DNA of 55,748 nt from contig JAICQO010000037.1 of the NCBI GenBank assembly GCA_025937835.1, forward strand, positions 1 to 55,748, read 5' to 3'. Below are positions 1-55,748 of this stretch, one piece after another (within the stretch, counting starts at the first letter, position 1; every line of letters starts with the position of its first letter). A model generated the notes under the pieces. It was not told the origin of the DNA, made no database searches, and worked only from the letters and a program-made list of their open reading frames with translations. This DNA comes from Polyangiaceae bacterium (GTDB lineage: Bacteria > Myxococcota_A > Polyangia > Polyangiales > Polyangiaceae). The translations under genes and the position numbers were made by a program.

Positions 1-115
1 CCCCTTGGCGACTCTTGGCGACTCTTGGCGCCTTGGCGACAGAAGCCGTCTCAGCCTTTCCCGTGGCTACGAGTGACGTAGAGCGCTCCCCCCAAAAAAA
101 ACTTGCGAGTCTTTG
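1..115. repeat. 115-bp direct repeat, copy A
   Basis: This 115-bp block is repeated base for base at 195-309, a period of 194 bp. It is built from short TCTTGGCGAC and CCTTGGCGAC units followed by a segment ending in GCGAGTCTTTG. The reverse complement has the GCGCCAAG/CGCAAAG look of intergenic repeats common in environmental high-GC bacteria. No convincing gene lies in it. It may extend left of the window. Confidence 0.9.
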
Positions 116-160
116 CGCCCCCTTGCGCCTTTGCGGCAGAAACCGTCAAAGCCTTTTCCC
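113..160. repeat. 48-bp repeat segment equal to 1583-1630
   Basis: The run from TTGCGCCCCC to GCCTTTTCCC is found here and, unchanged, at 1583-1630 to the right of the insertion sequence. It is the uninterrupted version of the insertion target and so works as an internal empty-site control. Confidence 0.88.
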
Positions 161-194
161 CCCGGTACGAGTGACGCCAAGCGCTCCCCACAAA

Positions 195-309
195 CCCCTT
201 GGCGACTCTTGGCGACTCTTGGCGCCTTGGCGACAGAAGCCGTCTCAGCCTTTCCCGTGGCTACGAGTGACGTAGAGCGCTCCCCCCAAAAAAAACTTGC
301 GAGTCTTTG
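195..309. repeat. 115-bp direct repeat, copy B (interrupted by the IS)
   Basis: Identical to 1-115. Immediately after base 309 the sequence departs from copy A because an insertion sequence begins. The continuation expected from copy A (116-160) reappears at 1586-1630 on the far side of the element. Confidence 0.9.
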
Positions 310-334
310 TGAAGATCCCCCGCTTTCGTGGACA
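310..334 (+). repeat. left terminal inverted repeat of the IS
   Basis: Begins TGAAGATCCCCC and pairs with 1558-1582 at 22 of 25 positions; the mismatches are at positions 6, 14 and 17 of the repeat. Confidence 0.9.
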
Positions 335-369
335 ACCCAAATGGCGCGACAATGCGCCGGGAGTGGACC

Positions 370-678
370 ATGGAGAAGAAGAAGCAACGACGGAGGCGGC
401 GAGCGTTCACGCCGGAGTTCAAGACGGAGGCGGTCCGGCTTTGCAGGGTCGGCGATCGGACCATCGCGCAGGTCGCAGGCGACTTGGATTTGACCGAGAC
501 GGCGCTTCGCGAGTGGGTCAAGCGCGCGGACATCGACGCCGGGAAAGGGCCGCCGGAGGCGCTCACGACGGCCGAGCGCGAAGAGCTGGCAAAGCTCCGT
601 CGCGACAACAAGCGGCTCACGATGGAACGCGACATTTTAAAAGCAGCGGCCACCTTCTTCGCGAAGGAGAGCGAGTGA
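370..678 (+). CDS. IS3-family transposase OrfA (HTH protein)
   Basis: A 102-residue basic protein. After a Lys/Arg-rich start it has the IS3 OrfA pattern: FTPEFKTEAVRLC, then an IAQVAGDLDLTETALREWV helix-turn-helix, then a C-terminal leucine-zipper-like helix (ELAKLRRDNKRLTMERDILK) that normally mediates oligomerisation. The ATG at 370 is chosen because GGGAG lies 6 bases upstream; an ATG at 352 and a GTG at 328 inside the terminal repeat are alternatives. Its stop overlaps the GTG that opens orfB (GTGA at 675-678), which fits translational coupling or the -1 frameshift that normally makes the OrfAB transposase. The gene looks intact. Confidence 0.9.
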   Translation: MEKKKQRRRRRAFTPEFKTEAVRLCRVGDRTIAQVAGDLDLTETALREWVKRADIDAGKGPPEALTTAEREELAKLRRDNKRLTMERDILKAAATFFAKESE

Positions 679-1551
679 AGTTCGCTTTCATCGCGGCGAG
701 GGAGGTGGCCTTCCCCGTCAGCGCGATGTGTCGTGTTCTCGGTGTCGCCAAGAGCGGCTACTACGCATGGCGGAAGCGGCCCAAGCCCGAGCGCGAGCGG
801 CGTGACGCACAGCTCGCGGCGGCGGTCGCTGCCGTGCACAAGCGGAGCCGCCTGACATACGGCAGTCCGCGTGTGCATCGCGAGCTCAAGGCTCGTGGAG
901 TCCGCGTCGGGAAGAAGCGGATCGAGCGCTTGATGCGGCAAAACGGCCTAAAAGGACGCCTCAAACGCCGCTTCAAGCGCACCACCGACTCGCGCCACGG
1001 GGGACCGATCGCGCCGAATCTGCTCGCTCGGCACTTCGATGTGAGCGAGCCCAATCGCGCTTGGGTGACCGATGTCACTGCAATCGCGACCGACGAGGGC
1101 TGGCTTTACCTCGCGCCGATGATCGACCTGTGCGCGCGGCGGGTGCTGGCCTGGGCAGCGAGCGAGCGCAACGACACCGCGCTCGCACTCGATGTGCTTC
1201 GGAAGTCGCTCGGAGTGCGGCGTCCGCGTCGCGGATTCCTACACCATTCCGACCGCGGCAGCCCCTACGCGAGCGAGGAGTACCGGGCCGCCCTGCGCGC
1301 CTGCGGCGCCGTGCAGAGCATGAGCCGCAAAGGGCGATTGTTGGGACAACGCCGTCACCGAGAGCTTCTTCGCTACCCTGCGCGCCGAGCTCGTCGACCA
1401 CGAACGCTACCCGACGCGCGAAGCAGCAATGCGATCCATCGGCGACTACATCGACAACTTCTACAACGTCGAGCGGCGCCATTCGCACCTCGACTACCTC
1501 AACCCCATCGAGTTCGAATTGCGATCCCAAGTTCAGGGTCGCGTGGCATAG
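675..1551 (+). pseudogene. IS3-family transposase OrfB, frameshifted
   Basis: OrfB normally supplies the rve-type DDE integrase core that cuts and joins the element. The first frame reads VKFAFIAAREV, an HTH_21-like segment (LTYGSPRVHRELKARGV), then the first Asp in WVTDVTAIAT and the second Asp in HHSDRGSPYAS. At the GGG run 1332-1334 there is one G too many: the reading leaves MSRKG and only resumes as DCWDNAVTESFFATL one frame over, where the catalytic Glu and the usual ending NVERRHSHLDYLNPIEFE lie before a TAG at 1549-1551. The protein made from the first frame therefore lacks the third catalytic residue. A sequencing error in the G run would give the same picture. Confidence 0.88.
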
Positions 1552-1557
1552 TCAGAC

Positions 1558-1582
1558 TGTCCACGGAACCGGGGGAGCTTCA
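1558..1582 (-). repeat. right terminal inverted repeat of the IS
   Basis: Its reverse complement begins TGAAGCTCCCCC, matching the left end at 22 of 25 positions. The orfB stop codon lies only 6 bp before it. Confidence 0.9.
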
Positions 1583-1630
1583 TTGCGCCCCCTTGCGCCT
1601 TTGCGGCAGAAACCGTCAAAGCCTTTTCCC
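1583..1630. repeat. continuation of copy B to the right of the IS
   Basis: Identical to 113-160. It runs to 3 bp before the stop codon (1633-1635) of the converging copper ATPase gene, so the repeat family abuts a coding end with almost no spacer. Confidence 0.88.
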
Positions 1631-1632
1631 TG

Positions 1633-4017
1633 TTACTCCCCCAACCGTAAAGTTCGTAAGCGGAGGGCGTTGGCTATCACGGAGACGGAGCTGAGGCTCA
1701 TCGCGGCTGCGGCCAGCATGGGGGAGAGTAGGAGGCCCAGGGCGGGATACAGGACGCCGGCCGCGATGGGGACGCCGGCTGCGTTGTAGGCGAACGCGAA
1801 GAACAGGTTCTGCTTGATGTTGCTCATGGTGGCGCGGCTCAGCTGGCGCGCGCGCACGATGCCGCGCAGGTCGCCGCGGACTAGCGTGACGCCTGCGCTT
1901 TCCATGGCGATGTCGGTGCCGGTGCCCATGGCGATGCCGACCGCGGCCTGGGCGAGCGCCGGCGCGTCGTTGATGCCGTCTCCAGCCATGGCCACGGTGC
2001 GGCCCTGCGCTTCGAGCTCTCGCACCTTGGCGGCTTTCTGGTCGGGTAGCACCTCGGCGAAGACCTCGTCGATGCCGAGCTTTCGCGCCACGGAGAGGGC
2101 AGTGGTCCGGCTGTCGCCCGTGAGCATCACGACGCGGACGCCCTCGGCGTGGAGCGAGCGCAGCGCCTCGGGCGTGCTGTCTTTGATGGGATCGGCGACG
2201 CACAAGAGGCCTGCGACCTTCCCGTCCACCGCGACGAACACCACGGTCTGTCCCTCGGCGCGGAGCTCTTCGGAGCGCGCCGCAAGCTCGCCCGGATCGA
2301 GCCGCAGGGCCTCGAGCAAGGCGCGATTTCCGAGCGCCACGCGCTTGCCGTCAACCTCGCCCTGCACGCCCTTGCCGGTGAGCGATTCGAAGGCCGCCGC
2401 GTTGGCGGGATCGACGCCGCGCTCTCTAGCGCCGGCGACGATCGCGGCGGCGAGCGGGTGCTCACTCCCGCGCTCGAGCGCGCCAGCCAGCGCGAGCAAC
2501 GTGCGCTCGTCGAAGCGGGGCGCCGTGACCACGCCGGTCAGCTTCGGCTTGCCTTCGGTCAGCGTGCCGGTCTTGTCCACGACCAGCGTGTCGACTTTTC
2601 GCAGGGTCTCGATGGCCTCCGCGTTGCGAAACAGCACGCCCGCTCCAGCGCCCCGGCCCATGGCGACCAGGATCGACATCGGCGTGGCGAGGCCGAGCGC
2701 GCACGGGCAGGCGATGATCAGCACCGAGATGGCGGCGACCAGGCCGTGCGCCATGCGCGGCTCCGGTCCAAGCGCGGCCCAGACCCCGAACGTCAGGGCC
2801 GCGATCCCGATCACGAGCGGCACGAAGTAGCCCGAGACCTGGTCGGCGAGCTTCTGGATCGGCGCGCGGCTGCGCTGCGCCTCGGCGACCATGCCGACGA
2901 TGCGCGACAGCAGCGTCTCGGAGCCGACCTTCTCGGCGCGGATCACCAGCGTGCCCGTGCCGTTGAGCGTGGCGCCGATCACGGGGTCTCCCGGCTGCTT
3001 CGTCACCGGCATTGGTTCGCCGGTGACCATCGACTCATCGACGGGGCTGCGCCCCTCCAACACCTCGCCGTCGACCGGGATTTTCTCACCGGGACGCACG
3101 CGCAAGCGCTCGCCTACCTGGACGGCTTCGAGCGGCAGGTCGTGCTCGCTGCCGTCGGCGTCGATCCGCCGCGCGGTCTTGGCGGCGAGCCCCAAGAGCT
3201 TCTTGATGGCGGCGCCCGTCTGGCTCCGGGCGCGGAGCTCGAGCACCTGCCCGAGCAAGATCAGCGTGACGATCACCGCGGCGGCCTCGAAGTAGACGGC
3301 GACCTCGCCGTGATGCGAGCGGAACGAGGCGGGAAACACCTGGGGGACGAGCGCGGCGATCACGCTGTAGCCGTAGGCGACGCTGACGCCGAGCCCGATC
3401 AGCGAAAACATGTTCAAGCTGCGGTTCACGACCGACTGGACCGCGCGCACGTAGAACGGCCAGGCCGACCACAGACAGACCGGCGTGGCCAGCAGGAGCT
3501 CGAGCCAGACGCGCGTGCGGGGCGACACGAGGTCGCTCACGGGCGCTCCCGGCAACATGTCGCCCATCGCCACGAACAGCAGCGGCACCGCGAGGGCGGC
3601 CGCGAACCAGAAGCGGCGGCTCATGTCGCGGAGCTCGTGGTTGTCCTCGGGTTCGGCCGACAGCGTGCGAGGCTCGAGCGCCATACCGCAGATCGGGCAT
3701 GATCCCGGCGCGTCGCGCACGACCTCCGGGTGCATCGGGCAGGTCCATTCGCCGGCGCGGCCCGGGGCCGGAGCGGCAGCTGGCGCCTGTGGCTTCGCCT
3801 CGGGCGGCTGCGTGTATGCCGCGGGCTCGGCCTCGAACTTCGCCTTGCAGCGGGCGCTGCAAAACCAATACTCGACGCCGCCGTGCGAGGCGCGGTGCGG
3901 CGAGGACGGCTTCACCGTCATGCCGCAGACCGGATCGAGGTGCTGCTCGTCGGCTCCGCCGGGGTGTTCGTGCGCGAGAGCTCCCGGTCGCGGTCCCGGG
4001 TGGTGATGATGGTTCAT
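1633..4017 (-). CDS. copA: copper-translocating P-type ATPase with YHS and metal-binding N-terminus
   Basis: A 794-residue P1B-type ATPase that would pump Cu(I) (or Ag(I)) out of the cytoplasm. Order of parts: a His-rich start (MNHHHHPG), a YHS domain (LDPVCGMTV...YWFCSARCK, about 27-70), a heavy-metal-binding domain (CPMHPEV...[10 protein letters not shown], about 92-115), membrane helices, the TGE actuator motif, the transport-site CPC at C437-P-C439, DKTGT with phospho-acceptor D481, SEHPLA, and GDGINDAP near D680. There is no classical GMxCxxC HMA domain. The ATG at 4017 has GAGGCGGA upstream; the open frame continues further but without family similarity. The gene starts 14 bp after the efflux protein gene and is last in the copper operon. 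Copper as substrate is inferred from CPC and context. Confidence 0.95.
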
Positions 4018-4031
4018 GATTCCGCCTCGTG

Positions 4032-5408
4032 TCAGTGGGTCGGTCCGCTGCCGGCGCCCACCGCGATTTCTTGCACGGGCACGCCCGCCTGCTGTTTTCC
4101 GAGCCGCCCGCTCAAGAGCTGCTCGGCGCGCGTGCGGGCGACCCAGTACTCGAGCAGCTGTTCGATGAACCCGCGAGCAGTCTCGATCTGATCGCGCTTG
4201 GCCTGGAGCAGCTGGAAGGCGCCGATCGACATCGCGTTGTACTGGAGCAGTGTCTCGTCGACGATCTTCTGTTTCGCCGGCAACAGCACGTCGCGGTAGT
4301 AAGCTACGCCTTCGCGGGCGACGAGCAGCCGCGTTGCGGCGCTGCGAGCCGTCGCGCGTAGCCGGATCGCAAGATCGGTGTACAGCTCTCGCTGGCGCCG
4401 CATTTCGGCGCGCGCGGACGCGACCTCGCCCTGGCCCTGGTAAAATAGCGGCACCTCGAGCTCGACGGCGGGGCCCACTGCCCAGTGTTCGTCGCGCTCG
4501 GCCGAGACGCCCGCCCTGAGCTCGGGCAAGAAGCCCGCGGCGCGCGAGACATTCGCGCTCCGCGCGGAAGCCGTGAAGCGTTGCTTCGCGATCTGGAGGT
4601 CGAGGCTCGCGCGCACCGACTCCTGCTCGAGCTTGTCGACGGCGAGCTCGGTCTCCGGCATCTCCGGCAAGCGTGTCTCCGCTTGCCACTCGGTCGCGCG
4701 TCCCCAGAGCCCCATCGTCGCGTTCAGCTGCTCGCGCGCGCCCGCGACGGCCGCCTCCGCGCGCTGGTGGTTGATGCGCGCCTCGAGGAACGCACTCTGC
4801 GCGTTGACCCGCTCGAGCTCCGGGATGTTGCCGGCCTCGCGCAGCCGCGCCGCGAGCTCCGCAGAGGCGCTCATCGCATCGAGGATGCTGCGCCGGAGCT
4901 CGAGCACCTGAACCGCCGCTTGATAGTGATAAAAGGCCTCGCGGGCCTCGAAAGAAAGATCGAGGATCGCGCCGACCGCAGAGAGCTGCGAGGCGCTGAC
5001 GCCTGCCTCTGCGGCCCCGCCGCGCGAGAGCGCGAGCGCGAGCTCCGTCAGATCCAGCATCGCCCCGACCTCCAGATCCGCGCGCTCCCCACGGCGGAAG
5101 CGCATCGCACCCTCCACGGTGGGGTTCGGCAGGCGCTTGACGCTGGCGAGCTGGGCCTGAGCCTGTGCCAGCTCCTCGAGCGAGGCGCGCAAGCCGGGGT
5201 TGTTCAACACGGCCACGCGCGAGGCTGCCTCGGCCGAGAGCGGTCGCGAGAGCAAGGCCTTCACGTCTTGGCCGAGCCGCGGCGTCGCGGCCCCGGCACG
5301 ACGCAATCGGCCCTCGGCCGCGCTGTGGAGCTCCGAGTAGTCCACGTTGGTCGAGACGCACCCGGTCAGCGCCAGCAGCCCGACCCACAGCGCGGCCGCA
5401 GTACGCAT
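4032..5408 (-). CDS. TolC/CusC-like outer-membrane efflux lipoprotein
   Basis: A 458-residue protein with a lipobox (LLALTGC, Cys17) followed by the long alpha-helical repeats of outer-membrane efflux proteins: [20 protein letters not shown] near the N-terminus and the second half-repeat near [16 protein letters not shown]. Such proteins form the outer-membrane channel of tripartite metal pumps. The start overlaps the stop of the upstream metal-binding lipoprotein gene (TGATG at 5406-5410), and copA follows 14 bp downstream, so copper or silver export is the likely job. No membrane-fusion or RND pump gene lies in the operon, so its inner-membrane partner must be elsewhere or it works with the P-type ATPase in an unusual way. 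Confidence 0.87.
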
Positions 5409-5773
5409 CACTTGTCGTCCTTCTTCGGGATCAACGCCATCCCGCACTTCGGGCATTTTCCGGGCTCGTTCGTGACGACCTCGGGGTGCATGCTGCACGT
5501 GTAGCGAGCCGCCCCGGCGTCGCTCGGTGTGGCCTCGTGCTCGTGCGCGCCGTGCTCGTGGTCGTGCTCGCCACCCGCGCCGAGCACGGGGCTCGTGGCA
5601 TCCGAAAGATCCATCTTCAGGGATTCGATGGCGGGCAAGCGCGCCGAAGCGGCCGCGGGATTTCCGGGGTGGTTGCTGCCCGCTTCGAGGGCGGTGCCGC
5701 TGCAGGCCGACAAACCGACGGCCAGAAAAACACAGGCCAGACGCGACGAGCTCGGTTTCGTGAAAATAGACAT
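5408..5773 (-). CDS. heavy-metal-binding-domain lipoprotein
   Basis: A 121-residue lipoprotein (VGLSAC lipobox, Cys24). The middle is His-rich ([12 protein letters not shown]), and the C-terminus carries the metal-binding domain [20 protein letters not shown] ending GMALIPKK, the same module found in the neighbouring ATPase. It probably buffers or delivers copper in the periplasm or at the outer membrane. AGGAG lies 8-9 bases before the ATG. The gene sits 16 bp after the multicopper oxidase gene and its stop overlaps the next start, so all four copper genes look co-transcribed. The copper role is inferred from context; the domain itself is clear. Confidence 0.88.
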
Positions 5774-5789
5774 GGTCGTGCTCCTTGAG

Positions 5790-7133
5790 TCAGAGGCGGA
5801 TACCGTCGCGCGCCAGCTCTTCGGGCCGCGCCTTGTCGGCGACGGTTCCCGGCGGGTGCTGATACCAACCGGGATCCACGTCGCGGTTCGCGAGGTTCGG
5901 TCGAACCTTGAGGACCATGAACATCCCGCCCATCGTGATGTAATCGAACGGCCCCTTGGCGCCGGTCATGGGGATGCTGTTGGGCGGGACGGCCATGCCC
6001 ATCTCTCCCATTTCGGCCATCCCGTTCTGCCCCATCGTCATGTAGTTCGGGATCAGCTTGCGCACGCGCTGGTCGAGCTTGCCCTCCTTCACTCCGAGCA
6101 TGTTGGGAGCGTCGTGCCCCATCTGGTTCATCACGTGATGGGTCATGTGACAGTGCAGCGCCCAGTCTCCCGGCGCATCCGCGACGAACTCGATGTCGCG
6201 CGTCGCACCCGTGGGCACGAGCACCGTCGTGTCCGGGCGCTGCGCCTCGACGGGGATCTGGCCGCCGTCGGTGGCGACCACGCGGAAGTGGTACCCATGC
6301 AAGTGAATTGGGTGGTGATCCATGGCGCTCAGGTTCCCGAAGCGGATCCGCACGCGGTCTCCCTGTTTGCACACGAGCGGCGCGGTGCCCGGAAAAGCCT
6401 TGGCGTTGAGGGTGAGAACGTTGAAGTCGCTCATCTCGTTCGGGTTCGGACGAGCGGCGCCGATCGGAATCGACCACTCGCTGAGCATCAGCACGAAATC
6501 GCGGTCGACGCGGTATCCGGCCGAAGGGCGGCGCGGGTGAACGACGATCATCCCCATCAACCCCATCGCCATCTGGGTCATCTCGTCGTGGTGCGAGTGG
6601 TACATGAACGTGCCGTGTTGGCGAAAGGTCCACTCGTAGCGGTACGTTTCACCGGGCGCGATCGAGCGCTGAGTGAGGCCGCCCACGCCGTCCATTCCGT
6701 TCGGCAGAAACACGCCGTGCCAGTGAACGGTGGTCGGCGCGCCGAGCTTGTTCGTCACGTAGACACGCACTCGATCGCCTTCGACGGCCTCGAGCGTCGG
6801 CCCGTGAACGCGACCGTTGTAGCCCCAGCACAGGGCCGACAGACCCGGGGCGAACTCGTGCTTCAGCTCCTGGGCCACGAGGTGGAACACCTTGACGCCG
6901 TCGACGACCCGGAACGGCAGCGTGGCGCCGCCCGGCGTGATCGTGGGTGAGTAATCCCTGCCCGGCTCGCCCGGCGGTTTTGGCGGCTCATCCTGCGGCC
7001 CGCCGCTGAAAGAGCGATTCCAGCCGCGCCCGCTCGCGTCGAGCTGATTCGCACGAGCCGTGCCCGCGAGCAGCAACGCGCCTCCCGCTGCGGCGACCGC
7101 GCTGCCGGTGATTGCTTCACGTCGTGTGACCAT
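5790..7133 (-). CDS. Tat-exported multicopper oxidase (CopA/CueO-like)
   Basis: A 447-residue protein opening with a twin-arginine signal (MVTRREAITG then a hydrophobic Ala/Leu stretch ending TARA). All four copper-ligand motifs are present: H137-W-H139-G, H179-S-H181, HPIHLHG, and H327-C-H-x3-H333-x4-M338, the last giving the type 1 copper axial Met. After it lies a Met-rich segment (MTMGQNGMAEMGEMGM), typical of periplasmic oxidases that oxidise toxic Cu(I) to Cu(II). Two cupredoxin domains are recognisable and the third is compact. The ATG at 7133 has CAGGAG 7 bases upstream. It is the first gene of the copper operon. Substrate specificity is inferred from the Met-rich loop and the neighbours. 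Confidence 0.93.
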   Translation of the reverse strand: MVTRREAITGSAVAAAGGALLLAGTARANQLDASGRGWNRSFSGGPQDEPPKPPGEPGRDYSPTITPGGATLPFRVVDGVKVFHLVAQELKHEFAPGLSALCWGYNGRVHGPTLEAVEGDRVRVYVTNKLGAPTTVHWHGVFLPNGMDGVGGLTQRSIAPGETYRYEWTFRQHGTFMYHSHHDEMTQMAMGLMGMIVVHPRRPSAGYRVDRDFVLMLSEWSIPIGAARPNPNEMSDFNVLTLNAKAFPGTAPLVCKQGDRVRIRFGNLSAMDHHPIHLHGYHFRVVATDGGQIPVEAQRPDTTVLVPTGATRDIEFVADAPGDWALHCHMTHHVMNQMGHDAPNMLGVKEGKLDQRVRKLIPNYMTMGQNGMAEMGEMGMAVPPNSIPMTGAKGPFDYITMGGMFMVLKVRPNLANRDVDPGWYQHPPGTVADKARPEELARDGIRL

Positions 7134-7308
7134 CGATTCTCCTGGGGCTGGCCGGGTTAGGCCCTTCTGTCGGCTTCGTGACAGCTGACGCAGGCCGGGC
7201 GGGCTCATTACAGCCCACAACGCCGGTTCTGGCTGGCGCGAACGACCTGGGTCCCGAGCCCCGATTTCTTGGCCAGACCCGAGCGACACCGATAACAGCC
7301 CGGGGGCC

Positions 7309-8559
7309 ATGGCAGTTTTTACGCGCTGGATCGGCGTCGCTGCGGCCGCGGGCATCGTGCTCGCGCTGGTGCCCGTCGTGCGCGGGAATATCGGCGTCGA
7401 CGACCCGCTCCGCAAGATCACCCAGCCGATCGCGGCGCTGCGCGCGCCCGACCCGGGACCTCCGAAGCTCACCGGGCTCGACCTGCTGCGCCTGGACATA
7501 CGCCCTTCGCGGGTGACGGCGCCGCTCGACGAGGGGCGCACCGCGGAGCTCACGATCGATCCCGTGCTGCAGCGAGCCGCGCGCTCCATGATGCAGCGCT
7601 ACCGCGTGCCCGAAGGGGGCCTCGTCCTGAGTGAAACGGCGACCGGGCGCATCCTCGCCTACGCGAGCTACGTCGCCGACGGCGAGCCCTTCGACGTCAA
7701 CGCGCGCGCGAGCTCTCCCGCTGCCAGCCTGTTCAAGGTGGTGACCGGCGCGGCGCTGGTCGAAAAGGCGGGCCTCAGCTCGGAGACCGAGCAGTGTTAC
7801 CACGGCGGCAAGAGCCGCATCGTCGCCGCAGAGCTCAACGACGACCCGCGCCGCGACCGCTGGTGCGCGACGGTGGCGATAGCCATGGGCCGCAGCATCA
7901 ACGTCGTGTTCGGGCGGCTCGCGCAAAAGCACCTGACTCCCGAGGATTTGCTGGCGATGGGCGGCGCCCTCGGTTTCGGCTCGGCCGTGCCGTTTCCGGT
8001 CCCCAACGAGCCGCCCAAGCTCGAGATCCCGTCCGAGCCGCTCGAGTTCGCGCGCACCTCGGCCGGGTTCTGGCACAGCACGCTCTCGCCGCTCGCCGCG
8101 GCGGTGATGACTCAGACGATCGCCAACGGCGGCGTCGCGCTCGAGCCCCGGATCGTGGCGAGCGTGAAGAAGGGCGACACCGAAATCTGGAAAGACTCAC
8201 GGGAGCCGCGCGTGTTGCGCCGCGCAATCCAGAGCTCGACCGCGGCCGAGGTCACGGCGATGATGCGGCAGACCGTCTCCAACGGTTCGGCGTACAAGGC
8301 GTTCCACGATGCGAAGGGCCGGGCGTACCTGCCGCAGATCGAGGTCGCGGGAAAGACGGGCACGCTGAGCGACCACGAGAACAACCGGCACTACACCTGG
8401 TTCGTCGGCTTCGCCCCCGCAGAGAAGCCGGAGGTCGCCGTGAGCGCGTTGATCGTGAACACGCCCACCTGGCACATCAAAGCGCCGCAGCTCGCGCGCG
8501 AGGTCTTGCGCGCGTACTTCGCCAAGCAGGGTGCGAAGGGCGTGACCCCGCCCTCCTGA
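7309..8559 (+). CDS. stand-alone penicillin-binding transpeptidase
   Basis: A 416-residue protein with one N-terminal membrane segment (VAAAAGIVLALVPVV) and a transpeptidase domain. The active-site motifs are S140-L-F-K143, S196-I-N198 and K349-T-G-T, in the order and spacing of PBP2/FtsI-type transpeptidases and class D beta-lactamases. It lacks a glycosyltransferase domain and the long dimerisation domain of true PBP2/PBP3, so it is shorter than those proteins. It would cross-link peptidoglycan in the periplasm, or be a beta-lactam-binding relative; the sequence alone does not decide. It is divergent from the copper operon across 175 bp. Confidence 0.85.
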   Translation: MAVFTRWIGVAAAAGIVLALVPVVRGNIGVDDPLRKITQPIAALRAPDPGPPKLTGLDLLRLDIRPSRVTAPLDEGRTAELTIDPVLQRAARSMMQRYRVPEGGLVLSETATGRILAYASYVADGEPFDVNARASSPAASLFKVVTGAALVEKAGLSSETEQCYHGGKSRIVAAELNDDPRRDRWCATVAIAMGRSINVVFGRLAQKHLTPEDLLAMGGALGFGSAVPFPVPNEPPKLEIPSEPLEFARTSAGFWHSTLSPLAAAVMTQTIANGGVALEPRIVASVKKGDTEIWKDSREPRVLRRAIQSSTAAEVTAMMRQTVSNGSAYKAFHDAKGRAYLPQIEVAGKTGTLSDHENNRHYTWFVGFAPAEKPEVAVSALIVNTPTWHIKAPQLAREVLRAYFAKQGAKGVTPPS

Positions 8560-8877
8560 CGCTAGAAAGTTCCGGCCTGGTCGATCACCCGCCCGGCAGC
8601 CGAGCGACAGCGAGGGGCTTCCTTCTAGCCCGCATCTGGGGCGGCCTCCCCACAGGATGCGACACGGTGCGGGCTCGGCCGGAGTCGACCGGCTCGCGGC
8701 TCGAATAGCAGGCCTGACCGCCGTTTTCTCGAGGATTCCACGACGACGGCGGCCGCGGGCCGGGCGCCTTGCCCGTGGGACGCCGGACCGGCCGGGGGCG
8801 GGCCCCACCCTCGGCTGTCGCGGAAACACCGGAAAAACGGTGTGGACGCGTGGGCCGAGATTGCTAGAGTAGGAGTC
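8560..8877. other. 318-bp intergenic region
   Basis: GC-rich and without a convincing gene. It holds a short inverted repeat ACACCG-GAAAAA-CGGTGT ahead of the next gene and a TAGAGT hexamer just before that gene's start. Nothing else was recognised. Confidence 0.5.
8865..8870 (+). promoter_or_regulatory. candidate -10 hexamer TAGAGT, near-leaderless
   Basis: TAGAGT ends 7 bases before the GTG at 8878. One of the recurrent TAnnnT hexamers close to start codons in this window. An AGGAG overlaps the gap but sits only 2 bases from the GTG, too close for a standard ribosome-binding site. Confidence 0.35.
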
Positions 8878-9129
8878 GTGCAGGTCGTGCTCAGGAAACT
8901 CGGACGCGGTTCCCGTGCGGTGGCAGGGCGGCTGGTCCGGGCGCCTCGAAAAGGCTCCGTGGTCGTCATCGAGTTTTCTGATGGGATGCACGAGTACGTG
9001 ACGACGCCCGTGAAGCGAGTGCTGCACCTCGCCGCGAAGAACGTTTGCTACATCGAGACCGTCAACAGCCGCTACCGACTCGAAGTGCGCGACCGCGAAC
9101 GCGCTCTCGAAGACGTCTCGAGCGGTTGA
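8878..9129 (+). CDS. small conserved-looking protein of unknown function
   Basis: From the GTG at 8878 this gives 83 residues: a basic N-terminal half (VLRKLGRGSRAVAGRLVRAP) and a beta-rich middle (KGSVVVIEFSDGMHEYVTTP, then AAKNVCYIETVNSRYRLEV). The alternating hydrophobic pattern suggests a small beta-barrel or SH3-like fold. No signal peptide or membrane segment is visible. An in-frame GTG at 8887 and an upstream ATG at 8842 are alternative starts; 8878 is preferred because of the TAGAGT hexamer. Not recognised as a named family. Confidence 0.6.
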   Translation: MQVVLRKLGRGSRAVAGRLVRAPRKGSVVVIEFSDGMHEYVTTPVKRVLHLAAKNVCYIETVNSRYRLEVRDRERALEDVSSG

Positions 9130-9150
9130 GTCCGAGTAGCCCCAAACTTT

Positions 9151-9176
9151 CTGGCTTTCGCTGAAGCGAAAACCAG
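9151..9176. other. imperfect hairpin between two small genes
   Basis: CTGGCTTTCGC and GCGAAAACCAG pair across a TGAA loop with one mismatch. No T-run follows on either strand, so it is not a standard intrinsic terminator; an RNA-stability element or repeat remnant is possible. Confidence 0.4.
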
Positions 9177-9240
9177 AGTATCCCCGGCGCCTCCACTGAT
9201 CCCCGGCGCGAGTCGGGCAGCGCTAGGTACAGGTTTCTCG

Positions 9241-9387
9241 ATGGGAAAGTTCGACAGCCGCAATTCGCAGAAGATGAGCCGCCGCAAGGCTCAGGCCAAG
9301 AAGAAGGGCCGCGCCAAGACCCGCGCCACCGCCGTGCGCGCCGAGCGCTCCAAGAAGAAGCCGTCGAAGAAGAAGAGCGCTGGCTGA
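9241..9387 (+). CDS. 48-residue lysine/arginine-rich protein
   Basis: A short gene reading MGKFDSRNSQKMSRRKAQAK, then repeated KKKG, RAK and SKKKPSKKK blocks to a TGA at 9385-9387. About half the residues are Lys, Arg or Ala, and third codon positions are almost all G or C, as in the surrounding genes. The composition fits a nucleic-acid-binding or ribosome-associated protein. The ordered, non-repetitive N-terminus (GKFDSRNSQKM) argues against chance. No strong ribosome-binding site is visible before the ATG. Function unknown. Confidence 0.65.
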   Translation: MGKFDSRNSQKMSRRKAQAKKKGRAKTRATAVRAERSKKKPSKKKSAG

Positions 9388-9483
9388 GCGCCGCTGCAGG
9401 GCGACGGCGCCGGCCGAATCGGCATGCCCAGAACCCTAAGGAGCGCCCGCCCGGCAAGTTTGCGGTTCTGGCGAGGCTTTCAA

Positions 9484-9954
9484 CTACTGGATGACCTTGG
9501 TCGCGAACTGAACGTCGCGACGTTTTACGGGCTCCGTAGCCGGCACCGGCTCACCGAATAGACCGAGGTCGCCCCCGCTGCGCTGCTCGGACACGAGCTT
9601 GAAGCCGCGCCCCGTGTCTCGCCACTCCTGGGCGACCCGCGTGGTGCGCAGTTGGCCCTCGTCCATGCGCGTCCAGGCGTAGTCGACCTCGACGCGCACC
9701 CGGTCCTTGGCGGACATGTCGAAGCCGGCGAGCTCGACGTCCACGACGCGGATGTCCCTGCCCCAGCTCGCGCGCCGCTCGAGGAAGCCTTTGCGCGCGC
9801 TGTCGGCGGTCAAGCCACCGGCGAGCTCGGTGCGCCCGAAGCGCGCGGCAAGGTTCAATTCGCGCACCGCGTCGGCGGCGCGCTCCGCGGGTGGAGGCGG
9901 CGCGATGCAGCCTGTGGCGAGCAATAGAGCAAACAGGGCAGGGAGGCCGCGCAT
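9484..9954 (-). CDS. putative lipoprotein, unknown function
   Basis: A 156-residue protein with a clear lipobox (ALLLATGC, Cys16). The mature part is a compact alpha+beta domain with alternating strands (IRVVDVELAGFDM, RVRVEVDYAWTRMDEG, LRTTRVAQEWRDTGRGFKLV), reminiscent of NTF2-like folds, though this is only an impression. The ATG at 9954 directly follows a short spacer without a ribosome-binding site. It lies 45 bp downstream of the large beta-barrel gene and converges on the small basic-protein gene. No family recognised. Confidence 0.75.
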   Translation of the reverse strand: MRGLPALFALLLATGCIAPPPPAERAADAVRELNLAARFGRTELAGGLTADSARKGFLERRASWGRDIRVVDVELAGFDMSAKDRVRVEVDYAWTRMDEGQLRTTRVAQEWRDTGRGFKLVSEQRSGGDLGLFGEPVPATEPVKRRDVQFATKVIQ

Positions 9955-9999
9955 GGCACGCCGTTAGCAGCCGTGCGGCGGCGCGGGCAACAAACCCAC

Positions 10000-12984
10000 T
10001 CAGAACCCCGAAGCCGCGACGAAGTAGGTTCGGATCGCCGAGATCGCGCGCGCGCCGCGCTCGCCGTCGGGCGGAGCATCGTCGAAGCCGCGGGCGGCGC
10101 CGAGCCGCAACGTCGCGCCGTAGTGGTAGCCGAGCGTCAGCGAGAACCAAAGCTCGGCGCCGGTTCCGAAGTGCAAGACGTCGAGCGGGTCAGCGGGATC
10201 GACGGCGAAATACGCGCCGCCGTAGTCGGCGAACACGGTCGCGCTGACCCGGTCGAGGAAGATCGGCAAGGTGCTGAGCCCGCGCTGCACCTCGAGCAAC
10301 GGGAAGCGGTACTCGGCGTTGAACAGCGCGTACTCGCTGCCCACGAAACGGCCGGGCTCGTAACCACGCAACACGAAGGCGCTCTGGAACAGGCCGCTCG
10401 TGTAGGCATCGAGCACGGGCTTATCGGCAAACCCTCCCGTCGAATAGAGGCCGCGGCGCGGGTAGCTGCCCCCGGAGCTGCCGCCCGAGACGGCGAGCGC
10501 GAGCACGTGGTGGTCCAACCAGGGCGCCTCCAGGTAGCCAATCAGCGAGCCCTGCACGGCGTGGAGCGTGGATTCGCTGCCGATCGCCGGGTCGGCAAAG
10601 TCCACGCCGAGCGTCAGCGTCAGGCCGCGCTCGGCGCTGATGCCGTAGCTCGAGCCCGACGCGTTCGAGAAGCGATAACCGGCGTGCAGCGTCGCGATCA
10701 CGCCGGACGACGGCTCGACGGGGACGGGCGCCCACGGATCGACGCGCGTGCCGAGCGGCGCCTCGTGCGAGATGCTCGCCACGGTGTAGCTGAGCCCCAG
10801 GTTTTCGGACGAGAACTCGCCCGGCAGCGGGAAGTCGATGCCGCTGCCGAGCGCGATCAGCTGCTCGGTGACGATCTCGCGCGTCTCTCCGACGCGGTAG
10901 TTCGAGCGCGGAGCCACGCTGCGGTACAGCGTCTCGTGCAGCGTGAAAGGCAGCCGGGAGTACGAGTAGTCGAGCACGCCCTGCCACTCGCTGCCTTCAC
11001 TCTCTAGTGTGATAGAGGCGGTGAACGCGTGGCGATTCAGCGCGTCGGAGCCGGAGGTCTGGAGCGTGAGCGCGTTGCCGAAGGTGCCGGTGCCGTAGCG
11101 GAGCCCGAGCGAATGCGGCCGTAGCGTCGGCAATGCGCTGTAGGGGCGCACCGGGTAACGACGGGGGGGCACGGAAGCGCGCGGGCTGCTCGGCGGAGGC
11201 GCCGGCCCTGGCTCGAGGAAGCGGCTCGGCTCGAGCGGCATCGCGTACAGGTCGAAGCCGTGCGAGTCGTAACCGACGTAAACCAGGGTTCGCCCGTCCC
11301 GCGAGACCTCGGGATAATACGCGCCGGTGAGCACGTTGGTGACTTGCCGGAGGCGGCCGCTCTCGAGCTCGTAGGCGTAGACGTTGGCAATCCCGCTGCG
11401 ATCGGAGGTGAAGTATAGCGTTCTGCCGTCGGCGGACCACGACGGCTGCTGGTCGATGGCGCGATCCTGGAACAGCTCCGTGTAAGCGCCGCTCTCGAGC
11501 TCGACGACCCTGAGGTTCCGGTAGCCGCCGGTGCGCCATACGCCGTACGCGAGGCGCTTGCCGTCGGGCGAGAAGCGCGGCGTGAAGGCTTGCTCGTAAC
11601 GCACGCTGGGTACGAGCACCCGCTCGTTCTCGAGCTGCCCGTGCGGGCCGCGATCCGCGATGCGCAGCGTGGTGGTGCCGGCGCGGCTCGTGACATAGGC
11701 GATCCGCCGCCCGTCGGGGGAGAGATCGGGGCTCCGCGCGCGGCGGCCCACGCTCAGGCGGCGCCGCGAGGCCTCCTCGCCGCCGGGCGCGCGCTCGAAC
11801 GCTTCGAGCTCGAACAAGTCGCTCAGCAGGTGCCGCCGGCGCGACGGCGCGACCGAGTCGAAGAGGAGCGTGCAATTCGGCGCGACGGCGAGACCGCGGC
11901 TCGCGGCGCGCGTGACTAGCTCGTGCTCACCGCGAGCGTCCGGCGCGAGCGGCACCCGGTACAGGCCCGCCGGATCGTGGCCGTCGTCCCTCACGTAGAC
12001 GAGCGAGGGAGCGCCGTCCGGCGCGCAGCGCGGCGGCAAGAAGCGCGGAGAAAACGCGAGCTGTCCGCCGCGCGTGAGGCGCACGCCCTGACGCAACCCG
12101 CGCGCTTCGATGGCCTGCTTGGTGCTTCGCACCTCGCGCTCGAGGTCGGCGACGAAGGCCCGGTAGAGCTCGGGGTAAGTGCGCCCGGTGACCCGACGCA
12201 GCGAGCGGTTGATACCGAACGGGATCACGTCGTCGGAGTAGTCGGCGGTGACTGCCGCGAACGTGCCGGGGCCATAGACGTCGGCGATCCACGACAAGAA
12301 CTTGGAGCCGTACACGTACGCGAGGTTCGAGCCGGGCCAGCGGCGTGGCGTGTTGCTGAGCTGATCGAGCGGCACCACGCGGCCGTCGAGCACGTCGGCG
12401 CGCAGGTACATCTCGTACTGGGTGCCGCCGAGCCGGCCGCCCTCGGTGTGCTCGGTCTCCATCGCCACGCCCAGCCCTTCGAGGATGAAGCGCGGTTGCC
12501 AATCGTTCGGCGTGTAGAGCTTGCCGAAGATCGCGTTGATCAGGCCGGGCAAGCCGGTCGTGCTGTCGACGTGAACCACGTGCGTGTACTCGTGGACGAC
12601 GAGCAGATCGTACCAGTCGTCGTAGCCGCCGAGCGCTGACATGTCGGGCGGCGCGTTCACGAGCAGCAGGATCGCGTTGTACGGGCGCGCGATGGCCAGG
12701 CCGTTGGCGTCGTCGGAGCTGTCGCTCAAGACGATCTGCGTCACCTGGCTGGGTGCGGTCGCGAGCTCGGGAACGAGCGCCGCGTGGGCGCGCTCGGCGA
12801 GGCCTGCGACGCGCTGAGCGAGCTCCGCGAGGCCGTCGTGGTAGTGGACGCGGAAGTGCGGCGTCGTCACGGTCCAGTAGCGGAGCTCCGGATCGCCCGC
12901 GCGCGCGGGGAGCGCGACGAACAGCGCGGCGAGCGCAATCAGCAGCCGCGCCGAGCCTGCCAAGGCTCGCCGAGCTCGAGTCAA
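10000..12984 (-). CDS. outer-membrane protein: HEXXH peptidase, TolB-like propeller, beta-barrel
   Basis: A 994-residue exported protein with three parts. After a signal peptide (ALAALFVALPARA) comes a zinc-peptidase-like domain with H131-E-Y-T-H135 and a downstream FILEGLGVAMETEH that can supply the third ligand, as in MA-clan (gluzincin) peptidases. Next are TolB/WD40-like beta-propeller repeats (RSPDLSPDGRRIAYVTS, FTPRFSPDGKRLAYGVW, QQPSWSADGRTLYFTSD). The last third is a BamA/D15-like barrel ending in Phe (TYFVAASGF), the usual outer-membrane insertion signal. The start is taken as TTG at 12984, overlapping the TGA of the PilZ gene (TTGA), because it puts the signal peptide at the N-terminus. 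A surface or periplasmic protease is inferred. Confidence 0.82.
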   Translation of the reverse strand: MTRARRALAGSARLLIALAALFVALPARAGDPELRYWTVTTPHFRVHYHDGLAELAQRVAGLAERAHAALVPELATAPSQVTQIVLSDSSDDANGLAIARPYNAILLLVNAPPDMSALGGYDDWYDLLVVHEYTHVVHVDSTTGLPGLINAIFGKLYTPNDWQPRFILEGLGVAMETEHTEGGRLGGTQYEMYLRADVLDGRVVPLDQLSNTPRRWPGSNLAYVYGSKFLSWIADVYGPGTFAAVTADYSDDVIPFGINRSLRRVTGRTYPELYRAFVADLEREVRSTKQAIEARGLRQGVRLTRGGQLAFSPRFLPPRCAPDGAPSLVYVRDDGHDPAGLYRVPLAPDARGEHELVTRAASRGLAVAPNCTLLFDSVAPSRRRHLLSDLFELEAFERAPGGEEASRRRLSVGRRARSPDLSPDGRRIAYVTSRAGTTTLRIADRGPHGQLENERVLVPSVRYEQAFTPRFSPDGKRLAYGVWRTGGYRNLRVVELESGAYTELFQDRAIDQQPSWSADGRTLYFTSDRSGIANVYAYELESGRLRQVTNVLTGAYYPEVSRDGRTLVYVGYDSHGFDLYAMPLEPSRFLEPGPAPPPSSPRASVPPRRYPVRPYSALPTLRPHSLGLRYGTGTFGNALTLQTSGSDALNRHAFTASITLESEGSEWQGVLDYSYSRLPFTLHETLYRSVAPRSNYRVGETREIVTEQLIALGSGIDFPLPGEFSSENLGLSYTVASISHEAPLGTRVDPWAPVPVEPSSGVIATLHAGYRFSNASGSSYGISAERGLTLTLGVDFADPAIGSESTLHAVQGSLIGYLEAPWLDHHVLALAVSGGSSGGSYPRRGLYSTGGFADKPVLDAYTSGLFQSAFVLRGYEPGRFVGSEYALFNAEYRFPLLEVQRGLSTLPIFLDRVSATVFADYGGAYFAVDPADPLDVLHFGTGAELWFSLTLGYHYGATLRLGAARGFDDAPPDGERGARAISAIRTYFVAASGF

Positions 12985-14096
12985 ATGTCGTCGTGGAACA
13001 GCGGTTCCCGGTTGCGCACGTAGCGATACACGAGCTGGCGCGCCTCGGGTGAGATCTGCACGATCTGCGCGCCGAAGCCGGGCGGCGCGTCGGAGCTCGT
13101 GTCGCGCGTTTCTCGAGCCCAGCGCACGACGCCGATGGCCTCGAACTCGTAGCCGCCGGGCAGCGCCACCTTGAGGTGCACCTGCGTTCCGATCGGCGGG
13201 ATCTGATAGGTCGCAACGAAAAGACCGCCAGCGTCGAGCACGTCGTTCCCGCTCAGGCCCTTGTAGAAATTGGTCGGGCTGTGCGCGCCGAGCGCCGCTT
13301 CGATCCGCACCGGCGCGCCGGGGCCGACCGGGGCGGGCACGCGCGACGGCGCGGGCGCCTTCTGCTCCCAATCCGGAGCCGGAGGGTGCGGGGCGCTCGG
13401 CTGCTGCCAACCCGACGGGGGCTGCCATTGCGACGAGGCGGGCGGCGCACCATACGGGTTCTGCTGCGAATAGTCCGGCACCTGCGAGGGCGGCGGCGCG
13501 GGATACTGTGCCGGCGGCTGCGCGTACTGCGGCTGCGGTGGATACGGCGGCTGCGCATGATGCGACTGCGGCGGCGCGTGCTGCGACTGCGGCGGCTGCG
13601 CGTGATACGAGGGCGGCGGCGCGGCGTAGGGCTGCTGCGCGTGGCGCGATTGCGGCGGCTGCTGCGGCGCGTTCGGATAGTGAGCGGGTTGAGGCGGCAG
13701 TGGCGGCATGCGCGGCGCGTCCAGCATCGTGCCCGCGTACGGCGAGACCGGCGCGGCCTCGACCGGTGCCGGCGGCTGCTGAGCCGCGGCCTGCGCGAGC
13801 TGGTGAATCGTCCCGAGCGAGCCGGCGATGGCCTCGAGCGCGCCCTCGACCTCGGGGTGCGGCAAGTTGAACGACTGCAGCTCGCCGAGCGCCTGGCGCG
13901 TGATCGCAAGCGCCTGCGGCGCCGTTTCGGCGAAGGCACCGCCCCGCGTGGCTTCGATGCGATGCAGCAGGCCCATCGCCTGGGCCACCTGCTCGACGAC
14001 CCGCGACAGCTCGGGCGGAAGCGCGGGCGATTGCAGCAAGCCGAGACCTCTCGCCAACCCCTCACGGGCGGTGCGCGCCGCCGTCACCGGATCCAT
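12981..14096 (-). CDS. PilZ-domain protein (Myxococcus paralogue type)
   Basis: A 371-residue protein. Residues 1-105 are helical. About 110-255 is a low-complexity Pro/Gln/Tyr/His linker with repeated QSHHAQPP-like units. The C-terminal ~110 residues resemble the TIGR02266 myxobacterial PilZ group: SPTNFYKGLSGNDVLDAGG, GTQVHLKVALPGGYEFEAIG, VVRWARE and GFGAQIVQISPEARQLV. PilZ domains usually bind c-di-GMP, but the classical RxxxR motif is not evident, so ligand binding is uncertain. The ATG at 14096 has a GGAGG-containing leader and TATAGA further upstream. The stop overlaps the start of the beta-barrel gene, suggesting coupled synthesis. Confidence 0.85.
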   Translation of the reverse strand: MDPVTAARTAREGLARGLGLLQSPALPPELSRVVEQVAQAMGLLHRIEATRGGAFAETAPQALAITRQALGELQSFNLPHPEVEGALEAIAGSLGTIHQLAQAAAQQPPAPVEAAPVSPYAGTMLDAPRMPPLPPQPAHYPNAPQQPPQSRHAQQPYAAPPPSYHAQPPQSQHAPPQSHHAQPPYPPQPQYAQPPAQYPAPPPSQVPDYSQQNPYGAPPASSQWQPPSGWQQPSAPHPPAPDWEQKAPAPSRVPAPVGPGAPVRIEAALGAHSPTNFYKGLSGNDVLDAGGLFVATYQIPPIGTQVHLKVALPGGYEFEAIGVVRWARETRDTSSDAPPGFGAQIVQISPEARQLVYRYVRNREPLFHDDI

Positions 14097-14172
14097 CGTC
14101 TCGATTGCCTCCGCCGAGCAGTCTATACCAGCTCGCGCCGGAGCCAGAAGTCTTGGGGCGGGCAGATTTCAG

Positions 14173-15060
14173 CTACTCGGCGGAGCTCCGGAGCAGCCGG
14201 CCCAGCTCGGAGCCGTTTACCAGGCGCTCGTCCCCGAGCCGCGCCTGTTCGACTACAACCGCCCCGTCCCCGGTCCGGAGCGCGACACCGTCGCGTAGGT
14301 CTGCTTCTCCCGGCTCGAGCGCCGCGAGGTGCGTGGGGGCGGGCCGCGCGGCCGTGATGTGGAATTCTGTGCCCAGGATCTCGAGCGCCACGCCGGGTAC
14401 GGGCGAAAGCGCGCGGATCCGTCGCAGCACGCGCTCGGTGGGCCAGTCCCAGCGAACCTGGAGCTCGTCACCTTCGGGGATGGGCGCGAGCGTTACGCGC
14501 GTTTCGTCCTGCGGCTCGGCAGCAGGCGGCGCTCCGCGCGCGAAATCCGAGACGGTGCGCCGCAGCAGGCGCAGGCTGGGTCGATCGAGCGCGCGGGCGA
14601 GCTGCCAGGCGTTGCGGGAGCCAATCGCAAGGCGCTCGTGGCCGAGCAGCGCGCCGGTGTCGTAGCTTGCCTCGAGCAGGTGCGCCGTCACGCCGGTCTC
14701 GGAGTCACCGGCGTCGATCGCCCAGTAGTAGGGGTCGGGGCCGCGGTGGCGCGGGAGCAGCGACGGGTGCACGCCGAGCGCCGCGGTTCTCGGGATCGCC
14801 AACCACCCGGGCGTGAGGCGGCGGGTCCAGAACCAACTGACGAGCAGCTCCGGGCGTTCGCGCTCGAAGCGCGCCAAAAGCTCGGGCTCGCGTTCAGAGA
14901 GCTCATGCGCTCGCAGCACCGGTGTGCCCGCTCGGCGCCTGAGCCGCCGTTCGCCGGGCGCGGCCACCGGTGACAGCACGCACAGGTCGAGAGCGTGGCC
15001 GTCTTCCGCCAGCAGCAGCGCGCCGAGCGGGAGACCGAAGTAAACGATGCGAAGGGCCAG
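14173..15060 (-). CDS. formyltransferase-family protein (Fmt-like fold)
   Basis: The formyltransferase core is plain: LGVHPSLLPRHRGPDPYYWA followed by DSETGVTAHLLEASYDTGALL, the GxHPSLLPxxRG and D-x-GAL pattern that binds N10-formyl-tetrahydrofolate and carries catalytic residues. The N-terminal Rossmann strand reads RIVYFGLPLGALLLAEDGH, but no ATG, GTG or TTG lies between it and an in-frame TAA; the only near-cognate codons are CTG at 15060 (used here) and ATC. The first canonical start (GTG, 14979) would remove that strand. The C-terminal part (about 190-295) is an OB-like domain. It follows the sulfatase-like gene by 25 bp. It may be a methionyl-tRNA or sugar formyltransferase relative. 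Confidence 0.75.
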   Translation of the reverse strand: MALRIVYFGLPLGALLLAEDGHALDLCVLSPVAAPGERRLRRRAGTPVLRAHELSEREPELLARFERERPELLVSWFWTRRLTPGWLAIPRTAALGVHPSLLPRHRGPDPYYWAIDAGDSETGVTAHLLEASYDTGALLGHERLAIGSRNAWQLARALDRPSLRLLRRTVSDFARGAPPAAEPQDETRVTLAPIPEGDELQVRWDWPTERVLRRIRALSPVPGVALEILGTEFHITAARPAPTHLAALEPGEADLRDGVALRTGDGAVVVEQARLGDERLVNGSELGRLLRSSAE

Positions 15061-15085
15061 GGCGCGCCGAGTTTAGCTCGAGGAG

Positions 15086-17188
15086 CTAGAAATCGGGTGG
15101 TTCGACTTGATCCAGGTACGAGTCGACCGCGCGTTCGAGCGTGGCACGCCGTGCGTTCGTCGGCAGATCGAGCTCGTCTGCAGAGCTCTGCGCCACGCTC
15201 TCGAACTCGACCGAGCCCGGGATCAGGTGACGCACGAAGCGGTAACGGCCGTCGCTCGCCAGCACCTGATCCGAGACCCGAGCCTTGTTCGACGCGTAGC
15301 TCCAGATCTCGGACAGCACGACGCGCTGCGCGAACGGCTCCCGGAGATCGCGGCTGTCCAGGTCGGGGGGCAGCGGAGTCTCGGTGTATCGGAGCAAGGT
15401 CGAAAAGAGGTCGAGCGCGCTCACGAGCGACGCCACGCGGCCGGGCTCCAGACCGGGCGCCGAGAGCACCAGCGGCACGCGAACACTGACCTCCGACAGC
15501 GTCTGGCCGTGCGAGCGGTCGTGTTCTTCCAGGTCTTCACCGTGATCGGCGAGCAGCGCCACCACGACGGGCTCCCCTCGTGCCTGGCGAGCGACCAGCG
15601 CGTCGAGCAGAGCAGCCACGCCCTGATCGAAGGCGAGGATCTCGTGATCGTAGCGGTCGGCCGTCGTGGCGCCGAAGACCGGAAGCCCGGGATGCCGGGT
15701 GCTCGGTGCGTGCGGACCGAAGTAGTGAACCCACAGGAAGAAGCGCTGGTCCGGCGTGAGCTGACCGAGCCGCGCAACCACGGCCCGCGACAGCGCCGCG
15801 TCGTCGGTCGCGGGCGACAGCTGGCGCCCGTCGGTCCACTCGTCGAAGCGCCCCACGATGTTGTGGCGCTTGTCGAGGTAGTTCGAGTCGCCGTCGTCCA
15901 CGAAGGCGAGGGTGAGCATGCCGCGTCGAGACAGCCACTCCGAGAGCGTCCAGCGCCACTCTTTCGTGGGCATGGCTTGCTGCCGGACCACGCCGACGTC
16001 GTCCTTGGTGTCCACCGGCGACCACTTCAGCCGGCGGGGGTAGACGCCGCGCATCACCGCCGAGAGCGCGTACTGCGTGGAGGTCGCGGGGGCGTAGGTG
16101 TTTTCGAAGAGCTGCCCGTGCTCGCGCGCCCAGCGATCGAGGTGCGGCGTCGTCGACCGCGCGTAGCCGTAGCCGCTGACGTGCGCGGCGCTCAGCGTAT
16201 CGACCGTGATCAACACGACGCTCACGGGCGAGGCGTGCTCCGGCCGCGGCACGGACTCCGGAGCGTAGCGCGAGCGAGCTTCTACGGCGCTATCACCCCC
16301 GATGCAGTTGTCGTCACGGCCGTTGCGGGCCACCTCGCGCTGGCCCGGGTTCACCTCGGGATCCCAATCGTCGCAGTCGCCGCCGGCGAGCGCGGCCGAA
16401 TACCCGTCCCGATCCCAATCGAACGCTCGCCGGTAAGCCGCCATCGCGAGGCCCGCGTACGGTGCTCTCACGATCGCAGCCGCGAGGGTTGCTTCGTGCT
16501 CGCGTATCGCCACGAACGGCACACTGCCGACCGCGACCAGAAGGCCGACCGCTGCGCGCGCTGCCCGCGGCCCGAACGCAGGCAGATCCACGCAGAACGC
16601 CGCGAACACCAGCGCCCCGAACACTCCGGCCCGAAGCGCGGTTCGCTCGAGCGGGTACGGCCCCACCAGCAAGTCTGCCTCCACCCGGCTCTGCAACAGA
16701 GCTGCCGTCAGAGCAACCGCTCCGAGCGCGAAGCGTTCCTTCGCGGCACACCGTTCGAGCCAGCTCGGTAGCTCGCGCGCTGGCGTCAGGGCGACGCCGG
16801 CCAGACCAAACACGGCGGCGCCCAGCAGCAGCGAGAACCCGGCGCCGATCGCGAGCACCGCGTAGCGTCCGCCGAGCCGGGCAGCGAGCCCGAGATCCGC
16901 CGCGATCGCCAGCGCGCAGGCGACGCCGCTCCCGAACCAGAACGCGATCGTGAACCTCCGGCCCATGCGGCCCAACAAGTCCGTCCACGCGCACAAGCCC
17001 GCCGCCGCGATCGCCCCCGCGCCCGCCCCGAGGCAGCCCGCGACCGCGATCGCCGCGCTGCTCCCCTCGTCGGTCGTTGCCTGATCGAGGGCCGCCACCG
17101 CCGCGAACACCGGCGCAGCCGTCGCCGCTCGAGCCACCGCTCGGCGGAGAAAGCCGTCTCGGACGGGCGACTGGGCGATGACAGGCAT
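15086..17188 (-). CDS. membrane-anchored sulfatase/phosphatase-superfamily protein with MopE-type calcium loop
   Basis: A 700-residue protein. The first ~270 residues hold several hydrophobic helices. Then comes a MopE-type metal-binding motif, DWDRDGY...GGDCDDWDPEVNPGQ...NGRDDNC, likely to bind calcium. The C-terminal ~380 residues are an alkaline-phosphatase-superfamily domain with metal ligands in VVLITVDTLSAAH, FFLWVHYFGPHAP, and VVVALLADHGED. At the position of the sulfatase Cys/Ser-x-Pro-x-Arg nucleophile it reads ATSTQYALSAVMRG, without Cys, so formylglycine chemistry is unlikely and a Ser/Thr nucleophile is more plausible. The ATG at 17188 is preferred over one at 17290 because a TATCCT hexamer lies between them. 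Confidence 0.82.
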   Translation of the reverse strand: MPVIAQSPVRDGFLRRAVARAATAAPVFAAVAALDQATTDEGSSAAIAVAGCLGAGAGAIAAAGLCAWTDLLGRMGRRFTIAFWFGSGVACALAIAADLGLAARLGGRYAVLAIGAGFSLLLGAAVFGLAGVALTPARELPSWLERCAAKERFALGAVALTAALLQSRVEADLLVGPYPLERTALRAGVFGALVFAAFCVDLPAFGPRAARAAVGLLVAVGSVPFVAIREHEATLAAAIVRAPYAGLAMAAYRRAFDWDRDGYSAALAGGDCDDWDPEVNPGQREVARNGRDDNCIGGDSAVEARSRYAPESVPRPEHASPVSVVLITVDTLSAAHVSGYGYARSTTPHLDRWAREHGQLFENTYAPATSTQYALSAVMRGVYPRRLKWSPVDTKDDVGVVRQQAMPTKEWRWTLSEWLSRRGMLTLAFVDDGDSNYLDKRHNIVGRFDEWTDGRQLSPATDDAALSRAVVARLGQLTPDQRFFLWVHYFGPHAPSTRHPGLPVFGATTADRYDHEILAFDQGVAALLDALVARQARGEPVVVALLADHGEDLEEHDRSHGQTLSEVSVRVPLVLSAPGLEPGRVASLVSALDLFSTLLRYTETPLPPDLDSRDLREPFAQRVVLSEIWSYASNKARVSDQVLASDGRYRFVRHLIPGSVEFESVAQSSADELDLPTNARRATLERAVDSYLDQVEPPDF

Positions 17189-17232
17189 GACGCGAGGCCC
17201 CAGGGCGATGCCGGCCGCCCCTCGGTCGCGCG

Positions 17233-17238
17233 AGGATA
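17233..17238 (-). promoter_or_regulatory. candidate -10 hexamer TATCCT
   Basis: TATCCT on the minus strand, 44 bases before the ATG of the sulfatase-like gene. It matches the TANCCT form seen close to other starts in the window and would give a short leader of 30-odd bases. Confidence 0.3.
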
Positions 17239-17410
17239 AACCTGGTCGCCGGGAAGCCGCGTGAAGGCTGCGCAAATCCCCGGCAATCACTTGATCTTAT
17301 TGAACATTTTCGCGCGCGCCGTGGTTCGGCCGCCCCGCGGCGACAAACGGGCGTGCGGCGGGCCGAAAAGTTGTGCCATTCGGCCCCTAGCGGTTACCAG
17401 AGGGGACTCA

Positions 17411-18202
17411 ATGGGATTTGCCGGAAAGGGCAAGATGTTCCGGCCACTCATGCGTGGTCCGGCGAATCGCTTCGATCCGCAAGCGGCGCATCGTCCCGTG
17501 CTGGTCTTCGAGGACGTGCACAAGGCGTATCGGGCCGACACCGCCGTGCTTCGCGGGCTGTCGCTCGAGATCGCGCGCGGCGAGTTCGTGTTCATCACCG
17601 GGCCGTCGGGCGCCGGCAAGAGCACGTTGCTCCGGCTCGTGTACGCGACGGAGCAGGCAGACAGCGGGCGGATCCTGTTCTTGGGGCGCGAAATCGGGCG
17701 CCTCACGCCGGACTCGATCCCCTTCTTGCGCCGCAACATCGGCGTGATTTTCCAGGACTTCAAGCTGGTCGGGAACTGGAACGTGTTCGACAACGTCGCG
17801 GTGCCGCTCGAGGTGCTGGGCTTGCCGCAGCGCACGATCCGGAGCCGGGTCGGCGAGGCGCTCGAGCGGGTCGGGCTGGGCGGACGCGGCAGCGACACGG
17901 CGCGCCACCTCTCGGGCGGCGAACAGCAGCGGGTCGCGGTGGCGCGAGCGATCGTCGGCGAGCCGGCGATCGTGCTCGCGGACGAGCCGACGGGGAACCT
18001 GGATCCGCTGCTCGCCGTCGACATCTTGGGCCTCCTGGAGGACATCCACGCTACCGGCGTGACGGTGCTGTTCGCGACCCACGATCGCTCGTTGCTCGAC
18101 GTGCGGCCGCGCCGGGTCGTGGTGCTGGACGAAGGACGCGCGGCGGACTCGCGACACGGGCTCGACGAAGATCCGAGCGTGTCGGGGATCCAGGTGGCGT
18201 GA
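17411..18202 (+). CDS. ftsE: cell-division ABC transporter ATPase FtsE
   Basis: A 263-residue ABC ATPase. It has Walker A GPSGAGKST, Q-loop VIFQDFKLV, the signature LSGGEQQRVAVARA, Walker B IVLADEPTGNLD and the H-loop in LFATHDR. The FQDFKL Q-loop region and the pairing with ftsX identify it as FtsE, which with FtsX transmits divisome state across the membrane to periplasmic amidase activators. It has about 25 extra N-terminal residues (MGFAGKGKMFRPLMRGP) before the ABC core. AGAGGGG lies just upstream of the ATG at 17411. It is followed by ftsX after a 38-bp gap that contains two mini-ORFs. Confidence 0.93.
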   Translation: MGFAGKGKMFRPLMRGPANRFDPQAAHRPVLVFEDVHKAYRADTAVLRGLSLEIARGEFVFITGPSGAGKSTLLRLVYATEQADSGRILFLGREIGRLTPDSIPFLRRNIGVIFQDFKLVGNWNVFDNVAVPLEVLGLPQRTIRSRVGEALERVGLGGRGSDTARHLSGGEQQRVAVARAIVGEPAIVLADEPTGNLDPLLAVDILGLLEDIHATGVTVLFATHDRSLLDVRPRRVVVLDEGRAADSRHGLDEDPSVSGIQVA

Positions 18203-18240
18203 GGAGCCGATGAGGAGCCGATGAGGAGCCTGGAGACGCG
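18201..18240 (+). other. ftsE-ftsX junction: repeated GAGGAGCC and two mini-ORFs
   Basis: GAGGAGCC occurs three times, twice followed by GATGAG. This creates ATG-AGG-AGC-CGA-TGA (18210-18224), whose stop overlaps a second mini-ORF (18221-18244, seven sense codons), whose stop in turn overlaps the ftsX ATG (ATGA at 18241-18244). Each GAGGAG can serve as a ribosome-binding site. Confidence 0.55.
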
Positions 18241-19116
18241 ATGAGCATCTCGCCGGTCGAGCGGGCATTCCGCGGCGCAAAGAGCGACGCGAAGCTGTAC
18301 GTCCTGAGCGTGTTCTCGGTGGCCGTGGCATTCGTGTGCCTGGCCTCGGCGCTGCTCGTGGTCGTGAACGTGCAAGGGCTGAAGGAGCGCTGGGGCAGCA
18401 CCGGGCGCGCTTCGGTGTTCCTGAAGTCCTCGGCCACGACCGAGCAAATCTCGGAGCTCGAGAGCGCGCTGCGCAAGACGGCGGGCGTGTCGCGGGTCCG
18501 GCGCGTGACGAGCGAAGAGACTCGGCGCGAGATCGCCGGCAGCGGCGTGGATCCGATCCTGGACGCCTTGCCCGGCGAGGCCTTTCCGGCGTCGCTCGAG
18601 CTCGAGCTCACGCCCGGCCTCGTGAGCCAGCAACTGGACAAGCTCAAGACCCAGCTGTCGCTCTTGCCGCAGGTGGACGCGGTGCAGACCTACGAGGCGT
18701 GGAGCGAACGGCTCGGCTCGCTCTTGTCGCGCGGCGTGGCCGCGGCGGGTCTGTTGGCGCTGGTGGTGCTTGCGTCCGTCGTCAGCGTCGTGTCGTCGAC
18801 GCTGCGCCTGAGCCTGGAACGGCGGCGGATCGAGGTCGAGGTGCTGAAGCTCGTGGGCGCGACAGACGCTTACGTGCGCCGCCCGTTCGTGGTGGAGGGC
18901 GCGGCGCAGGGGCTGTTCGGCAGTTTGTTCGCGCTGTTCCTGTTGCTCGCGCTGTTTCTAATCCTGCGGGAGAACGCGGACCCGGCGCTGTTCACGCTGC
19001 TCGGGCTCGAGCCGCGGTTCTTGCCCTGGCACCTGTGCCTCGGGCTGGTGGTGGTGGGCGCGGCGCTCGGCGCCGGCTCGGCGCAGTTCAGCGTCCGAAA
19101 GTTGCTGCTCGCATGA
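18241..19116 (+). CDS. ftsX: cell-division protein FtsX
   Basis: A 291-residue integral membrane protein of the FtsX/MacB-like permease fold. One helix (about 22-45, VFSVAVAFVCLASALLVVV) is followed by a periplasmic domain with the FtsX pattern (ASVFLKSSATTEQISELESA, GEAFPASLELEL), then three helices (GLLALVVLASVVSVVSS; LFGSLFALFLLLALFLIL; LCLGLVVVGAALGAG). FtsX couples the FtsE ATPase to the envelope amidase activator. Its stop overlaps the start of the envC-like gene (ATGA, 19113-19116). Length and order match known FtsX proteins. Confidence 0.93.
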   Translation: MSISPVERAFRGAKSDAKLYVLSVFSVAVAFVCLASALLVVVNVQGLKERWGSTGRASVFLKSSATTEQISELESALRKTAGVSRVRRVTSEETRREIAGSGVDPILDALPGEAFPASLELELTPGLVSQQLDKLKTQLSLLPQVDAVQTYEAWSERLGSLLSRGVAAAGLLALVVLASVVSVVSSTLRLSLERRRIEVEVLKLVGATDAYVRRPFVVEGAAQGLFGSLFALFLLLALFLILRENADPALFTLLGLEPRFLPWHLCLGLVVVGAALGAGSAQFSVRKLLLA

Positions 19117-20090
19117 GACGGCTGGCCGCCGTTCTGGCGTCGGTGTCGGTCGCGGCGGCGAGCAGCGCGAGCCCCACCGATCCGCCGGCAACGCCCGCAA
19201 CGCCGGCAACGCCCGCAACGCCGGCGGCGGCAGCGGACATCCAGCGCTTGCTCGCCAACCTGACGCGCGAAGAGCAGCAGTCGATGCGGCGCTTCGAGGA
19301 GCTCGGGAAACGCGCGGAACAGGCCGAGCTTCGGGCGCTCGCGCGCGGGCGGGCCTACGTGAAGCTCGCGCGAGCGGGCCTGCTGCCGATCGGCTCGGGG
19401 TTCTCGGCGTTCGTCGAGCACGCCGCGCGGCTCGAGCGGCTGCGACGCGGGCTCGAGAAAGATCTGGCCGAGCAGCAGCGCAGCCAGAAAGAGCGCATCG
19501 CGCTCGGGCGACGGCTCGAAGAGCTGCGTGCGCGGCGCGCGCCGCTCGAGGCCGAGCAGCTGGCGATCGCTCGCGCGGAGAGCGCGCTGCGCTCTGCAGA
19601 AGAGCGCGAGCAGGCGTTCGAGCAAGCGTTTCTCGGTGGGGCCGCGCCCGGCAATCACACGGCGATCTACGGCGGCACGAGCCTCGAGCCGGCGGGCGCG
19701 GATCCGCGCTTCGTCGCGCAGAAGGGCCGCTTGCCGTTCCCGCTCGCGGGGCGGAGCGAGGTCGAGTCCGTGAAGCGCAGCGCGTCGTCCGGTCCCGGGC
19801 TCTCGATGCGCACGCGCGCCGGCACCGTGGTGCGCAGCGTCCACGCTGGCCACGTCGCGTTCGCCGATACGTTCGCGGACTACGGCAAGGCGGTGATCAT
19901 CGACCATGGGGACGGGTTCTTCTCGCTGAGCGGCGACCTCGGCTCGGTCGATGTCGCCGTCGGTGAAGACGTCGAGCGCGGCGCGCGGATCGGCACGGTG
20001 GGCGAAAGCGCGAGCGGCCCGTCGGCGCTGTACTTCGAGATTCGGAAGGGAACCCAGACGGTAGACGGCGCGTCCTGGCTCGGGCTCTGA
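19113..20090 (+). CDS. envC: EnvC-like degenerate LytM (M23) protein, amidase activator
   Basis: A 325-residue exported protein. After a signal peptide and a repeated PATPATPAT linker comes a long coiled coil (about 45-190, rich in Glu, Arg, Leu), then a LytM domain. In catalytic LytM proteins zinc is held by HxxxD and HxH; here the matching positions read SMRT and ALYFEIR, and YAHL is replaced by SGDL, so the domain should be catalytically dead. That is the known state of EnvC, which activates amidases when driven by FtsEX. Its ATGA overlap with ftsX supports that role. The assignment rests on architecture and neighbours; full-length similarity was not tested. Confidence 0.88.
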   Translation: MRRLAAVLASVSVAAASSASPTDPPATPATPATPATPAAAADIQRLLANLTREEQQSMRRFEELGKRAEQAELRALARGRAYVKLARAGLLPIGSGFSAFVEHAARLERLRRGLEKDLAEQQRSQKERIALGRRLEELRARRAPLEAEQLAIARAESALRSAEEREQAFEQAFLGGAAPGNHTAIYGGTSLEPAGADPRFVAQKGRLPFPLAGRSEVESVKRSASSGPGLSMRTRAGTVVRSVHAGHVAFADTFADYGKAVIIDHGDGFFSLSGDLGSVDVAVGEDVERGARIGTVGESASGPSALYFEIRKGTQTVDGASWLGL

Positions 20091-20098
20091 ACCTGGGC

Positions 20099-20104
20099 TA
20101 GCCT
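20099..20104 (+). promoter_or_regulatory. candidate -10 hexamer TAGCCT, leaderless spacing
   Basis: TAGCCT ends 6 bases before the GTG at 20111, with no ribosome-binding site between. This spacing would put the transcription start at or next to the start codon. Confidence 0.4.
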
Positions 20105-20110
20105 GGCCCG

Positions 20111-20929
20111 GTGTTTGGGCGGCGTTCCGGGCTGTGTTGCGCGTGGCTTTGGTCACTCCTCGGTGTGACGGGTCTGTCCGCGGTCGCGAGCGCCGAGCCG
20201 AGCGCCGGCTTCCCGTTGCCACCGGAAGAGACGGCGGCTCCGCCTCCCCCGCCCGCTGCTCCGCGTGCCCCGCCCCGGGCACCCGCGCCGCTACCTCCGC
20301 GCGCTGCAGCTCCCGCTCCCGCGCCCACTCCTCCGCCGCCCCCGGGCCGCTCGCCCGAGCCCGCCGCCGTCGCGCTGCCCGACGCGGAGCAGCGAGCACT
20401 GCCGCCTCCCGCAGGCTTCCCGCTGGTGCTGCCGTACCGCGAAGGCGTACCGATCCCGCGCGGCTATCACGTCGAGCATCGAGCCGCGACCGGGCTGATC
20501 GTCGTCGGCAGCGTGACGCTGAGCTTGAGCTACGTGCTCGCGCTCGGGCTCGGTGTCCACAACTCGTTCGAGGGCGGCTACGGCTGGACGGTGCTGCCGG
20601 TGGCCGGGCCCTGGGGAGCGATCGGCGCCCGCGACTTCAAGTGCAAGGTCAACAGCACCGACTTCGACGTCAACGACCCGAGCAGCATCGACACGGGAGT
20701 CACGGCCGCCGAAGCCGAGCGCTGTATCAAGCGAGCACAGACCGAGGCCATCGACATCGCGATCCTGGCGATGGACGGCATGGTCCAGGCGACGGGCGCC
20801 GCGCTGCTGATCGCGGGCCTCGCGAGCGGCGTCGACGAGCTCGTCTGGGACGGCCTGGAGGACGTCCACGTGTCGCTGGGTCCGCGTCCGGAGGGCGGCG
20901 GCCAAATCGGCGTGTTCGGCCGGTTCTAA
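20111..20929 (+). CDS. exported membrane protein with proline-rich linker, unknown
   Basis: A 272-residue protein starting at GTG. A signal peptide (LLGVTGLSAVASA) is followed by about 75 residues dominated by Pro and Ala, then HRAATGLIVVGSVTLSLSYV, a hydrophobic hairpin-like segment, a loop with Cys in FKCKV and ERCIK, and a second hydrophobic helix (AILAMDGMVQATGAALLIAG). It looks like a myxobacterial envelope protein with a Pro-rich periplasmic spacer. It starts 20 bp after the envC stop but appears to have its own promoter. No family recognised. Confidence 0.75.
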   Translation: MFGRRSGLCCAWLWSLLGVTGLSAVASAEPSAGFPLPPEETAAPPPPPAAPRAPPRAPAPLPPRAAAPAPAPTPPPPPGRSPEPAAVALPDAEQRALPPPAGFPLVLPYREGVPIPRGYHVEHRAATGLIVVGSVTLSLSYVLALGLGVHNSFEGGYGWTVLPVAGPWGAIGARDFKCKVNSTDFDVNDPSSIDTGVTAAEAERCIKRAQTEAIDIAILAMDGMVQATGAALLIAGLASGVDELVWDGLEDVHVSLGPRPEGGGQIGVFGRF

Positions 20930-21036
20930 GGCAACGACGTGGGGCGGTGTGCCCCCGAAAGCAGATCTTTCAGCGCGTGAGACGCAACCGGGCGCCGCAC
21001 GCGGCCGACCATGGGCAAGAACCCAGAGGTGAACCC

Positions 21037-21495
21037 ATGAGTACGCGAATTCAGTCAGGACCTTCCCCGAACGTCGCAGTGACTCCGACTGCCGCACGGA
21101 CGACCGCCCCACCCGCTCGCCCCTTCCAGCAAGTGATGAAGGCGAGCGCGGACGCGATCGTGAACGGGGCAGAAGCCGCGGTGACACGGCTGCCGGGCGG
21201 GGCGGTGCTGGCGGCTGCCATGCGCCCGAGCCCGGACTTCGGCGGCACGGCCAGCTCCCCCGTCGGGCCGTCGAGCTCGCTCGAGACGACCGGGGTCCCC
21301 GGCGCCGACGTGACGGGGGTCGGCGGGCAACCCCCCAGCATCGAGCGCGTGCTCGATCAAAACGCCGATCAGAACCTGTACTTCCTCGGCCTCCAGGAGC
21401 GGATCAGCCAGGAAAATCGCGCATTCACCGCCGTCTCGAACGTGCTCAAGGCGCGGCACGAGACGGTCAAGAACGCGATCGGCAATATCCGCTAG
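21037..21495 (+). CDS. small protein, possibly type III secretion rod/needle-like
   Basis: A 152-residue protein with AGAGGTG ribosome-binding sequence before the ATG. The N-terminal half is Pro/Ala/Thr-rich with an FQQVMKASADAIVNGAEAA helix. The middle is Gly/Ser-rich. The C-terminus is a charged helix (NLYFLGLQERISQENRAFTA, then SNVLKARHETVKNAIGNIR). The short size, disordered start and C-terminal amphipathic helix recall the inner-rod and needle proteins of type III secretion systems, and the second half resembles proteins I recall from myxobacterial T3SS-like loci, but no other T3SS gene is in the window. The assignment is tentative; otherwise unknown. Confidence 0.6.
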   Translation: MSTRIQSGPSPNVAVTPTAARTTAPPARPFQQVMKASADAIVNGAEAAVTRLPGGAVLAAAMRPSPDFGGTASSPVGPSSSLETTGVPGADVTGVGGQPPSIERVLDQNADQNLYFLGLQERISQENRAFTAVSNVLKARHETVKNAIGNIR

Positions 21496-21555
21496 CCAAA
21501 ACCTGCGCCAGAAGCCGGCCGAACATCAATCGCGGACAAGCCGCCGCAAGATCAC

Positions 21556-21561
21556 TAAACT
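21556..21561 (+). promoter_or_regulatory. candidate -10 hexamer TAAACT
   Basis: TAAACT ends 9 bases before the ATG at 21571; no Shine-Dalgarno lies in the gap (CGAGCAGCC). Confidence 0.35.
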
Positions 21562-21570
21562 CGAGCAGCC

Positions 21571-21921
21571 ATGAGTATCGACGGCATCGGCCGGCCCCCA
21601 ATCCCCAAGGGGGAAATCGGCTCGGTCGGCAAAGCCGGTGGGCCAGCGGGCGAAGCGTTCAAGCTCGACGCACCGGCAGGTCCCGCGCCGCAGGACGGCT
21701 CCGAGCTACTCTCGCGGCTCGAGCGCGGGGAGCTGACCGTCGAGGGCTACGTGCAAGCGAGGGTGGATGACGCCGTGCGCCCGTTCGAGGGCCGGCTCTC
21801 CGGCGAACAGGTTCAGCTGATCCGCGAAGCCCTCGCCCAACAGCTCGAGACGGATCCCGTCGTGGTGGAGCTCGTGAAGCGCGCCACGGCGGGAGCGCCG
21901 AAGGACGAGGGCTCGGGGTGA
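21571..21921 (+). CDS. small hypothetical protein
   Basis: A 116-residue protein. The start MSIDGIGRPPIPKGEIG and a Gly/Ala/Pro segment are followed by an ordered helical C-terminal half: LLSRLERGELTVEGYVQARV, then VQLIREALAQQLETDPVVVE. No signal peptide, membrane segment or Cys. It lies between the rod-like small gene and the PEP-utilising-domain gene on the same strand, 75 bp after the former. The pattern of a flexible N-terminus and helical C-terminus suits a secreted substrate, chaperone partner or adaptor. Function not recognised. Confidence 0.7.
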   Translation: MSIDGIGRPPIPKGEIGSVGKAGGPAGEAFKLDAPAGPAPQDGSELLSRLERGELTVEGYVQARVDDAVRPFEGRLSGEQVQLIREALAQQLETDPVVVELVKRATAGAPKDEGSG

Positions 21922-21964
21922 GAGCCGCCCGCGGCGCGGACGCGCCGAAGCCCGAGGCAGTCTG

Positions 21965-23593
21965 ATGGGGTCCGCGGTCGACGCAGAGCGGATCCGAGAG
22001 CTCGACGCCGAAAAGGTCAACCAACTCGACGGCCTCTGGGTCCCGAGTGGCGTGGTGGAGCGGCTCTCGCTGCCACCCACGCCGCTGACGCTCGATCTGT
22101 TGCTCGAAGACACGCAGCTGCTCTCGGAAGCGCTCGATCAGCGGGGCGAATCGCTGCCGCGGCTCAGCCGGCAGCTCGTGCGCGTGGCAGGCCACGTCTA
22201 TCAGGCTGCAGTGCCGCTGATCCGCGCGACGCGAAAGGTGGCCCCGATAGACGCGGAGCTCGCCGCGCTGCTGTTCGCGGCCGAGGCGCGGCCCGCCGCC
22301 GCTGCGCTCTTACCCGCGAGAGTGGACGCCTCGCGGGTCGCCGGCGGCAAGTCCGCTTCGCGAATCAAGAGCAGGCTACCCGCGATCGAGGCCCGAGTGC
22401 TGGCTCAGGAGCAGGACGGCGCCCAGCACTACCGCTGGCTGGTCGAGATGGATCTCGGCATCCTCCCCGACGACGCGCTCGAGACCACGCTCGAGGAGTG
22501 CGTGGCGATCGAGCGCCGGACGCGCCGGCTCGAGATCGAGGTCACGGTCGAGCTGGTCGAGGTCCTGGCCGCCATCGCTGCCCTCTCCCCGGGCAACGCG
22601 ACCGCCACCCCCGAGCTTTCGCTACCCGCGCTGATACTCCCGGATCTGCTGGAGTTCGCGAGCGCCACGCCGGCTTCGGCGCTCGGCAGCTCCGTCCTGG
22701 CCACCGGAAAGCGGGACGGCTCGGCCGTCGCTGCCGACTTCATCGCGGGGTTCGGGGAGCGCGGACCGAACGAACGCGAGCTGCTGTCTCCGCGCTGGCG
22801 CGAAAGGTCGCAGGAGATCGAGCGCCTGGTTGCGCTGTTCGTGCAGCAGGGGGAGCAGCTCTCCGAGGCACACGAGCAGCGCCGGAACACCGCCCGCCAC
22901 GACCGACAAGCCCTATCGGACCGCGTGCTGGCCGAGCTCGCCCGCCGCGACCGGGCCACCCTCACGACGCTGCGGGAGCTCGCGCAGGGGTTGCTGCGCA
23001 TGCGCTCGCGGCTGCACCTGGTCCGGGCCCGCACCCTGTCCATGCTGCGAACCGCGGCGCTCGACCTCGATCGGCGCCTGCTGCGGCTGATCGGCAGCGA
23101 AGCCGGGTCGGCCTTTTTTCTGACGCTTCGCGAGCTGTTGGCCGTGGCGCGCCGGCCGGACCCCGAGCTGTCCCGGCGCGCCGCCGAGCGCCGCCGCAGC
23201 TGGTCTTCGCTCCTCGAGCGTCCGTCTCCGCCGGCCGTGCTCGGGCGAGCTAGCCGGCCGAGCGCGGGATTCGAGCTCGAAAGCGCCGGTGTCGGCTTCG
23301 GCGGGCCGGAGGTGCGGGGGCGAGCCACGGTCGCACCGCGCTTCGAGCAAGCGCTCAACCTGACCCCGGGCGGCATCCTGGTGGTGCGGGCGCTGGACCC
23401 GGGATTCGCGCCGCTGCTCCCCCTTGCCGGGGCGGTGGTCGCCGAGAGCGGCTCGCTGCTCGACGAGGGCGTGCTCGTGGCGCTGACCCTGGGGGTGCCG
23501 CTGGTGATCGGCGTCGCCGGAGCCACGCAGGAATTTCGGAGCGGCGACTCGATTGCGGTACTGCCGGCAGCAGGCAAACTGGCAAGAGTCTGA
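21965..23593 (+). CDS. PEP-utilising mobile-domain protein lacking the catalytic His
   Basis: A 542-residue protein. Residues 1-430 are mostly helical and Arg/Glu/Leu-rich, of no recognised family. The last ~75 residues match the swivelling phospho-His domain of PEP synthase and enzyme I: GGILVVRALDPGFAPLLPLA, AGAVVAESGSLLDEGVLVAL, GVPLVIGVAGATQEFRSGD. In active enzymes the third stretch reads like TExGGxxSHxAIVARE with the phosphorylated His after Ser; here SH is replaced by DE, so phosphotransfer by the usual route is impossible. It may be a regulatory or scaffold derivative. The stop abuts the next ATG (TGAATG), so it is co-translated with the pseudouridine synthase gene. Confidence 0.8.
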   Translation: MGSAVDAERIRELDAEKVNQLDGLWVPSGVVERLSLPPTPLTLDLLLEDTQLLSEALDQRGESLPRLSRQLVRVAGHVYQAAVPLIRATRKVAPIDAELAALLFAAEARPAAAALLPARVDASRVAGGKSASRIKSRLPAIEARVLAQEQDGAQHYRWLVEMDLGILPDDALETTLEECVAIERRTRRLEIEVTVELVEVLAAIAALSPGNATATPELSLPALILPDLLEFASATPASALGSSVLATGKRDGSAVAADFIAGFGERGPNERELLSPRWRERSQEIERLVALFVQQGEQLSEAHEQRRNTARHDRQALSDRVLAELARRDRATLTTLRELAQGLLRMRSRLHLVRARTLSMLRTAALDLDRRLLRLIGSEAGSAFFLTLRELLAVARRPDPELSRRAAERRRSWSSLLERPSPPAVLGRASRPSAGFELESAGVGFGGPEVRGRATVAPRFEQALNLTPGGILVVRALDPGFAPLLPLAGAVVAESGSLLDEGVLVALTLGVPLVIGVAGATQEFRSGDSIAVLPAAGKLARV

Positions 23594-24505
23594 ATGGGTC
23601 CGACCCAGCGCTGGATCGTCAAAGCAAGTGAACGCCTGGGCGCGTTGCTCGAACGCGCGGACGCGGCCGCAGCGCTCGCCGACGGACGCGTGTTCGTCAA
23701 CGGGCGGCGCACCACCGAGGCGTCGCTCGAGCTCGAGCCCGGAGCGCGCGTCGAGGTCTACCGCGCGCGCGCCGCCGTGGAGCCGCCGCAGATCCTGCAC
23801 GAAGACTCCGGCCTGGTCGTCGTCAGCAAGCCGTCCGGCATGGCGACCGAGCCCGAACGGCGCGGCGCGCGTCAGTCGCTCACGCACGAAGTGGCGCGCG
23901 CGCTCGGCGTGCCCGTCGCGGCGGTCCACGCGCTGTCGCGTCTCGACCTCGGCGTGAGCGGCGCGGTGCTGCTCGGCATCACACCCGAAGCGCGGCAGCG
24001 CGCTGCGCGGCTCCGCGGCGAAGGCAAGCTGCGCCGTCGCTACGTCGCGATCGCCGCCGCGACACCCGAGCCGCCGTTCGGCACCTGGACCTCGACGATC
24101 GCCACCGCTCGCGAGACCCCGCGGCGGCGCATCTCCACCGACGGAAAGCCCGCCGTCACTCGCTACCGCGTGACGGGTATCGGCAGTCCGGTGGCGAGCG
24201 GCAGGCCCTCGGTGCTCGCGCTCGAGCCGCTAACCGGGCGCACGCATCAGCTGCGGGTGCAGAGCGCGGAGCACGCCGCGCCGCTGTTCGGCGACGCGAC
24301 TTACGGCGGTCCGCGCCAGTTCGTGTTATCGGACGGCGCCGTGCGCGCTTTCGATCGGATCTATTTGCACGCCGCTTGGGTCGAGCTCGGCCCCGAGCAG
24401 CGCGTGCACGTCGAGCTGCCGCCCGAGTTCTCGGCGCTCTGGCAAGCGACGGGCGGAGCCGCGGGCGCTCTCGAGAACGCCGTCGCGGTCGAGCTCGGAG
24501 CATGA
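23594..24505 (+). CDS. RluA-family pseudouridine synthase
   Basis: A 303-residue enzyme that converts uridine to pseudouridine in rRNA or tRNA. An S4-like RNA-binding segment is at the N-terminus (LGALLERADAAAALADGRVF then NGRRTTEA). The catalytic motif is HALSRLDLGVSG with Asp118; canonical RluA proteins read HRLDxxTSG, so HR is replaced by SR and Thr by Val. The C-terminal signature LTGRTHQLRVQSAEHAAPLF is clear. The ATG directly follows the upstream stop, and the 3' end overlaps the next start (ATGA at 24502-24505). The target nucleotide cannot be told from sequence. Confidence 0.9.
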   Translation: MGPTQRWIVKASERLGALLERADAAAALADGRVFVNGRRTTEASLELEPGARVEVYRARAAVEPPQILHEDSGLVVVSKPSGMATEPERRGARQSLTHEVARALGVPVAAVHALSRLDLGVSGAVLLGITPEARQRAARLRGEGKLRRRYVAIAAATPEPPFGTWTSTIATARETPRRRISTDGKPAVTRYRVTGIGSPVASGRPSVLALEPLTGRTHQLRVQSAEHAAPLFGDATYGGPRQFVLSDGAVRAFDRIYLHAAWVELGPEQRVHVELPPEFSALWQATGGAAGALENAVAVELGA

Positions 24506-25185
24506 GCCGCTGGATGAGCCTCCGGCCAGCGCTCGCTCTTTCACTTTTGGCCTTAGCCTGCGCGGGTCCGCCCGGGCGCACGGAGCAAAGCCCCGGCGTC
24601 CAGTTTCCGACCACGCTCGGCCAGGGCTCGGATCAGCCGGGCAAGGAGCCGCGCCGCGCGAAGCCGTCCAGCGAGGTGGCAACTACGGCCGCGACGGCGG
24701 CGCCCACGCCCTCGACCGCCGGCAGCGCCGCCCCGACTCCGTCCGAGCCCGTGCCGGCGGCAGCCGCCCCGCCCGACCCCGAACCGCTGAAGAGCGCCGC
24801 GCAGTGGGAGTTCGAGATCGCGACGGAAAACGGCGTGGCCTCCGTTGTGTCCGTACGTGCCGTTGACCTGCCGAAACCCGTCGCCACGCCACGCCGCTTC
24901 GGTCGCTACGCGATCGAGCTGTGGATCGGCCAGGAGCTCATCGAGCGGGTGCGCTTCGACCTGCCTCTTTACGAAGCGGGCGATCCGCGGGCGGCTTCGA
25001 AGCCCCGCTTTCCAGTGCCGGAGTTCGAGAAGGGCGCGAATGTGCGCCTGCGTGTGCAGCTCCCGCGGGCGGAGCGCGCGCGGCGCGCCGTGTTGGTCGA
25101 CCGCGCGACGAGCCGAATCGTGGAGCTACCCTGGCCGCCGGACCGGCCCCCGCCCACGCCCGTTCCAGACCCCAAAACGCCATAG
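24502..25185 (+). CDS. putative lipoprotein, unknown function
   Basis: A 227-residue protein with a lipobox (SLLALAC, Cys20). Then comes a ~70-residue Thr/Ala/Pro-rich linker (AATAAPTPSTAGSAAPTPSE) and a C-terminal beta-rich domain: SAAQWEFEIATENGVASVVS, RFGRYAIELWIGQELIERVR, GANVRLRVQLPRAERARRAV. It ends with a Pro-rich tail. Strand-loop periodicity suggests an Ig-like sandwich. It is translationally coupled to the pseudouridine synthase gene by a 4-nt overlap, and a kinase gene begins 35 bp later. No family recognised. Confidence 0.8.
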   Translation: MSRWMSLRPALALSLLALACAGPPGRTEQSPGVQFPTTLGQGSDQPGKEPRRAKPSSEVATTAATAAPTPSTAGSAAPTPSEPVPAAAAPPDPEPLKSAAQWEFEIATENGVASVVSVRAVDLPKPVATPRRFGRYAIELWIGQELIERVRFDLPLYEAGDPRAASKPRFPVPEFEKGANVRLRVQLPRAERARRAVLVDRATSRIVELPWPPDRPPPTPVPDPKTP

Positions 25186-25206
25186 CGCACCCGTCTGCGG
25201 ATCGCC

Positions 25207-25212
25207 TACGCT
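25207..25212 (+). promoter_or_regulatory. candidate -10 hexamer TACGCT
   Basis: TACGCT ends 8 bases before the ATG at 25221. A weak GAGG sits in the gap, 4 bases from the start, so this example could be leadered or leaderless. Confidence 0.3.
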
Positions 25213-25220
25213 GAGGCACG

Positions 25221-26939
25221 ATGCAGTGTGAAGCCTGCGGTGAGGCGAATGCCGACGGCGCGCGTTTTTGCGCGCGTTGCGGGGCGATTCTTCCGAGTGG
25301 GCCCAAGGGTCCCGACCCCCTGATCGGCCAGATCCTCGGCGGGCGCTTCCGCGTCACCGGAGTGATCGGCGAAGGCGGGATGGGCGTCGTCTATCAAGGC
25401 GAGCAACAGCTCGGCTCGAGCGTCCGCAAGGTGGCGATCAAGACCTTGCACCAGCACCTGTCGAAGGACCCGTCGGTGCTCGCGCGCTTCCACCGCGAAG
25501 TCGGGACCGTCGCCGAGCTCGAGCATCCGAACACGATCAAGGTCTACGACTTCGGCACCACCGCAGACGGCACGCTGTACATCGCGATGGAGTTCGTCGC
25601 GGGCAAGCCGCTCTCCGACGTGATCCGCGACGATCACCGGTTGAACCCGGACCGCGTGGTCAAGATCCTGCGCCAGGTCTGCGGCGCGCTCGACGAGGCC
25701 CACAACAAGGGCATCATTCACCGCGATCTGAAGCCGGAAAACGTGATCCTGACGAACCGAGCCGGCGAGACGGACTTCGTCAAGGTGCTCGATTTCGGCA
25801 TCGCGGCGCGCAGCGAGTCCGGAGATGCCCAGAAAGAGCAGAAGCTCACCCAGCAGGGCATGGTGCTCGGCACGCCGCCGTACATGAGCCCCGAGCAATT
25901 CACGGGTAAAGCGCTGGACGCGCGCAGCGACGTCTACTCGCTCGGCGTGATGGCCTACGAGATGCTGACCGGCCGCCTGCCGTTCGACGCCGACACACCG
26001 TGGCAGTGGGCAACCCAGCACATGACGGCGCAACCGATGACCTTCGAGGTCGCGGCGCCGAACTCGACCATCCCCTCGAATCTGCGCGGCGCCGTGATGC
26101 GCTCGCTGTCGAAGGACCGCGAGCAGCGTCAGCCGTCGGCCCGCGAATTCTTCGACGAGCTCTCGGGAGGCGGCCGGATCACGGTCGAAGGCGGCCCGCC
26201 GCCGGGCGCACAGACCACGGGCACCGCATCGATGGATGCCGTCCCCGACTTCGGCGCGCCCGCACCGATGCCGATGCACGTGGCGCGCGCGGCCGCTCCG
26301 ACCCCGGGCCCGGCGGTCGCCAACATCCCGCACCAGTACGGAGGCGTGCAGCGCCCGCAGCAGGGCGGCGGCGGCAAGGGGCTGATGATTGGCCTCGGCA
26401 TCCTGGGCGCCGTGCTGCTCGGCGCGATCGCCATCGTCGCCGCGCGCTCGCTCGGCTCTTCCACCGAAGATCAGCCGCCGCTCGCGCTCGGCGGTCCGAC
26501 GGATCCCACGGCGCCGACCGCTGCCGGCACGGGCACCGCGCCCGCGACCGCGACCACTTTCGCGCCGCTCGAAACGCCGCCCCCCGATCCCGACCCCGAG
26601 CCAGTCGCCAGCGCAGCGCCGACCCCGGCTGAAACCTCGAAGCCGACCACCACGCCCAAGCCCGCGCAACCCGCGGGCGGTGGCTGCGACGCCTGCCTGA
26701 GCCAGGTCTCCGCCAAGAATTACCAGGGGGCCGCGCGCTCGTATCAGTCCTGCGGTGACGAAGCGAAGAAGAAGGCGTGCAGGGTCGCCCTGCAGCGAGT
26801 CGCCTACCCTGAAGCCAAAGACGCGGCGAACCTGGGCGACTGCAAGAAGGCACAGGCCATCATCGCGGCAGCGGGGATAATGGGCGCGGGGTCGGCAAGG
26901 CTGAACGGCGTGCTCGACACGCCGAGCTGCAAGAAATAG
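25221..26939 (+). CDS. membrane Ser/Thr protein kinase with zinc-ribbon N-terminus
   Basis: A 572-residue eukaryotic-type kinase. A zinc ribbon opens the protein (C3-x2-C6-x10-C17-x2-C20). The kinase domain, about 35-300, has GEGGMGVVY, the ATP-binding Lys74 in VAIK, catalytic D169 in HRDLKPEN, D191-F-G and GTPPYMSPEQ, so it should be active. A Pro/Ala/Gly linker leads to one membrane helix (GLMIGLGILGAVLLGAIAIV, about 390-412). An extracytoplasmic Pro/Thr-rich stretch and a Cys-containing C-terminal domain follow (GGCDACLSQVSAKNYQGAAR, ending DTPSCKK). Such kinases are abundant in myxobacteria and sense unknown envelope signals. It converges on the nucleotidyltransferase gene with a 3-bp gap. 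Confidence 0.95.
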   Translation: MQCEACGEANADGARFCARCGAILPSGPKGPDPLIGQILGGRFRVTGVIGEGGMGVVYQGEQQLGSSVRKVAIKTLHQHLSKDPSVLARFHREVGTVAELEHPNTIKVYDFGTTADGTLYIAMEFVAGKPLSDVIRDDHRLNPDRVVKILRQVCGALDEAHNKGIIHRDLKPENVILTNRAGETDFVKVLDFGIAARSESGDAQKEQKLTQQGMVLGTPPYMSPEQFTGKALDARSDVYSLGVMAYEMLTGRLPFDADTPWQWATQHMTAQPMTFEVAAPNSTIPSNLRGAVMRSLSKDREQRQPSAREFFDELSGGGRITVEGGPPPGAQTTGTASMDAVPDFGAPAPMPMHVARAAAPTPGPAVANIPHQYGGVQRPQQGGGGKGLMIGLGILGAVLLGAIAIVAARSLGSSTEDQPPLALGGPTDPTAPTAAGTGTAPATATTFAPLETPPPDPDPEPVASAAPTPAETSKPTTTPKPAQPAGGGCDACLSQVSAKNYQGAARSYQSCGDEAKKKACRVALQRVAYPEAKDAANLGDCKKAQAIIAAAGIMGAGSARLNGVLDTPSCKK

Positions 26940-26942
26940 CCG

Positions 26943-27431
26943 TCACCAGCCCATCGTGGAGTCGGGCGGGATGTCGCCTTCGAGCATCACGATGTCGGCC
27001 TGATCGCGGAGCGACTTGCTGCGCGATCGCTCCGGGTCCGCGGCGGCCCGGCGCTTCATCGCCAAAAGGTCCGCCGTCGTGACGACGCGCAGCTCGATGT
27101 CGCCCAAAGGCAACTGCTCGGCCCGCTCGATCATCGGATCGAACAGGGCATCGAAGGCCAGAATCACGGACTCCCCGCTGCCATGCAGCAGGTGCACCGT
27201 GTGCCGGAAGCGGCCCTTCGTTTGAAAGCCGACGGCTGCGAGGCGTTCGCAGAGCCAGTCCCGATCGACGGAGGAGGCGATCGCGAAGTCGCTGTCGATC
27301 GTCGCGCGCGGGGCGCCGCTGCGGAGCCCGACAGCCAGGCCGCCGATCAGCGCATAAGGCACGGCGTTCTGCGCGAACACGGCCTCGGCCGCGTCTAGAG
27401 CCGCGAGCTTGTCCTCCAGTTGCTCCGACAC
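26943..27431 (-). CDS. nucleotidyltransferase-fold protein (AbiEii/MNT-like)
   Basis: From the GTG at 27431 the product is 162 residues. The core GGLAVGLRSGAPRATIDSDF is the nucleotidyltransferase pattern (GG...R...T.D.D.) shared by AbiEii-type toxins, MNT antitoxins and similar stand-alone proteins. Later come FDALFDPMIERAEQLPLGD and VVTTADLLAMKRRAAADPER, matching the helical tail of these families. A longer frame to 27587 exists, but TATCCT lies 6 bases before the GTG, supporting this start. There is no obvious toxin or antitoxin partner next to it. It could be an orphan defence component or a housekeeping protein. Confidence 0.72.
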   Translation of the reverse strand: MSEQLEDKLAALDAAEAVFAQNAVPYALIGGLAVGLRSGAPRATIDSDFAIASSVDRDWLCERLAAVGFQTKGRFRHTVHLLHGSGESVILAFDALFDPMIERAEQLPLGDIELRVVTTADLLAMKRRAAADPERSRSKSLRDQADIVMLEGDIPPDSTMGW

Positions 27432-27437
27432 CCCGTC

Positions 27438-27443
27438 AGGATA
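27438..27443 (-). promoter_or_regulatory. candidate -10 hexamer TATCCT, leaderless spacing
   Basis: TATCCT on the minus strand ends 6 bases before the GTG at 27431; no ribosome-binding site between. It helps decide the start of the nucleotidyltransferase gene. Confidence 0.4.
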
Positions 27444-27733
27444 GCCCGAGCTTTCGAGATCCACACTTCTGCAATGCTTTCGAAGCCCTGCGCCGAAAGT
27501 GGGGGAATGTCGGTGCGGCCGGGCAGCGCGCTTCCCGCCGCTCCGGCCACCCAAATCGGGAGGCAACCGCGTTCCTGCTTCGGTCACTCAGAAGACGGCC
27601 GTTCGCTCCACCCAGCCGGGAGCGTCACCAGGAGCCTGCTCGCCTTACAGTGTCATAGAATCTCGCGCTAAATCGAACTAACTGCTCGGAAGTTTTACGG
27701 ATTTTCCCACAGCGGCGCTCAGACGGCGCCTCC

Positions 27734-27762
27734 TTGACGCTGTCGGGAAGTTGTATTCATAT
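27734..27762 (+). promoter_or_regulatory. possible sigma-70-type promoter
   Basis: TTGACG (27734-27739), a 17-base spacer and TCATAT (27757-27762). The -35 is good and the -10 weak. It would give a leader of about 100 bases for the gene at 27868. Confidence 0.25.
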
Positions 27763-27867
27763 CGCCCCAGTTGCTCTTGCCGTGACGTGCCATAGAACAC
27801 ACCGAGCAATGCCGATTTGGGCGCTGTGCCCCGTGAGGGGGAATCTCACGAGAAGGTACACCGATTT

Positions 27868-28140
27868 ATGATCACCAGGATGACCTGGCCGGAGCTGTGC
27901 CGCTCCAACAAGTTCCGCGGCCTCTGGGTAGCCATCGACAACTGTCGGTACGACCACGACACCCGCCAGCCCATCGAGGGGGACGTCGTGGACTCCGACG
28001 CCGAGCTCAGCGAGCTCTGCGCACGCATGCGTGAAAGCGGGCAAAGCGCCTGCACCATCGTGTTTTGCGACAGCGATGTGTACGTCGAGCCGGCCCACGC
28101 CTTTTCTGACGCATCGCAGTCTGCCCCGGCCGCCAGCTGA
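27868..28140 (+). CDS. small hypothetical protein, DUF5678-like appearance
   Basis: A 90-residue protein from the ATG at 27868, with AGAAGG 11 bases upstream. The core FRGLWVAIDNCRYDHDTRQP, then GDVVDSDAELSELCARMRES and ACTIVFCDSDVYVEPAHAF, resembles small proteins in which a beta-hairpin with GxWVA is followed by a helix of the LxELxxxxRxxG type (DUF5678-like). Three Cys are present and no signal peptide. An in-frame ATG at 27880 is an alternative. It converges on the MXAN_5187-like gene. Family membership is an impression only. Confidence 0.65.
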   Translation: MITRMTWPELCRSNKFRGLWVAIDNCRYDHDTRQPIEGDVVDSDAELSELCARMRESGQSACTIVFCDSDVYVEPAHAFSDASQSAPAAS

Positions 28141-28164
28141 CGCACGCAATCCGCAGGGGCGGGG

Positions 28165-29088
28165 TCAACGCACGATCGGCTTGAGCACCGGCTTGCCGTC
28201 CTTGAGGACGATGTCGAACTCGATCCGCCGGTTCGGGTGCTTGGCGCGGAGCGAAGCCTCCGTGGTCTTCATGGTCTTTTCCAGCGCCTCGAGGCTCACG
28301 GGGGGGCGCCTCGCGGCCTTGCTCGCGGCGACCAGGCGCTCGTGGAGCTCGCGAGCCTTCGGGTCGGCCGCCACGGCCGGAGCTGGGGGCCGTTCGGCGG
28401 GGGCCGGGCGTGCCGCTCTCGCCTGAGCTTGCTCCGAGGGTGCCGGAGGTTTTGCCCCCGGGCTCGCAGGGCGCGGTGGAGCCGCGCGGGTCGGAGGCGG
28501 CGGCGGTGCACCGGGCGCGCGCGGAGGTGGCTGCGGCGCGGTGACGCTGCTCGGCGAAGCAGCAGGTTTGGCAGGTGCTCCCGGCGCTCCCGGCGCTGGA
28601 GGCGGAGGGCGCCTCGGCGGCGGCGGGGGAGCGCCGGGCGCGCGCGGGGCTTGCGGCACGACCGCCTTCGGCTCCGGGCTCGGCTCCGGCGCTGCCTGTT
28701 CCACGGCTGCCGGCGGAAGCGAGGACCGCTCTCGTTCCTTGCCGAAGCGACGCCGCGCTGCCGCGGTCATCAAGGCGGTCGGTCCGACGGTCCTCTCGGC
28801 GCGCAGCAGGTGACGCTTGTACGTGCCGTTCTCGATCTCGCGGCAGATGCGCTGCCAGTACTGCTGGAACGTGTTGTAGCGCTGGATGATGTTCTGAAGG
28901 CGGAAGCGCCGAGCCGTGTTGCGGATCTTCTCGCGCCGCAGCACGTAGATCCGGCGGTCCACGTCCTTGCGCGCGACCGTCGGCTCGATCTTTTCGAAGC
29001 CGAGGAAGTACTGCTCATAGAGCGCGCGCAACCGCTCGAGCCGAACCTCGAGCTCGTTGATGGCGATTTCGATCTCTTCGGACTCCAC
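28165..29088 (-). CDS. MXAN_5187 C-terminal-domain-like protein
   Basis: A 307-residue protein starting at GTG. Residues 1-100 form a charged helical domain (EIEIAINELEVRLERLRALY, NIIQRYNTFQQYWQRICREI) that I recognise as the myxobacterial MXAN_5187 C-terminal domain. A ~130-residue Pro/Ala-rich linker follows. The last ~50 residues are a second ordered segment (SLEALEKTMKTTEASLRAKH, ending DGKPVLKPIVR). No membrane segment. It starts 2 bp after the stop of the lipoprotein gene, so the two are co-transcribed with the metallophosphoesterase gene. Function unknown; the layout suits a scaffolding protein. Confidence 0.8.
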   Translation of the reverse strand: MESEEIEIAINELEVRLERLRALYEQYFLGFEKIEPTVARKDVDRRIYVLRREKIRNTARRFRLQNIIQRYNTFQQYWQRICREIENGTYKRHLLRAERTVGPTALMTAAARRRFGKERERSSLPPAAVEQAAPEPSPEPKAVVPQAPRAPGAPPPPPRRPPPPAPGAPGAPAKPAASPSSVTAPQPPPRAPGAPPPPPTRAAPPRPASPGAKPPAPSEQAQARAARPAPAERPPAPAVAADPKARELHERLVAASKAARRPPVSLEALEKTMKTTEASLRAKHPNRRIEFDIVLKDGKPVLKPIVR

Positions 29089-29090
29089 GT

Positions 29091-29885
29091 TCAGCCGCCG
29101 AGAGGTTCGATCCGCAGGTTATCGAAGCAAACCGGAGTTTCCCAGTCGTTGAACGCGAAATACTCGTGCCCTTCGCCGTGGAGCGGTTCCGGATCCCTGA
29201 AGCCGAACAAAGCCACACCGTCCACGAACCAGCGAAGCGTTTCCCCGTCAAGCCGCTCGAGCCGAAACCGGTAGCGGCGGTTGGGCAAAACCGGCAGGGC
29301 GCGCGGCTCGGAGGAGCTCGGCTCGACCCGGAGCTCGAGGCGATCGGCTGCGTGCTCGTCCAGCCGAGCGAGCACGTGGAAGCGGTTCTTCCAACCTCCG
29401 TAGATCAGCAGGTAACTCGTGGCATCGATGTAGGCGTTGCTGCGCGCGCGGCTCTTGCCGTCGCCAAACAGCTCGACCTTGATGTCGCCGTCGGGCGCGG
29501 CGGTCTCGGCGTCGAACTCGACGCGCACGTTGCGCGGTAACCTCCGGCGCAGCCAGACCGGGCGGTTCCGTGCGGCGCGAGCACAGAGCCGGCCCCCTTC
29601 GAGCCCCCAGACCGCGGAGGTCGCCGCGTAGTCGGAGCCGAGGCTCGGGCGCTCGAAATCGTCGAAAAAAACCCGCTCGAGCCGCGGCTCGCTCTCCACC
29701 ACGAACTCGGCGGAGCCCGCTTCGGCCCGCTGGAGCGCGTGCTGAACGCGCTCCAGCGAAGGGCTCGGCGAGGCGACACGGGCGCGCCGCGCTCCCTCGG
29801 GCGGATCCGCAGGCACGCAAGCCGAGAGCCCGAGCAGCAGACACCACGCCGCAGGCTTACGCCCGGCTCTGGTGTTTTCACCCAT
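29091..29885 (-). CDS. lipoprotein with LamG-like jelly-roll domain
   Basis: A 264-residue lipoprotein (LLLGLSAC, Cys23). The mature part has the order of a concanavalin-A/LamG-like or 3-keto-disaccharide-hydrolase-like sandwich: FFDDFERPSLGSDYAATSAV, WGLEGGRLCARAARNRPVWL, NVRVEFDAETAAPDGDIKVE, RYRFRLERLDGETLRWFVDG, and DWETPVCFDNLRIEPLGG. Such domains bind or cleave carbohydrate; no catalytic residues can be assigned here. The ATG at 29885 is chosen because it places the signal sequence at the N-terminus; it overlaps the end of the metallophosphoesterase gene by 8 bp. Confidence 0.8.
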   Translation of the reverse strand: MGENTRAGRKPAAWCLLLGLSACVPADPPEGARRARVASPSPSLERVQHALQRAEAGSAEFVVESEPRLERVFFDDFERPSLGSDYAATSAVWGLEGGRLCARAARNRPVWLRRRLPRNVRVEFDAETAAPDGDIKVELFGDGKSRARSNAYIDATSYLLIYGGWKNRFHVLARLDEHAADRLELRVEPSSSEPRALPVLPNRRYRFRLERLDGETLRWFVDGVALFGFRDPEPLHGEGHEYFAFNDWETPVCFDNLRIEPLGG

Positions 29886-30690
29886 CCAGAGGCCAATCGA
29901 ACTGGTAGCGCGCGGTCTCGGCTCCATGAACCGTCACCAGCATGCGCTGCGGCAAAAGGTCGCAGACGGCGAACGCCGCCGCTGCGCGCCCGGGCGCGTC
30001 CTCGTCGAGGTTCTCGATCAGGCTCTGGACGGTGACGTAGGGGATGCCGCGGATCACGTCGAAATGGTTCCAGTGCACGTGGCCGTTGAACACCGCGCGC
30101 ACCTTGCCCGACGCCTCGAGCACTCGGCGCAGGGCCTTGCGCTCCGCGACGCGGCACACATGCGGCCGCTTCTCGAACCAACGATTGCCGGTGAGGTCTT
30201 GATCGCTCGCCGGGTGGTGCATGAGCACCAGCGCAGGGCCGGGCGCGCTCGCGAGCGCCTGCTCCGCGAAAGCGATCTGCTCTTCGGGCAGGCGGATCAC
30301 CGTGTCCTTGTGCTCGATGGTGCGGAGCACGACGAAGCGGTACCCGCCGAAGTCGACGCTGTAGTGAAGCTCGCCCGAGTGACCCCACAGCGCGCGCAGG
30401 TCGTCGTCACTCAAGTTGGCCTGGTCGTGGTTACCGGCGACGTGCAGCACCCGGGCGTCGAGGCCGGACAGGATCTTCAAGAACAGGCCGTACTCGGCGA
30501 GATCGCGCTCCCGGCTCTCGTCCTCGATCACGTCGCCCAGGTTGACCACGAGATCGGGCCGGAACGTGGCGTTCATGTGCTCGACGAAGCGCTCGGTCAG
30601 CGCCGCGGCTTGGTCGGTCAGCTTGCGGAGCTTGCCGTCGTGGAACGCGCGCGGGCCGAAGTGCTCGTCGGAGAGGAACGCGATACGCAT
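29878..30690 (-). CDS. metallophosphoesterase
   Basis: A 270-residue calcineurin-like phosphoesterase. All five metal-ligand motifs are visible: FLSDEHFG (usually DxH), VVNLGDVIED, AGNHDQ, LVLMHHP and NGHVHWN. The fold is complete and no signal peptide is seen, so it should act in the cytoplasm on a phosphodiester or phosphomonoester of unknown identity; architecture recalls the CpdA/Icc group. First gene of a three-gene minus-strand unit with the LamG-like lipoprotein and the MXAN_5187-like gene. A perfect 16-bp palindrome lies one base upstream of the start codon. Confidence 0.9.
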   Translation of the reverse strand: MRIAFLSDEHFGPRAFHDGKLRKLTDQAAALTERFVEHMNATFRPDLVVNLGDVIEDESRERDLAEYGLFLKILSGLDARVLHVAGNHDQANLSDDDLRALWGHSGELHYSVDFGGYRFVVLRTIEHKDTVIRLPEEQIAFAEQALASAPGPALVLMHHPASDQDLTGNRWFEKRPHVCRVAERKALRRVLEASGKVRAVFNGHVHWNHFDVIRGIPYVTVQSLIENLDEDAPGRAAAAFAVCDLLPQRMLVTVHGAETARYQFDWPLDG

Positions 30691-30691
30691 G

Positions 30692-30707
30692 GGCTCGGCG
30701 CCGAGCC
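30692..30707. promoter_or_regulatory. perfect 16-bp palindrome beside the metallophosphoesterase start
   Basis: GGCTCGGCGCCGAGCC equals its own reverse complement. It lies one base from the ATG of the minus-strand gene and 16 bp after the lectin-fold gene stop. It could be a protein-binding site or an mRNA hairpin that masks the start; no T-run makes it a terminator. Confidence 0.45.
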
Positions 30708-30723
30708 TAGCACTCGCACCGCT

Positions 30724-31587
30724 CTACTCGGCTTCGCAGATCGCGCGCACCCGCTCGCCGCAGCCCTGATCCGCCCAATCGAGGGTTGCCCCCTGGATCC
30801 GCACGCAGGCGCCCGTGTAATTCGGCTCTGAATCGCTCGCGCTGTGGCTGCCCCATTTGGCATACGCGAGCGGCTCGCCCGTCAGCCAGCGAAACGGGCA
30901 GGCGCTGGGCATCGCCTTGCACATGGAGGAATTTGGATTCGTCAGCGCGGCGAGGGAAAGGCCGATCCAGGCGTCGTTCGCAGGAGCGAAGAACGTGCTC
31001 TCCAGGAAGCGCTGCTCCTCGACCGAGTTGATCGCGACCAGCGTCGCGCCGGCGTCGGCGCACGCGGCCTGTGCCGACTCGAAATTGAGCAACGAGCTGA
31101 CGTAGAAGTAGCAATGCCCCTCGAAAGAGGTACCGCCGAGCGCGTCGCAGTCCGCGCCGCCTGCCCCACCCGCGCCGGCCGCCGGCGTGCCACCGCTGGC
31201 AGTGCCGCCCGAGGTCGCGCCACCGTTCGCGGTGCCGCCGTTCGCAGTACCGCCGGAGCTCGCGCCGCCGTTTCCACTGCCCGCGGCACCTCCCTCCGTG
31301 TCCGCTTCGCCGCCCGCGCCGCTCGCAGAGGCGCCGCCTTCACCGCCCGACTCCACGGCGCCGGCTGCACCGCCGCGCGCTGCCTCGCCTCCGCTCGCAC
31401 TACCCCCGGGAGTGACGTTCGCGCCTGCCTCGCCCGCCCCGGCCACGCCGCCGGTGCCGCCCGACGTGGCGGCGCCGCCGGTCGCGGCTTCCTCCTGGAC
31501 GTACTCGTCGAAGTCGTAGCTGCAGGCGGCGATCAACAGCCCCGCTGCGCCGAAGCCCCACACGCGACGGCGCGCCGCACGACGCAT
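30724..31587 (-). CDS. lipoprotein with Gly/Ala/Ser repeat linker and C-type-lectin-like domain
   Basis: A 287-residue lipoprotein (LLIAAC, Cys22). Residues about 30-150 are a low-complexity linker of GG-A/S/T triplets (SGGTANGGTANGGATSGG). The last ~140 residues form a C-type-lectin-like domain: CDALGGTSFEGHCYFYVSSL, FESAQAACADAGATLVAINS, DAWIGLSLAALTNPNSS, then WADQGCGERVRAICEAE with the paired Cys. It would be displayed outside and bind sugar or protein. Its start overlaps the stop of the TPR/PEGA gene by one base (TGATG), so it ends a kinase operon. Calcium and sugar ligands are not obviously conserved. Confidence 0.87.
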   Translation of the reverse strand: MRRAARRRVWGFGAAGLLIAACSYDFDEYVQEEAATGGAATSGGTGGVAGAGEAGANVTPGGSASGGEAARGGAAGAVESGGEGGASASGAGGEADTEGGAAGSGNGGASSGGTANGGTANGGATSGGTASGGTPAAGAGGAGGADCDALGGTSFEGHCYFYVSSLLNFESAQAACADAGATLVAINSVEEQRFLESTFFAPANDAWIGLSLAALTNPNSSMCKAMPSACPFRWLTGEPLAYAKWGSHSASDSEPNYTGACVRIQGATLDWADQGCGERVRAICEAE

Positions 31588-32588
31588 CAGAACTTACCCC
31601 GGTAGGCGACGACACCGCCGCCCGGCGCGGGGGTGAAGCTCGCCTGGGTTTCGGGCGTCGGCACGAACAAGAGCAGCGCTGCGCCGCCGGCTGCTCCCAA
31701 AAGCCCTGCAACGAGCCCGACGTTGGCCACGGTCTGCAGCGTCTTTCCGCGCGCGGCGTCGTCGCGGTGACCGGCATCGCTGCAGGGAGCGGAGCCGCAG
31801 TCGGCCTCGAGGTTGTCGTGCACGCCCTTGGCAGACAGGCCCGCAATCGTGAACACGGCGAGCCCGGTCGCGCCGACGCCAATCGCGACCCAGCCCGCGA
31901 CGCGCAGCGGAGAGCGCGACGGCGCCGCAGCGGAGACCGGTGCTGGCCCGCTCGAAGCCGGCGCGGGCTCTGCCGCGCGAGGCGTGAGCACGAGGCTCAC
32001 GGTCTGGGTCTCGCCGGCGGCGAGGGTCGCGCTGCGGCTCGCGGGCTCGAAGCCGTCGGCCTCGCCCTGGACTCGGTGCTCGCCGGGCTCGACCGCGTAG
32101 GCCGCGCCGTACCACTCGGGGGCGAGCGGTTGACCGTCCACCTGGATTCGAAGCCCGGGCGCCTCGGCGGGCGCCACCACCAGCTTCGCCACGCGCTGCT
32201 CGAGCGCGTAGAGCTCTTGCCGCGCGGCCTCACGCGTGGGGTCGTACTTGTCGTCGCGGAGCGCGGTGCTGTTGCCGAGCACGCGCGAGAACGCGCGGTA
32301 CGCCTCCACGGGGCGGCCGAGCTTCACCAGGCAGTGCCCCACGTAGAGCCGGGCGTTCGGGCTGTTCGTGCGCTCGACCAGCGACTCGAACAGCGGCAGC
32401 GCCTGGTCGTAGTGGCGTTCGCGGTAGAGCTTGGCGGCTCGCGTGAACACGACCGTCGCGTCCTCGGTGGCCGCCGGACTCGGCTCGGTTCCAGCCGGAG
32501 CCTGCGCCAGGGCCACGGGCGTGCTCAACGAAGACCCCAGAAAAATCGCCGCGAGCACTGCGCGACGGAGACCGGGCTCACAACTCAT
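31587..32588 (-). CDS. TPR/PEGA-type envelope protein
   Basis: A 333-residue protein with a signal peptide (AAIFLGSSLSTPVALAQ). TPR-like helices follow (AAKLYRERHYDQALPLFESL, RLYVGHCLVKLGRPVEAYRA). A PEGA-like beta domain comes next (LRIQVDGQPLAPEWYGAAYA, GEHRVQGEADGFEP). Two hydrophobic helices near the C-terminus (AGWVAIGVGATGLAVFTIAG; VGLVAGLLGAAGGAALLLFV) would anchor it. Proteins of this layout often sit next to myxobacterial kinase genes. The start overlaps the kinase gene by 11 bp and the end overlaps the lectin gene by 1 bp, so the three are very likely made together. Confidence 0.85.
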   Translation of the reverse strand: MSCEPGLRRAVLAAIFLGSSLSTPVALAQAPAGTEPSPAATEDATVVFTRAAKLYRERHYDQALPLFESLVERTNSPNARLYVGHCLVKLGRPVEAYRAFSRVLGNSTALRDDKYDPTREAARQELYALEQRVAKLVVAPAEAPGLRIQVDGQPLAPEWYGAAYAVEPGEHRVQGEADGFEPASRSATLAAGETQTVSLVLTPRAAEPAPASSGPAPVSAAAPSRSPLRVAGWVAIGVGATGLAVFTIAGLSAKGVHDNLEADCGSAPCSDAGHRDDAARGKTLQTVANVGLVAGLLGAAGGAALLLFVPTPETQASFTPAPGGGVVAYRGKF

Positions 32589-34017
32589 TCGGCAGAAACT
32601 CCTTGGGTCGCGCCGGGGGGCGGTAGCGGCGCCCGGCACCGTATGCGCTCGGCGGAAGCTCGACCGCGGGCGGCGGGCTGGACGCCTCGGGCGCGGTGAC
32701 TTCGGCGGTGGCGCTGGGCTCGGGAGCAGCTTTCGCGGGGACCTCTGGCGCTGGCTCCGCGGCCGCGGGCGGCGGCGGCGCGGGCTTCGCGATGGCCGCG
32801 CGCGACGGCTCTGGCGCTGCGTCTCCGCTGCTCATCACGCTGACGATGCCAATCAACGACAGAACGGTCAGCGCGGCAGCGAAAGCCCAGACCGGTTTGG
32901 GGACGCGCGCGAGCGCGCTCGGCGCAGCCGGCTTCGCAGCAGGCGTGACAATCGCCGGCGCCTGCGCGACTTCGGGAGCCGGAGCCGGCAGCGACTGCCG
33001 CACCAAGCTCACGCCCGAGGTCTCGACCTGGTGAATGAGCTCCATGCGCGCCGCGAGCTCCTCGACCGCGAGCGTCGCGACCCAGTCGCCCACCACGCGC
33101 GGTGTTGCGGCCACGTGCAGGCTCTCGAGCTCGATCGCCATCTCGAGCGCGGTGGCGTAGCGCTCGCTCGGCTTGGCGGAGATACCCCGCACGATCACGC
33201 GCTCGACATCGACCGGCAGATCGCGCGCGTATTGCTTGGGCGAAGGGTAATTCCCCTTGGCCACGGCGTTCAGCCGCTCGACCTCGGTGGCCCCGCCGAA
33301 CAGCTTGCGGCCCGCGATGAGCTCCCAGAACAGAGTCGCCGCCGAGAACACGTCGGCTTGGCGAGTGGCCGGAGCGCCGTGCACGAGCTCGGGCGCCATG
33401 TACGAGTGCTTGCCCTTGAGCACGCCGGGATCGGTGTCCTGCTTCGCGCTCATGGCGCGCGCCACGCCGAAGTCCACGACGCGCGCGATGCCGTCGACGC
33501 CCACCAGCACGTTCTGCGGCGACACGTCGCGGTGCACGAGAGCGAGCGGACGACCTCGCTCGTCGGTGGCCTCGTGCGCGGCCTCGAGCCCGTGCAGCAT
33601 CTGCAGGATCATCGAGTACACGATCGGCCGCGGCATGTTCTTCTTGGCCTTGACCGAGGCCTGCATCAGCGCGTGCACCGACACGCCGTGCACGTACTCC
33701 ATCACGATCAGCAGCTCTTCGCCGGTCGCGAGCACGTCGAGGATTGGCACCACGTTCGGGTGGCGCACGCGCGCGGCGAGCCGCGCCTCCTCCAGGAACA
33801 TGCGCTTGAACTCCTGGTTTTCGAGCAGATGGCGGTGCATGCGCTTGACCGCCACCACCCGCGAAAACCCTTCTTGCCCGGTGAGCCGCGCCAGGTGCAC
33901 GCGCGCCATGCCGCCGGCCGCGATCTGATCGAAGATCGCGTAGCGCCCCACTTGTTGCTCGGGGTGTTTCTGCGTCAGACCTGCTTGCACGCCAAAGCCT
34001 CGAGCAAGATAACCCAT
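32578..34017 (-). CDS. membrane Ser/Thr protein kinase
   Basis: A 479-residue eukaryotic-type kinase. The kinase domain, about 25-305, has a modified glycine loop (AAGGMARVHLAR), ATP-binding Lys in VVAVKRM, catalytic HRDVSPQNVL, VDFGVA and SYMAPE; the VSPQN form of the catalytic loop is common in myxobacterial kinases. A linker leads to one membrane helix (VWAFAAALTVLSLIGIVSVM, about 378-398) and a Pro/Ala/Glu-rich tail ending KEFLPNEL. It heads an overlapping operon with the TPR/PEGA and lectin-fold proteins, which may be its signal input or its outputs. No strong ribosome-binding site precedes the ATG. Confidence 0.94.
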   Translation of the reverse strand: MGYLARGFGVQAGLTQKHPEQQVGRYAIFDQIAAGGMARVHLARLTGQEGFSRVVAVKRMHRHLLENQEFKRMFLEEARLAARVRHPNVVPILDVLATGEELLIVMEYVHGVSVHALMQASVKAKKNMPRPIVYSMILQMLHGLEAAHEATDERGRPLALVHRDVSPQNVLVGVDGIARVVDFGVARAMSAKQDTDPGVLKGKHSYMAPELVHGAPATRQADVFSAATLFWELIAGRKLFGGATEVERLNAVAKGNYPSPKQYARDLPVDVERVIVRGISAKPSERYATALEMAIELESLHVAATPRVVGDWVATLAVEELAARMELIHQVETSGVSLVRQSLPAPAPEVAQAPAIVTPAAKPAAPSALARVPKPVWAFAAALTVLSLIGIVSVMSSGDAAPEPSRAAIAKPAPPPPAAAEPAPEVPAKAAPEPSATAEVTAPEASSPPPAVELPPSAYGAGRRYRPPARPKEFLPNEL

Positions 34018-34204
34018 CCCGCCGGGCTGGAGATTCGTGAAAGTCGATGAACCGTCGAGTGTGTAGGGGCCTTGTGTCCCCCGACACCGGCGCGACTACA
34101 TCACCACCCGCGAGGTGATCGCGTCGAGACGATCACCAAACAAACTCACGCCGCGGGAACCTTCGTGCAGCGCACGCCGTCTTCCTGACGGAGACACGAA
34201 TCGA

Positions 34205-34675
34205 TTGGCCCTGAACATCGGCAACGTGGACCCGCTCTTCATCCGAGAGCAGCCACACATCAATAAGCAAGCCGCCGAGCACGACGGCCAGCGACTGAAT
34301 CGCAGCGGGCACGCCGGGCCTGCTGCTGTCTTCTCGTTCAGCCAGCAAGCCCTCGATTCCGCCAAGGATGCAGGGCGCTCCCAGCCCGCGCTCGAGCGCC
34401 AGGCCACGGCGGCCGCGGTCGCGGCGCGGGGCGCAGTCGAGCAGGCGGCGCCGGTCGAGACAGCAGCGGCGGTCGTAGCCACCGGGGAGACCGCGAAGGC
34501 GCATGCCGCCAAGCCCGATGCCCCGCGCCGCAAAGACCACACCGCCGCAGACGCGGGCTCGACGGAAGAGACCTGGGGCACCGACGAGGCGGCCTCGACC
34601 GGAGAGTCCGCCTCTGCGGCGGAGGCCGATCGGCGCGTCTCGTATCAGGACCTGCTCGACCGCGTCCCGAGGTAG
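34205..34675 (+). CDS. hypothetical acidic, alanine-rich protein
   Basis: From the TTG at 34205 this gives 156 residues; the open frame begins at a GTG at 34115. The product starts NIGNVDPLFIREQPHINKQA, continues with AAVFSFSQQALDSAKDAGRS and an Ala/Thr/Glu-rich middle, and ends ASAAEADRRVSYQDLLDRVP. Third codon positions of the last two-thirds are strongly G/C, which favours this strand over the overlapping minus-strand frames at 34096-34930. GGAG lies 11 bases before the TTG. No signal peptide, membrane segment or family recognised. It converges on the next lipoprotein gene. Start and reality are both uncertain. Confidence 0.5.
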   Translation: MALNIGNVDPLFIREQPHINKQAAEHDGQRLNRSGHAGPAAVFSFSQQALDSAKDAGRSQPALERQATAAAVAARGAVEQAAPVETAAAVVATGETAKAHAAKPDAPRRKDHTAADAGSTEETWGTDEAASTGESASAAEADRRVSYQDLLDRVPR

Positions 34676-34683
34676 TCGCTGGA

Positions 34684-35385
34684 CTACTTCTCGTAGACCT
34701 GGGCCATGGCCAGGCCCTGACCGGACGGCACCTCGAGGATCACCTTCGCTGGCGTGCCCATCGCCCAGGCCCACTTGTAGCAGTTCGGCTTCTTGCCGAC
34801 GACGGCGGTGGGCCCCGTCTCGCTGTCGATGGCGAGCACCGGATTCAGGTTCGGCAGCGGAGTGGCGAGAGCGATCTGTACGTTCAGCTCCTGCACCGTG
34901 CCCATCGCGGTGGCCACGACCGTGTAGCACTTGTTCGGTTGAAGCTGGATCATGCCTTCGAGCTTCTGGCTCTGCACGAAGCTACCGACCATCGGTGCGC
35001 CGAGCGGCTTCGCGCCGGCGACGATGTATTGCTTCGCGAGATCGGTGAGCACGGGGCCAAGCACGGTGGCCGCGCCCGGATCGAGCGACGTTGCGAAACC
35101 GGCTGCGCCCGTCGGCGTGCCTGCGCTGCCGCCGATCGGCGCGTAGCCGCCGGCTCCGCCGCCGCCCGGTGTGGGCGACCACGTCGTGGAGCCGGCCCAC
35201 GCCGTGCCGGCATAGGCAACGCCGCCGCCATAGCCCGCCGCAGCGCCCCCCGCGCCGTACTGCACTCCGCCTTGCAAGTATCCGGTCTCCGGCGGCTTCT
35301 CGGACTTGCACGCGACCCCGAGCACGACGAGCGCCACCGCACCGATACCGAAACTCGTGAAGAGCGAAGTGAACCGGAAGGCCAT
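34684..35385 (-). CDS. glycine-rich lipoprotein, unknown function
   Basis: A 233-residue lipoprotein (VLGVAC, Cys26). Residues about 35-105 are a Gly/Ala/Tyr/Thr-rich linker (QYGAGGAAAGYGGGVAYAGT). The ordered C-terminal half (LTDLAKQYIVAGAKPLGAPM, QLQPNKCYTVVATAMGTVQE, GKKPNCYKWAWAMGTPAKVI) has two Cys in NKCYT and PNCYK that could pair and looks like a beta-sandwich. The start is supported by the signal sequence and by TACCCT 8 bases upstream with no ribosome-binding site. It is divergent from the alpha/beta-hydrolase gene over 78 bp. No family recognised. Confidence 0.82.
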   Translation of the reverse strand: MAFRFTSLFTSFGIGAVALVVLGVACKSEKPPETGYLQGGVQYGAGGAAAGYGGGVAYAGTAWAGSTTWSPTPGGGGAGGYAPIGGSAGTPTGAAGFATSLDPGAATVLGPVLTDLAKQYIVAGAKPLGAPMVGSFVQSQKLEGMIQLQPNKCYTVVATAMGTVQELNVQIALATPLPNLNPVLAIDSETGPTAVVGKKPNCYKWAWAMGTPAKVILEVPSGQGLAMAQVYEK

Positions 35386-35391
35386 TGGCGC

Positions 35392-35408
35392 GCAGGGTAA
35401 CACCCTGC
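35392..35408. promoter_or_regulatory. operator-like inverted repeat GCAGGGT-N3-ACCCTGC
   Basis: Two perfect 7-bp arms with a 3-base centre. One arm contains the minus-strand TACCCT hexamer that serves as candidate -10 for the lipoprotein gene, so a bound protein would block it. It sits in the 78-bp divergent region. Confidence 0.45.
35394..35399 (-). promoter_or_regulatory. candidate -10 hexamer TACCCT, leaderless spacing
   Basis: Ends 8 bases before the ATG at 35385; the gap (GCGCGCCA) has no Shine-Dalgarno. The same hexamer and spacing occur before the S41 protease gene at 50074. Confidence 0.42.
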
Positions 35409-35449
35409 ACGTGCCGTTGCCGAGCGGAAAAACACCGCAAAAACTCGGG

Positions 35450-35455
35450 TAATAT
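35450..35455 (+). promoter_or_regulatory. candidate -10 hexamer TAATAT, leaderless spacing
   Basis: TAATAT is close to the sigma-70 consensus and ends 8 bases before the ATG at 35464. The gap (CTCGCCCG) has no Shine-Dalgarno. Confidence 0.45.
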
Positions 35456-35463
35456 CTCGCCCG

Positions 35464-36069
35464 ATGGCCCTGCCAGGCACGATCGTGTTCGCACCCGGCG
35501 CAGGAGCGCCGTCCTCGTCCGCGTGGATGCGCGACTGGGCGGAGCGCTTGTCCGCGCTCGGCCGCGTTCTGCCCTTCGACTACCCGTACATGCTCGCAGG
35601 CCGAAGATCCCCCGATCGCCAACCGGTCCTGGTCGCGGCCCACCGCGAGGCGTACGAACGCGCCCGCGCCGAGCACCCCGGCCCCGTCGTGCTCGCGGGC
35701 AAGAGCATGGGCTCGCGCATGGGCTGCCACGTCGCGGTCGAAGCCGAAACCAAGCCGGCCGCGCTCGTCTGCTTCGGCTATCCCCTCGTCGGTCAGAACG
35801 GCAAGCTCCGCGACGAAGTCTTGCGCGCCCTCGTCACGCCGATTCTGTTCATCCAGGGCACGCGCGACCCGCTGTGCCCATTACCGCGCCTGGAAGCGCT
35901 GTTGCCCGAGCTCTCCGCGCCGCATGCGCTCCACGTCGTCGATGGCGGCGATCACTCGCTGCAGGTCACGAAGGCGGCGCTGCGAGCCCGCGGCGAGACG
36001 CAATCGGACGTCGATGCGCGGATACTCGAGGTCGTGAAGCGGTTTCTGAACGAGCAGCGCGATCGGTGA
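35464..36069 (+). CDS. alpha/beta hydrolase (KANL3/Tex30-like)
   Basis: A 201-residue hydrolase. It starts TIVFAPGAGAPSSSAWM, the usual first strand and oxyanion region. The nucleophile elbow is G-K-S81-M-G-S, and D135 in GTRDPLC and H164 in GGDHSL complete a catalytic triad. This short form with GKSMGSR matches the KANL3/Tex30 alpha/beta-hydrolase group, whose bacterial substrates are unknown. No signal peptide, so probably cytoplasmic. Its stop is 1 bp from the end of the converging fmdB gene. Confidence 0.87.
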   Translation: MALPGTIVFAPGAGAPSSSAWMRDWAERLSALGRVLPFDYPYMLAGRRSPDRQPVLVAAHREAYERARAEHPGPVVLAGKSMGSRMGCHVAVEAETKPAALVCFGYPLVGQNGKLRDEVLRALVTPILFIQGTRDPLCPLPRLEALLPELSAPHALHVVDGGDHSLQVTKAALRARGETQSDVDARILEVVKRFLNEQRDR

Positions 36070-36070
36070 C

Positions 36071-36367
36071 CTAGTGCCCGAGCGCCCAGGGCCGCCCGGC
36101 CGCGGCGATGGGCCTGGGCGGATCGCGCGGGGCCGAGCACTCTTTGCGGGGCGCGCGTTCGACGCGGCGTGGCTCGTGACGGCTGCGCTCATTGCGTTCG
36201 TGGGCGCGCGACAGGCCGCGCGGTAAGGCGGGTACGTTGGGGGCGCTCAGGATGCGCGGGGCGTGGACTTCGCAGTCGGGGCACGGCGCAGCGAGCGATG
36301 CTTCGGCCATCGGGCGCGAGCGCTCGAAGACTCCGTGCTCGGCACACTGGTACTCGTAGAGCGGCAT
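36071..36367 (-). CDS. fmdB: FmdB-family zinc-ribbon protein
   Basis: A 98-residue protein. The N-terminal zinc ribbon reads MPLYEYQCAEHGVFE with CPDCEVHAPRILSAP, two Cys pairs (the first one Cys-x2-His) as in FmdB, proposed to regulate formamidase expression in Methylophilus. After residue 55 the chain is Arg/Pro-rich and probably disordered (RAHERNERSRHEPRR). It starts 2 bp after the fmdA stop and is last in the amide operon. The regulatory role is known only by association with fmdA. Confidence 0.85.
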   Translation of the reverse strand: MPLYEYQCAEHGVFERSRPMAEASLAAPCPDCEVHAPRILSAPNVPALPRGLSRAHERNERSRHEPRRVERAPRKECSAPRDPPRPIAAAGRPWALGH

Positions 36368-36369
36368 GC

Positions 36370-37590
36370 TCAACCTGCCTTCGCGAGGTCGACGCCGGGA
36401 GCCACTCCGCCCACGGGGCCAGCCGCGCTCGGGTTGATGTCGAACTCGAAGATCTCGGTCGGGATCGCCAGCGTGGCGCAGGCGTTCGGGATGTCGACGA
36501 TGCCGCTGATGCGGCCCTCGACGGGGGCTGTGCCCAAGATCGCGTAGGCCTGCGCGCCCGTGTAGCCGAACTTCTTCAGGTATTCGATGGCGTTCAAGCA
36601 CGCCTGGCGATACGCGATGTGCACGTCGAGGTAATGCTGCTTGCCAGCCTCGTCGACGGAGATGCCCTCGAAGATCAGGTACGACGAGTAGTTCGGCTCC
36701 ATCGGGCCCGGCTTGAAGATCGGGTTCTTGACGCCGTAGGTGGCCATGCCGCCCCTGATCAGCTTGACGCGCAGGTCGAGGTAGCCGGCCATCTCGATCG
36801 CTCCGCAAAAGGTGATCTCGCCGTCCCCCTGTGAGAAGTGGATGTCGCCCATCGAGAGGCCGCCGCCCTTGACGTAGACGGGGAAGAACACCTGTGAACC
36901 GCGCGACAGGTTCTTGATGTCGCAGTTGCCTCCGTGCTCGCGGGGCGGCACCGTGCGCGCGCCCTCGAGCCCGGCCTGCTTGGCCGCGTCCGGCTTCATC
37001 CGGCCCATGTGCGCCGTCTCGCCGGAAGGCAGCGCACACAGCGGCGGCGTGCGCTCCGGGTTGGTGCTGAACAGGGCTCTTTCGCGCTTGTTCCACAGCT
37101 CGAGCAGCTCCTTCGACGGCAGACACCCGATCAGACCCGGGTGCATGATGCCCGCGAACTCGACGCCCGGGATGTGGCGCGAGTTCGCGTAGATGCCGCT
37201 GAAGTTCCAGCACGCCTTGCGCGCCTCGGGGTAGTGGTCGACGAGGAAGCCGCCGCCGTTCTCGCGCGCGAAGATCCCGGTGAAGCCCCACTGCGAGGTC
37301 TGGAGCACGCCGATGTCGAGGATATCGACGACCAGCAAGTCTCCGGGCTCGGCGCCCTCGACGCCGATTGGGCCGCTCAGGTAGTGCACCTTGGTCAGAT
37401 CGACGATCTTGATGTCGGTCGCGCTGTCGTCGTCCTGGATCTGCCCGCCCGTCCAATCGATGCACTCGACCCGGAACTGATCTCCCGGTTTGACCCACGA
37501 GACCATTGGAATGTCCGGGTGCCAGCGGTTATGCAAAACGTCCTGCTTTTCCGGGGCTTCCTTCACGTCTACGCGGATCAAAGTCTCCAT
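36370..37590 (-). CDS. fmdA: formamidase
   Basis: A 406-residue acetamidase/formamidase-family enzyme that hydrolyses formamide (and perhaps other short amides) to ammonia and the acid. Family blocks are clear: HNRWHPDIPMVSWVKPGDQF, ECIDWTGGQIQDDDSATDIK, VHYLSGPIGVEGAEPGDLLV, HPGLIGCLPS, GGNCDIKNLSRGSQVFFPVY and GDGEITFCGAIE. The length is typical. GGAAGGAG precedes the ATG, one of the best ribosome-binding sites in the window. It follows urtE by 56 bp on the same strand and belongs to one unit with the transporter. The enzyme should be cytoplasmic. Confidence 0.95.
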   Translation of the reverse strand: METLIRVDVKEAPEKQDVLHNRWHPDIPMVSWVKPGDQFRVECIDWTGGQIQDDDSATDIKIVDLTKVHYLSGPIGVEGAEPGDLLVVDILDIGVLQTSQWGFTGIFARENGGGFLVDHYPEARKACWNFSGIYANSRHIPGVEFAGIMHPGLIGCLPSKELLELWNKRERALFSTNPERTPPLCALPSGETAHMGRMKPDAAKQAGLEGARTVPPREHGGNCDIKNLSRGSQVFFPVYVKGGGLSMGDIHFSQGDGEITFCGAIEMAGYLDLRVKLIRGGMATYGVKNPIFKPGPMEPNYSSYLIFEGISVDEAGKQHYLDVHIAYRQACLNAIEYLKKFGYTGAQAYAILGTAPVEGRISGIVDIPNACATLAIPTEIFEFDINPSAAGPVGGVAPGVDLAKAG

Positions 37591-37646
37591 CTAGTTTCTC
37601 CTTCCAAGGGCAATGGTCGATGCGCAAGCGAGCGAGCTACGTCGAG

Positions 37647-38345
37647 CTAGATCGCAAGTAGCTTTCCGAGCGAGGCTTCTTCGAGGTCGGCTCGCGGCGA
37701 CTGGTGCACGAGCGCGCCGCGCACCATCACCGCCACGCGATCGGCGACCGCGAGCGCGAAGCTCAAGACCTGCTCCGAAACCAGGATCGTGAGCCCCTTC
37801 TCGTCGCGGATGCGCTTGAGCTGCACCGCGATCTCTTTGATGATCGAGGGCTGGATGCCTTCGGTGGGCTCGTCCAGCAGTAACACGCGCGGGTTGCTGG
37901 CGAGCGCTCTGCCGATCGCGAGCTGCTGTTGCTGCCCGCCGGACAGGTTGCCCGCGCGCCGCTTGCGCATCTCCTTCAAGACCGGGAAAAACTCGTAGAT
38001 CTCGGCGGGAACTCCGCGCGCAGAGGCGGGCAAGCCCGACACGATGTTCTCTTCCACCGTCAGCGTCGGGAACACCATCCGGCCCTGCGGGACGTACGCG
38101 AGGCCGTTGGCGACGCGCTCGAACGGCGCGGCGCGTGTCAGGTCCTTGCCGCCGAGCAACAGCCGGCCAGCGCGCAAGGGCAACAGGCCGATCAGCGCCT
38201 TCATGACCGTGGTCTTGCCCATGCCGTTCAGGCCCATCAGCGCCACGATCTCGTTTTGCTTGGCGTCGAGCGAGAGCTTTCCGACCACCTCGCTCTCGCC
38301 GTAACAGACGCGGATCGAGTCCGCTTCGAATACGCTCTCCGTCAT
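37647..38345 (-). CDS. urtE: urea/amide ABC transporter ATPase UrtE
   Basis: A 232-residue ABC ATPase of the branched-chain amino acid/urea (HAAT) type, equivalent to LivF. Walker A is the unusual GLNGMGKTT found in UrtE; the signature is LSGGQQQQLAIGRAL; Walker B is VLLLDEPTEGIQ, with the HAAT-specific EGIQPSII tail. It powers import of the substrate bound by UrtA. It starts 7 bp after urtD. A choice between urea and short amides as substrate is not possible from this subunit. Confidence 0.94.
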   Translation of the reverse strand: MTESVFEADSIRVCYGESEVVGKLSLDAKQNEIVALMGLNGMGKTTVMKALIGLLPLRAGRLLLGGKDLTRAAPFERVANGLAYVPQGRMVFPTLTVEENIVSGLPASARGVPAEIYEFFPVLKEMRKRRAGNLSGGQQQQLAIGRALASNPRVLLLDEPTEGIQPSIIKEIAVQLKRIRDEKGLTILVSEQVLSFALAVADRVAVMVRGALVHQSPRADLEEASLGKLLAI

Positions 38346-38352
38346 GTTTGCC

Positions 38353-39093
38353 TCAATGCCCGAGGTAGACCTCGACCACCCGCGGGTCGCTTTGAATCGC
38401 GTCCATCTTGCCCTCCATCAGGATCTTGCCCTGATGCAGGACCGTGACGCGGTCGGCGATCTTGCGCACGAAGTCCATGTCGTGCTCGACCACCACCACG
38501 GCCCGCTCTTTCACGAGCTCGAGCAGCAGCGCCGCCGTGAGCTCCCGGTCTTGTACGCTCATGCCCGCGACGGGCTCGTCGAGCAGCAAGAGGTCGGGCT
38601 CCTGGATCAACAGCGCGCCGATCTCGAGCCACTGTTTCTGCCCATGGCTGAGCTTTTCGGCTCGCTCGTGGAGCTTATCCTTCAGGTAAATGAGCTCGGC
38701 GACCTCCTCGACCTTCTTCACCACCGCCTCGCTGCGGCGGAAGCTCCACGCCGAAAGCCAGGTGCGCGCGTCGGGGTAGGCCATCTCGAGGTTTTCGAAC
38801 ACGGTCAGCGCCTCGTAGACGGACGGCGTCTGGAACTTGCGTCCGATGCCGCGGCGTACGATCTGGTTCTCGCGCAACCCGCCGATGTCCGCTTCCTTGA
38901 AGCGGATCTCACCGGACGTGGGCGAGGTGCGGCCCGTGATCAGGTCGAGCAGCGTGGTCTTGCCCGCGCCGTTGGGTCCGATGATCGCGCAGATCTGGTT
39001 CTTGGCCGCGTAGAACGTCAGATCGTCGACCGCCTTGAAGCCGTCGAACTCGACGCTCAGGTGCTCGACCCGCAGCAAGAATTCTCCGAACAT
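38353..39093 (-). CDS. urtD: urea/amide ABC transporter ATPase UrtD
   Basis: A 246-residue ABC ATPase, equivalent to LivG. Walker A GPNGAGKTT, Q-loop GRKFQTPSVYEALTVFENLE (the KFQ.P.V..ALTV form is typical of UrtD), signature LSHGQKQWLEIGALL and Walker B LLLLDEPVAGM are all present. The SHGQKQWLEI variant of the signature distinguishes UrtD from LivG. Its ATG overlaps the urtC stop by one base (TGATG), and a GAGGAG site lies inside the end of urtC. Confidence 0.95.
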   Translation of the reverse strand: MFGEFLLRVEHLSVEFDGFKAVDDLTFYAAKNQICAIIGPNGAGKTTLLDLITGRTSPTSGEIRFKEADIGGLRENQIVRRGIGRKFQTPSVYEALTVFENLEMAYPDARTWLSAWSFRRSEAVVKKVEEVAELIYLKDKLHERAEKLSHGQKQWLEIGALLIQEPDLLLLDEPVAGMSVQDRELTAALLLELVKERAVVVVEHDMDFVRKIADRVTVLHQGKILMEGKMDAIQSDPRVVEVYLGH

Positions 39094-40310
39094 CAGCCGT
39101 TACTCCTCGGTGCCGCGGTCACCCCGGGGCGGCTCGGCGCGGGTTTCGGGATCGACAGGCCCACGGACGGCTTTTGAAAGCGCCGCAGCTTCGACTCGAT
39201 GAACGACCGCATCTTCATCAGATCCAGCCCGGCGAGGCCGTTCGGGAACACCATCACGACCGCGATGAACAGGAAGCCGATCACGAACAGCCACAGCTCG
39301 GGGAAGCTCTCCGAAAAGTAGGTTTTGCCGAAGTTCACGAGCAGCGAGCCGTAGATCGCGCCGAACAGGGAGCTGCGCCCGCCGACCGCCGCGCAAATCA
39401 CCATCTCGATCGACGGCACGATGCCCACGAAGGAAGGCGACATGAAGCCGACTTGGAGCGTGAACATCGCGCCGCCGACCGCGGACAGCATCGCCGCCAG
39501 CACGAACACGAACGTCTTGAGCGACGCCACGTCGTAGCCGGTGAACAGCACGCGCTCTTCCTTGTCACGGAGCGCCACCAACAGCCGGCCGAGCTTGCTG
39601 CGGATCAGCGACAGCCCGAGCAGCACCGCGCCGAGCAGCAGCACGGCGTTGACGTAGTAGAGGATCACCTTCGCCTCGTCCGTCCGGATGTCCCAGCCGA
39701 GCAGCGTCTTCAGGTCCGTGATGCCGTTGACACCGCCGGTGTAACCCTGGCGCCCGATGATCAGGATCGACAGGATCGAGGCGATGGCCTGGGTGATGAT
39801 CGCGAAATAGACGCCGCCGACGCGGCGCTTGAACATCGCGAGCCCGACGACCAGCGCCAGCAGCCCCGGCACGACCAGCACCGCGAGCAGCGTGAACGGC
39901 AGCGATTCGAAGGGCACCCAGAACGCCGGCAGCTCCTTCAGCTGGTTCCAATCCATGAAGTCCGGGATGCCCGGTGTCGATTGGATGGCCGTGCTCTTCG
40001 GGTCGGAGGCCTCGAGCTTCAGGAACATCGCCATGCAGTAGCCGCCGAGGCCGAAGAACACGCCCTGCCCGAGGCTCAAGATCCCGCCGTAGCCCCAGCA
40101 CAGCACGAGCCCCAGCGCGACGAACGCATAGGTCAGGTACTTGCCCACCAGGTTCAGACGGAACACGTCGAGCCCGAGCGGGAACACCAGGAGCAAGAGC
40201 ACGGCCAGAAGCACGAAGCTGGCGTTCTCGCGCGTGCTCTTTTCGCTCGAGAGGCGAGCCGTGAAGCTTCGAAAGCGGGCGGACCACGGCGAGGGGGTCG
40301 CACGTTCCAT
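39093..40310 (-). CDS. urtC: urea/amide ABC transporter permease UrtC
   Basis: A 405-residue inner-membrane permease of the LivM type with about ten helices. The family core is seen in LVLCWGYGGILSLGQGVFFG, YCMAMFLKLEASDPKS, RRVGGVYFAIITQAIASILS, QGYTGGVNGITDLKTLLGWD and AVGGRSSLFGAIYGSLLVNF. The GVFFGLGGYCMAMFL and LKTLLG features are UrtC-like. GGAGGT for this gene lies in the last codons of urtB, 5-6 bases before the ATG. Length is within the usual range, with a slightly long cytoplasmic C-terminus. Confidence 0.94.
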   Translation of the reverse strand: MERATPSPWSARFRSFTARLSSEKSTRENASFVLLAVLLLLVFPLGLDVFRLNLVGKYLTYAFVALGLVLCWGYGGILSLGQGVFFGLGGYCMAMFLKLEASDPKSTAIQSTPGIPDFMDWNQLKELPAFWVPFESLPFTLLAVLVVPGLLALVVGLAMFKRRVGGVYFAIITQAIASILSILIIGRQGYTGGVNGITDLKTLLGWDIRTDEAKVILYYVNAVLLLGAVLLGLSLIRSKLGRLLVALRDKEERVLFTGYDVASLKTFVFVLAAMLSAVGGAMFTLQVGFMSPSFVGIVPSIEMVICAAVGGRSSLFGAIYGSLLVNFGKTYFSESFPELWLFVIGFLFIAVVMVFPNGLAGLDLMKMRSFIESKLRRFQKPSVGLSIPKPAPSRPGVTAAPRSNG

Positions 40311-40314
40311 TCAG

Positions 40315-41217
40315 TTACCTCCGTACCTTGATCGAGAACAGCCCCTGGGGTCTGAGCATCAGGATCACGATGATCGTCGACAGCGTCAGCACCTTTGCCA
40401 TCGAGCCGGTCATGAAGAACTCGGTCGCCGCCTGCGTCTGCGCGATGCTGAACGCCGACAGGATCGTGCCGATCAGCCGCTCGGCGCCGCCGAACACGAC
40501 CACCAGAAAGGTGTCCACGATGTACAGCGAGCCACTGGTGGGGCCCGTCGAGCCGATGGTCGTGAACGCCGCGCCGGCAACGCCTGCGAGCCCGCAGCCG
40601 ATTGCGAACGTGAGCTCGTCTACCTTGCGCGTGTTGATGCCCGCGGCGCTGGCCATGGCCCGGTTCTGCACGGTCGCTCGCACCCAGACGCCGAAACGCG
40701 TGGACGTGAGCCCGAACACGACGAGCCCGGTGAGCGCTGCCGTGAGCGCCATCATGAACAGGCCGTTGATCGGGATGTCGATGGTGGCGGTGGGTTTCAG
40801 CGACCCCATCAACCAGTCGGGGAGCGTTGCGCTGACCTCGCGCGCGCCGAACCCGGAGCGAAACGCTTGCTGCATCACCAGGCTGAGGCCCCAGGTCGCG
40901 AGCAACGTGTCGAGCGGCCTGCGGTACAGGTGCCGCACCATGAAGCGCTCCACGAGCCAGCCGACGGCTCCGGCGAGCACGAAGCTCACGACGATCGCCA
41001 CCGGAAAGTACCAGGTCTGAAACCAGTCACCGAGCACGCTCCCGGCCTGCGAGAGCAAGAACGTGGTGTAGGCGCCGATCGTCAAGAACTCGCCGTGCGC
41101 CATGTTGATCACGCCCATCTGGCCGAAAATGATGGCCAGCCCCAGGGCCATGAGCAGCAGCACACAGAAGGTGCTGAGCCCGTTGAACGCCTGCATCGCC
41201 CAGATCGAAAGGTCCAT
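40315..41217 (-). CDS. urtB: urea/amide ABC transporter permease UrtB
   Basis: A 300-residue inner-membrane permease of the LivH type. Recognisable blocks are LGLAIIFGQMGVINMAHGEF, LTIGAYTTFLLSQAG, RRPLDTLLATWGLSLVMQQA, VRATVQNRAMASAAGINTRK, TFAIGCGLAGVAGAAFTTIG and FLVVVFGGAERLIGTILSAF. The VINMAHGE and NRxMA..GIN features are those of UrtB. GAGGTG precedes the ATG. A strong hairpin separates it from urtA upstream, while urtC starts 4 bp downstream. Confidence 0.95.
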   Translation of the reverse strand: MDLSIWAMQAFNGLSTFCVLLLMALGLAIIFGQMGVINMAHGEFLTIGAYTTFLLSQAGSVLGDWFQTWYFPVAIVVSFVLAGAVGWLVERFMVRHLYRRPLDTLLATWGLSLVMQQAFRSGFGAREVSATLPDWLMGSLKPTATIDIPINGLFMMALTAALTGLVVFGLTSTRFGVWVRATVQNRAMASAAGINTRKVDELTFAIGCGLAGVAGAAFTTIGSTGPTSGSLYIVDTFLVVVFGGAERLIGTILSAFSIAQTQAATEFFMTGSMAKVLTLSTIIVILMLRPQGLFSIKVRR

Positions 41218-41250
41218 GCTGCACCTCGAAGGAAGCTGGTTCCGGGAACG

Positions 41251-41291
41251 GCTGGTGTCCGCTCGGGAGAGAGCGACGAGCGGACACCAGC
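41251..41291 (-). terminator. 15-bp perfect hairpin between urtA and urtB
   Basis: GCTGGTGTCCGCTCG (41251-41265) pairs perfectly with 41277-41291 across an 11-base loop. It lies 34 bp after the urtA stop and 33 bp before the urtB start. There is no T-run, so it is more likely a partial terminator or a 3'-end stabiliser that keeps urtA mRNA in excess over the membrane subunits. Confidence 0.65.
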
Positions 41292-41325
41292 CGCACCTCG
41301 CAAGACTTGGTTCGCCCGAATCAGC

Positions 41326-42606
41326 TCACTGATAACCCTTGGGGAAGGGGTTCGGCTCGATCAGCTCCGACTCGTAGAGCACCTTGTACTGCCCGTCCAT
41401 TTGCACCTGGCCGATGCGCAGCTTGCTCCACAGGTGGTGGTTCTCGTGGATCTTCACGTAACCCTCGGGAGCGGTCGTGAGCTCGATGCCGGGCGACGCG
41501 GCGACGACCTTGTCCACCTCGAAGCTGCCGGCCTTTTCGACGCCGAGCTTCCACAGCCACGGGCCGAGGTAGGCAGCCTGCGTCACGTCGCCGATCACCG
41601 ATTTTTCGCCGTACTTCTTCTTGAACGCCGCGACGAACTTCTTGTTGTTCTCGTTCTCGAGGCTCTGGAAGTACTTCATGGCCGCGTAGAAGCCGACCAT
41701 GTTCTCGCCCCCGATCCCGAGCAGCTCGTCTTCGGTGACCGAGATCGTCAGGAGCGTCTGGTTCTCGGCGGTGACGCCGGCGGCCTTCAGCTGCTTGTAG
41801 AATGAGACGTTGCTGCCGCCGACCACGATCGCGTACACGGCGTCGGGCTTCTGCGCCTTGATCTTGTTGATCAACGAGCCGAACTGGGTGTGGCCGAGCG
41901 GGTAGTACTCCTCGCCCACGACCGTGCCTTTCAGCACGTTTTCGATGTGTTTTCGCGCGATCTTGTTAGACGTACGCGGCCAGATGTAGTCCGAGCCGAT
42001 CAGGAAGAACGTCTTGGCGTTCTTGGTTTTTTGCAACCAGTCGAGCCCCGCCAGGATCTGCTGGGTCGCTTCCTGACCGGTGTAAAACACGTTCTTCGAC
42101 TGCTCGAGGCCTTCGTAGAAGGTCGGGTAATAGAGCAAGCCGTTGTCCTTCTCGAACACGGGCAGCACGGCCTTCCTCGAGGCCGAAGTCCAGCAGCCCA
42201 TCACGGATGCCACGTGATCTTGCTCGAGCAGCTTCTTCGCCTTCTCGGCGAAGGTCGGCCAGTCGCTCGCGCCGTCCTCCTGGATGATCTTGATCTTGCG
42301 ACCGAGCACGCCGCCGGCTTCGTTGATCTGATCGATTGCCAGTCGCTCGGCCTGGATCGAGCCCGTCTCGCTGATCGCCATCGTGCCCGTGGCGCTGTGC
42401 AGCTGACCGACGGTGACCTCCGTGTCGGTGACGGCCAGGCCGCCCGTCTTGGTCGCCGCCTCACCGCTAGCCTTGTTATCAGCGGGATTTCCGGTTTCGC
42501 TGCCGCTCGCCTTCTTGCAGCCGGAAGAGACGAGCAGTACCGCTACGACGAAAGCCGACCACGGAACGAACGACGCGAGCCGCGACCTAAGCCTGTGCCT
42601 GACCAT
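41326..42606 (-). CDS. urtA: urea/amide ABC transporter substrate-binding lipoprotein UrtA
   Basis: A 426-residue periplasmic-binding lipoprotein (LLVSSGC, Cys30). The Leu/Ile/Val-binding-type fold is clear: VGQLHSATGTMAISETGSIQ, QINEAGGVLGRKIKIIQEDG, VMGCWTSASRKAVLPVFEKD, LLYYPTFYEGLEQSKNVFYT and FFLIGSDYIWPRTSNKIARK, all close to UrtA/FmdD amide-urea-binding proteins. GAGGAG precedes the ATG. It is the first gene of the operon urtABCDE-fmdA-fmdB. Urea versus formamide or acetamide cannot be decided, but formamidase downstream and the absence of urease genes here favour amides. Confidence 0.95.
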   Translation of the reverse strand: MVRHRLRSRLASFVPWSAFVVAVLLVSSGCKKASGSETGNPADNKASGEAATKTGGLAVTDTEVTVGQLHSATGTMAISETGSIQAERLAIDQINEAGGVLGRKIKIIQEDGASDWPTFAEKAKKLLEQDHVASVMGCWTSASRKAVLPVFEKDNGLLYYPTFYEGLEQSKNVFYTGQEATQQILAGLDWLQKTKNAKTFFLIGSDYIWPRTSNKIARKHIENVLKGTVVGEEYYPLGHTQFGSLINKIKAQKPDAVYAIVVGGSNVSFYKQLKAAGVTAENQTLLTISVTEDELLGIGGENMVGFYAAMKYFQSLENENNKKFVAAFKKKYGEKSVIGDVTQAAYLGPWLWKLGVEKAGSFEVDKVVAASPGIELTTAPEGYVKIHENHHLWSKLRIGQVQMDGQYKVLYESELIEPNPFPKGYQ

Positions 42607-42721
42607 GACGATTCTCCTCGGTGTGCACGCGCTCGAATGTGAGGCGCACCAGAACTCTCACTCTGATGAGATGCATCAGGCCGTGGTCCAGGTTTCTCGG
42701 TCGTGTGTTGGTCGTGACGCG

Positions 42722-42727
42722 ACAGTA
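42722..42727 (-). promoter_or_regulatory. candidate -10 hexamer TACTGT for the urt-fmd operon
   Basis: TACTGT on the minus strand about 115 bases before the urtA ATG. No clear -35 and no sigma-54 (GG-N10-GC) element was found upstream, although nitrogen control would be expected for such an operon. Confidence 0.25.
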
Positions 42728-42793
42728 AATCTCTCGCGCAGCGCAAATCGCTGCAAACGAGTCGGGCGCAAGGATCGCGTGCATACTCACAGG

Positions 42794-43240
42794 GTGAAGC
42801 GCCCGAGTCTGCTACTGTCTGACGAAGATCGACGGACGCTGACCAAGCTCGCCAGCGATCCGAAGCTCGAGGCTTCCCACGCGCGTCGGGTGCGCGTGAT
42901 CCTGCTCTCGGCAGACGGCGTCGCCGGCGCCGAGATCGCGCGGCGGCTCGACCTTTCGCCGGGTCAGGTCTCGCGCATTCGCCGCCGCTTCGCCGAGCAC
43001 GGCGTCGCCGGCCTCGCGACGCGACCGCACCTGGGCCGCCGGGACCACGCGGTGCCGCCGGAGACGACCGAGCGCATCATCCTGATTTCGGTCTCGACGC
43101 CGCCTCCGGGCAAGCCGCGCTGGTCGAGCCGGCTGATCGCCGCGCGCGTCGGGCTCACGAGCGCCACGGTGGCCAAGGTGCTGCGGCGCGCGCGTTCGCA
43201 GACGGGAGCCGCCTCGATGTCAGCGGCGACGGGCGATTAG
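42794..43240 (+). CDS. stand-alone helix-turn-helix protein, IS630-transposase N-terminal type
   Basis: A 148-residue protein from a GTG at 42794. It has two helix-turn-helix modules: HARRVRVILLSADGVAGAEI with ARRLDLSPGQVSRIRRRFAE and HGVAGLATRPHLGRRDH, then WSSRLIAARVGLTSATVAKV. This is the arrangement at the N-terminus of IS630/Tc1-type transposases, but the DDE catalytic part is missing and the protein ends cleanly with TAG. It may be a domesticated regulator or a transposase remnant. It is divergent from urtA and its last 21 bp overlap the end of the opposite-strand permease gene. Confidence 0.7.
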   Translation: MKRPSLLLSDEDRRTLTKLASDPKLEASHARRVRVILLSADGVAGAEIARRLDLSPGQVSRIRRRFAEHGVAGLATRPHLGRRDHAVPPETTERIILISVSTPPPGKPRWSSRLIAARVGLTSATVAKVLRRARSQTGAASMSAATGD

Positions 43241-44158
43241 AACTACCAGGGCCGGCGCGCCCAGCGCGGCCGTGAGCACGCCGACCGGCAATTCGCGACC
43301 GGGCACCAGCGTGCGCGCGAGCGCGTCGCACAGGCTCAGGAACGCTGCCCCCGCGCACAGCGAGAGCGGGAGCAACGCGCGCACGCCCGGGCCCACCGCG
43401 AGGCGCACCACGTGCGGCACGATCAGGCCGACGAAGGCGATTGGGCCGCACCAGGCGACCGCCGCTGCGACGGCCAGCGAAGCCGCGCCGAGCACGATCA
43501 GCCGCAAGCGCGGCACATCCACACCTTGCGAGGCTGCCAGGTCGTCACCGAGGGCTAGCGACGCGAGCGCCCGGCTGCGCGAGAGCAGCACGGCGCTGGT
43601 GACGACCACGATCGGCGTGAGCAGCGTGACGCCGCGATAGCCGACCTGCGGGAGCTGACCGAGGGCCCAGCGCGAAGCCGCGAACGTGGCCTGGCTGTCG
43701 GCGACGTACTGGACGCCGGTCGCGATCGCGCTCGCGGCCAGGCTGACCGCGATGCCCGCGAGCAGGACGTCTTCGATGCGGGCGCGGCCGCTCTGCGCGA
43801 CGGCCGCCACGGACAAGCTCGTGACGAGCGCGCCCGTGAACGCGGCCAGCGTCGTCACGGGAAGGCCCGCGAGCTCGGAGTCCACGCCGAACACCACGGC
43901 GAGCAGCGCGCCGAGCGTGGCGCCCGCCAGGGTGCCGACCGTGCTGGGGGTCGCGAGCGGGTTGTTGAAGACGATCTGAAAACACGCGCCGGACAGCGAC
44001 AGCGCCGCCCCCACCAGAGCGCCCACGAAGAGCCGCGGTACGCGCAGCTCGAAGAACACGAACTCCGCGTGAGGGCCGGTCAGAGGCGGGCCCGCGAACA
44101 CCGACAGCCCGAGCGCAAGCAGCGAAGCCAGCACGACCAGCGCGATGCGACGGGTCAC
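43220..44158 (-). CDS. FecCD-family ABC importer permease
   Basis: A 312-residue inner-membrane permease of the BtuC/FecCD/FhuB type. Signature blocks are ELRVPRLFVGALVGAALSLS, GACFQIVFNNPLATPSTVGT, LGALLAVVFGVD, FVGLIVPHVVRLAVGPGVRA and ELPVGVLTAALGAP. These carry cobalamin, haem or ferric siderophores with an ATPase and a binding protein, both encoded just upstream. The GTG start overlaps the ATPase stop (GTGA, 44155-44158). It is last in the operon and overlaps the end of the convergent HTH gene by 21 bp. Confidence 0.92.
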   Translation of the reverse strand: MTRRIALVVLASLLALGLSVFAGPPLTGPHAEFVFFELRVPRLFVGALVGAALSLSGACFQIVFNNPLATPSTVGTLAGATLGALLAVVFGVDSELAGLPVTTLAAFTGALVTSLSVAAVAQSGRARIEDVLLAGIAVSLAASAIATGVQYVADSQATFAASRWALGQLPQVGYRGVTLLTPIVVVTSAVLLSRSRALASLALGDDLAASQGVDVPRLRLIVLGAASLAVAAAVAWCGPIAFVGLIVPHVVRLAVGPGVRALLPLSLCAGAAFLSLCDALARTLVPGRELPVGVLTAALGAPALVVLIARRR

Positions 44159-44931
44159 GCGCGCGTCCCACCTTCGGCGACGAGCACGCGCCGGCCGCCG
44201 GACTCGAGCAGCCGGAATTCGACCTCGTAGAGCGCCGAAAAGCGCTCGGCGAGCCCGGCTGCGCCGATGTGCTCGACGAACTCGACGCGGCCGCCGCGCA
44301 GGCCCACGGCGCGGCTCTCGAGCGCCGGATCGAGCAGCCCTGGCAGATTGACGTCGTGGCTGACGAGCAGCACCGCCGAGCCGCTCTGCCACAGCTCGCG
44401 GATGAAAGCCGTGCTCTCGAGCTGCTGCGCCGGATCGAGGTGATTGGCGGGCTCGTCGAGCAGCACGCACGCGGCCTCTTGCGCGACCAGCGTCGCGAAC
44501 GCGACGCGCTGGCGCTCGCCACCCGACAGCCGCTCGAGCGCGCGCTCGGCGAGGCCGGCGATGCCGAAGCGCTCGAGCGCGCGCAGCGCGGCCGCGCGGG
44601 TTTCGGCGCGCGACTCCGAGAAGCGAAAGCGGCCAGCCTCGACCACGTCGAGCACGCGCTGGGTCGTGGGCGGCGTGTGCTGCGGCAACCAGCCGAGGCG
44701 ACCCGCGCGGACGCGCGCCGAGAGAGCGCGCGTGTCCGTCCCCTGCACGAGCACCCGGCCGCTCTTCGGCCGTACGAGGCCGAGCGCTGCGCGCAGCAAC
44801 GTGGTCTTGCCCGCGCCGTTCGGGCCGAGCAACGTCACGAGCTCCCCAGGGCGCACCTCGAAGCGCACGTCGTCGAGTACGCGGCGCCCGCCGGCCTCCA
44901 CCGTGACGCTTTCGAAGACGAGGCCGCTCAT
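44155..44931 (-). CDS. ABC importer ATPase (BtuD/FepC-like)
   Basis: A 258-residue ATPase with Walker A GPNGAGKTTLLRA, Q-loop LGWLPQHTPPTTQRVLDVV, signature LSGGERQRVAFATLV, Walker B CVLLDEPANHLDPAQQ and H-loop VLLVSHDVN. The DEPANHLDPAQQ form is typical of FecE/BtuD-group ATPases. Start and stop both overlap neighbours by 4 nt (ATGA with the binding-protein gene, GTGA with the permease gene). The C-terminal ~40 residues (FVEHIGAAGLAERFSALYEV) are the usual extension of cobalamin/siderophore-type ATPases. Confidence 0.92.
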   Translation of the reverse strand: MSGLVFESVTVEAGGRRVLDDVRFEVRPGELVTLLGPNGAGKTTLLRAALGLVRPKSGRVLVQGTDTRALSARVRAGRLGWLPQHTPPTTQRVLDVVEAGRFRFSESRAETRAAALRALERFGIAGLAERALERLSGGERQRVAFATLVAQEAACVLLDEPANHLDPAQQLESTAFIRELWQSGSAVLLVSHDVNLPGLLDPALESRAVGLRGGRVEFVEHIGAAGLAERFSALYEVEFRLLESGGRRVLVAEGGTRA

Positions 44932-45779
44932 TTCACGACTTTTAGCCGCTCGAGCTCGGCGCGCAGCCGCCCGACCAGGCCGAGAATGCCAGGGCCGTGG
45001 CTGAATGCCGCAGGATCCTCGATGCTGCCGATGCGTCGTTCGCGCACGGCCTCGAGCGTCGGGAAGCGCTCGAAGCGCTGGAGGACAGCCGCTCGGTCGC
45101 GCTCGGGCTCGGGGCGCAACAAGATCACGATCGCGTCCGGGTCCAGCTCGAGCAGGCGCTCGAACGATAGCTGCGGCGGACCGAGCACCGCCTCGGCGAC
45201 GGCGTTTCGCGCGCCCGCGGCCGCGAGCACGCTGCCGTGCAGCGAGTTCTTGCGGATGAACCAGAGCTCGTCGCCCGAGGTCTCGCCGAGCACCAGCAGA
45301 ACGCGCGGTCCGTCGCTCGGCTCGGGCCGATCGAGCTTCGAGAGCAGCTCGTTCGCGAGCGCGTCGGCACGCCGAACGTGGCCGCTGAGGCGCCCGAGCT
45401 CGCGCACGCCCGCGGCGACCTCGTATAACGAGAGCCACGGCAAGAGCCGCGTCGGCGCCAGGGCGGCGAGCTCGCGCTCCCGCGCTGCAGCGTTCTTTTC
45501 GCTGACGACCAGGCTCGGCTTGAGCCGCGCGATGGCCTCGTAGTTCGGGGTGATGCTGGTGCCGAGCCGCGGGCGCTTCTTCACCTCGGGAGGCGCCTCA
45601 CAGTAGTCGCTGACGCCGATCACCTGCGCGCCCGCGCCGATCGCGAACAGCGTCTCGGTCACGGCAGGAGCCAGCGAGACGATGCGCTCGGGGCTCGGCG
45701 CGGCCGAGCTCGTCTCGCGCCGGCAGCCGAACAGCAGGGCGACGGCGAACAGCGCCGGCAGCAGGCTCCGCGAGATCAC
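44928..45779 (-). CDS. BtuF/FepB-like substrate-binding lipoprotein
   Basis: A 283-residue periplasmic lipoprotein (ALLFGC, Cys19) of the cluster A-II binding-protein fold. It opens RIVSLAPAVTETLFAIGAGA, continues VIGVSDYCEAPPEVKKRPRL with LGTSITPNYEAIARLKPSLV, and has a long backbone helix (YEVAAGVRELGRLSGHVRRA). RIVSLAPAVTE and VGVSDYC are BtuF-like, suggesting cobalamin, but haem or siderophore remain possible and no cobalamin riboswitch was seen. The GTG start overlaps the pantothenate kinase stop; the end overlaps the ATPase start. Confidence 0.88.
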   Translation of the reverse strand: MISRSLLPALFAVALLFGCRRETSSAAPSPERIVSLAPAVTETLFAIGAGAQVIGVSDYCEAPPEVKKRPRLGTSITPNYEAIARLKPSLVVSEKNAAARERELAALAPTRLLPWLSLYEVAAGVRELGRLSGHVRRADALANELLSKLDRPEPSDGPRVLLVLGETSGDELWFIRKNSLHGSVLAAAGARNAVAEAVLGPPQLSFERLLELDPDAIVILLRPEPERDRAAVLQRFERFPTLEAVRERRIGSIEDPAAFSHGPGILGLVGRLRAELERLKVVK

Positions 45780-46594
45780 GAAGCTTCGCGCGGCGTCGCG
45801 TCGCGCGCCCCGCGGGAGCCGCTCGATTTTTCGCGGTTCCGCTCGAAGAGGATGCGCAGGCCCTCCAGCGTCAGGTTGACGTCGATCGCCTGGATCCGCT
45901 TGGCAAACTTCGAGATCAGCTGGGCATGACCGCCGGTCGCGATCACTTCGCACGGGTGCCCGAGCTCGGCCTCCAGGCGCTCGACCATGCCGTCTACCAT
46001 GGCCGCGTGTCCGACGATGATCCCGGACTGGAGCGCGTGCGTCGTGTTGCGGCCGAGCACGCGCGGCGGGGCCGCGAGCTCGACCCGCGACAGGCGCGCG
46101 GCCGCAGCCAGCAAGCCGTCCAGGCTGACGTGGATGCCGGGCACGATCACCCCACCCAGGTACTCACCCTTCGGAGAGACGCAGTCGAAGGTGGTGGCGG
46201 TGCCGAAGTCGACGACGATCGCCGGCCCCTTGAAGCGTTCGAACGCCGCCACCGAGTTGACGATGCGATCGGCGCCGATCTCCCGCGGGTTCTCGTACAG
46301 GATGCGGACGCCGGTGCGGAGCCCGGGCCCGACCACGACCGGGTCGGTCTTGAAAGCCTGACGGATGGCCTCCACCAGCACGTCCGTCAAGGGCGGCACG
46401 ACGCTCGCGACGATCGCTGCCTCGACCTGGTTCGGTGTCACCGAGTGCAGACCGAGCAGCTCGCGGAGCAAGATGCCGTGCTCGTCTTGCGTACGCGAAC
46501 GCAGGGTGGAGATGCGAAAGGTGTGCGACAGCTCCGCGCCTTCGTAGAGCCCGAACACGATGTTCGTGTTCCCGACGTCGACCGCGAGCAGCAT
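45776..46594 (-). CDS. coaX: type III pantothenate kinase
   Basis: A 272-residue cytoplasmic enzyme that phosphorylates pantothenate in the first step of coenzyme A synthesis. CoaX motifs are complete: LLAVDVGNTNIVFGLYEG (phosphate loop), SVVPPLTDVL, GADRIVNSVAAFE and IVVDFGTATTFDCVSPKGEY with LGGVIVPGI. The C-terminal ~20 residues (KSSGSRGARDATPREAS) are a non-conserved tail where the next gene overlaps. It lies 22 bp after the parvulin gene, the only non-overlapping junction in the operon, and TATACC 9 bases upstream of its ATG may give it its own promoter. Confidence 0.94.
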   Translation of the reverse strand: MLLAVDVGNTNIVFGLYEGAELSHTFRISTLRSRTQDEHGILLRELLGLHSVTPNQVEAAIVASVVPPLTDVLVEAIRQAFKTDPVVVGPGLRTGVRILYENPREIGADRIVNSVAAFERFKGPAIVVDFGTATTFDCVSPKGEYLGGVIVPGIHVSLDGLLAAAARLSRVELAAPPRVLGRNTTHALQSGIIVGHAAMVDGMVERLEAELGHPCEVIATGGHAQLISKFAKRIQAIDVNLTLEGLRILFERNREKSSGSRGARDATPREAS

Positions 46595-46603
46595 GGTCGG
46601 GCC

Positions 46604-46609
46604 GGTATA
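46604..46609 (-). promoter_or_regulatory. candidate -10 hexamer TATACC before coaX
   Basis: Ends 9 bases before the coaX ATG; no Shine-Dalgarno in the gap (GGCCCGACC). It overlaps the only gap in an otherwise overlapping operon. Confidence 0.35.
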
Positions 46610-46616
46610 CCACGAG

Positions 46617-47351
46617 TCAAGGCTCGTCCACGAACCGGTACTCACTCTCGGCGCGCTCGAGCGCTTCGCGTTCGCGGATGGCTCTCTGCTCGAGCTCGAA
46701 GGCCCGAGCGAGCTCACTCCGGGCGTCCGCGACGTCGATGCGGCGACCCGCGGTCTTCTTCACGAGGCGCACCAGGTGCACACCGTCCGGGGAGCGCAGC
46801 GTCTGCCACGTGCCGGGCCGGGCCTTCGAGAGAGCATCCAGAAAAGCCTGCCCGAACACCGCTCGAACCCGAGCGGCCGGCTCCGCCGTCAGGACAGCGG
46901 GGAATCGGAACGGGTCGCCGAGCTTGGCCGGGTCGCCGCCGGCTTCGAGCTCGCGCTCTGCCGTGCGCGCGCGTGCGTCGGCGTCGCCGCGGCGGGGATC
47001 GAAGAACACCTGCTCGAACGCGTACCGCTCGGGGTCGTCGAACGCCTCGCGGTGCCGCTCCAGAAACTCGCGGAGCTCGGCGTCGGTGGGCGGGGCCACG
47101 GGGCGCGCCCGGAGCGCCGCCACCCGTTCGCGGGCGAGCGCGATCGCTTGCGGGTCGTCTCGCCAGAGCCCGAGCGCCCGCGCTTCTCGCTCTGCGGCCT
47201 GCTGGAGCTTCCAGTGTTCGCGCTCCGACCCGAGTCCGGGCGGGACCTGGATCGTGTGCGGATCCTCGCCGCGGAACCGGGCGTGCAGAGCGAACACGGA
47301 AAGAGACGCGAGCGCGAACCAGAGCAACGGCTGGCGGACGAAAGCCTTCAA
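46617..47351 (-). CDS. parvulin-type peptidyl-prolyl isomerase, membrane-anchored
   Basis: A 244-residue protein with an N-terminal hydrophobic segment (LLWFALASLSVFALHARF) that is a signal anchor or uncleaved signal. A SurA-like helical region follows (PTDAELREFLERHREAFDDP). The parvulin core reads RYAFEQVFFDPRR, FGQAFLDALSKARPGTWQTL and RSPDGVHLVRLVKKTAG, the last matching the usual GxHLVxV strand. It should help fold exported proteins. Its start overlaps the HEAT-cyclophilin gene by 4 nt, pairing two unrelated proline-isomerase families in one operon. Confidence 0.87.
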   Translation of the reverse strand: MKAFVRQPLLWFALASLSVFALHARFRGEDPHTIQVPPGLGSEREHWKLQQAAEREARALGLWRDDPQAIALARERVAALRARPVAPPTDAELREFLERHREAFDDPERYAFEQVFFDPRRGDADARARTAERELEAGGDPAKLGDPFRFPAVLTAEPAARVRAVFGQAFLDALSKARPGTWQTLRSPDGVHLVRLVKKTAGRRIDVADARSELARAFELEQRAIREREALERAESEYRFVDEP

Positions 47352-49471
47352 GGCGCCGGCCGCACGCGCCGGATCACGTCCCCGCGCAAAAGCCGCGAAA
47401 AGCCCGGGCCGGCGCGGCCGATGCGCGTGTATTCGCCGTCCAGGTGCGGATAACTCCCAAGGGTTACAAAGAGCTGACTGGAGCCCGTGTCGCGCCCGGC
47501 CAGGGCGATGCCCACGGCGCCCGGCTCGAAGGGCTCGGGGCCGAGCTCGTCGCGCAGCGGCCGCCGCTCGGCTCCGCCGTACCCGTCCCCGCCCCGGTCG
47601 CCGAACTGCACGACGAACCCCGGTACCACGCGGTGTACGGCCATGCCGTCGAAGAAGCCGCTCTGTGCGAGCTCGACGACGCGCGTCACCGACACGGGCG
47701 CGGCGTCGGCGTCCAGCTCGAGCTCCAGCGGGCCTGCGTCGGTGTCGAACAGCAGGCGCCGCTTGCCGTGGAGCAGGCGCTCGAGCTCCTCGGGCGGGCG
47801 GCCCGGCTCGGCCGCACGCGCGCAGCGCAGGCCATGCTCGCCGAACGCGCGCAGCGCCTTCTCGGCGTGGGCGCGCAGGGTCGGGTTCTCGCTCTTGCAG
47901 TCGCGCGCGATGTCGGGCTTCAGCGAGAGCACGCCGAGCGCGCTCGCCGCGTCGATCAGCGCCGCGCGCACCTCGATGTTGGGTCGTTTTTGCTCGAGCC
48001 GGAAGCTCGTCGCGAGCAGCTCGAGCAGCCTGGGATCGGGGCGCGGCTCGCTGCCCGGCTCGGCCGCGGCCTGGGCGCGGTCCGGGTGATCGGCGAGCAG
48101 CTCCGCGGCCGTGGCCAGCGTGCCGGGGGCGCGATCGGCGAGCGCCTTCAACAGCAGCTCGACGATGTTCGGCGCCTCGCGGTGGCCGGCCAAGATTTCG
48201 AGCGCCCTCTGGCGCACGACCGGATCGCTCCCCTCGGCGAGCGCGCGGTGAATGCGAGCGCGCTCATCGACGAGCTCACCGCGATCGAGCACGGCGAGCT
48301 TCGCCAGATTTCCGATGCGGCCGTCCGGCTCTGGATCACAGGCGACCAGATCCGCGGCGCGGCTCGACTTACCGGCGAGCACGCGCGCGGCGGCGCAGCG
48401 CAACAGCACCGCGTGGCGGCGCGCCGGATCGGCTTCGGGCAGCTCGAAGCGCGCGAGCCGCTCGAGCGCGGGCTTCGAGCGTGCGTCCGTGAGCGCATCG
48501 AGCAGCGTCAAGAGGGCCCCGAGCTCCGCGCCGTGCTTGGCGTCGACCAGTGCCGGCCCCGGCTGGAGCTCGCCCGGGAGCAGCTCGTTCAGGGCGTGCT
48601 GCGCGAGAGCACCGCCGATGCGCGCGAGCTCACGGAAGACCTCCGCGCGTTCGAGCGCGGGCGTCCGCGGATTTTCGGCGACGGCGCGCAAGGCGGGGAC
48701 GGCGGCAGCGCCGCTACGCCCGAGCGCACGCAGCGCGAAGCGCCGCGCGGTCTCGCCGCGCTCCAAAAGGCGCGGCGCAAGCTCGATGAGCCGCGCCCGC
48801 AGCGGCCCCTCGGGCACGTCCAGGCGGCCGAGGCCGAACAGCGCGAACTCGAGCGGCGTCTCTGGGCTCGCCGCGCGGTCGAGCAGCCGCGCGGACGAAG
48901 CCGGGTCGAGCTTGCCGCGGCGCATACCGAGCGTGCCGAGCGCGACCGCGGCCGCTTCGGCGAGCGGCTTTTCGGCGTCGAGGTAGGCGCGCAGCGTGCG
49001 CTCCGCGTCGTCGTTGGCGCAGCGCCCGAGCGCGCGCAAGATCGCCGCGAGCGCCGGAACCGTGCTCGGGCCCGCGGCCGCGGCGAGCCCCGCGGCGCGC
49101 ACGTTGAGCGCGCGAACGGTCGCGTCTTCGCGGTCCTTGCACAGCCGGCCCAGGCCGAACGCCGCCCAGCGCACGACCTCGAGCTCCGAGTCAGAGAGCG
49201 CGCCGAGCAGCCGCTCCCGCGCGCGGTCGTCTTCGGTGCGCGCCAGCGCGCGGACGGCAGCGACGCGCTCGCGCGCTGAAATGGCCTGCACCGAGCTGTC
49301 GGAGACGGCGGCCGGATCGCGGTCCTGTTCGGCGAGCAACAGCGCGAGCTCGGGCGCGGCTGCTTTCGTTGCTGCAGAAGCGGACGCCGATAGCGAGGCG
49401 CTCGGTTTCGGAGCGGGTGGCGAGTCGCGACGGCACGCGACGAGCAGCGCGCCGAGCACGAGCCACCTCAT
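47348..49471 (-). CDS. HEAT-repeat lipoprotein with C-terminal cyclophilin domain
   Basis: A 707-residue lipoprotein (GALLVAC, Cys13). From about 60 to 530 it is a chain of HEAT/armadillo-like helical pairs (RERLLGALSDSELEVVRWAA, FALFGLGRLDVPEGPLRARL, RQRALEILAGHREAPNIVEL). Residues about 550-707 are a cyclophilin-type peptidyl-prolyl isomerase: VVELAQSGFFDGMAVHRVVP, GFVVQFGDRGGDGYGG, LRDELGPEPFEPGAVGIALA and GSSQLFVTLGSYPHLDGEYT. FHR of classical cyclophilins reads VHR here, so the catalytic Arg is kept. It overlaps both neighbours by 4 nt. A periplasmic folding platform is inferred. Confidence 0.88.
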   Translation of the reverse strand: MRWLVLGALLVACRRDSPPAPKPSASLSASASAATKAAAPELALLLAEQDRDPAAVSDSSVQAISARERVAAVRALARTEDDRARERLLGALSDSELEVVRWAAFGLGRLCKDREDATVRALNVRAAGLAAAAGPSTVPALAAILRALGRCANDDAERTLRAYLDAEKPLAEAAAVALGTLGMRRGKLDPASSARLLDRAASPETPLEFALFGLGRLDVPEGPLRARLIELAPRLLERGETARRFALRALGRSGAAAVPALRAVAENPRTPALERAEVFRELARIGGALAQHALNELLPGELQPGPALVDAKHGAELGALLTLLDALTDARSKPALERLARFELPEADPARRHAVLLRCAAARVLAGKSSRAADLVACDPEPDGRIGNLAKLAVLDRGELVDERARIHRALAEGSDPVVRQRALEILAGHREAPNIVELLLKALADRAPGTLATAAELLADHPDRAQAAAEPGSEPRPDPRLLELLATSFRLEQKRPNIEVRAALIDAASALGVLSLKPDIARDCKSENPTLRAHAEKALRAFGEHGLRCARAAEPGRPPEELERLLHGKRRLLFDTDAGPLELELDADAAPVSVTRVVELAQSGFFDGMAVHRVVPGFVVQFGDRGGDGYGGAERRPLRDELGPEPFEPGAVGIALAGRDTGSSQLFVTLGSYPHLDGEYTRIGRAGPGFSRLLRGDVIRRVRPAP

Positions 49472-49965
49472 CGAGAGCCTCGCTCGAACCAGCGCGCCGA
49501 GACCCAGTCACCGATGCCGCGCACGCGTTCGCTCGCGTAGCGGTAGGAGCGCCCCCGCAACGACACGTCGAGCGTGACGGCGGGACAGGCTTCGGCCGCG
49601 ATCCCGAAGCGAGCGAACGCCGCGAGCGCGCGCGACATGTGCCAATCCGAGGTGACGACGCCCAGCTTTTCGAAGCCACGCTCGCGCACGAGCTCGGCGA
49701 CGTAGCGGGCGTTGCCGCGGGTGGTGAGCGAGCGCCGTTCTCGGAGCACGCTGTCCGCCGGCACACCGAGCTCGATCAAGGCTGCCCCGAACGCGTCGGC
49801 CTCGCTCACACCGGACCAGACCTTGCCGCCGCTCGCGATCACGACTTTTGCCTCGCCGTCGCGGAAGACGCGGGCTGCGTGCTCGACGCGCCGGCGCGCG
49901 GTGCCGAGCAGGCGGCCGTGTTCGCCGAGGCGACAGCCGAGGACCGCGATCGCATCGAACGCCAT
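49468..49965 (-). CDS. YdcF/SanA-like DUF218 protein
   Basis: A 165-residue protein of the DUF218 (YdcF/ElyC/SanA) family. It starts FDAIAVLGCRLGEHGRLLGT, then AKVVIASGGKVWSGVSEADA, SLTTRGNARYVAELVRERGF and KLGVVTSDWHMSRALAAFAR, the four family blocks. Members act in envelope or peptidoglycan-precursor metabolism. No membrane segment is visible from the ATG at 49965, so this looks like the short soluble form. First gene of the seven-gene operon; it shares a 250-bp-or-less promoter region with the S41 protease gene, 108 bp away on the other strand. Confidence 0.85.
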   Translation of the reverse strand: MAFDAIAVLGCRLGEHGRLLGTARRRVEHAARVFRDGEAKVVIASGGKVWSGVSEADAFGAALIELGVPADSVLRERRSLTTRGNARYVAELVRERGFEKLGVVTSDWHMSRALAAFARFGIAAEACPAVTLDVSLRGRSYRYASERVRGIGDWVSARWFERGSR

Positions 49966-49975
49966 TCGGCCGGCG

Positions 49976-49981
49976 AGGTTA
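49976..49981 (-). promoter_or_regulatory. candidate -10 hexamer TAACCT
   Basis: Ends 10 bases before the ATG at 49965 with no Shine-Dalgarno in the gap (CGCCGGCCGA). It would drive the seven-gene operon. Confidence 0.38.
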
Positions 49982-50059
49982 GCCTCGGCGGGACCGGCCT
50001 GGCTACGCCTGGTTCCTGGGCCAGAGCCGCCTGGACTCGCCAAGGCCGATCGGCGGCGT

Positions 50060-50065
50060 TACCCT
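50060..50065 (+). promoter_or_regulatory. candidate -10 hexamer TACCCT, leaderless spacing
   Basis: Ends 8 bases before the ATG at 50074; the gap (GGCAGACC) has no Shine-Dalgarno. Same hexamer and spacing as before the lipoprotein gene at 35385. Confidence 0.42.
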
Positions 50066-50073
50066 GGCAGACC

Positions 50074-51954
50074 ATGGAACGGCGCGGTCTCCGCAACGGC
50101 CTCGGGCTGCTCGCGCTGATCGCCGCCATCGCGCTGTCGTGGAGGGGTAGCCCGGTCGTCGCGCCGCGGCCGGCCGAGCCGAAGTCCGAAGCGAACGCGC
50201 CGGAGCCCGTTCCGAACACGCGTCCGGAGACCGAGCCCGCCGAGTGCGCAGCCCGTACGCTGCGCGTCCCGAGCGGCAGACCCACGCGCATCGCGTGCGA
50301 CGACGCGCGCGCCGTGGTTCGCGACGTGCACGCCCGCTTCGCGGTGAGCAGCGACGGCCCGCCGATCGGCTTGTTCGCCGACCTGTTGATCGGCTGGTTG
50401 GATCCGCACGGCCTGTGGTCCGCCGCGCCCGACGCGCCGACCCGGCAGCTGCTGCGCGAGAGCGCCACCGCGCTGCTCGGCGAGCTTCGCGCGACGCCGG
50501 ACGGCTCGCGCTGTGAAGCGGCCGAGCGCGCGGGTCTCGAGCTCGCGCGCTGGATCGCCGAGCTCGAGGCGATCTACGACGCCGGTTATCACGAGAAGCT
50601 CGAGGGCTCGCGCGCCCGCGCTCACGCGCTCGCGATCGAGCCCGTGTTCGAGGACGACCCGGTCACGATGCCCGCGCGCGTCCTGTCGCGCTCGCTCGGC
50701 GAACGCCTGGCGCGTCTCACGCGCGCTTACCCCGCGCTCGGCGAGGATTTCGCGAACGCCGCGCGCGCCCGCTATTTTCCGAAGCTCGACGGGGTGGCCT
50801 GGGGCGAGGCCGTGCTCTCGGCAGAGCTCCGCGCCTACGTGGCCGCGCTCGACCCGCACGGCGCCTGGACGCCGCTCGACGAGGAGTGGTCGCTGTACGC
50901 GGACGAACCCGGCTTCGACGCGGGGCCGCGGCTCTGGGGTCGCGTCACGCGCAGCGCCGCCGGCGTGCGCCTGGTGGCGGACCCGGTGCCACCGCTCGCG
51001 ATCGGCGACCTCGTGCTCGCGGTGGACGGCGTTCTGACCGCCGGCATGCCGCTCGAACAAGTCGAACAGCTCGCACGCACCGAGCCGCCTCCGGGGGTGC
51101 CGCGCCGCGTGGTGGTGCTGCACGCGAACGACAGCGAGCCCGAGCAGCTCGAGCTCGCGGCGACGGGCGAGGCCGATCCGGGTGACGAGCCCGAGCCGCT
51201 CGAAACCGAGCTCGTGCGCTACGGAAACGGGCGGATCCTGGTGGTCGGGCTACCGAGCGTAGCGGACGGCGCCGGCGACGCCTTCGCTCGCGCGCTCGAG
51301 CAGAGCGATCGGGAAGCGCTCGACGGGATCTTGATCGATCTGCGCGGCAACGGAGGGGGCTCGACGGACGCCGCGCTCGGAGTGCTCGGCTTGTTTTTGC
51401 CGGACGCGCCGCTGTTCCCGCTCGCCCAACACGGCCACGTCGTCGAGGTGATGCGTGCGCTCACGCCCGAGGAGCACCGGCCCTGGTCGGGCCCGGTAGC
51501 GGCGCTGGTCGACGGTCGCACCGCGAGCGCCGCGGAGATGATCGCCGGCGCGCTCTCCGCTTACCGCCGCGGTCCGGTGGTCGGCTCCCGGACCTTCGGC
51601 AAGGGCTGCATCCAGGAGTACACGGACGACCCCACCGGCCAGGGCGTGCTGCGGCTGACCAGCTTGTTGTTCGCGCTGCCCGACGGCTCGCCGCTGCAAG
51701 GCGTGGGCATCACCCCGAACCTCTTGCTCTCACTGCCGAAGACGAGCGCGCGCGAAGCCAACGTGCCGGGCGCGCTCCCGAGCTACACCGGCCCCGACGT
51801 CCGCGCCCAGGTTGCTCGGCCGTGGCCCGCGTGGCCGCCCCATCGGCAGCGCGTCGGTCCTTGCCGCGAACCGGCGGTGTGCGCGGCGCTGGCACGCATC
51901 GGCGACGCGGAGACGCGCGGCGGCCCGCACCTCCGCCGCGCCCGACGCAAGTAA
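50074..51954 (+). CDS. S41-family C-terminal-processing-type protease
   Basis: A 626-residue exported serine protease. One N-terminal hydrophobic segment (LGLLALIAAIALSW) anchors or exports it. A ~250-residue helical N-terminal domain is followed by a PDZ-like segment (VRLVADPVPPLAIGDLVLAV, DGVLTAGMPLEQVEQL) and the S41 core: ILIDLRGNGGGSTDAALGVL, nucleophile S485 in GRTASAAEM and base K510 in GSRTFGKG, 25 residues apart as in Tsp/CtpA. The C-terminus has Cys in GPCREPAVCAA. A role in envelope protein turnover is inferred. It is divergent from the seven-gene operon. Confidence 0.9.
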   Translation: MERRGLRNGLGLLALIAAIALSWRGSPVVAPRPAEPKSEANAPEPVPNTRPETEPAECAARTLRVPSGRPTRIACDDARAVVRDVHARFAVSSDGPPIGLFADLLIGWLDPHGLWSAAPDAPTRQLLRESATALLGELRATPDGSRCEAAERAGLELARWIAELEAIYDAGYHEKLEGSRARAHALAIEPVFEDDPVTMPARVLSRSLGERLARLTRAYPALGEDFANAARARYFPKLDGVAWGEAVLSAELRAYVAALDPHGAWTPLDEEWSLYADEPGFDAGPRLWGRVTRSAAGVRLVADPVPPLAIGDLVLAVDGVLTAGMPLEQVEQLARTEPPPGVPRRVVVLHANDSEPEQLELAATGEADPGDEPEPLETELVRYGNGRILVVGLPSVADGAGDAFARALEQSDREALDGILIDLRGNGGGSTDAALGVLGLFLPDAPLFPLAQHGHVVEVMRALTPEEHRPWSGPVAALVDGRTASAAEMIAGALSAYRRGPVVGSRTFGKGCIQEYTDDPTGQGVLRLTSLLFALPDGSPLQGVGITPNLLLSLPKTSAREANVPGALPSYTGPDVRAQVARPWPAWPPHRQRVGPCREPAVCAALARIGDAETRGGPHLRRARRK

Positions 51955-51959
51955 AACGC

Positions 51960-53723
51960 CTAGGGACGCTGGCTGCGGCGTTCGCCCGCCAGGCACAACC
52001 GGCGCGCGATCTGCACGAGCTCGGCGCGGTTCCAGGGCTTGGTGAGGACGTGATCGGCCCAATCCACGCGCACGCGCGAGCGATCCGCCGCCATCACCAG
52101 CCGCCGCGAGCTCGGGCTGTCGGCGGCGAGGATCGACAGCGGCTCGTTCTCGACCGGATCGGGCAAATGCGCGTCGGCGATGATCAGATGAATGCGCCGG
52201 CCGCGCACGATGTCGCGCGCCTCGTCGAGCGTCGCCGCGGTGGTGACGTCGAAGCCCTCGCGCCGCAGATCGGTCGCGAGCGCGCGGCGCACGGCCGGGT
52301 CGTCCTCGACCACGAGCAGGCGGTAACTCTTGGCACGGAAGCGGGGCAGGCTGAAGGTGGCGCGTGTGCCGCCGCCCGGGCGCGGTTCGAGCCGAACGTC
52401 ACCGCCGTGATCGCGGGCGATCTGGCGCGTGATCGACAAGCCGAGGCCAGTGCCCTGTCCGAACGGCTTCGTGGTCGTGAACGGCTCGAACAACCGCCCC
52501 GCGAACTCGTCGGTGATGCCGGGCCCGTCGTCGTCGACCTCGATCAACGCGTTGTCGTCGTGCGCGACGACCCGCAGCGTCACGTGGCGCCCGCCGGCTG
52601 CGGCGGCGTCGACCGCGTTCGAGAGCAGGTTCAAGATGCCCTGGGCGATCCGCGGCGGATCGTGCGGCAGGATGATGCTCGGCAGGGCCTCGACCGTGAC
52701 CTGGACCAGGCGGTCCTTGGCGCGCGGACGGATCATCCGTGTCGAGATGTCGAGCGCGGTGTGGAGGGAGTTGTCCGCCATGTGCGGCCGCTCTCGCCGC
52801 GCGAAGCCGCACACGTGCTGCACGAAGCTGCCGATGCGCTCGACGGCCATCTCGATGTCGCTGGCGCAACCGGCGAGCTCCGGGTCGGAGATGCGCGCGG
52901 CGATCTCGGAGACGTAGGCGGCCGAGGCGCCGATCACCGCCAGGGGGTTATTGATCTCGTGCGCCATGCCGGCGGCGATGCGGCCGATCGCGGCCAGCCG
53001 CTCGGCGTGCTCGAGGCTCCGCTCGAGCTGCCGCCGCTCGGTCACGTCCAGCGACACCTCGGCGAAGTGGATGTCCGGCGTGCCGCGCGCGACGCGCGAC
53101 AACGACAACAGCACGAGGATCTCGCGGCCGCTCTTGTGACGCCGCCGCACCTCGACCACGCGCCGCTCGTCGTGCGCGAGGCGCGCGCAGGTTAGCTCCG
53201 GCTCGGCGTCGAGCAGCTCGATGCTGCGCCCGATGATCTCGTCGGCGGTGTAGCCGTAGAGCGACGCGGCGCCCGGGTTCCACGAGCGCACGATGCCCTC
53301 GGCCGAGAGCCCGACGATCGCCTCGAAGCACTCGTCCACGAGCAAAGTCAGGCGCTCGACGCGCTCGCGGAGCGCGTGCCGGCTGCGGTCGAGCTCGGCG
53401 AGCTCCCCTTCCCGCGCCAGCACCTGCGCGAGCTCGGAGGCGTCGAACGGCTTCGAGACCACGGCCGGGCCGTCGGTCTCCGGCTCGGCGTCGCCCATCA
53501 ACACGACGCGCGCCCAGGGCGCTCCCGATTTCAGCTCGGCGACGACGTTCGGATGCGCGCCCACGGCCGTGTCGGCGACCAGCACCAGCGGCGGCACTTC
53601 GCGCAGCCGGGCCGTAGCTCCGTCGGAGCTGATTTCCCAGCTCGCGGACTGACCGGAGCGCTCGAGCGCTCGGCACAGGGATCGGGCGGCTTCCGCGTCG
53701 GGCGTGAGTACGAGAACGCTCAT
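51960..53723 (-). CDS. hybrid histidine kinase: REC-PAS-HisKA-HATPase-REC
   Basis: A 587-residue cytoplasmic kinase with no membrane segment. A receiver-like domain opens it (VLVLTPDAEAARSLCRALER, LVLVADTAVG, VVSKPFD); its acidic pocket is reduced. A PAS domain follows (CFEAIVGLSAEGIVRSWNPG, ASLYGYTADEIIGRS). HisKA has H255 in MAHEINNPLAVIG. The ATPase domain has NLLSNAVDAA, DDDGPGI and GTGLGLSITRQIA. The C-terminal receiver has VVEDDPAVRRAL, acceptor Asp in IIADAHLPDP and LTKPW. The H-box MAHEINNPL places it with NtrB/AtoS-like kinases. No partner regulator gene adjoins it. Confidence 0.93.
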   Translation of the reverse strand: MSVLVLTPDAEAARSLCRALERSGQSASWEISSDGATARLREVPPLVLVADTAVGAHPNVVAELKSGAPWARVVLMGDAEPETDGPAVVSKPFDASELAQVLAREGELAELDRSRHALRERVERLTLLVDECFEAIVGLSAEGIVRSWNPGAASLYGYTADEIIGRSIELLDAEPELTCARLAHDERRVVEVRRRHKSGREILVLLSLSRVARGTPDIHFAEVSLDVTERRQLERSLEHAERLAAIGRIAAGMAHEINNPLAVIGASAAYVSEIAARISDPELAGCASDIEMAVERIGSFVQHVCGFARRERPHMADNSLHTALDISTRMIRPRAKDRLVQVTVEALPSIILPHDPPRIAQGILNLLSNAVDAAAAGGRHVTLRVVAHDDNALIEVDDDGPGITDEFAGRLFEPFTTTKPFGQGTGLGLSITRQIARDHGGDVRLEPRPGGGTRATFSLPRFRAKSYRLLVVEDDPAVRRALATDLRREGFDVTTAATLDEARDIVRGRRIHLIIADAHLPDPVENEPLSILAADSPSSRRLVMAADRSRVRVDWADHVLTKPWNRAELVQIARRLCLAGERRSQRP

Positions 53724-53983
53724 GGGTGGGGCTTCGCTAGGGTCACTACGGCCGGATCGACTCCGGACTAAACAGACAAACGTAGCACCGCCCGCGCGGC
53801 CCGAAGCCCAAACCAGTCAGCGCGCTCGCTGCTCCGAGGCGGCTGGGCTGGCGGTTAGGCTGGCGACAAATCACCACTTTGACGCACCTTTTCGGGTCGG
53901 CTCCGGCTCCGGTCCGAAGCTCGGTCCCGAAGGCCGGGCAGCGTTTCCGAGCCGGTGGTATACGGGTTTCCAGCAATTCCAAG

Positions 53984-55303
53984 ATGGTTCCACCTTTGAC
54001 AGAGCTCGACGCCGACGACGAAGACAGCGGCGCTTCGACCGACCCCATCGACGACCTCCCCCGCGGGGAGGACGACGACGCGCCGGACAGCGAATCCCTG
54101 TCCGACGAGGCCGCCGTCTACTCGGTCGAGCTGGACGAAGAACACATCGACGCCGACGCGGCCAAGGTGGTGCGCCGGCTGGTCCGCCACGGCTACGAGG
54201 CGTATCTGGTCGGTGGGTGTGTGCGGGACCTGCTGGTCAAGGCCCGCCCGAAGGATTTCGACGTCGTCACCAACGCGCGACCGGACGACGTGCGGCGGCT
54301 GTTCCGTAACTCGCGGATCATCGGGCGCCGCTTCCGGCTGGTCCACGTGCTGTTCGGCGCGGGCAAGGTGATCGAGACGGCCACCTTCCGCAAGCCCCCC
54401 GAGGAATCGCCGCGGGGCGACGGCGACGACCTCTTGATCCGCAACGACAACGTATTCGGCGACGCGCCCGAAGACGCCCTGCGCCGCGACTTCACGATCA
54501 ACGCGCTGTTTTACGACATCGAGCGCCGGCAGATCCTGGACTGGGTCGGCGGCATGCCCGACATCGAGCGCCGCAGCGTGCACACCATCGGCAACCCCGT
54601 GGTGCGCTTCCTCGAAGATCCGGTGCGGCTCTTGCGCGCCATCAAGTTCAGCGCGCGCCTCGACTTCGGCATCTCGCCCGACGTCTACGACGCGATCGTC
54701 GGCTGTCGCCACGCGCTGCGCCGCGCCGCCAAGCCCCGCCTCTTCGAAGAGGTGCTGCGCCTGATGCGCGGCGGAGCCGCCCACCGCTCGATTTACATCG
54801 CCTGGGAAACCGGCGTGCTCGACGTACTTTTGCCCGAGCTTTCCACGTACCTCGCCGATCGCGAGGAAGGCGACGACACCGTGTGGCGCATCCTGTCCGA
54901 GGTCGATCGCCGCACGCGCGACGAGGGCGCTCCCCTCGACGACACCGTGCTCTGCGCCGCGCTCCTGCTCGAGCCGCTCCGCGAAGCCTGCCTCGGTGAG
55001 CGCGATCGCGTCGAGGCCGCCTACGAGTTCCTCGAACCGATCGTCGATCGCCTCAACGTGCCGCGCCGCATCGCCGAGCCCGTGCGCCGCATCGCCGCGA
55101 TGCTGCCGCGCCTCGAGTCCGGCCGCGTTGGCCGCTTCGGGCGCTCCGGCCTCTACCAGCTCGCGAGTGAAGTCGCGGCGCTCCGCGGCGTCTCGCTATC
55201 CGGCCCCGCACCGGATCCCGAAGCCCGCGCCAGCGCGGATCCCGAACGCCGCCGCAAGCGCCGCCGCCGCCGCCCACGCGCGGGCGAGCCGGGGCCGGCT
55301 TAG
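53984..55303 (+). CDS. pcnB: poly(A) polymerase / tRNA nucleotidyltransferase-family protein
   Basis: A 439-residue class II nucleotidyltransferase that adds A residues to RNA 3' ends. Motifs: YLVGGCVRDLLVKARPKDFD (GG...RD and the DxD metal site), RRLFRNSRIIGRRFRLVHVL, VIETATFRKP, EDALRRDFTINALFYDI and DPVRLLRAIKFSARL. The IGRRFRLVHV and ETATFR blocks favour PcnB over CCA-adding enzyme. There is a ~45-residue acidic N-terminal extension and a very basic C-terminus (RRRKRRRRRPRAGEP), good for RNA binding. The ATG at 53984 lacks a good ribosome-binding site; the frame is open to 53879. The 260 bp upstream hold no other gene. Confidence 0.92.
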   Translation: MVPPLTELDADDEDSGASTDPIDDLPRGEDDDAPDSESLSDEAAVYSVELDEEHIDADAAKVVRRLVRHGYEAYLVGGCVRDLLVKARPKDFDVVTNARPDDVRRLFRNSRIIGRRFRLVHVLFGAGKVIETATFRKPPEESPRGDGDDLLIRNDNVFGDAPEDALRRDFTINALFYDIERRQILDWVGGMPDIERRSVHTIGNPVVRFLEDPVRLLRAIKFSARLDFGISPDVYDAIVGCRHALRRAAKPRLFEEVLRLMRGGAAHRSIYIAWETGVLDVLLPELSTYLADREEGDDTVWRILSEVDRRTRDEGAPLDDTVLCAALLLEPLREACLGERDRVEAAYEFLEPIVDRLNVPRRIAEPVRRIAAMLPRLESGRVGRFGRSGLYQLASEVAALRGVSLSGPAPDPEARASADPERRRKRRRRRPRAGEPGPA

Positions 55304-55336
55304 CGTCGCGCATCACGCCGCACCTCGGCTCAGTCA

Positions 55337-55748
55337 CGGCGCGCACGTCATTGGTTTTTACCGCCACGGGCGCCAGGCGGAACGCCACGGGCGCCAGGTT
55401 TTTTTGAGGTCGCACTTCACGCCGCAGCCCGACTTAGTCACGGCGCGCACGTCATTGGTTTTTACCGCCACGGGCGCCAGGCGGAACGCCAGGGGCGCCA
55501 GTTTTTTTGGGTCGCACTTCACGCCGCAGCCCGACTTAGTCACGGCGCGCACGTCATTGGTTTTTACCGCCACGGGCGCCAGGCGGAACGCCACGGGCGC
55601 CAGGATTTTTGGGGGATCGCAATTCACGGCTCACACCCGACGAGGGTCTCGGCGCGCACGTCATTGGTTTTTACCGCCACGGGCGCCAGGCGGAACGCCA
55701 CGGGCGCCAGGATTTTTGGGGGATCGCAATTCACGGCTCACACCCGAC
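55337..55748. repeat. tandem array of about 104-bp units, four copies to the window edge
   Basis: Units start at 55337, 55441, 55543 and 55650 (spacing 104, 102, 107). Each holds CGGCGCGCACGTCATTGG, a T-run, then CGCCACGGGCGCCAGG twice separated by CGGAA, then a T-rich stretch. Units 1-2 end in one variant (CGCCGCAGCCCGACTTAGTCA) and units 3-4 in another (ATTCACGGCTCACACCCGAC). The array continues beyond the window. The unit lengths are not all multiples of three, so the repeated minus-strand peptide is not maintained as a gene. Confidence 0.9.
55369..55405 (+). terminator. terminator-like hairpin and T-run in array unit 1
   Basis: GGCGCC (55369-55374) pairs with 55390-55395, with an inner GGCG-GAA-CGCC hairpin, followed three bases later by seven T at 55399-55405. 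It lies 65 bp after the pcnB stop and has the form of an intrinsic terminator. The same structure recurs in the other units, with T-runs at 55502-55508, 55606-55610 and 55713-55717. Confidence 0.5.

Follow-up and report, generated by a model that had tools for sequence, protein, structure and literature searches.

A conserved kinase, TPR/PEGA protein, and lipoprotein operon of Polyangiales as a probable split trans-envelope receptor kinase with an exchangeable head

In the RcsF-IgaA-RcsC system, an outer-membrane lipoprotein sensor, a membrane protein, and a kinase are placed in series across the envelope within a histidine phosphorelay. Myxobacteria possess very many Ser/Thr kinases, and the inputs of most of them are not established. 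Which stimuli bacterial kinases respond to has been called an outstanding question (PMC6069109). In Corynebacterium and mycobacteria, a putative three-gene operon encodes the ligand-binding lipoprotein GlnH, the membrane protein GlnX, and the Ser/Thr kinase PknG (PMC9769921). Genetic evidence places GlnH, which binds Asp and Glu in the periplasm, upstream of PknG output; PknG lacks a transmembrane segment and is cytoplasmic, and GlnX is an all-helical four-TM protein (PMC9769921). Moreover, a TPR scaffold takes part in this system (PMC8546545).

The operon described here lies in a contig of a Polyangiaceae bacterium (JAICQO010000037.1, assembly GCA_025937835.1), of which the whole stretch analyzed, 55,748 nucleotides, is termed the window. 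Its three genes follow one another on the minus strand in the order kinase, TPR/PEGA protein, and lectin-domain lipoprotein. A sequence-only reading of this DNA had reported overlaps of 11 bp and 1 bp between them, and both are confirmed: the kinase and TPR/PEGA genes share ATGAGTTGTGA, while the TPR/PEGA and lipoprotein genes share one base within TGATG. The features are:

32578–34017, minus strand: membrane Ser/Thr kinase gene, 479 aa (Pkinase, 6.6e-35)
33253–33933, minus strand: kinase domain, residues 29–255 (Pfam match)
32836–32892, minus strand: predicted transmembrane helix, about residues 376–394 (hydropathy peak 2.29 at residue 376)
32581–32595, minus strand: C-terminal LPNEL peptide of the kinase, proposed to dock to its TPR/PEGA partner (orthologues, tail types)
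32578–32588, minus strand: 11-bp overlap of the kinase and TPR/PEGA genes (read from the sequence)
31587–32588, minus strand: TPR/PEGA gene, 333 aa from ATG, signal-peptide-like start (Pfam, orthologues)
32199–32459, minus strand: TPR-like helices, residues 44–130 (AlphaFold2 model on three sequences, Foldseek)
31980–32189, minus strand: PEGA beta-domain, residues 134–203 (Pfam at 165–203, modeled strands at 134–199)
31671–31910, minus strand: predicted hydrophobic helical hairpin, residues 227–306 (AlphaFold2 model, hydropathy)
31782–31799, minus strand: Cys pair C264–C269 in the hairpin loop (family comparison)
30724–31587, minus strand: lectin-domain lipoprotein gene, 287 aa, 1-bp overlap with the preceding gene (Pfam, sequence)
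31501–31524, minus strand: lipidated Cys and conserved tip CSYDFDEY (tip type recurs in relatives)
31156–31482, minus strand: Gly-rich tether, residues 36–144, 44 Gly in 109 residues (composition count)
30727–31155, minus strand: C-type lectin-like domain (Lectin_C, 55.5 bits)

As in GlnH-GlnX-PknG, genes for a lipoprotein and a membrane protein accompany that for a Ser/Thr kinase. In contrast to that system, the kinase itself spans the membrane, the middle protein combines TPR, PEGA, and hairpin, and there are many paralogues with many heads; moreover, the Pfam scan of the three proteins contains no solute-binding domain, and the operon is thus not a GlnH-GlnX-PknG locus. The sequence-only reading knew of no described system of this composition, and our literature search likewise returned no description of a kinase-TPR/PEGA-lipoprotein system, although GlnH-GlnX-PknG, of other make-up, is a known operon in which a Ser/Thr kinase is combined with a lipoprotein and a membrane protein. 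The operon would resemble RcsF-IgaA-RcsC in its trans-envelope series of lipoprotein, membrane protein, and kinase, but its proteins are unrelated to those of that phosphorelay with its one fixed sensor.

The kinase is of the Hanks type. Its Pkinase domain scores 121 bits (Pfam cut-off 31.7), and the catalytic Lys (K58), HRD 162–164, N169, DFG 182–184, and APE 208–210 are invariant in three orthologues; together with the predicted membrane helix, this bears out the earlier call of a membrane Ser/Thr kinase. Among kinases of solved structure, PknE, PknB, and StkP are closest to it in sequence, and like the PASTA-type kinases PknB and StkP it is a membrane kinase with a cytoplasmic Hanks domain. 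It is not one of them: NCBIfam PknB_PASTA yields 213 bits against a cut-off of 450, and the Pfam scan of the three proteins contains no PASTA domain. Its extracytoplasmic part is instead a Pro/Ala-rich tail with a fixed end, and sensing is apparently handed to separate proteins. The tail is hypervariable and is closed by LPNEL, which is invariant in the three orthologues.

For the TPR/PEGA gene, the longest reading frame begins at a GTG at 32639, and the ATG start gives the boundaries listed above. PEGA (PF08308) exceeds its gathering cut-off (24.9 vs 20.8 bits) with a match confined to profile positions 30–69 of 71. Pfam TPR models score below their cut-offs, and the TPR-like helical block is modeled with pLDDT values of 71–97 per block of ten residues. 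With this model, Foldseek finds its first TPR match at rank 4 (E 0.003) and many more near 0.01–0.02, some of them TPR domains solved with bound peptides; the matches below 0.001 are a chain of the hydrazine dehydrogenase complex and carboxypeptidase D. The protein ends in two hydrophobic helices, which the earlier reading had missed, and is therefore probably a membrane protein. A Cys-x2-12-Cys pair lies within the last 125 residues of 117 of 127 TPR/PEGA family members; such a pair between two membrane helices would be odd if the hairpin loop were on the cytoplasmic side.

The third protein carries a lipobox, LIAAC at residues 18–22 with C22 (found by eye and by script), as expected of a bacterial lipoprotein. 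Its tip type also occurs in the relatives G003, G007, G001, and G024 and in other genera. The long Gly-rich tether noted before holds by count, as does the lectin fold at its end, with Lectin_C far over its cut-off of 22.6 bits. The lectin domain is 48 and 52% identical to those of two orthologues, and in all three a WIGLSL core and Cys 15, 32, 117, 132, and 140 (domain numbering) are invariant, as in C-type lectin domains. The closest solved sequences are the secretory phospholipase A2 receptor, Ly75, mannose receptors, and DC-SIGN; unlike these, the head sits on a bacterial lipoprotein and its Ca2+ site is only partly kept. Of the five positions that we take to form the usual site, mapped from rat mannose-binding protein, three are retained: EPN is present, the Glu before Cys is absent (TGAC or TGSC), and WND is replaced by WAD or WGD. 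A full Ca2+ site 2 (EPN or QPD, Glu before Cys, WND) is thus lacking in the three lectin orthologues, which makes the earlier proposal that the lectin captures the ligand doubtful. A predicted structure of the domain was set aside at a mean pLDDT of 51.

We consider it probable, judging from sequence, that the three proteins together make up one receptor kinase split across the envelope, in which the TPR/PEGA protein serves as adaptor and the lipoprotein supplies an exchangeable head. The lipoprotein would be the sensing head, its C-terminal domain meeting the ligand, while its short N-terminal tip behind the lipid anchor would dock in the periplasm. Held in a membrane by its helical hairpin, the adaptor would grip this tip on one side and on the other bind LPNEL, with which the periplasmic tail of the kinase ends, in its TPR groove. 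Occupancy of the head would then alter the complex and hence the kinase inside the cell. The window operon would belong to a large set of paralogous units that retain kinase and adaptor but swap the head, here for a C-type lectin-like domain. Thus, the complete sensor envisaged by the sequence-only reading survives as a working model of a conserved three-gene unit; the lectin as a fixed part of it does not, as other heads occur.

Co-occurrence of the three genes was found in relatives. G003 and G007, two other species, have the trio in the same order at 44–52% identity, and in G001 it is conserved as far as the contig end, which falls inside the lipoprotein gene. A contig search with the lectin domain returned four loci, two of them on the G007 and G003 contigs, so that the breadth reported here comes from the G genomes. 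All three complete orthologues of the lectin, the window's included, lie behind the same kinase and TPR/PEGA genes. The start-over-stop overlap at the end of the TPR/PEGA gene is retained by different sequence means, TGATG in G000 and G001, TTGA in G003 and G007, and ATGA in G024. Apart from the trio, the window between 22 and 46 kb has no orthologue among the genes called beside three related loci. Two downstream candidates for additional operon members, a metallophosphoesterase gene (29878–30690) and a DUF6250-like gene (29091–29927), were discarded, having no counterpart beside the trio in L079–L081. A chance neighborhood of three unrelated genes would be conceivable given the abundance of kinases and TPR/PEGA genes, with at least 163 TPR/PEGA matches in 8 genomes. 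Since order is kept in two more species while flanks are not shared, the arrangement is beyond chance. Further, the genus contains 31 Lectin_C matches, of which at least 6 immediately follow a TPR/PEGA gene (at most 25 do not) against about 0.1 expected, the six representing two groups of related operons. We regard chance as extremely improbable.

The arrangement recurs well beyond lectins. Within the genus, the start of a lipoprotein gene lies at the TPR/PEGA stop codon or shortly beyond it in 41 of 78 loci, compared with 23 of 393 control genes. Other genera gave 13/22 vs 7/72 and 13/20 vs 3/93, and a last set, predicted beforehand, 12/21 vs 8/82. Genes and lipoboxes were called by simple scripts; a first, stricter lipobox rule was satisfied at 26 of 57 TPR/PEGA loci, compared with 11 of 310 controls and 3 of 39 kinases, and the looser rule adopted later was applied alike to test and control genes. 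The unit is often incomplete in the genus: for 37 of the 78 TPR/PEGA genes no following lipoprotein was found, 33 lack a kinase within 1.5 kb, and only 26 have both. Among 34 third-gene proteins scanned, 11 match Pfam over cut-off (three of these picked because they were lectins) and 23 do not; the matches comprise eight kinds, Lectin_C, Kelch, FGE-sulfatase, GDSL, FG-GAP, Ig-like, LTD, and Calx-beta. An operon whose head is of the Kelch type, with a similar tip, falls in the kinase clade of the second lectin group as well. The sequence-only reading had named an unlinked lectin and a kinase paired with other genes as evidence against it, and half of this was found: sister kinase-TPR/PEGA pairs carry other third genes, and the lectin is therefore one of several heads rather than the defining part. 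The same kinase and linker types with varied heads suggest a modular receptor family reading the cell's surroundings.

Head diversity also bears on another reading, in which kinase and TPR/PEGA protein control envelope assembly and the third gene encodes cargo or an effector, such as an adhesin or enzyme. Several heads look effector-like (GDSL lipase, FGE-sulfatase fold), co-transcription suits output as much as input, and many kinases of the same tail types are found without a lipoprotein gene. Like tips just behind the lipid anchor of unrelated heads, in contrast, suit docking to a common partner better than co-expression alone, and we consider the effector reading unlikely.

Tails and tips fall into matching types. 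Across 51 trios, A tails go with A tips in 9 of 11 cases and C tails with C tips in 16 of 16, with no A-C cross; these types were defined after the sequences had been inspected. Only a later set was predicted in advance; there, A tails go with A tips in 5 of 7 cases and never with a C tip, and, containing no C tail, this set covers the A half of the prediction. Of 98 kinases adjoining a TPR/PEGA gene, 28 have no typed tail. Similarity of the TPR/PEGA proteins correlates with that of the tails (partial r 0.51) and of the tips (partial r 0.47), while tail and kinase-domain similarity correlate at 0.34 in one set and, with TPR/PEGA similarity allowed for, at −0.09 in a second. By these comparisons, kinase tail and lipoprotein tip each follow the TPR/PEGA protein. 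Between tail and tip, plain correlations of 0.37 and 0.33 in the full sets drop to 0.14 (p 0.06) and 0.15 (p 0.03) in the most thinned ones. In partial Mantel tests given kinase-domain and TPR/PEGA similarity, r is 0.01 (p 0.43) and, in a second set, 0.04 (p 0.17), with 0.10–0.11 (p 0.02) in two of four thinned sets. Direct tail-tip coevolution was rejected, as the correlation vanishes once TPR/PEGA similarity is allowed for.

The near-zero partial correlation leaves shared ancestry of the operon as a sufficient account of the matched types, as would be expected of an old, much duplicated operon whose tail, adaptor, and tip co-diverged without contact and whose lectin head acts alone. This scenario sits poorly with a tail that, once TPR/PEGA similarity is allowed for, does not track its own kinase domain but tracks the neighboring gene, with last residues that stay fixed while the rest of the tail changes freely, and with a trio retained while its flanks are lost; we hold it to be improbable. 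The split receptor kinase remains our preferred reading, and from it we tentatively extend a broader proposal: Polyangiales may harbor a previously undescribed set of such receptors, about ten paralogous operons per genome, in which the adaptor reads two peptide codes, the kinase C-terminal end and the lipoprotein tip behind the lipid, so that any head (lectin, propeller, Ig-like, or enzyme-like) could be wired to a private kinase. If true, this would give bacteria a counterpart to receptor-kinase families, built from three proteins across the envelope. A dedicated exchangeable head would be a candidate input for such a kinase that can be expressed and screened, and the matched peptide types offer a concrete and cheap binding assay and might also predict which head pairs with which kinase.

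The tips were initially described by a single motif, C..hh[GD]x[DENTQFY], which occurs in 26 of 41 lipoproteins in the genus vs 1 of 23 controls (29/41 vs 6/23 for a looser pattern). In two sets from other genera it matched 7 of 13 and 3 of 13 lipoproteins, respectively, with controls at 0/7 and 0/3, and it was replaced by three types, the window's own type being common in those genera.

The window represents contig C45; its assembly totals 6.9 Mb in 227 contigs, with a completeness of 95.8%. The trio lies head to tail on the reverse strand of the window:

32578-34017, - strand, kinase gene (479 aa), first of the trio
31587-32588, - strand, TPR/PEGA gene (333 aa), second of the trio
30724-31587, - strand, gene of a lipoprotein with a C-type lectin-like domain (287 aa), third of the trio

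The first two genes overlap by 11 bp (ATGAGTTGTGA) and the last two by 1 bp (TGATG), exactly as the sequence-only reading had it. We read the trio as a split receptor composed of a lipoprotein head, a middle adaptor, and a kinase inside. Here, the lipoprotein would provide the head, the TPR/PEGA protein would act as adaptor between lipoprotein and kinase, and the kinase tail, i.e., its C-terminal stretch, might be the ligand of the TPR groove. C-terminal peptides held in TPR grooves are well known from the Hsp90 and Hsp70 tails.

The kinase contains a single transmembrane helix at about residue 376, followed by a Pro/Ala-rich tail, of which only the last five residues, LPNEL, are identical in three orthologues, while the remainder is hypervariable. 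In the predicted model of the TPR/PEGA protein, residues 44-130 form a block of TPR-like helices, residues 134-199 the PEGA strands, and residues 227-306 a long hairpin of helices. Structure matches to the helices of this model include TPR-C-terminal peptide complexes, but also other TPR proteins. A Cys pair (31782-31799) is located between both hairpin helices; a like pair occurs within the last 125 residues of 117 of the 127 family members, in a loop between two predicted membrane helices, and its conservation argues against a cytoplasmic loop. The lipoprotein consists of a lipobox (IAAC), the tip CSYDFDEY (the first residues from the lipidated Cys onwards), a 109-residue tether with 44 Gly, and the lectin domain. 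At the positions that we take to form the Ca2+ site of C-type lectin domains, EPN and the D of WND are kept, while the Glu before Cys is absent; thus, Ca2+-dependent sugar binding is not to be assumed.

The linkage of the three genes, on which the sequence-only reading had based a complete sensor, is kept among relatives. The best relatives of all three proteins adjoin in identical order in G003:C7 and G007:C73 (genome:contig), and in G001:C867 the kinase and TPR/PEGA genes adjoin the start of a lipoprotein of the same kind, up to the contig end within the tether. No further gene orthologous to the window (22-46 kb compared) was found among the script-called genes at these related loci, the remaining window matches being kinase-domain cross-hits, a second TPR/PEGA gene of locus L081 matching that of the window, and a weak match to 44155-45438. 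In G024, from a more distant genus, a TPR/PEGA gene overlaps by ATGA with a lipoprotein of tip CSYDFDRF, whose lectin domain is cut by the contig end; the kinase is divergent. The TPR/PEGA-lipoprotein junction overlaps in all five genomes (TGATG, TTGA, or ATGA). Among 108 genomes of the family, the lectin domain is matched at E <= 1e-10 in nine and at E < 1e-70 only in the window's own genome, G003, and G007, the next best match being 2e-17.

The eight genomes of the genus hold 163 TPR/PEGA relatives at E <= 1e-9. Loci were picked by similarity to the window's TPR/PEGA protein, irrespective of the next gene, and yielded 78 genes in 77 stretches; ORFs shorter than 250 aa, duplicate entries, and genes lying less than 500 bp from the end of a stretch were excluded. 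Most assemblies are split over many contigs. Genes and lipoboxes were called by plain scripts, with one rule for test and control, and a lipoprotein start was counted if its Cys lay within 130 bp of the preceding stop. Such a start follows 41 of the 78 genes versus 23 of 393 other genes of these stretches, with kinases excluded (Fisher p 2e-21), most often at offset -4 (first usable start, 18/41). A kinase lies within 1.5 kb, on either strand, of 45 genes, and both partners are present at 26. In the window's own genome, where 22 of the 24 TPR/PEGA genes listed were covered, the corresponding numbers are 10/22 versus 13/151, with both partners at seven. Two sets from other genera gave 13/22 versus 7/72 (11 with a kinase too) and 13/20 versus 3/93 (seven with a kinase too). 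For a last set of eight genomes new to the analysis, at least 40% versus under 10% had been predicted beforehand; 12/21 versus 8/82 were found (57% versus 9.8%), all 12 with a kinase too. Across the phylum, with about nine candidates scored per genome, TPR/PEGA homologues at E <= 1e-8 occur in 87 of 237 genomes, 54 of which belong to the window's order (own included), while 31 of the 33 outside it hold only one to five.

While the TPR/PEGA-lipoprotein arrangement recurs, the head is exchanged. Of 40 third-gene proteins known at that stage, 34 were scanned against Pfam, and 11 matched above cut-off: Lectin_C (3), Big_5 (2), and single cases of FG-GAP, FGE-sulfatase, GDSL lipase, Kelch, Calx-beta (whole-protein score only), and LTD; the other 23 had no match above cut-off. 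As the three Lectin_C proteins had been picked as lectins, the unbiased count is 8/31, with seven kinds. Lectin_C matches in the genus number 31 (some share one ORF), at least six of them directly behind a TPR/PEGA gene against a rough chance expectation of 0.1. Three of these six are the orthologues, and the remaining three (G006:C102, G005:C46, G003:C22) form a second group; for two or more such groups of relatives the chance is p 0.004. In a kinase-domain tree of 43 rows, the two lectin groups take different supported positions, and the second forms a supported clade with locus L171, which carries a Kelch head. The tips of this clade are alike (CPVTDDYF, CPLTDDYF, CPLTDHYY, CPAVLDDQF); thus, the tip type stays constant while the head changes. 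A variant order is seen in L081 (8489-12060), where the kinase is followed by a lipoprotein with four Lipoprotein_15 repeats and then by the TPR/PEGA gene. In locus L109 (8076-9464), the lipoprotein gene located at +124 bp behind a kinase-TPR/PEGA pair encodes numerous CGDYVCGPGENQYNCPQDC-like repeats, for which the Pfam scan gave no match.

Kinase tails and lipoprotein tips are matched in type. By rules drawn up after inspecting the data, tails were typed by their ends as A ([YFL].P..[LI]), B ([DENG].G[FYI]), or C (R[YFHKR]), and tips as A (C..[DN][FYW]..[FYW]), B (GDF- or DDxF-like), or C (C..hh[GD]x[DENTQ]). In 51 trios, the 11 A tails go with nine A tips, one B, and one other, all 16 C tails with C tips, the 17 B tails with nine B tips and eight others, and the seven other tails with five C tips, one B, and one other. 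A later set gave five A tips and two others for seven A tails, one B tip and two others for three B tails, and one C tip and one other for two other tails; it contains no C tail and thus no case of the predicted C pairing. Tips could be typed in 7/12 lipoproteins of this set versus 0/8 controls. A typed tail is present in 70 of 98 kinases adjoining a TPR/PEGA gene and in 12 of 31 with none in reach, whose partner may sit outside the stretch. Behind roughly half of the TPR/PEGA genes, no lipoprotein was found, yet typed tails occur there too, indicating that two-gene versions exist or that heads sit elsewhere.

In matrix tests on the 51 trios, tail and tip correlate with r 0.33, and with 0.27 given kinase-domain similarity. 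Given TPR/PEGA similarity as well, 0.04 remains (p 0.17; 0.10-0.11 with p 0.02 in two/four thinned sets). The tail follows the TPR/PEGA protein given the kinase domain (0.51), as does the tip (0.47), whereas tail and kinase domain correlate at -0.09 given TPR/PEGA (0.34 without this correction, in a separate, earlier test). This pattern is the trace expected from an adaptor that contacts both tail and tip, and it would equally arise if tail, adaptor, and tip were inherited as one unit while kinase domains were exchanged. Among the papers listed by the literature searches, judged by titles and abstract starts and with subscription journals mostly missing and preprints not covered, none describes such a unit. 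The nearest described logic is that of GlnH-GlnX-PknG (PMC9769921).

Stand-alone lectin loci were seen in L193 and L194 (G005:C335, G006:C49), where the same-stretch kinases have the common C-terminus QDPFTGKYKRL; this may be another type of lectin-kinase neighbourhood, one that lacks a TPR/PEGA gene. A second Ser/Thr kinase of the window (25221-26939; Pkinase, 164 bits), has a zinc ribbon at its start; no TPR/PEGA gene was found beside it within the window. Upstream of the trio, the reverse strand carries what looks like an operon for amide or urea uptake and hydrolysis:

within 36370-42606, - strand, formamidase/acetamidase gene (PF03069, 614 bits)
within 36370-42606, - strand, periplasmic binding protein gene (Peripla_BP_5, 424 bits)
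between these two genes, - strand, two ABC-ATPase-like and two permease-like ORFs, assigned by eye

A long - strand ORF has its final part, MPLYEYQCAEHGVFERS..., directly behind the formamidase gene (about 36071-36370), and this part resembles an FmdB-type zinc-ribbon regulator. Tandem arrays occupy both contig ends (55305-55748 and 1-290), with units of about 104 bp (4.1 copies, 92% matches) and 97 bp (3 copies), and may explain why the contig breaks off.
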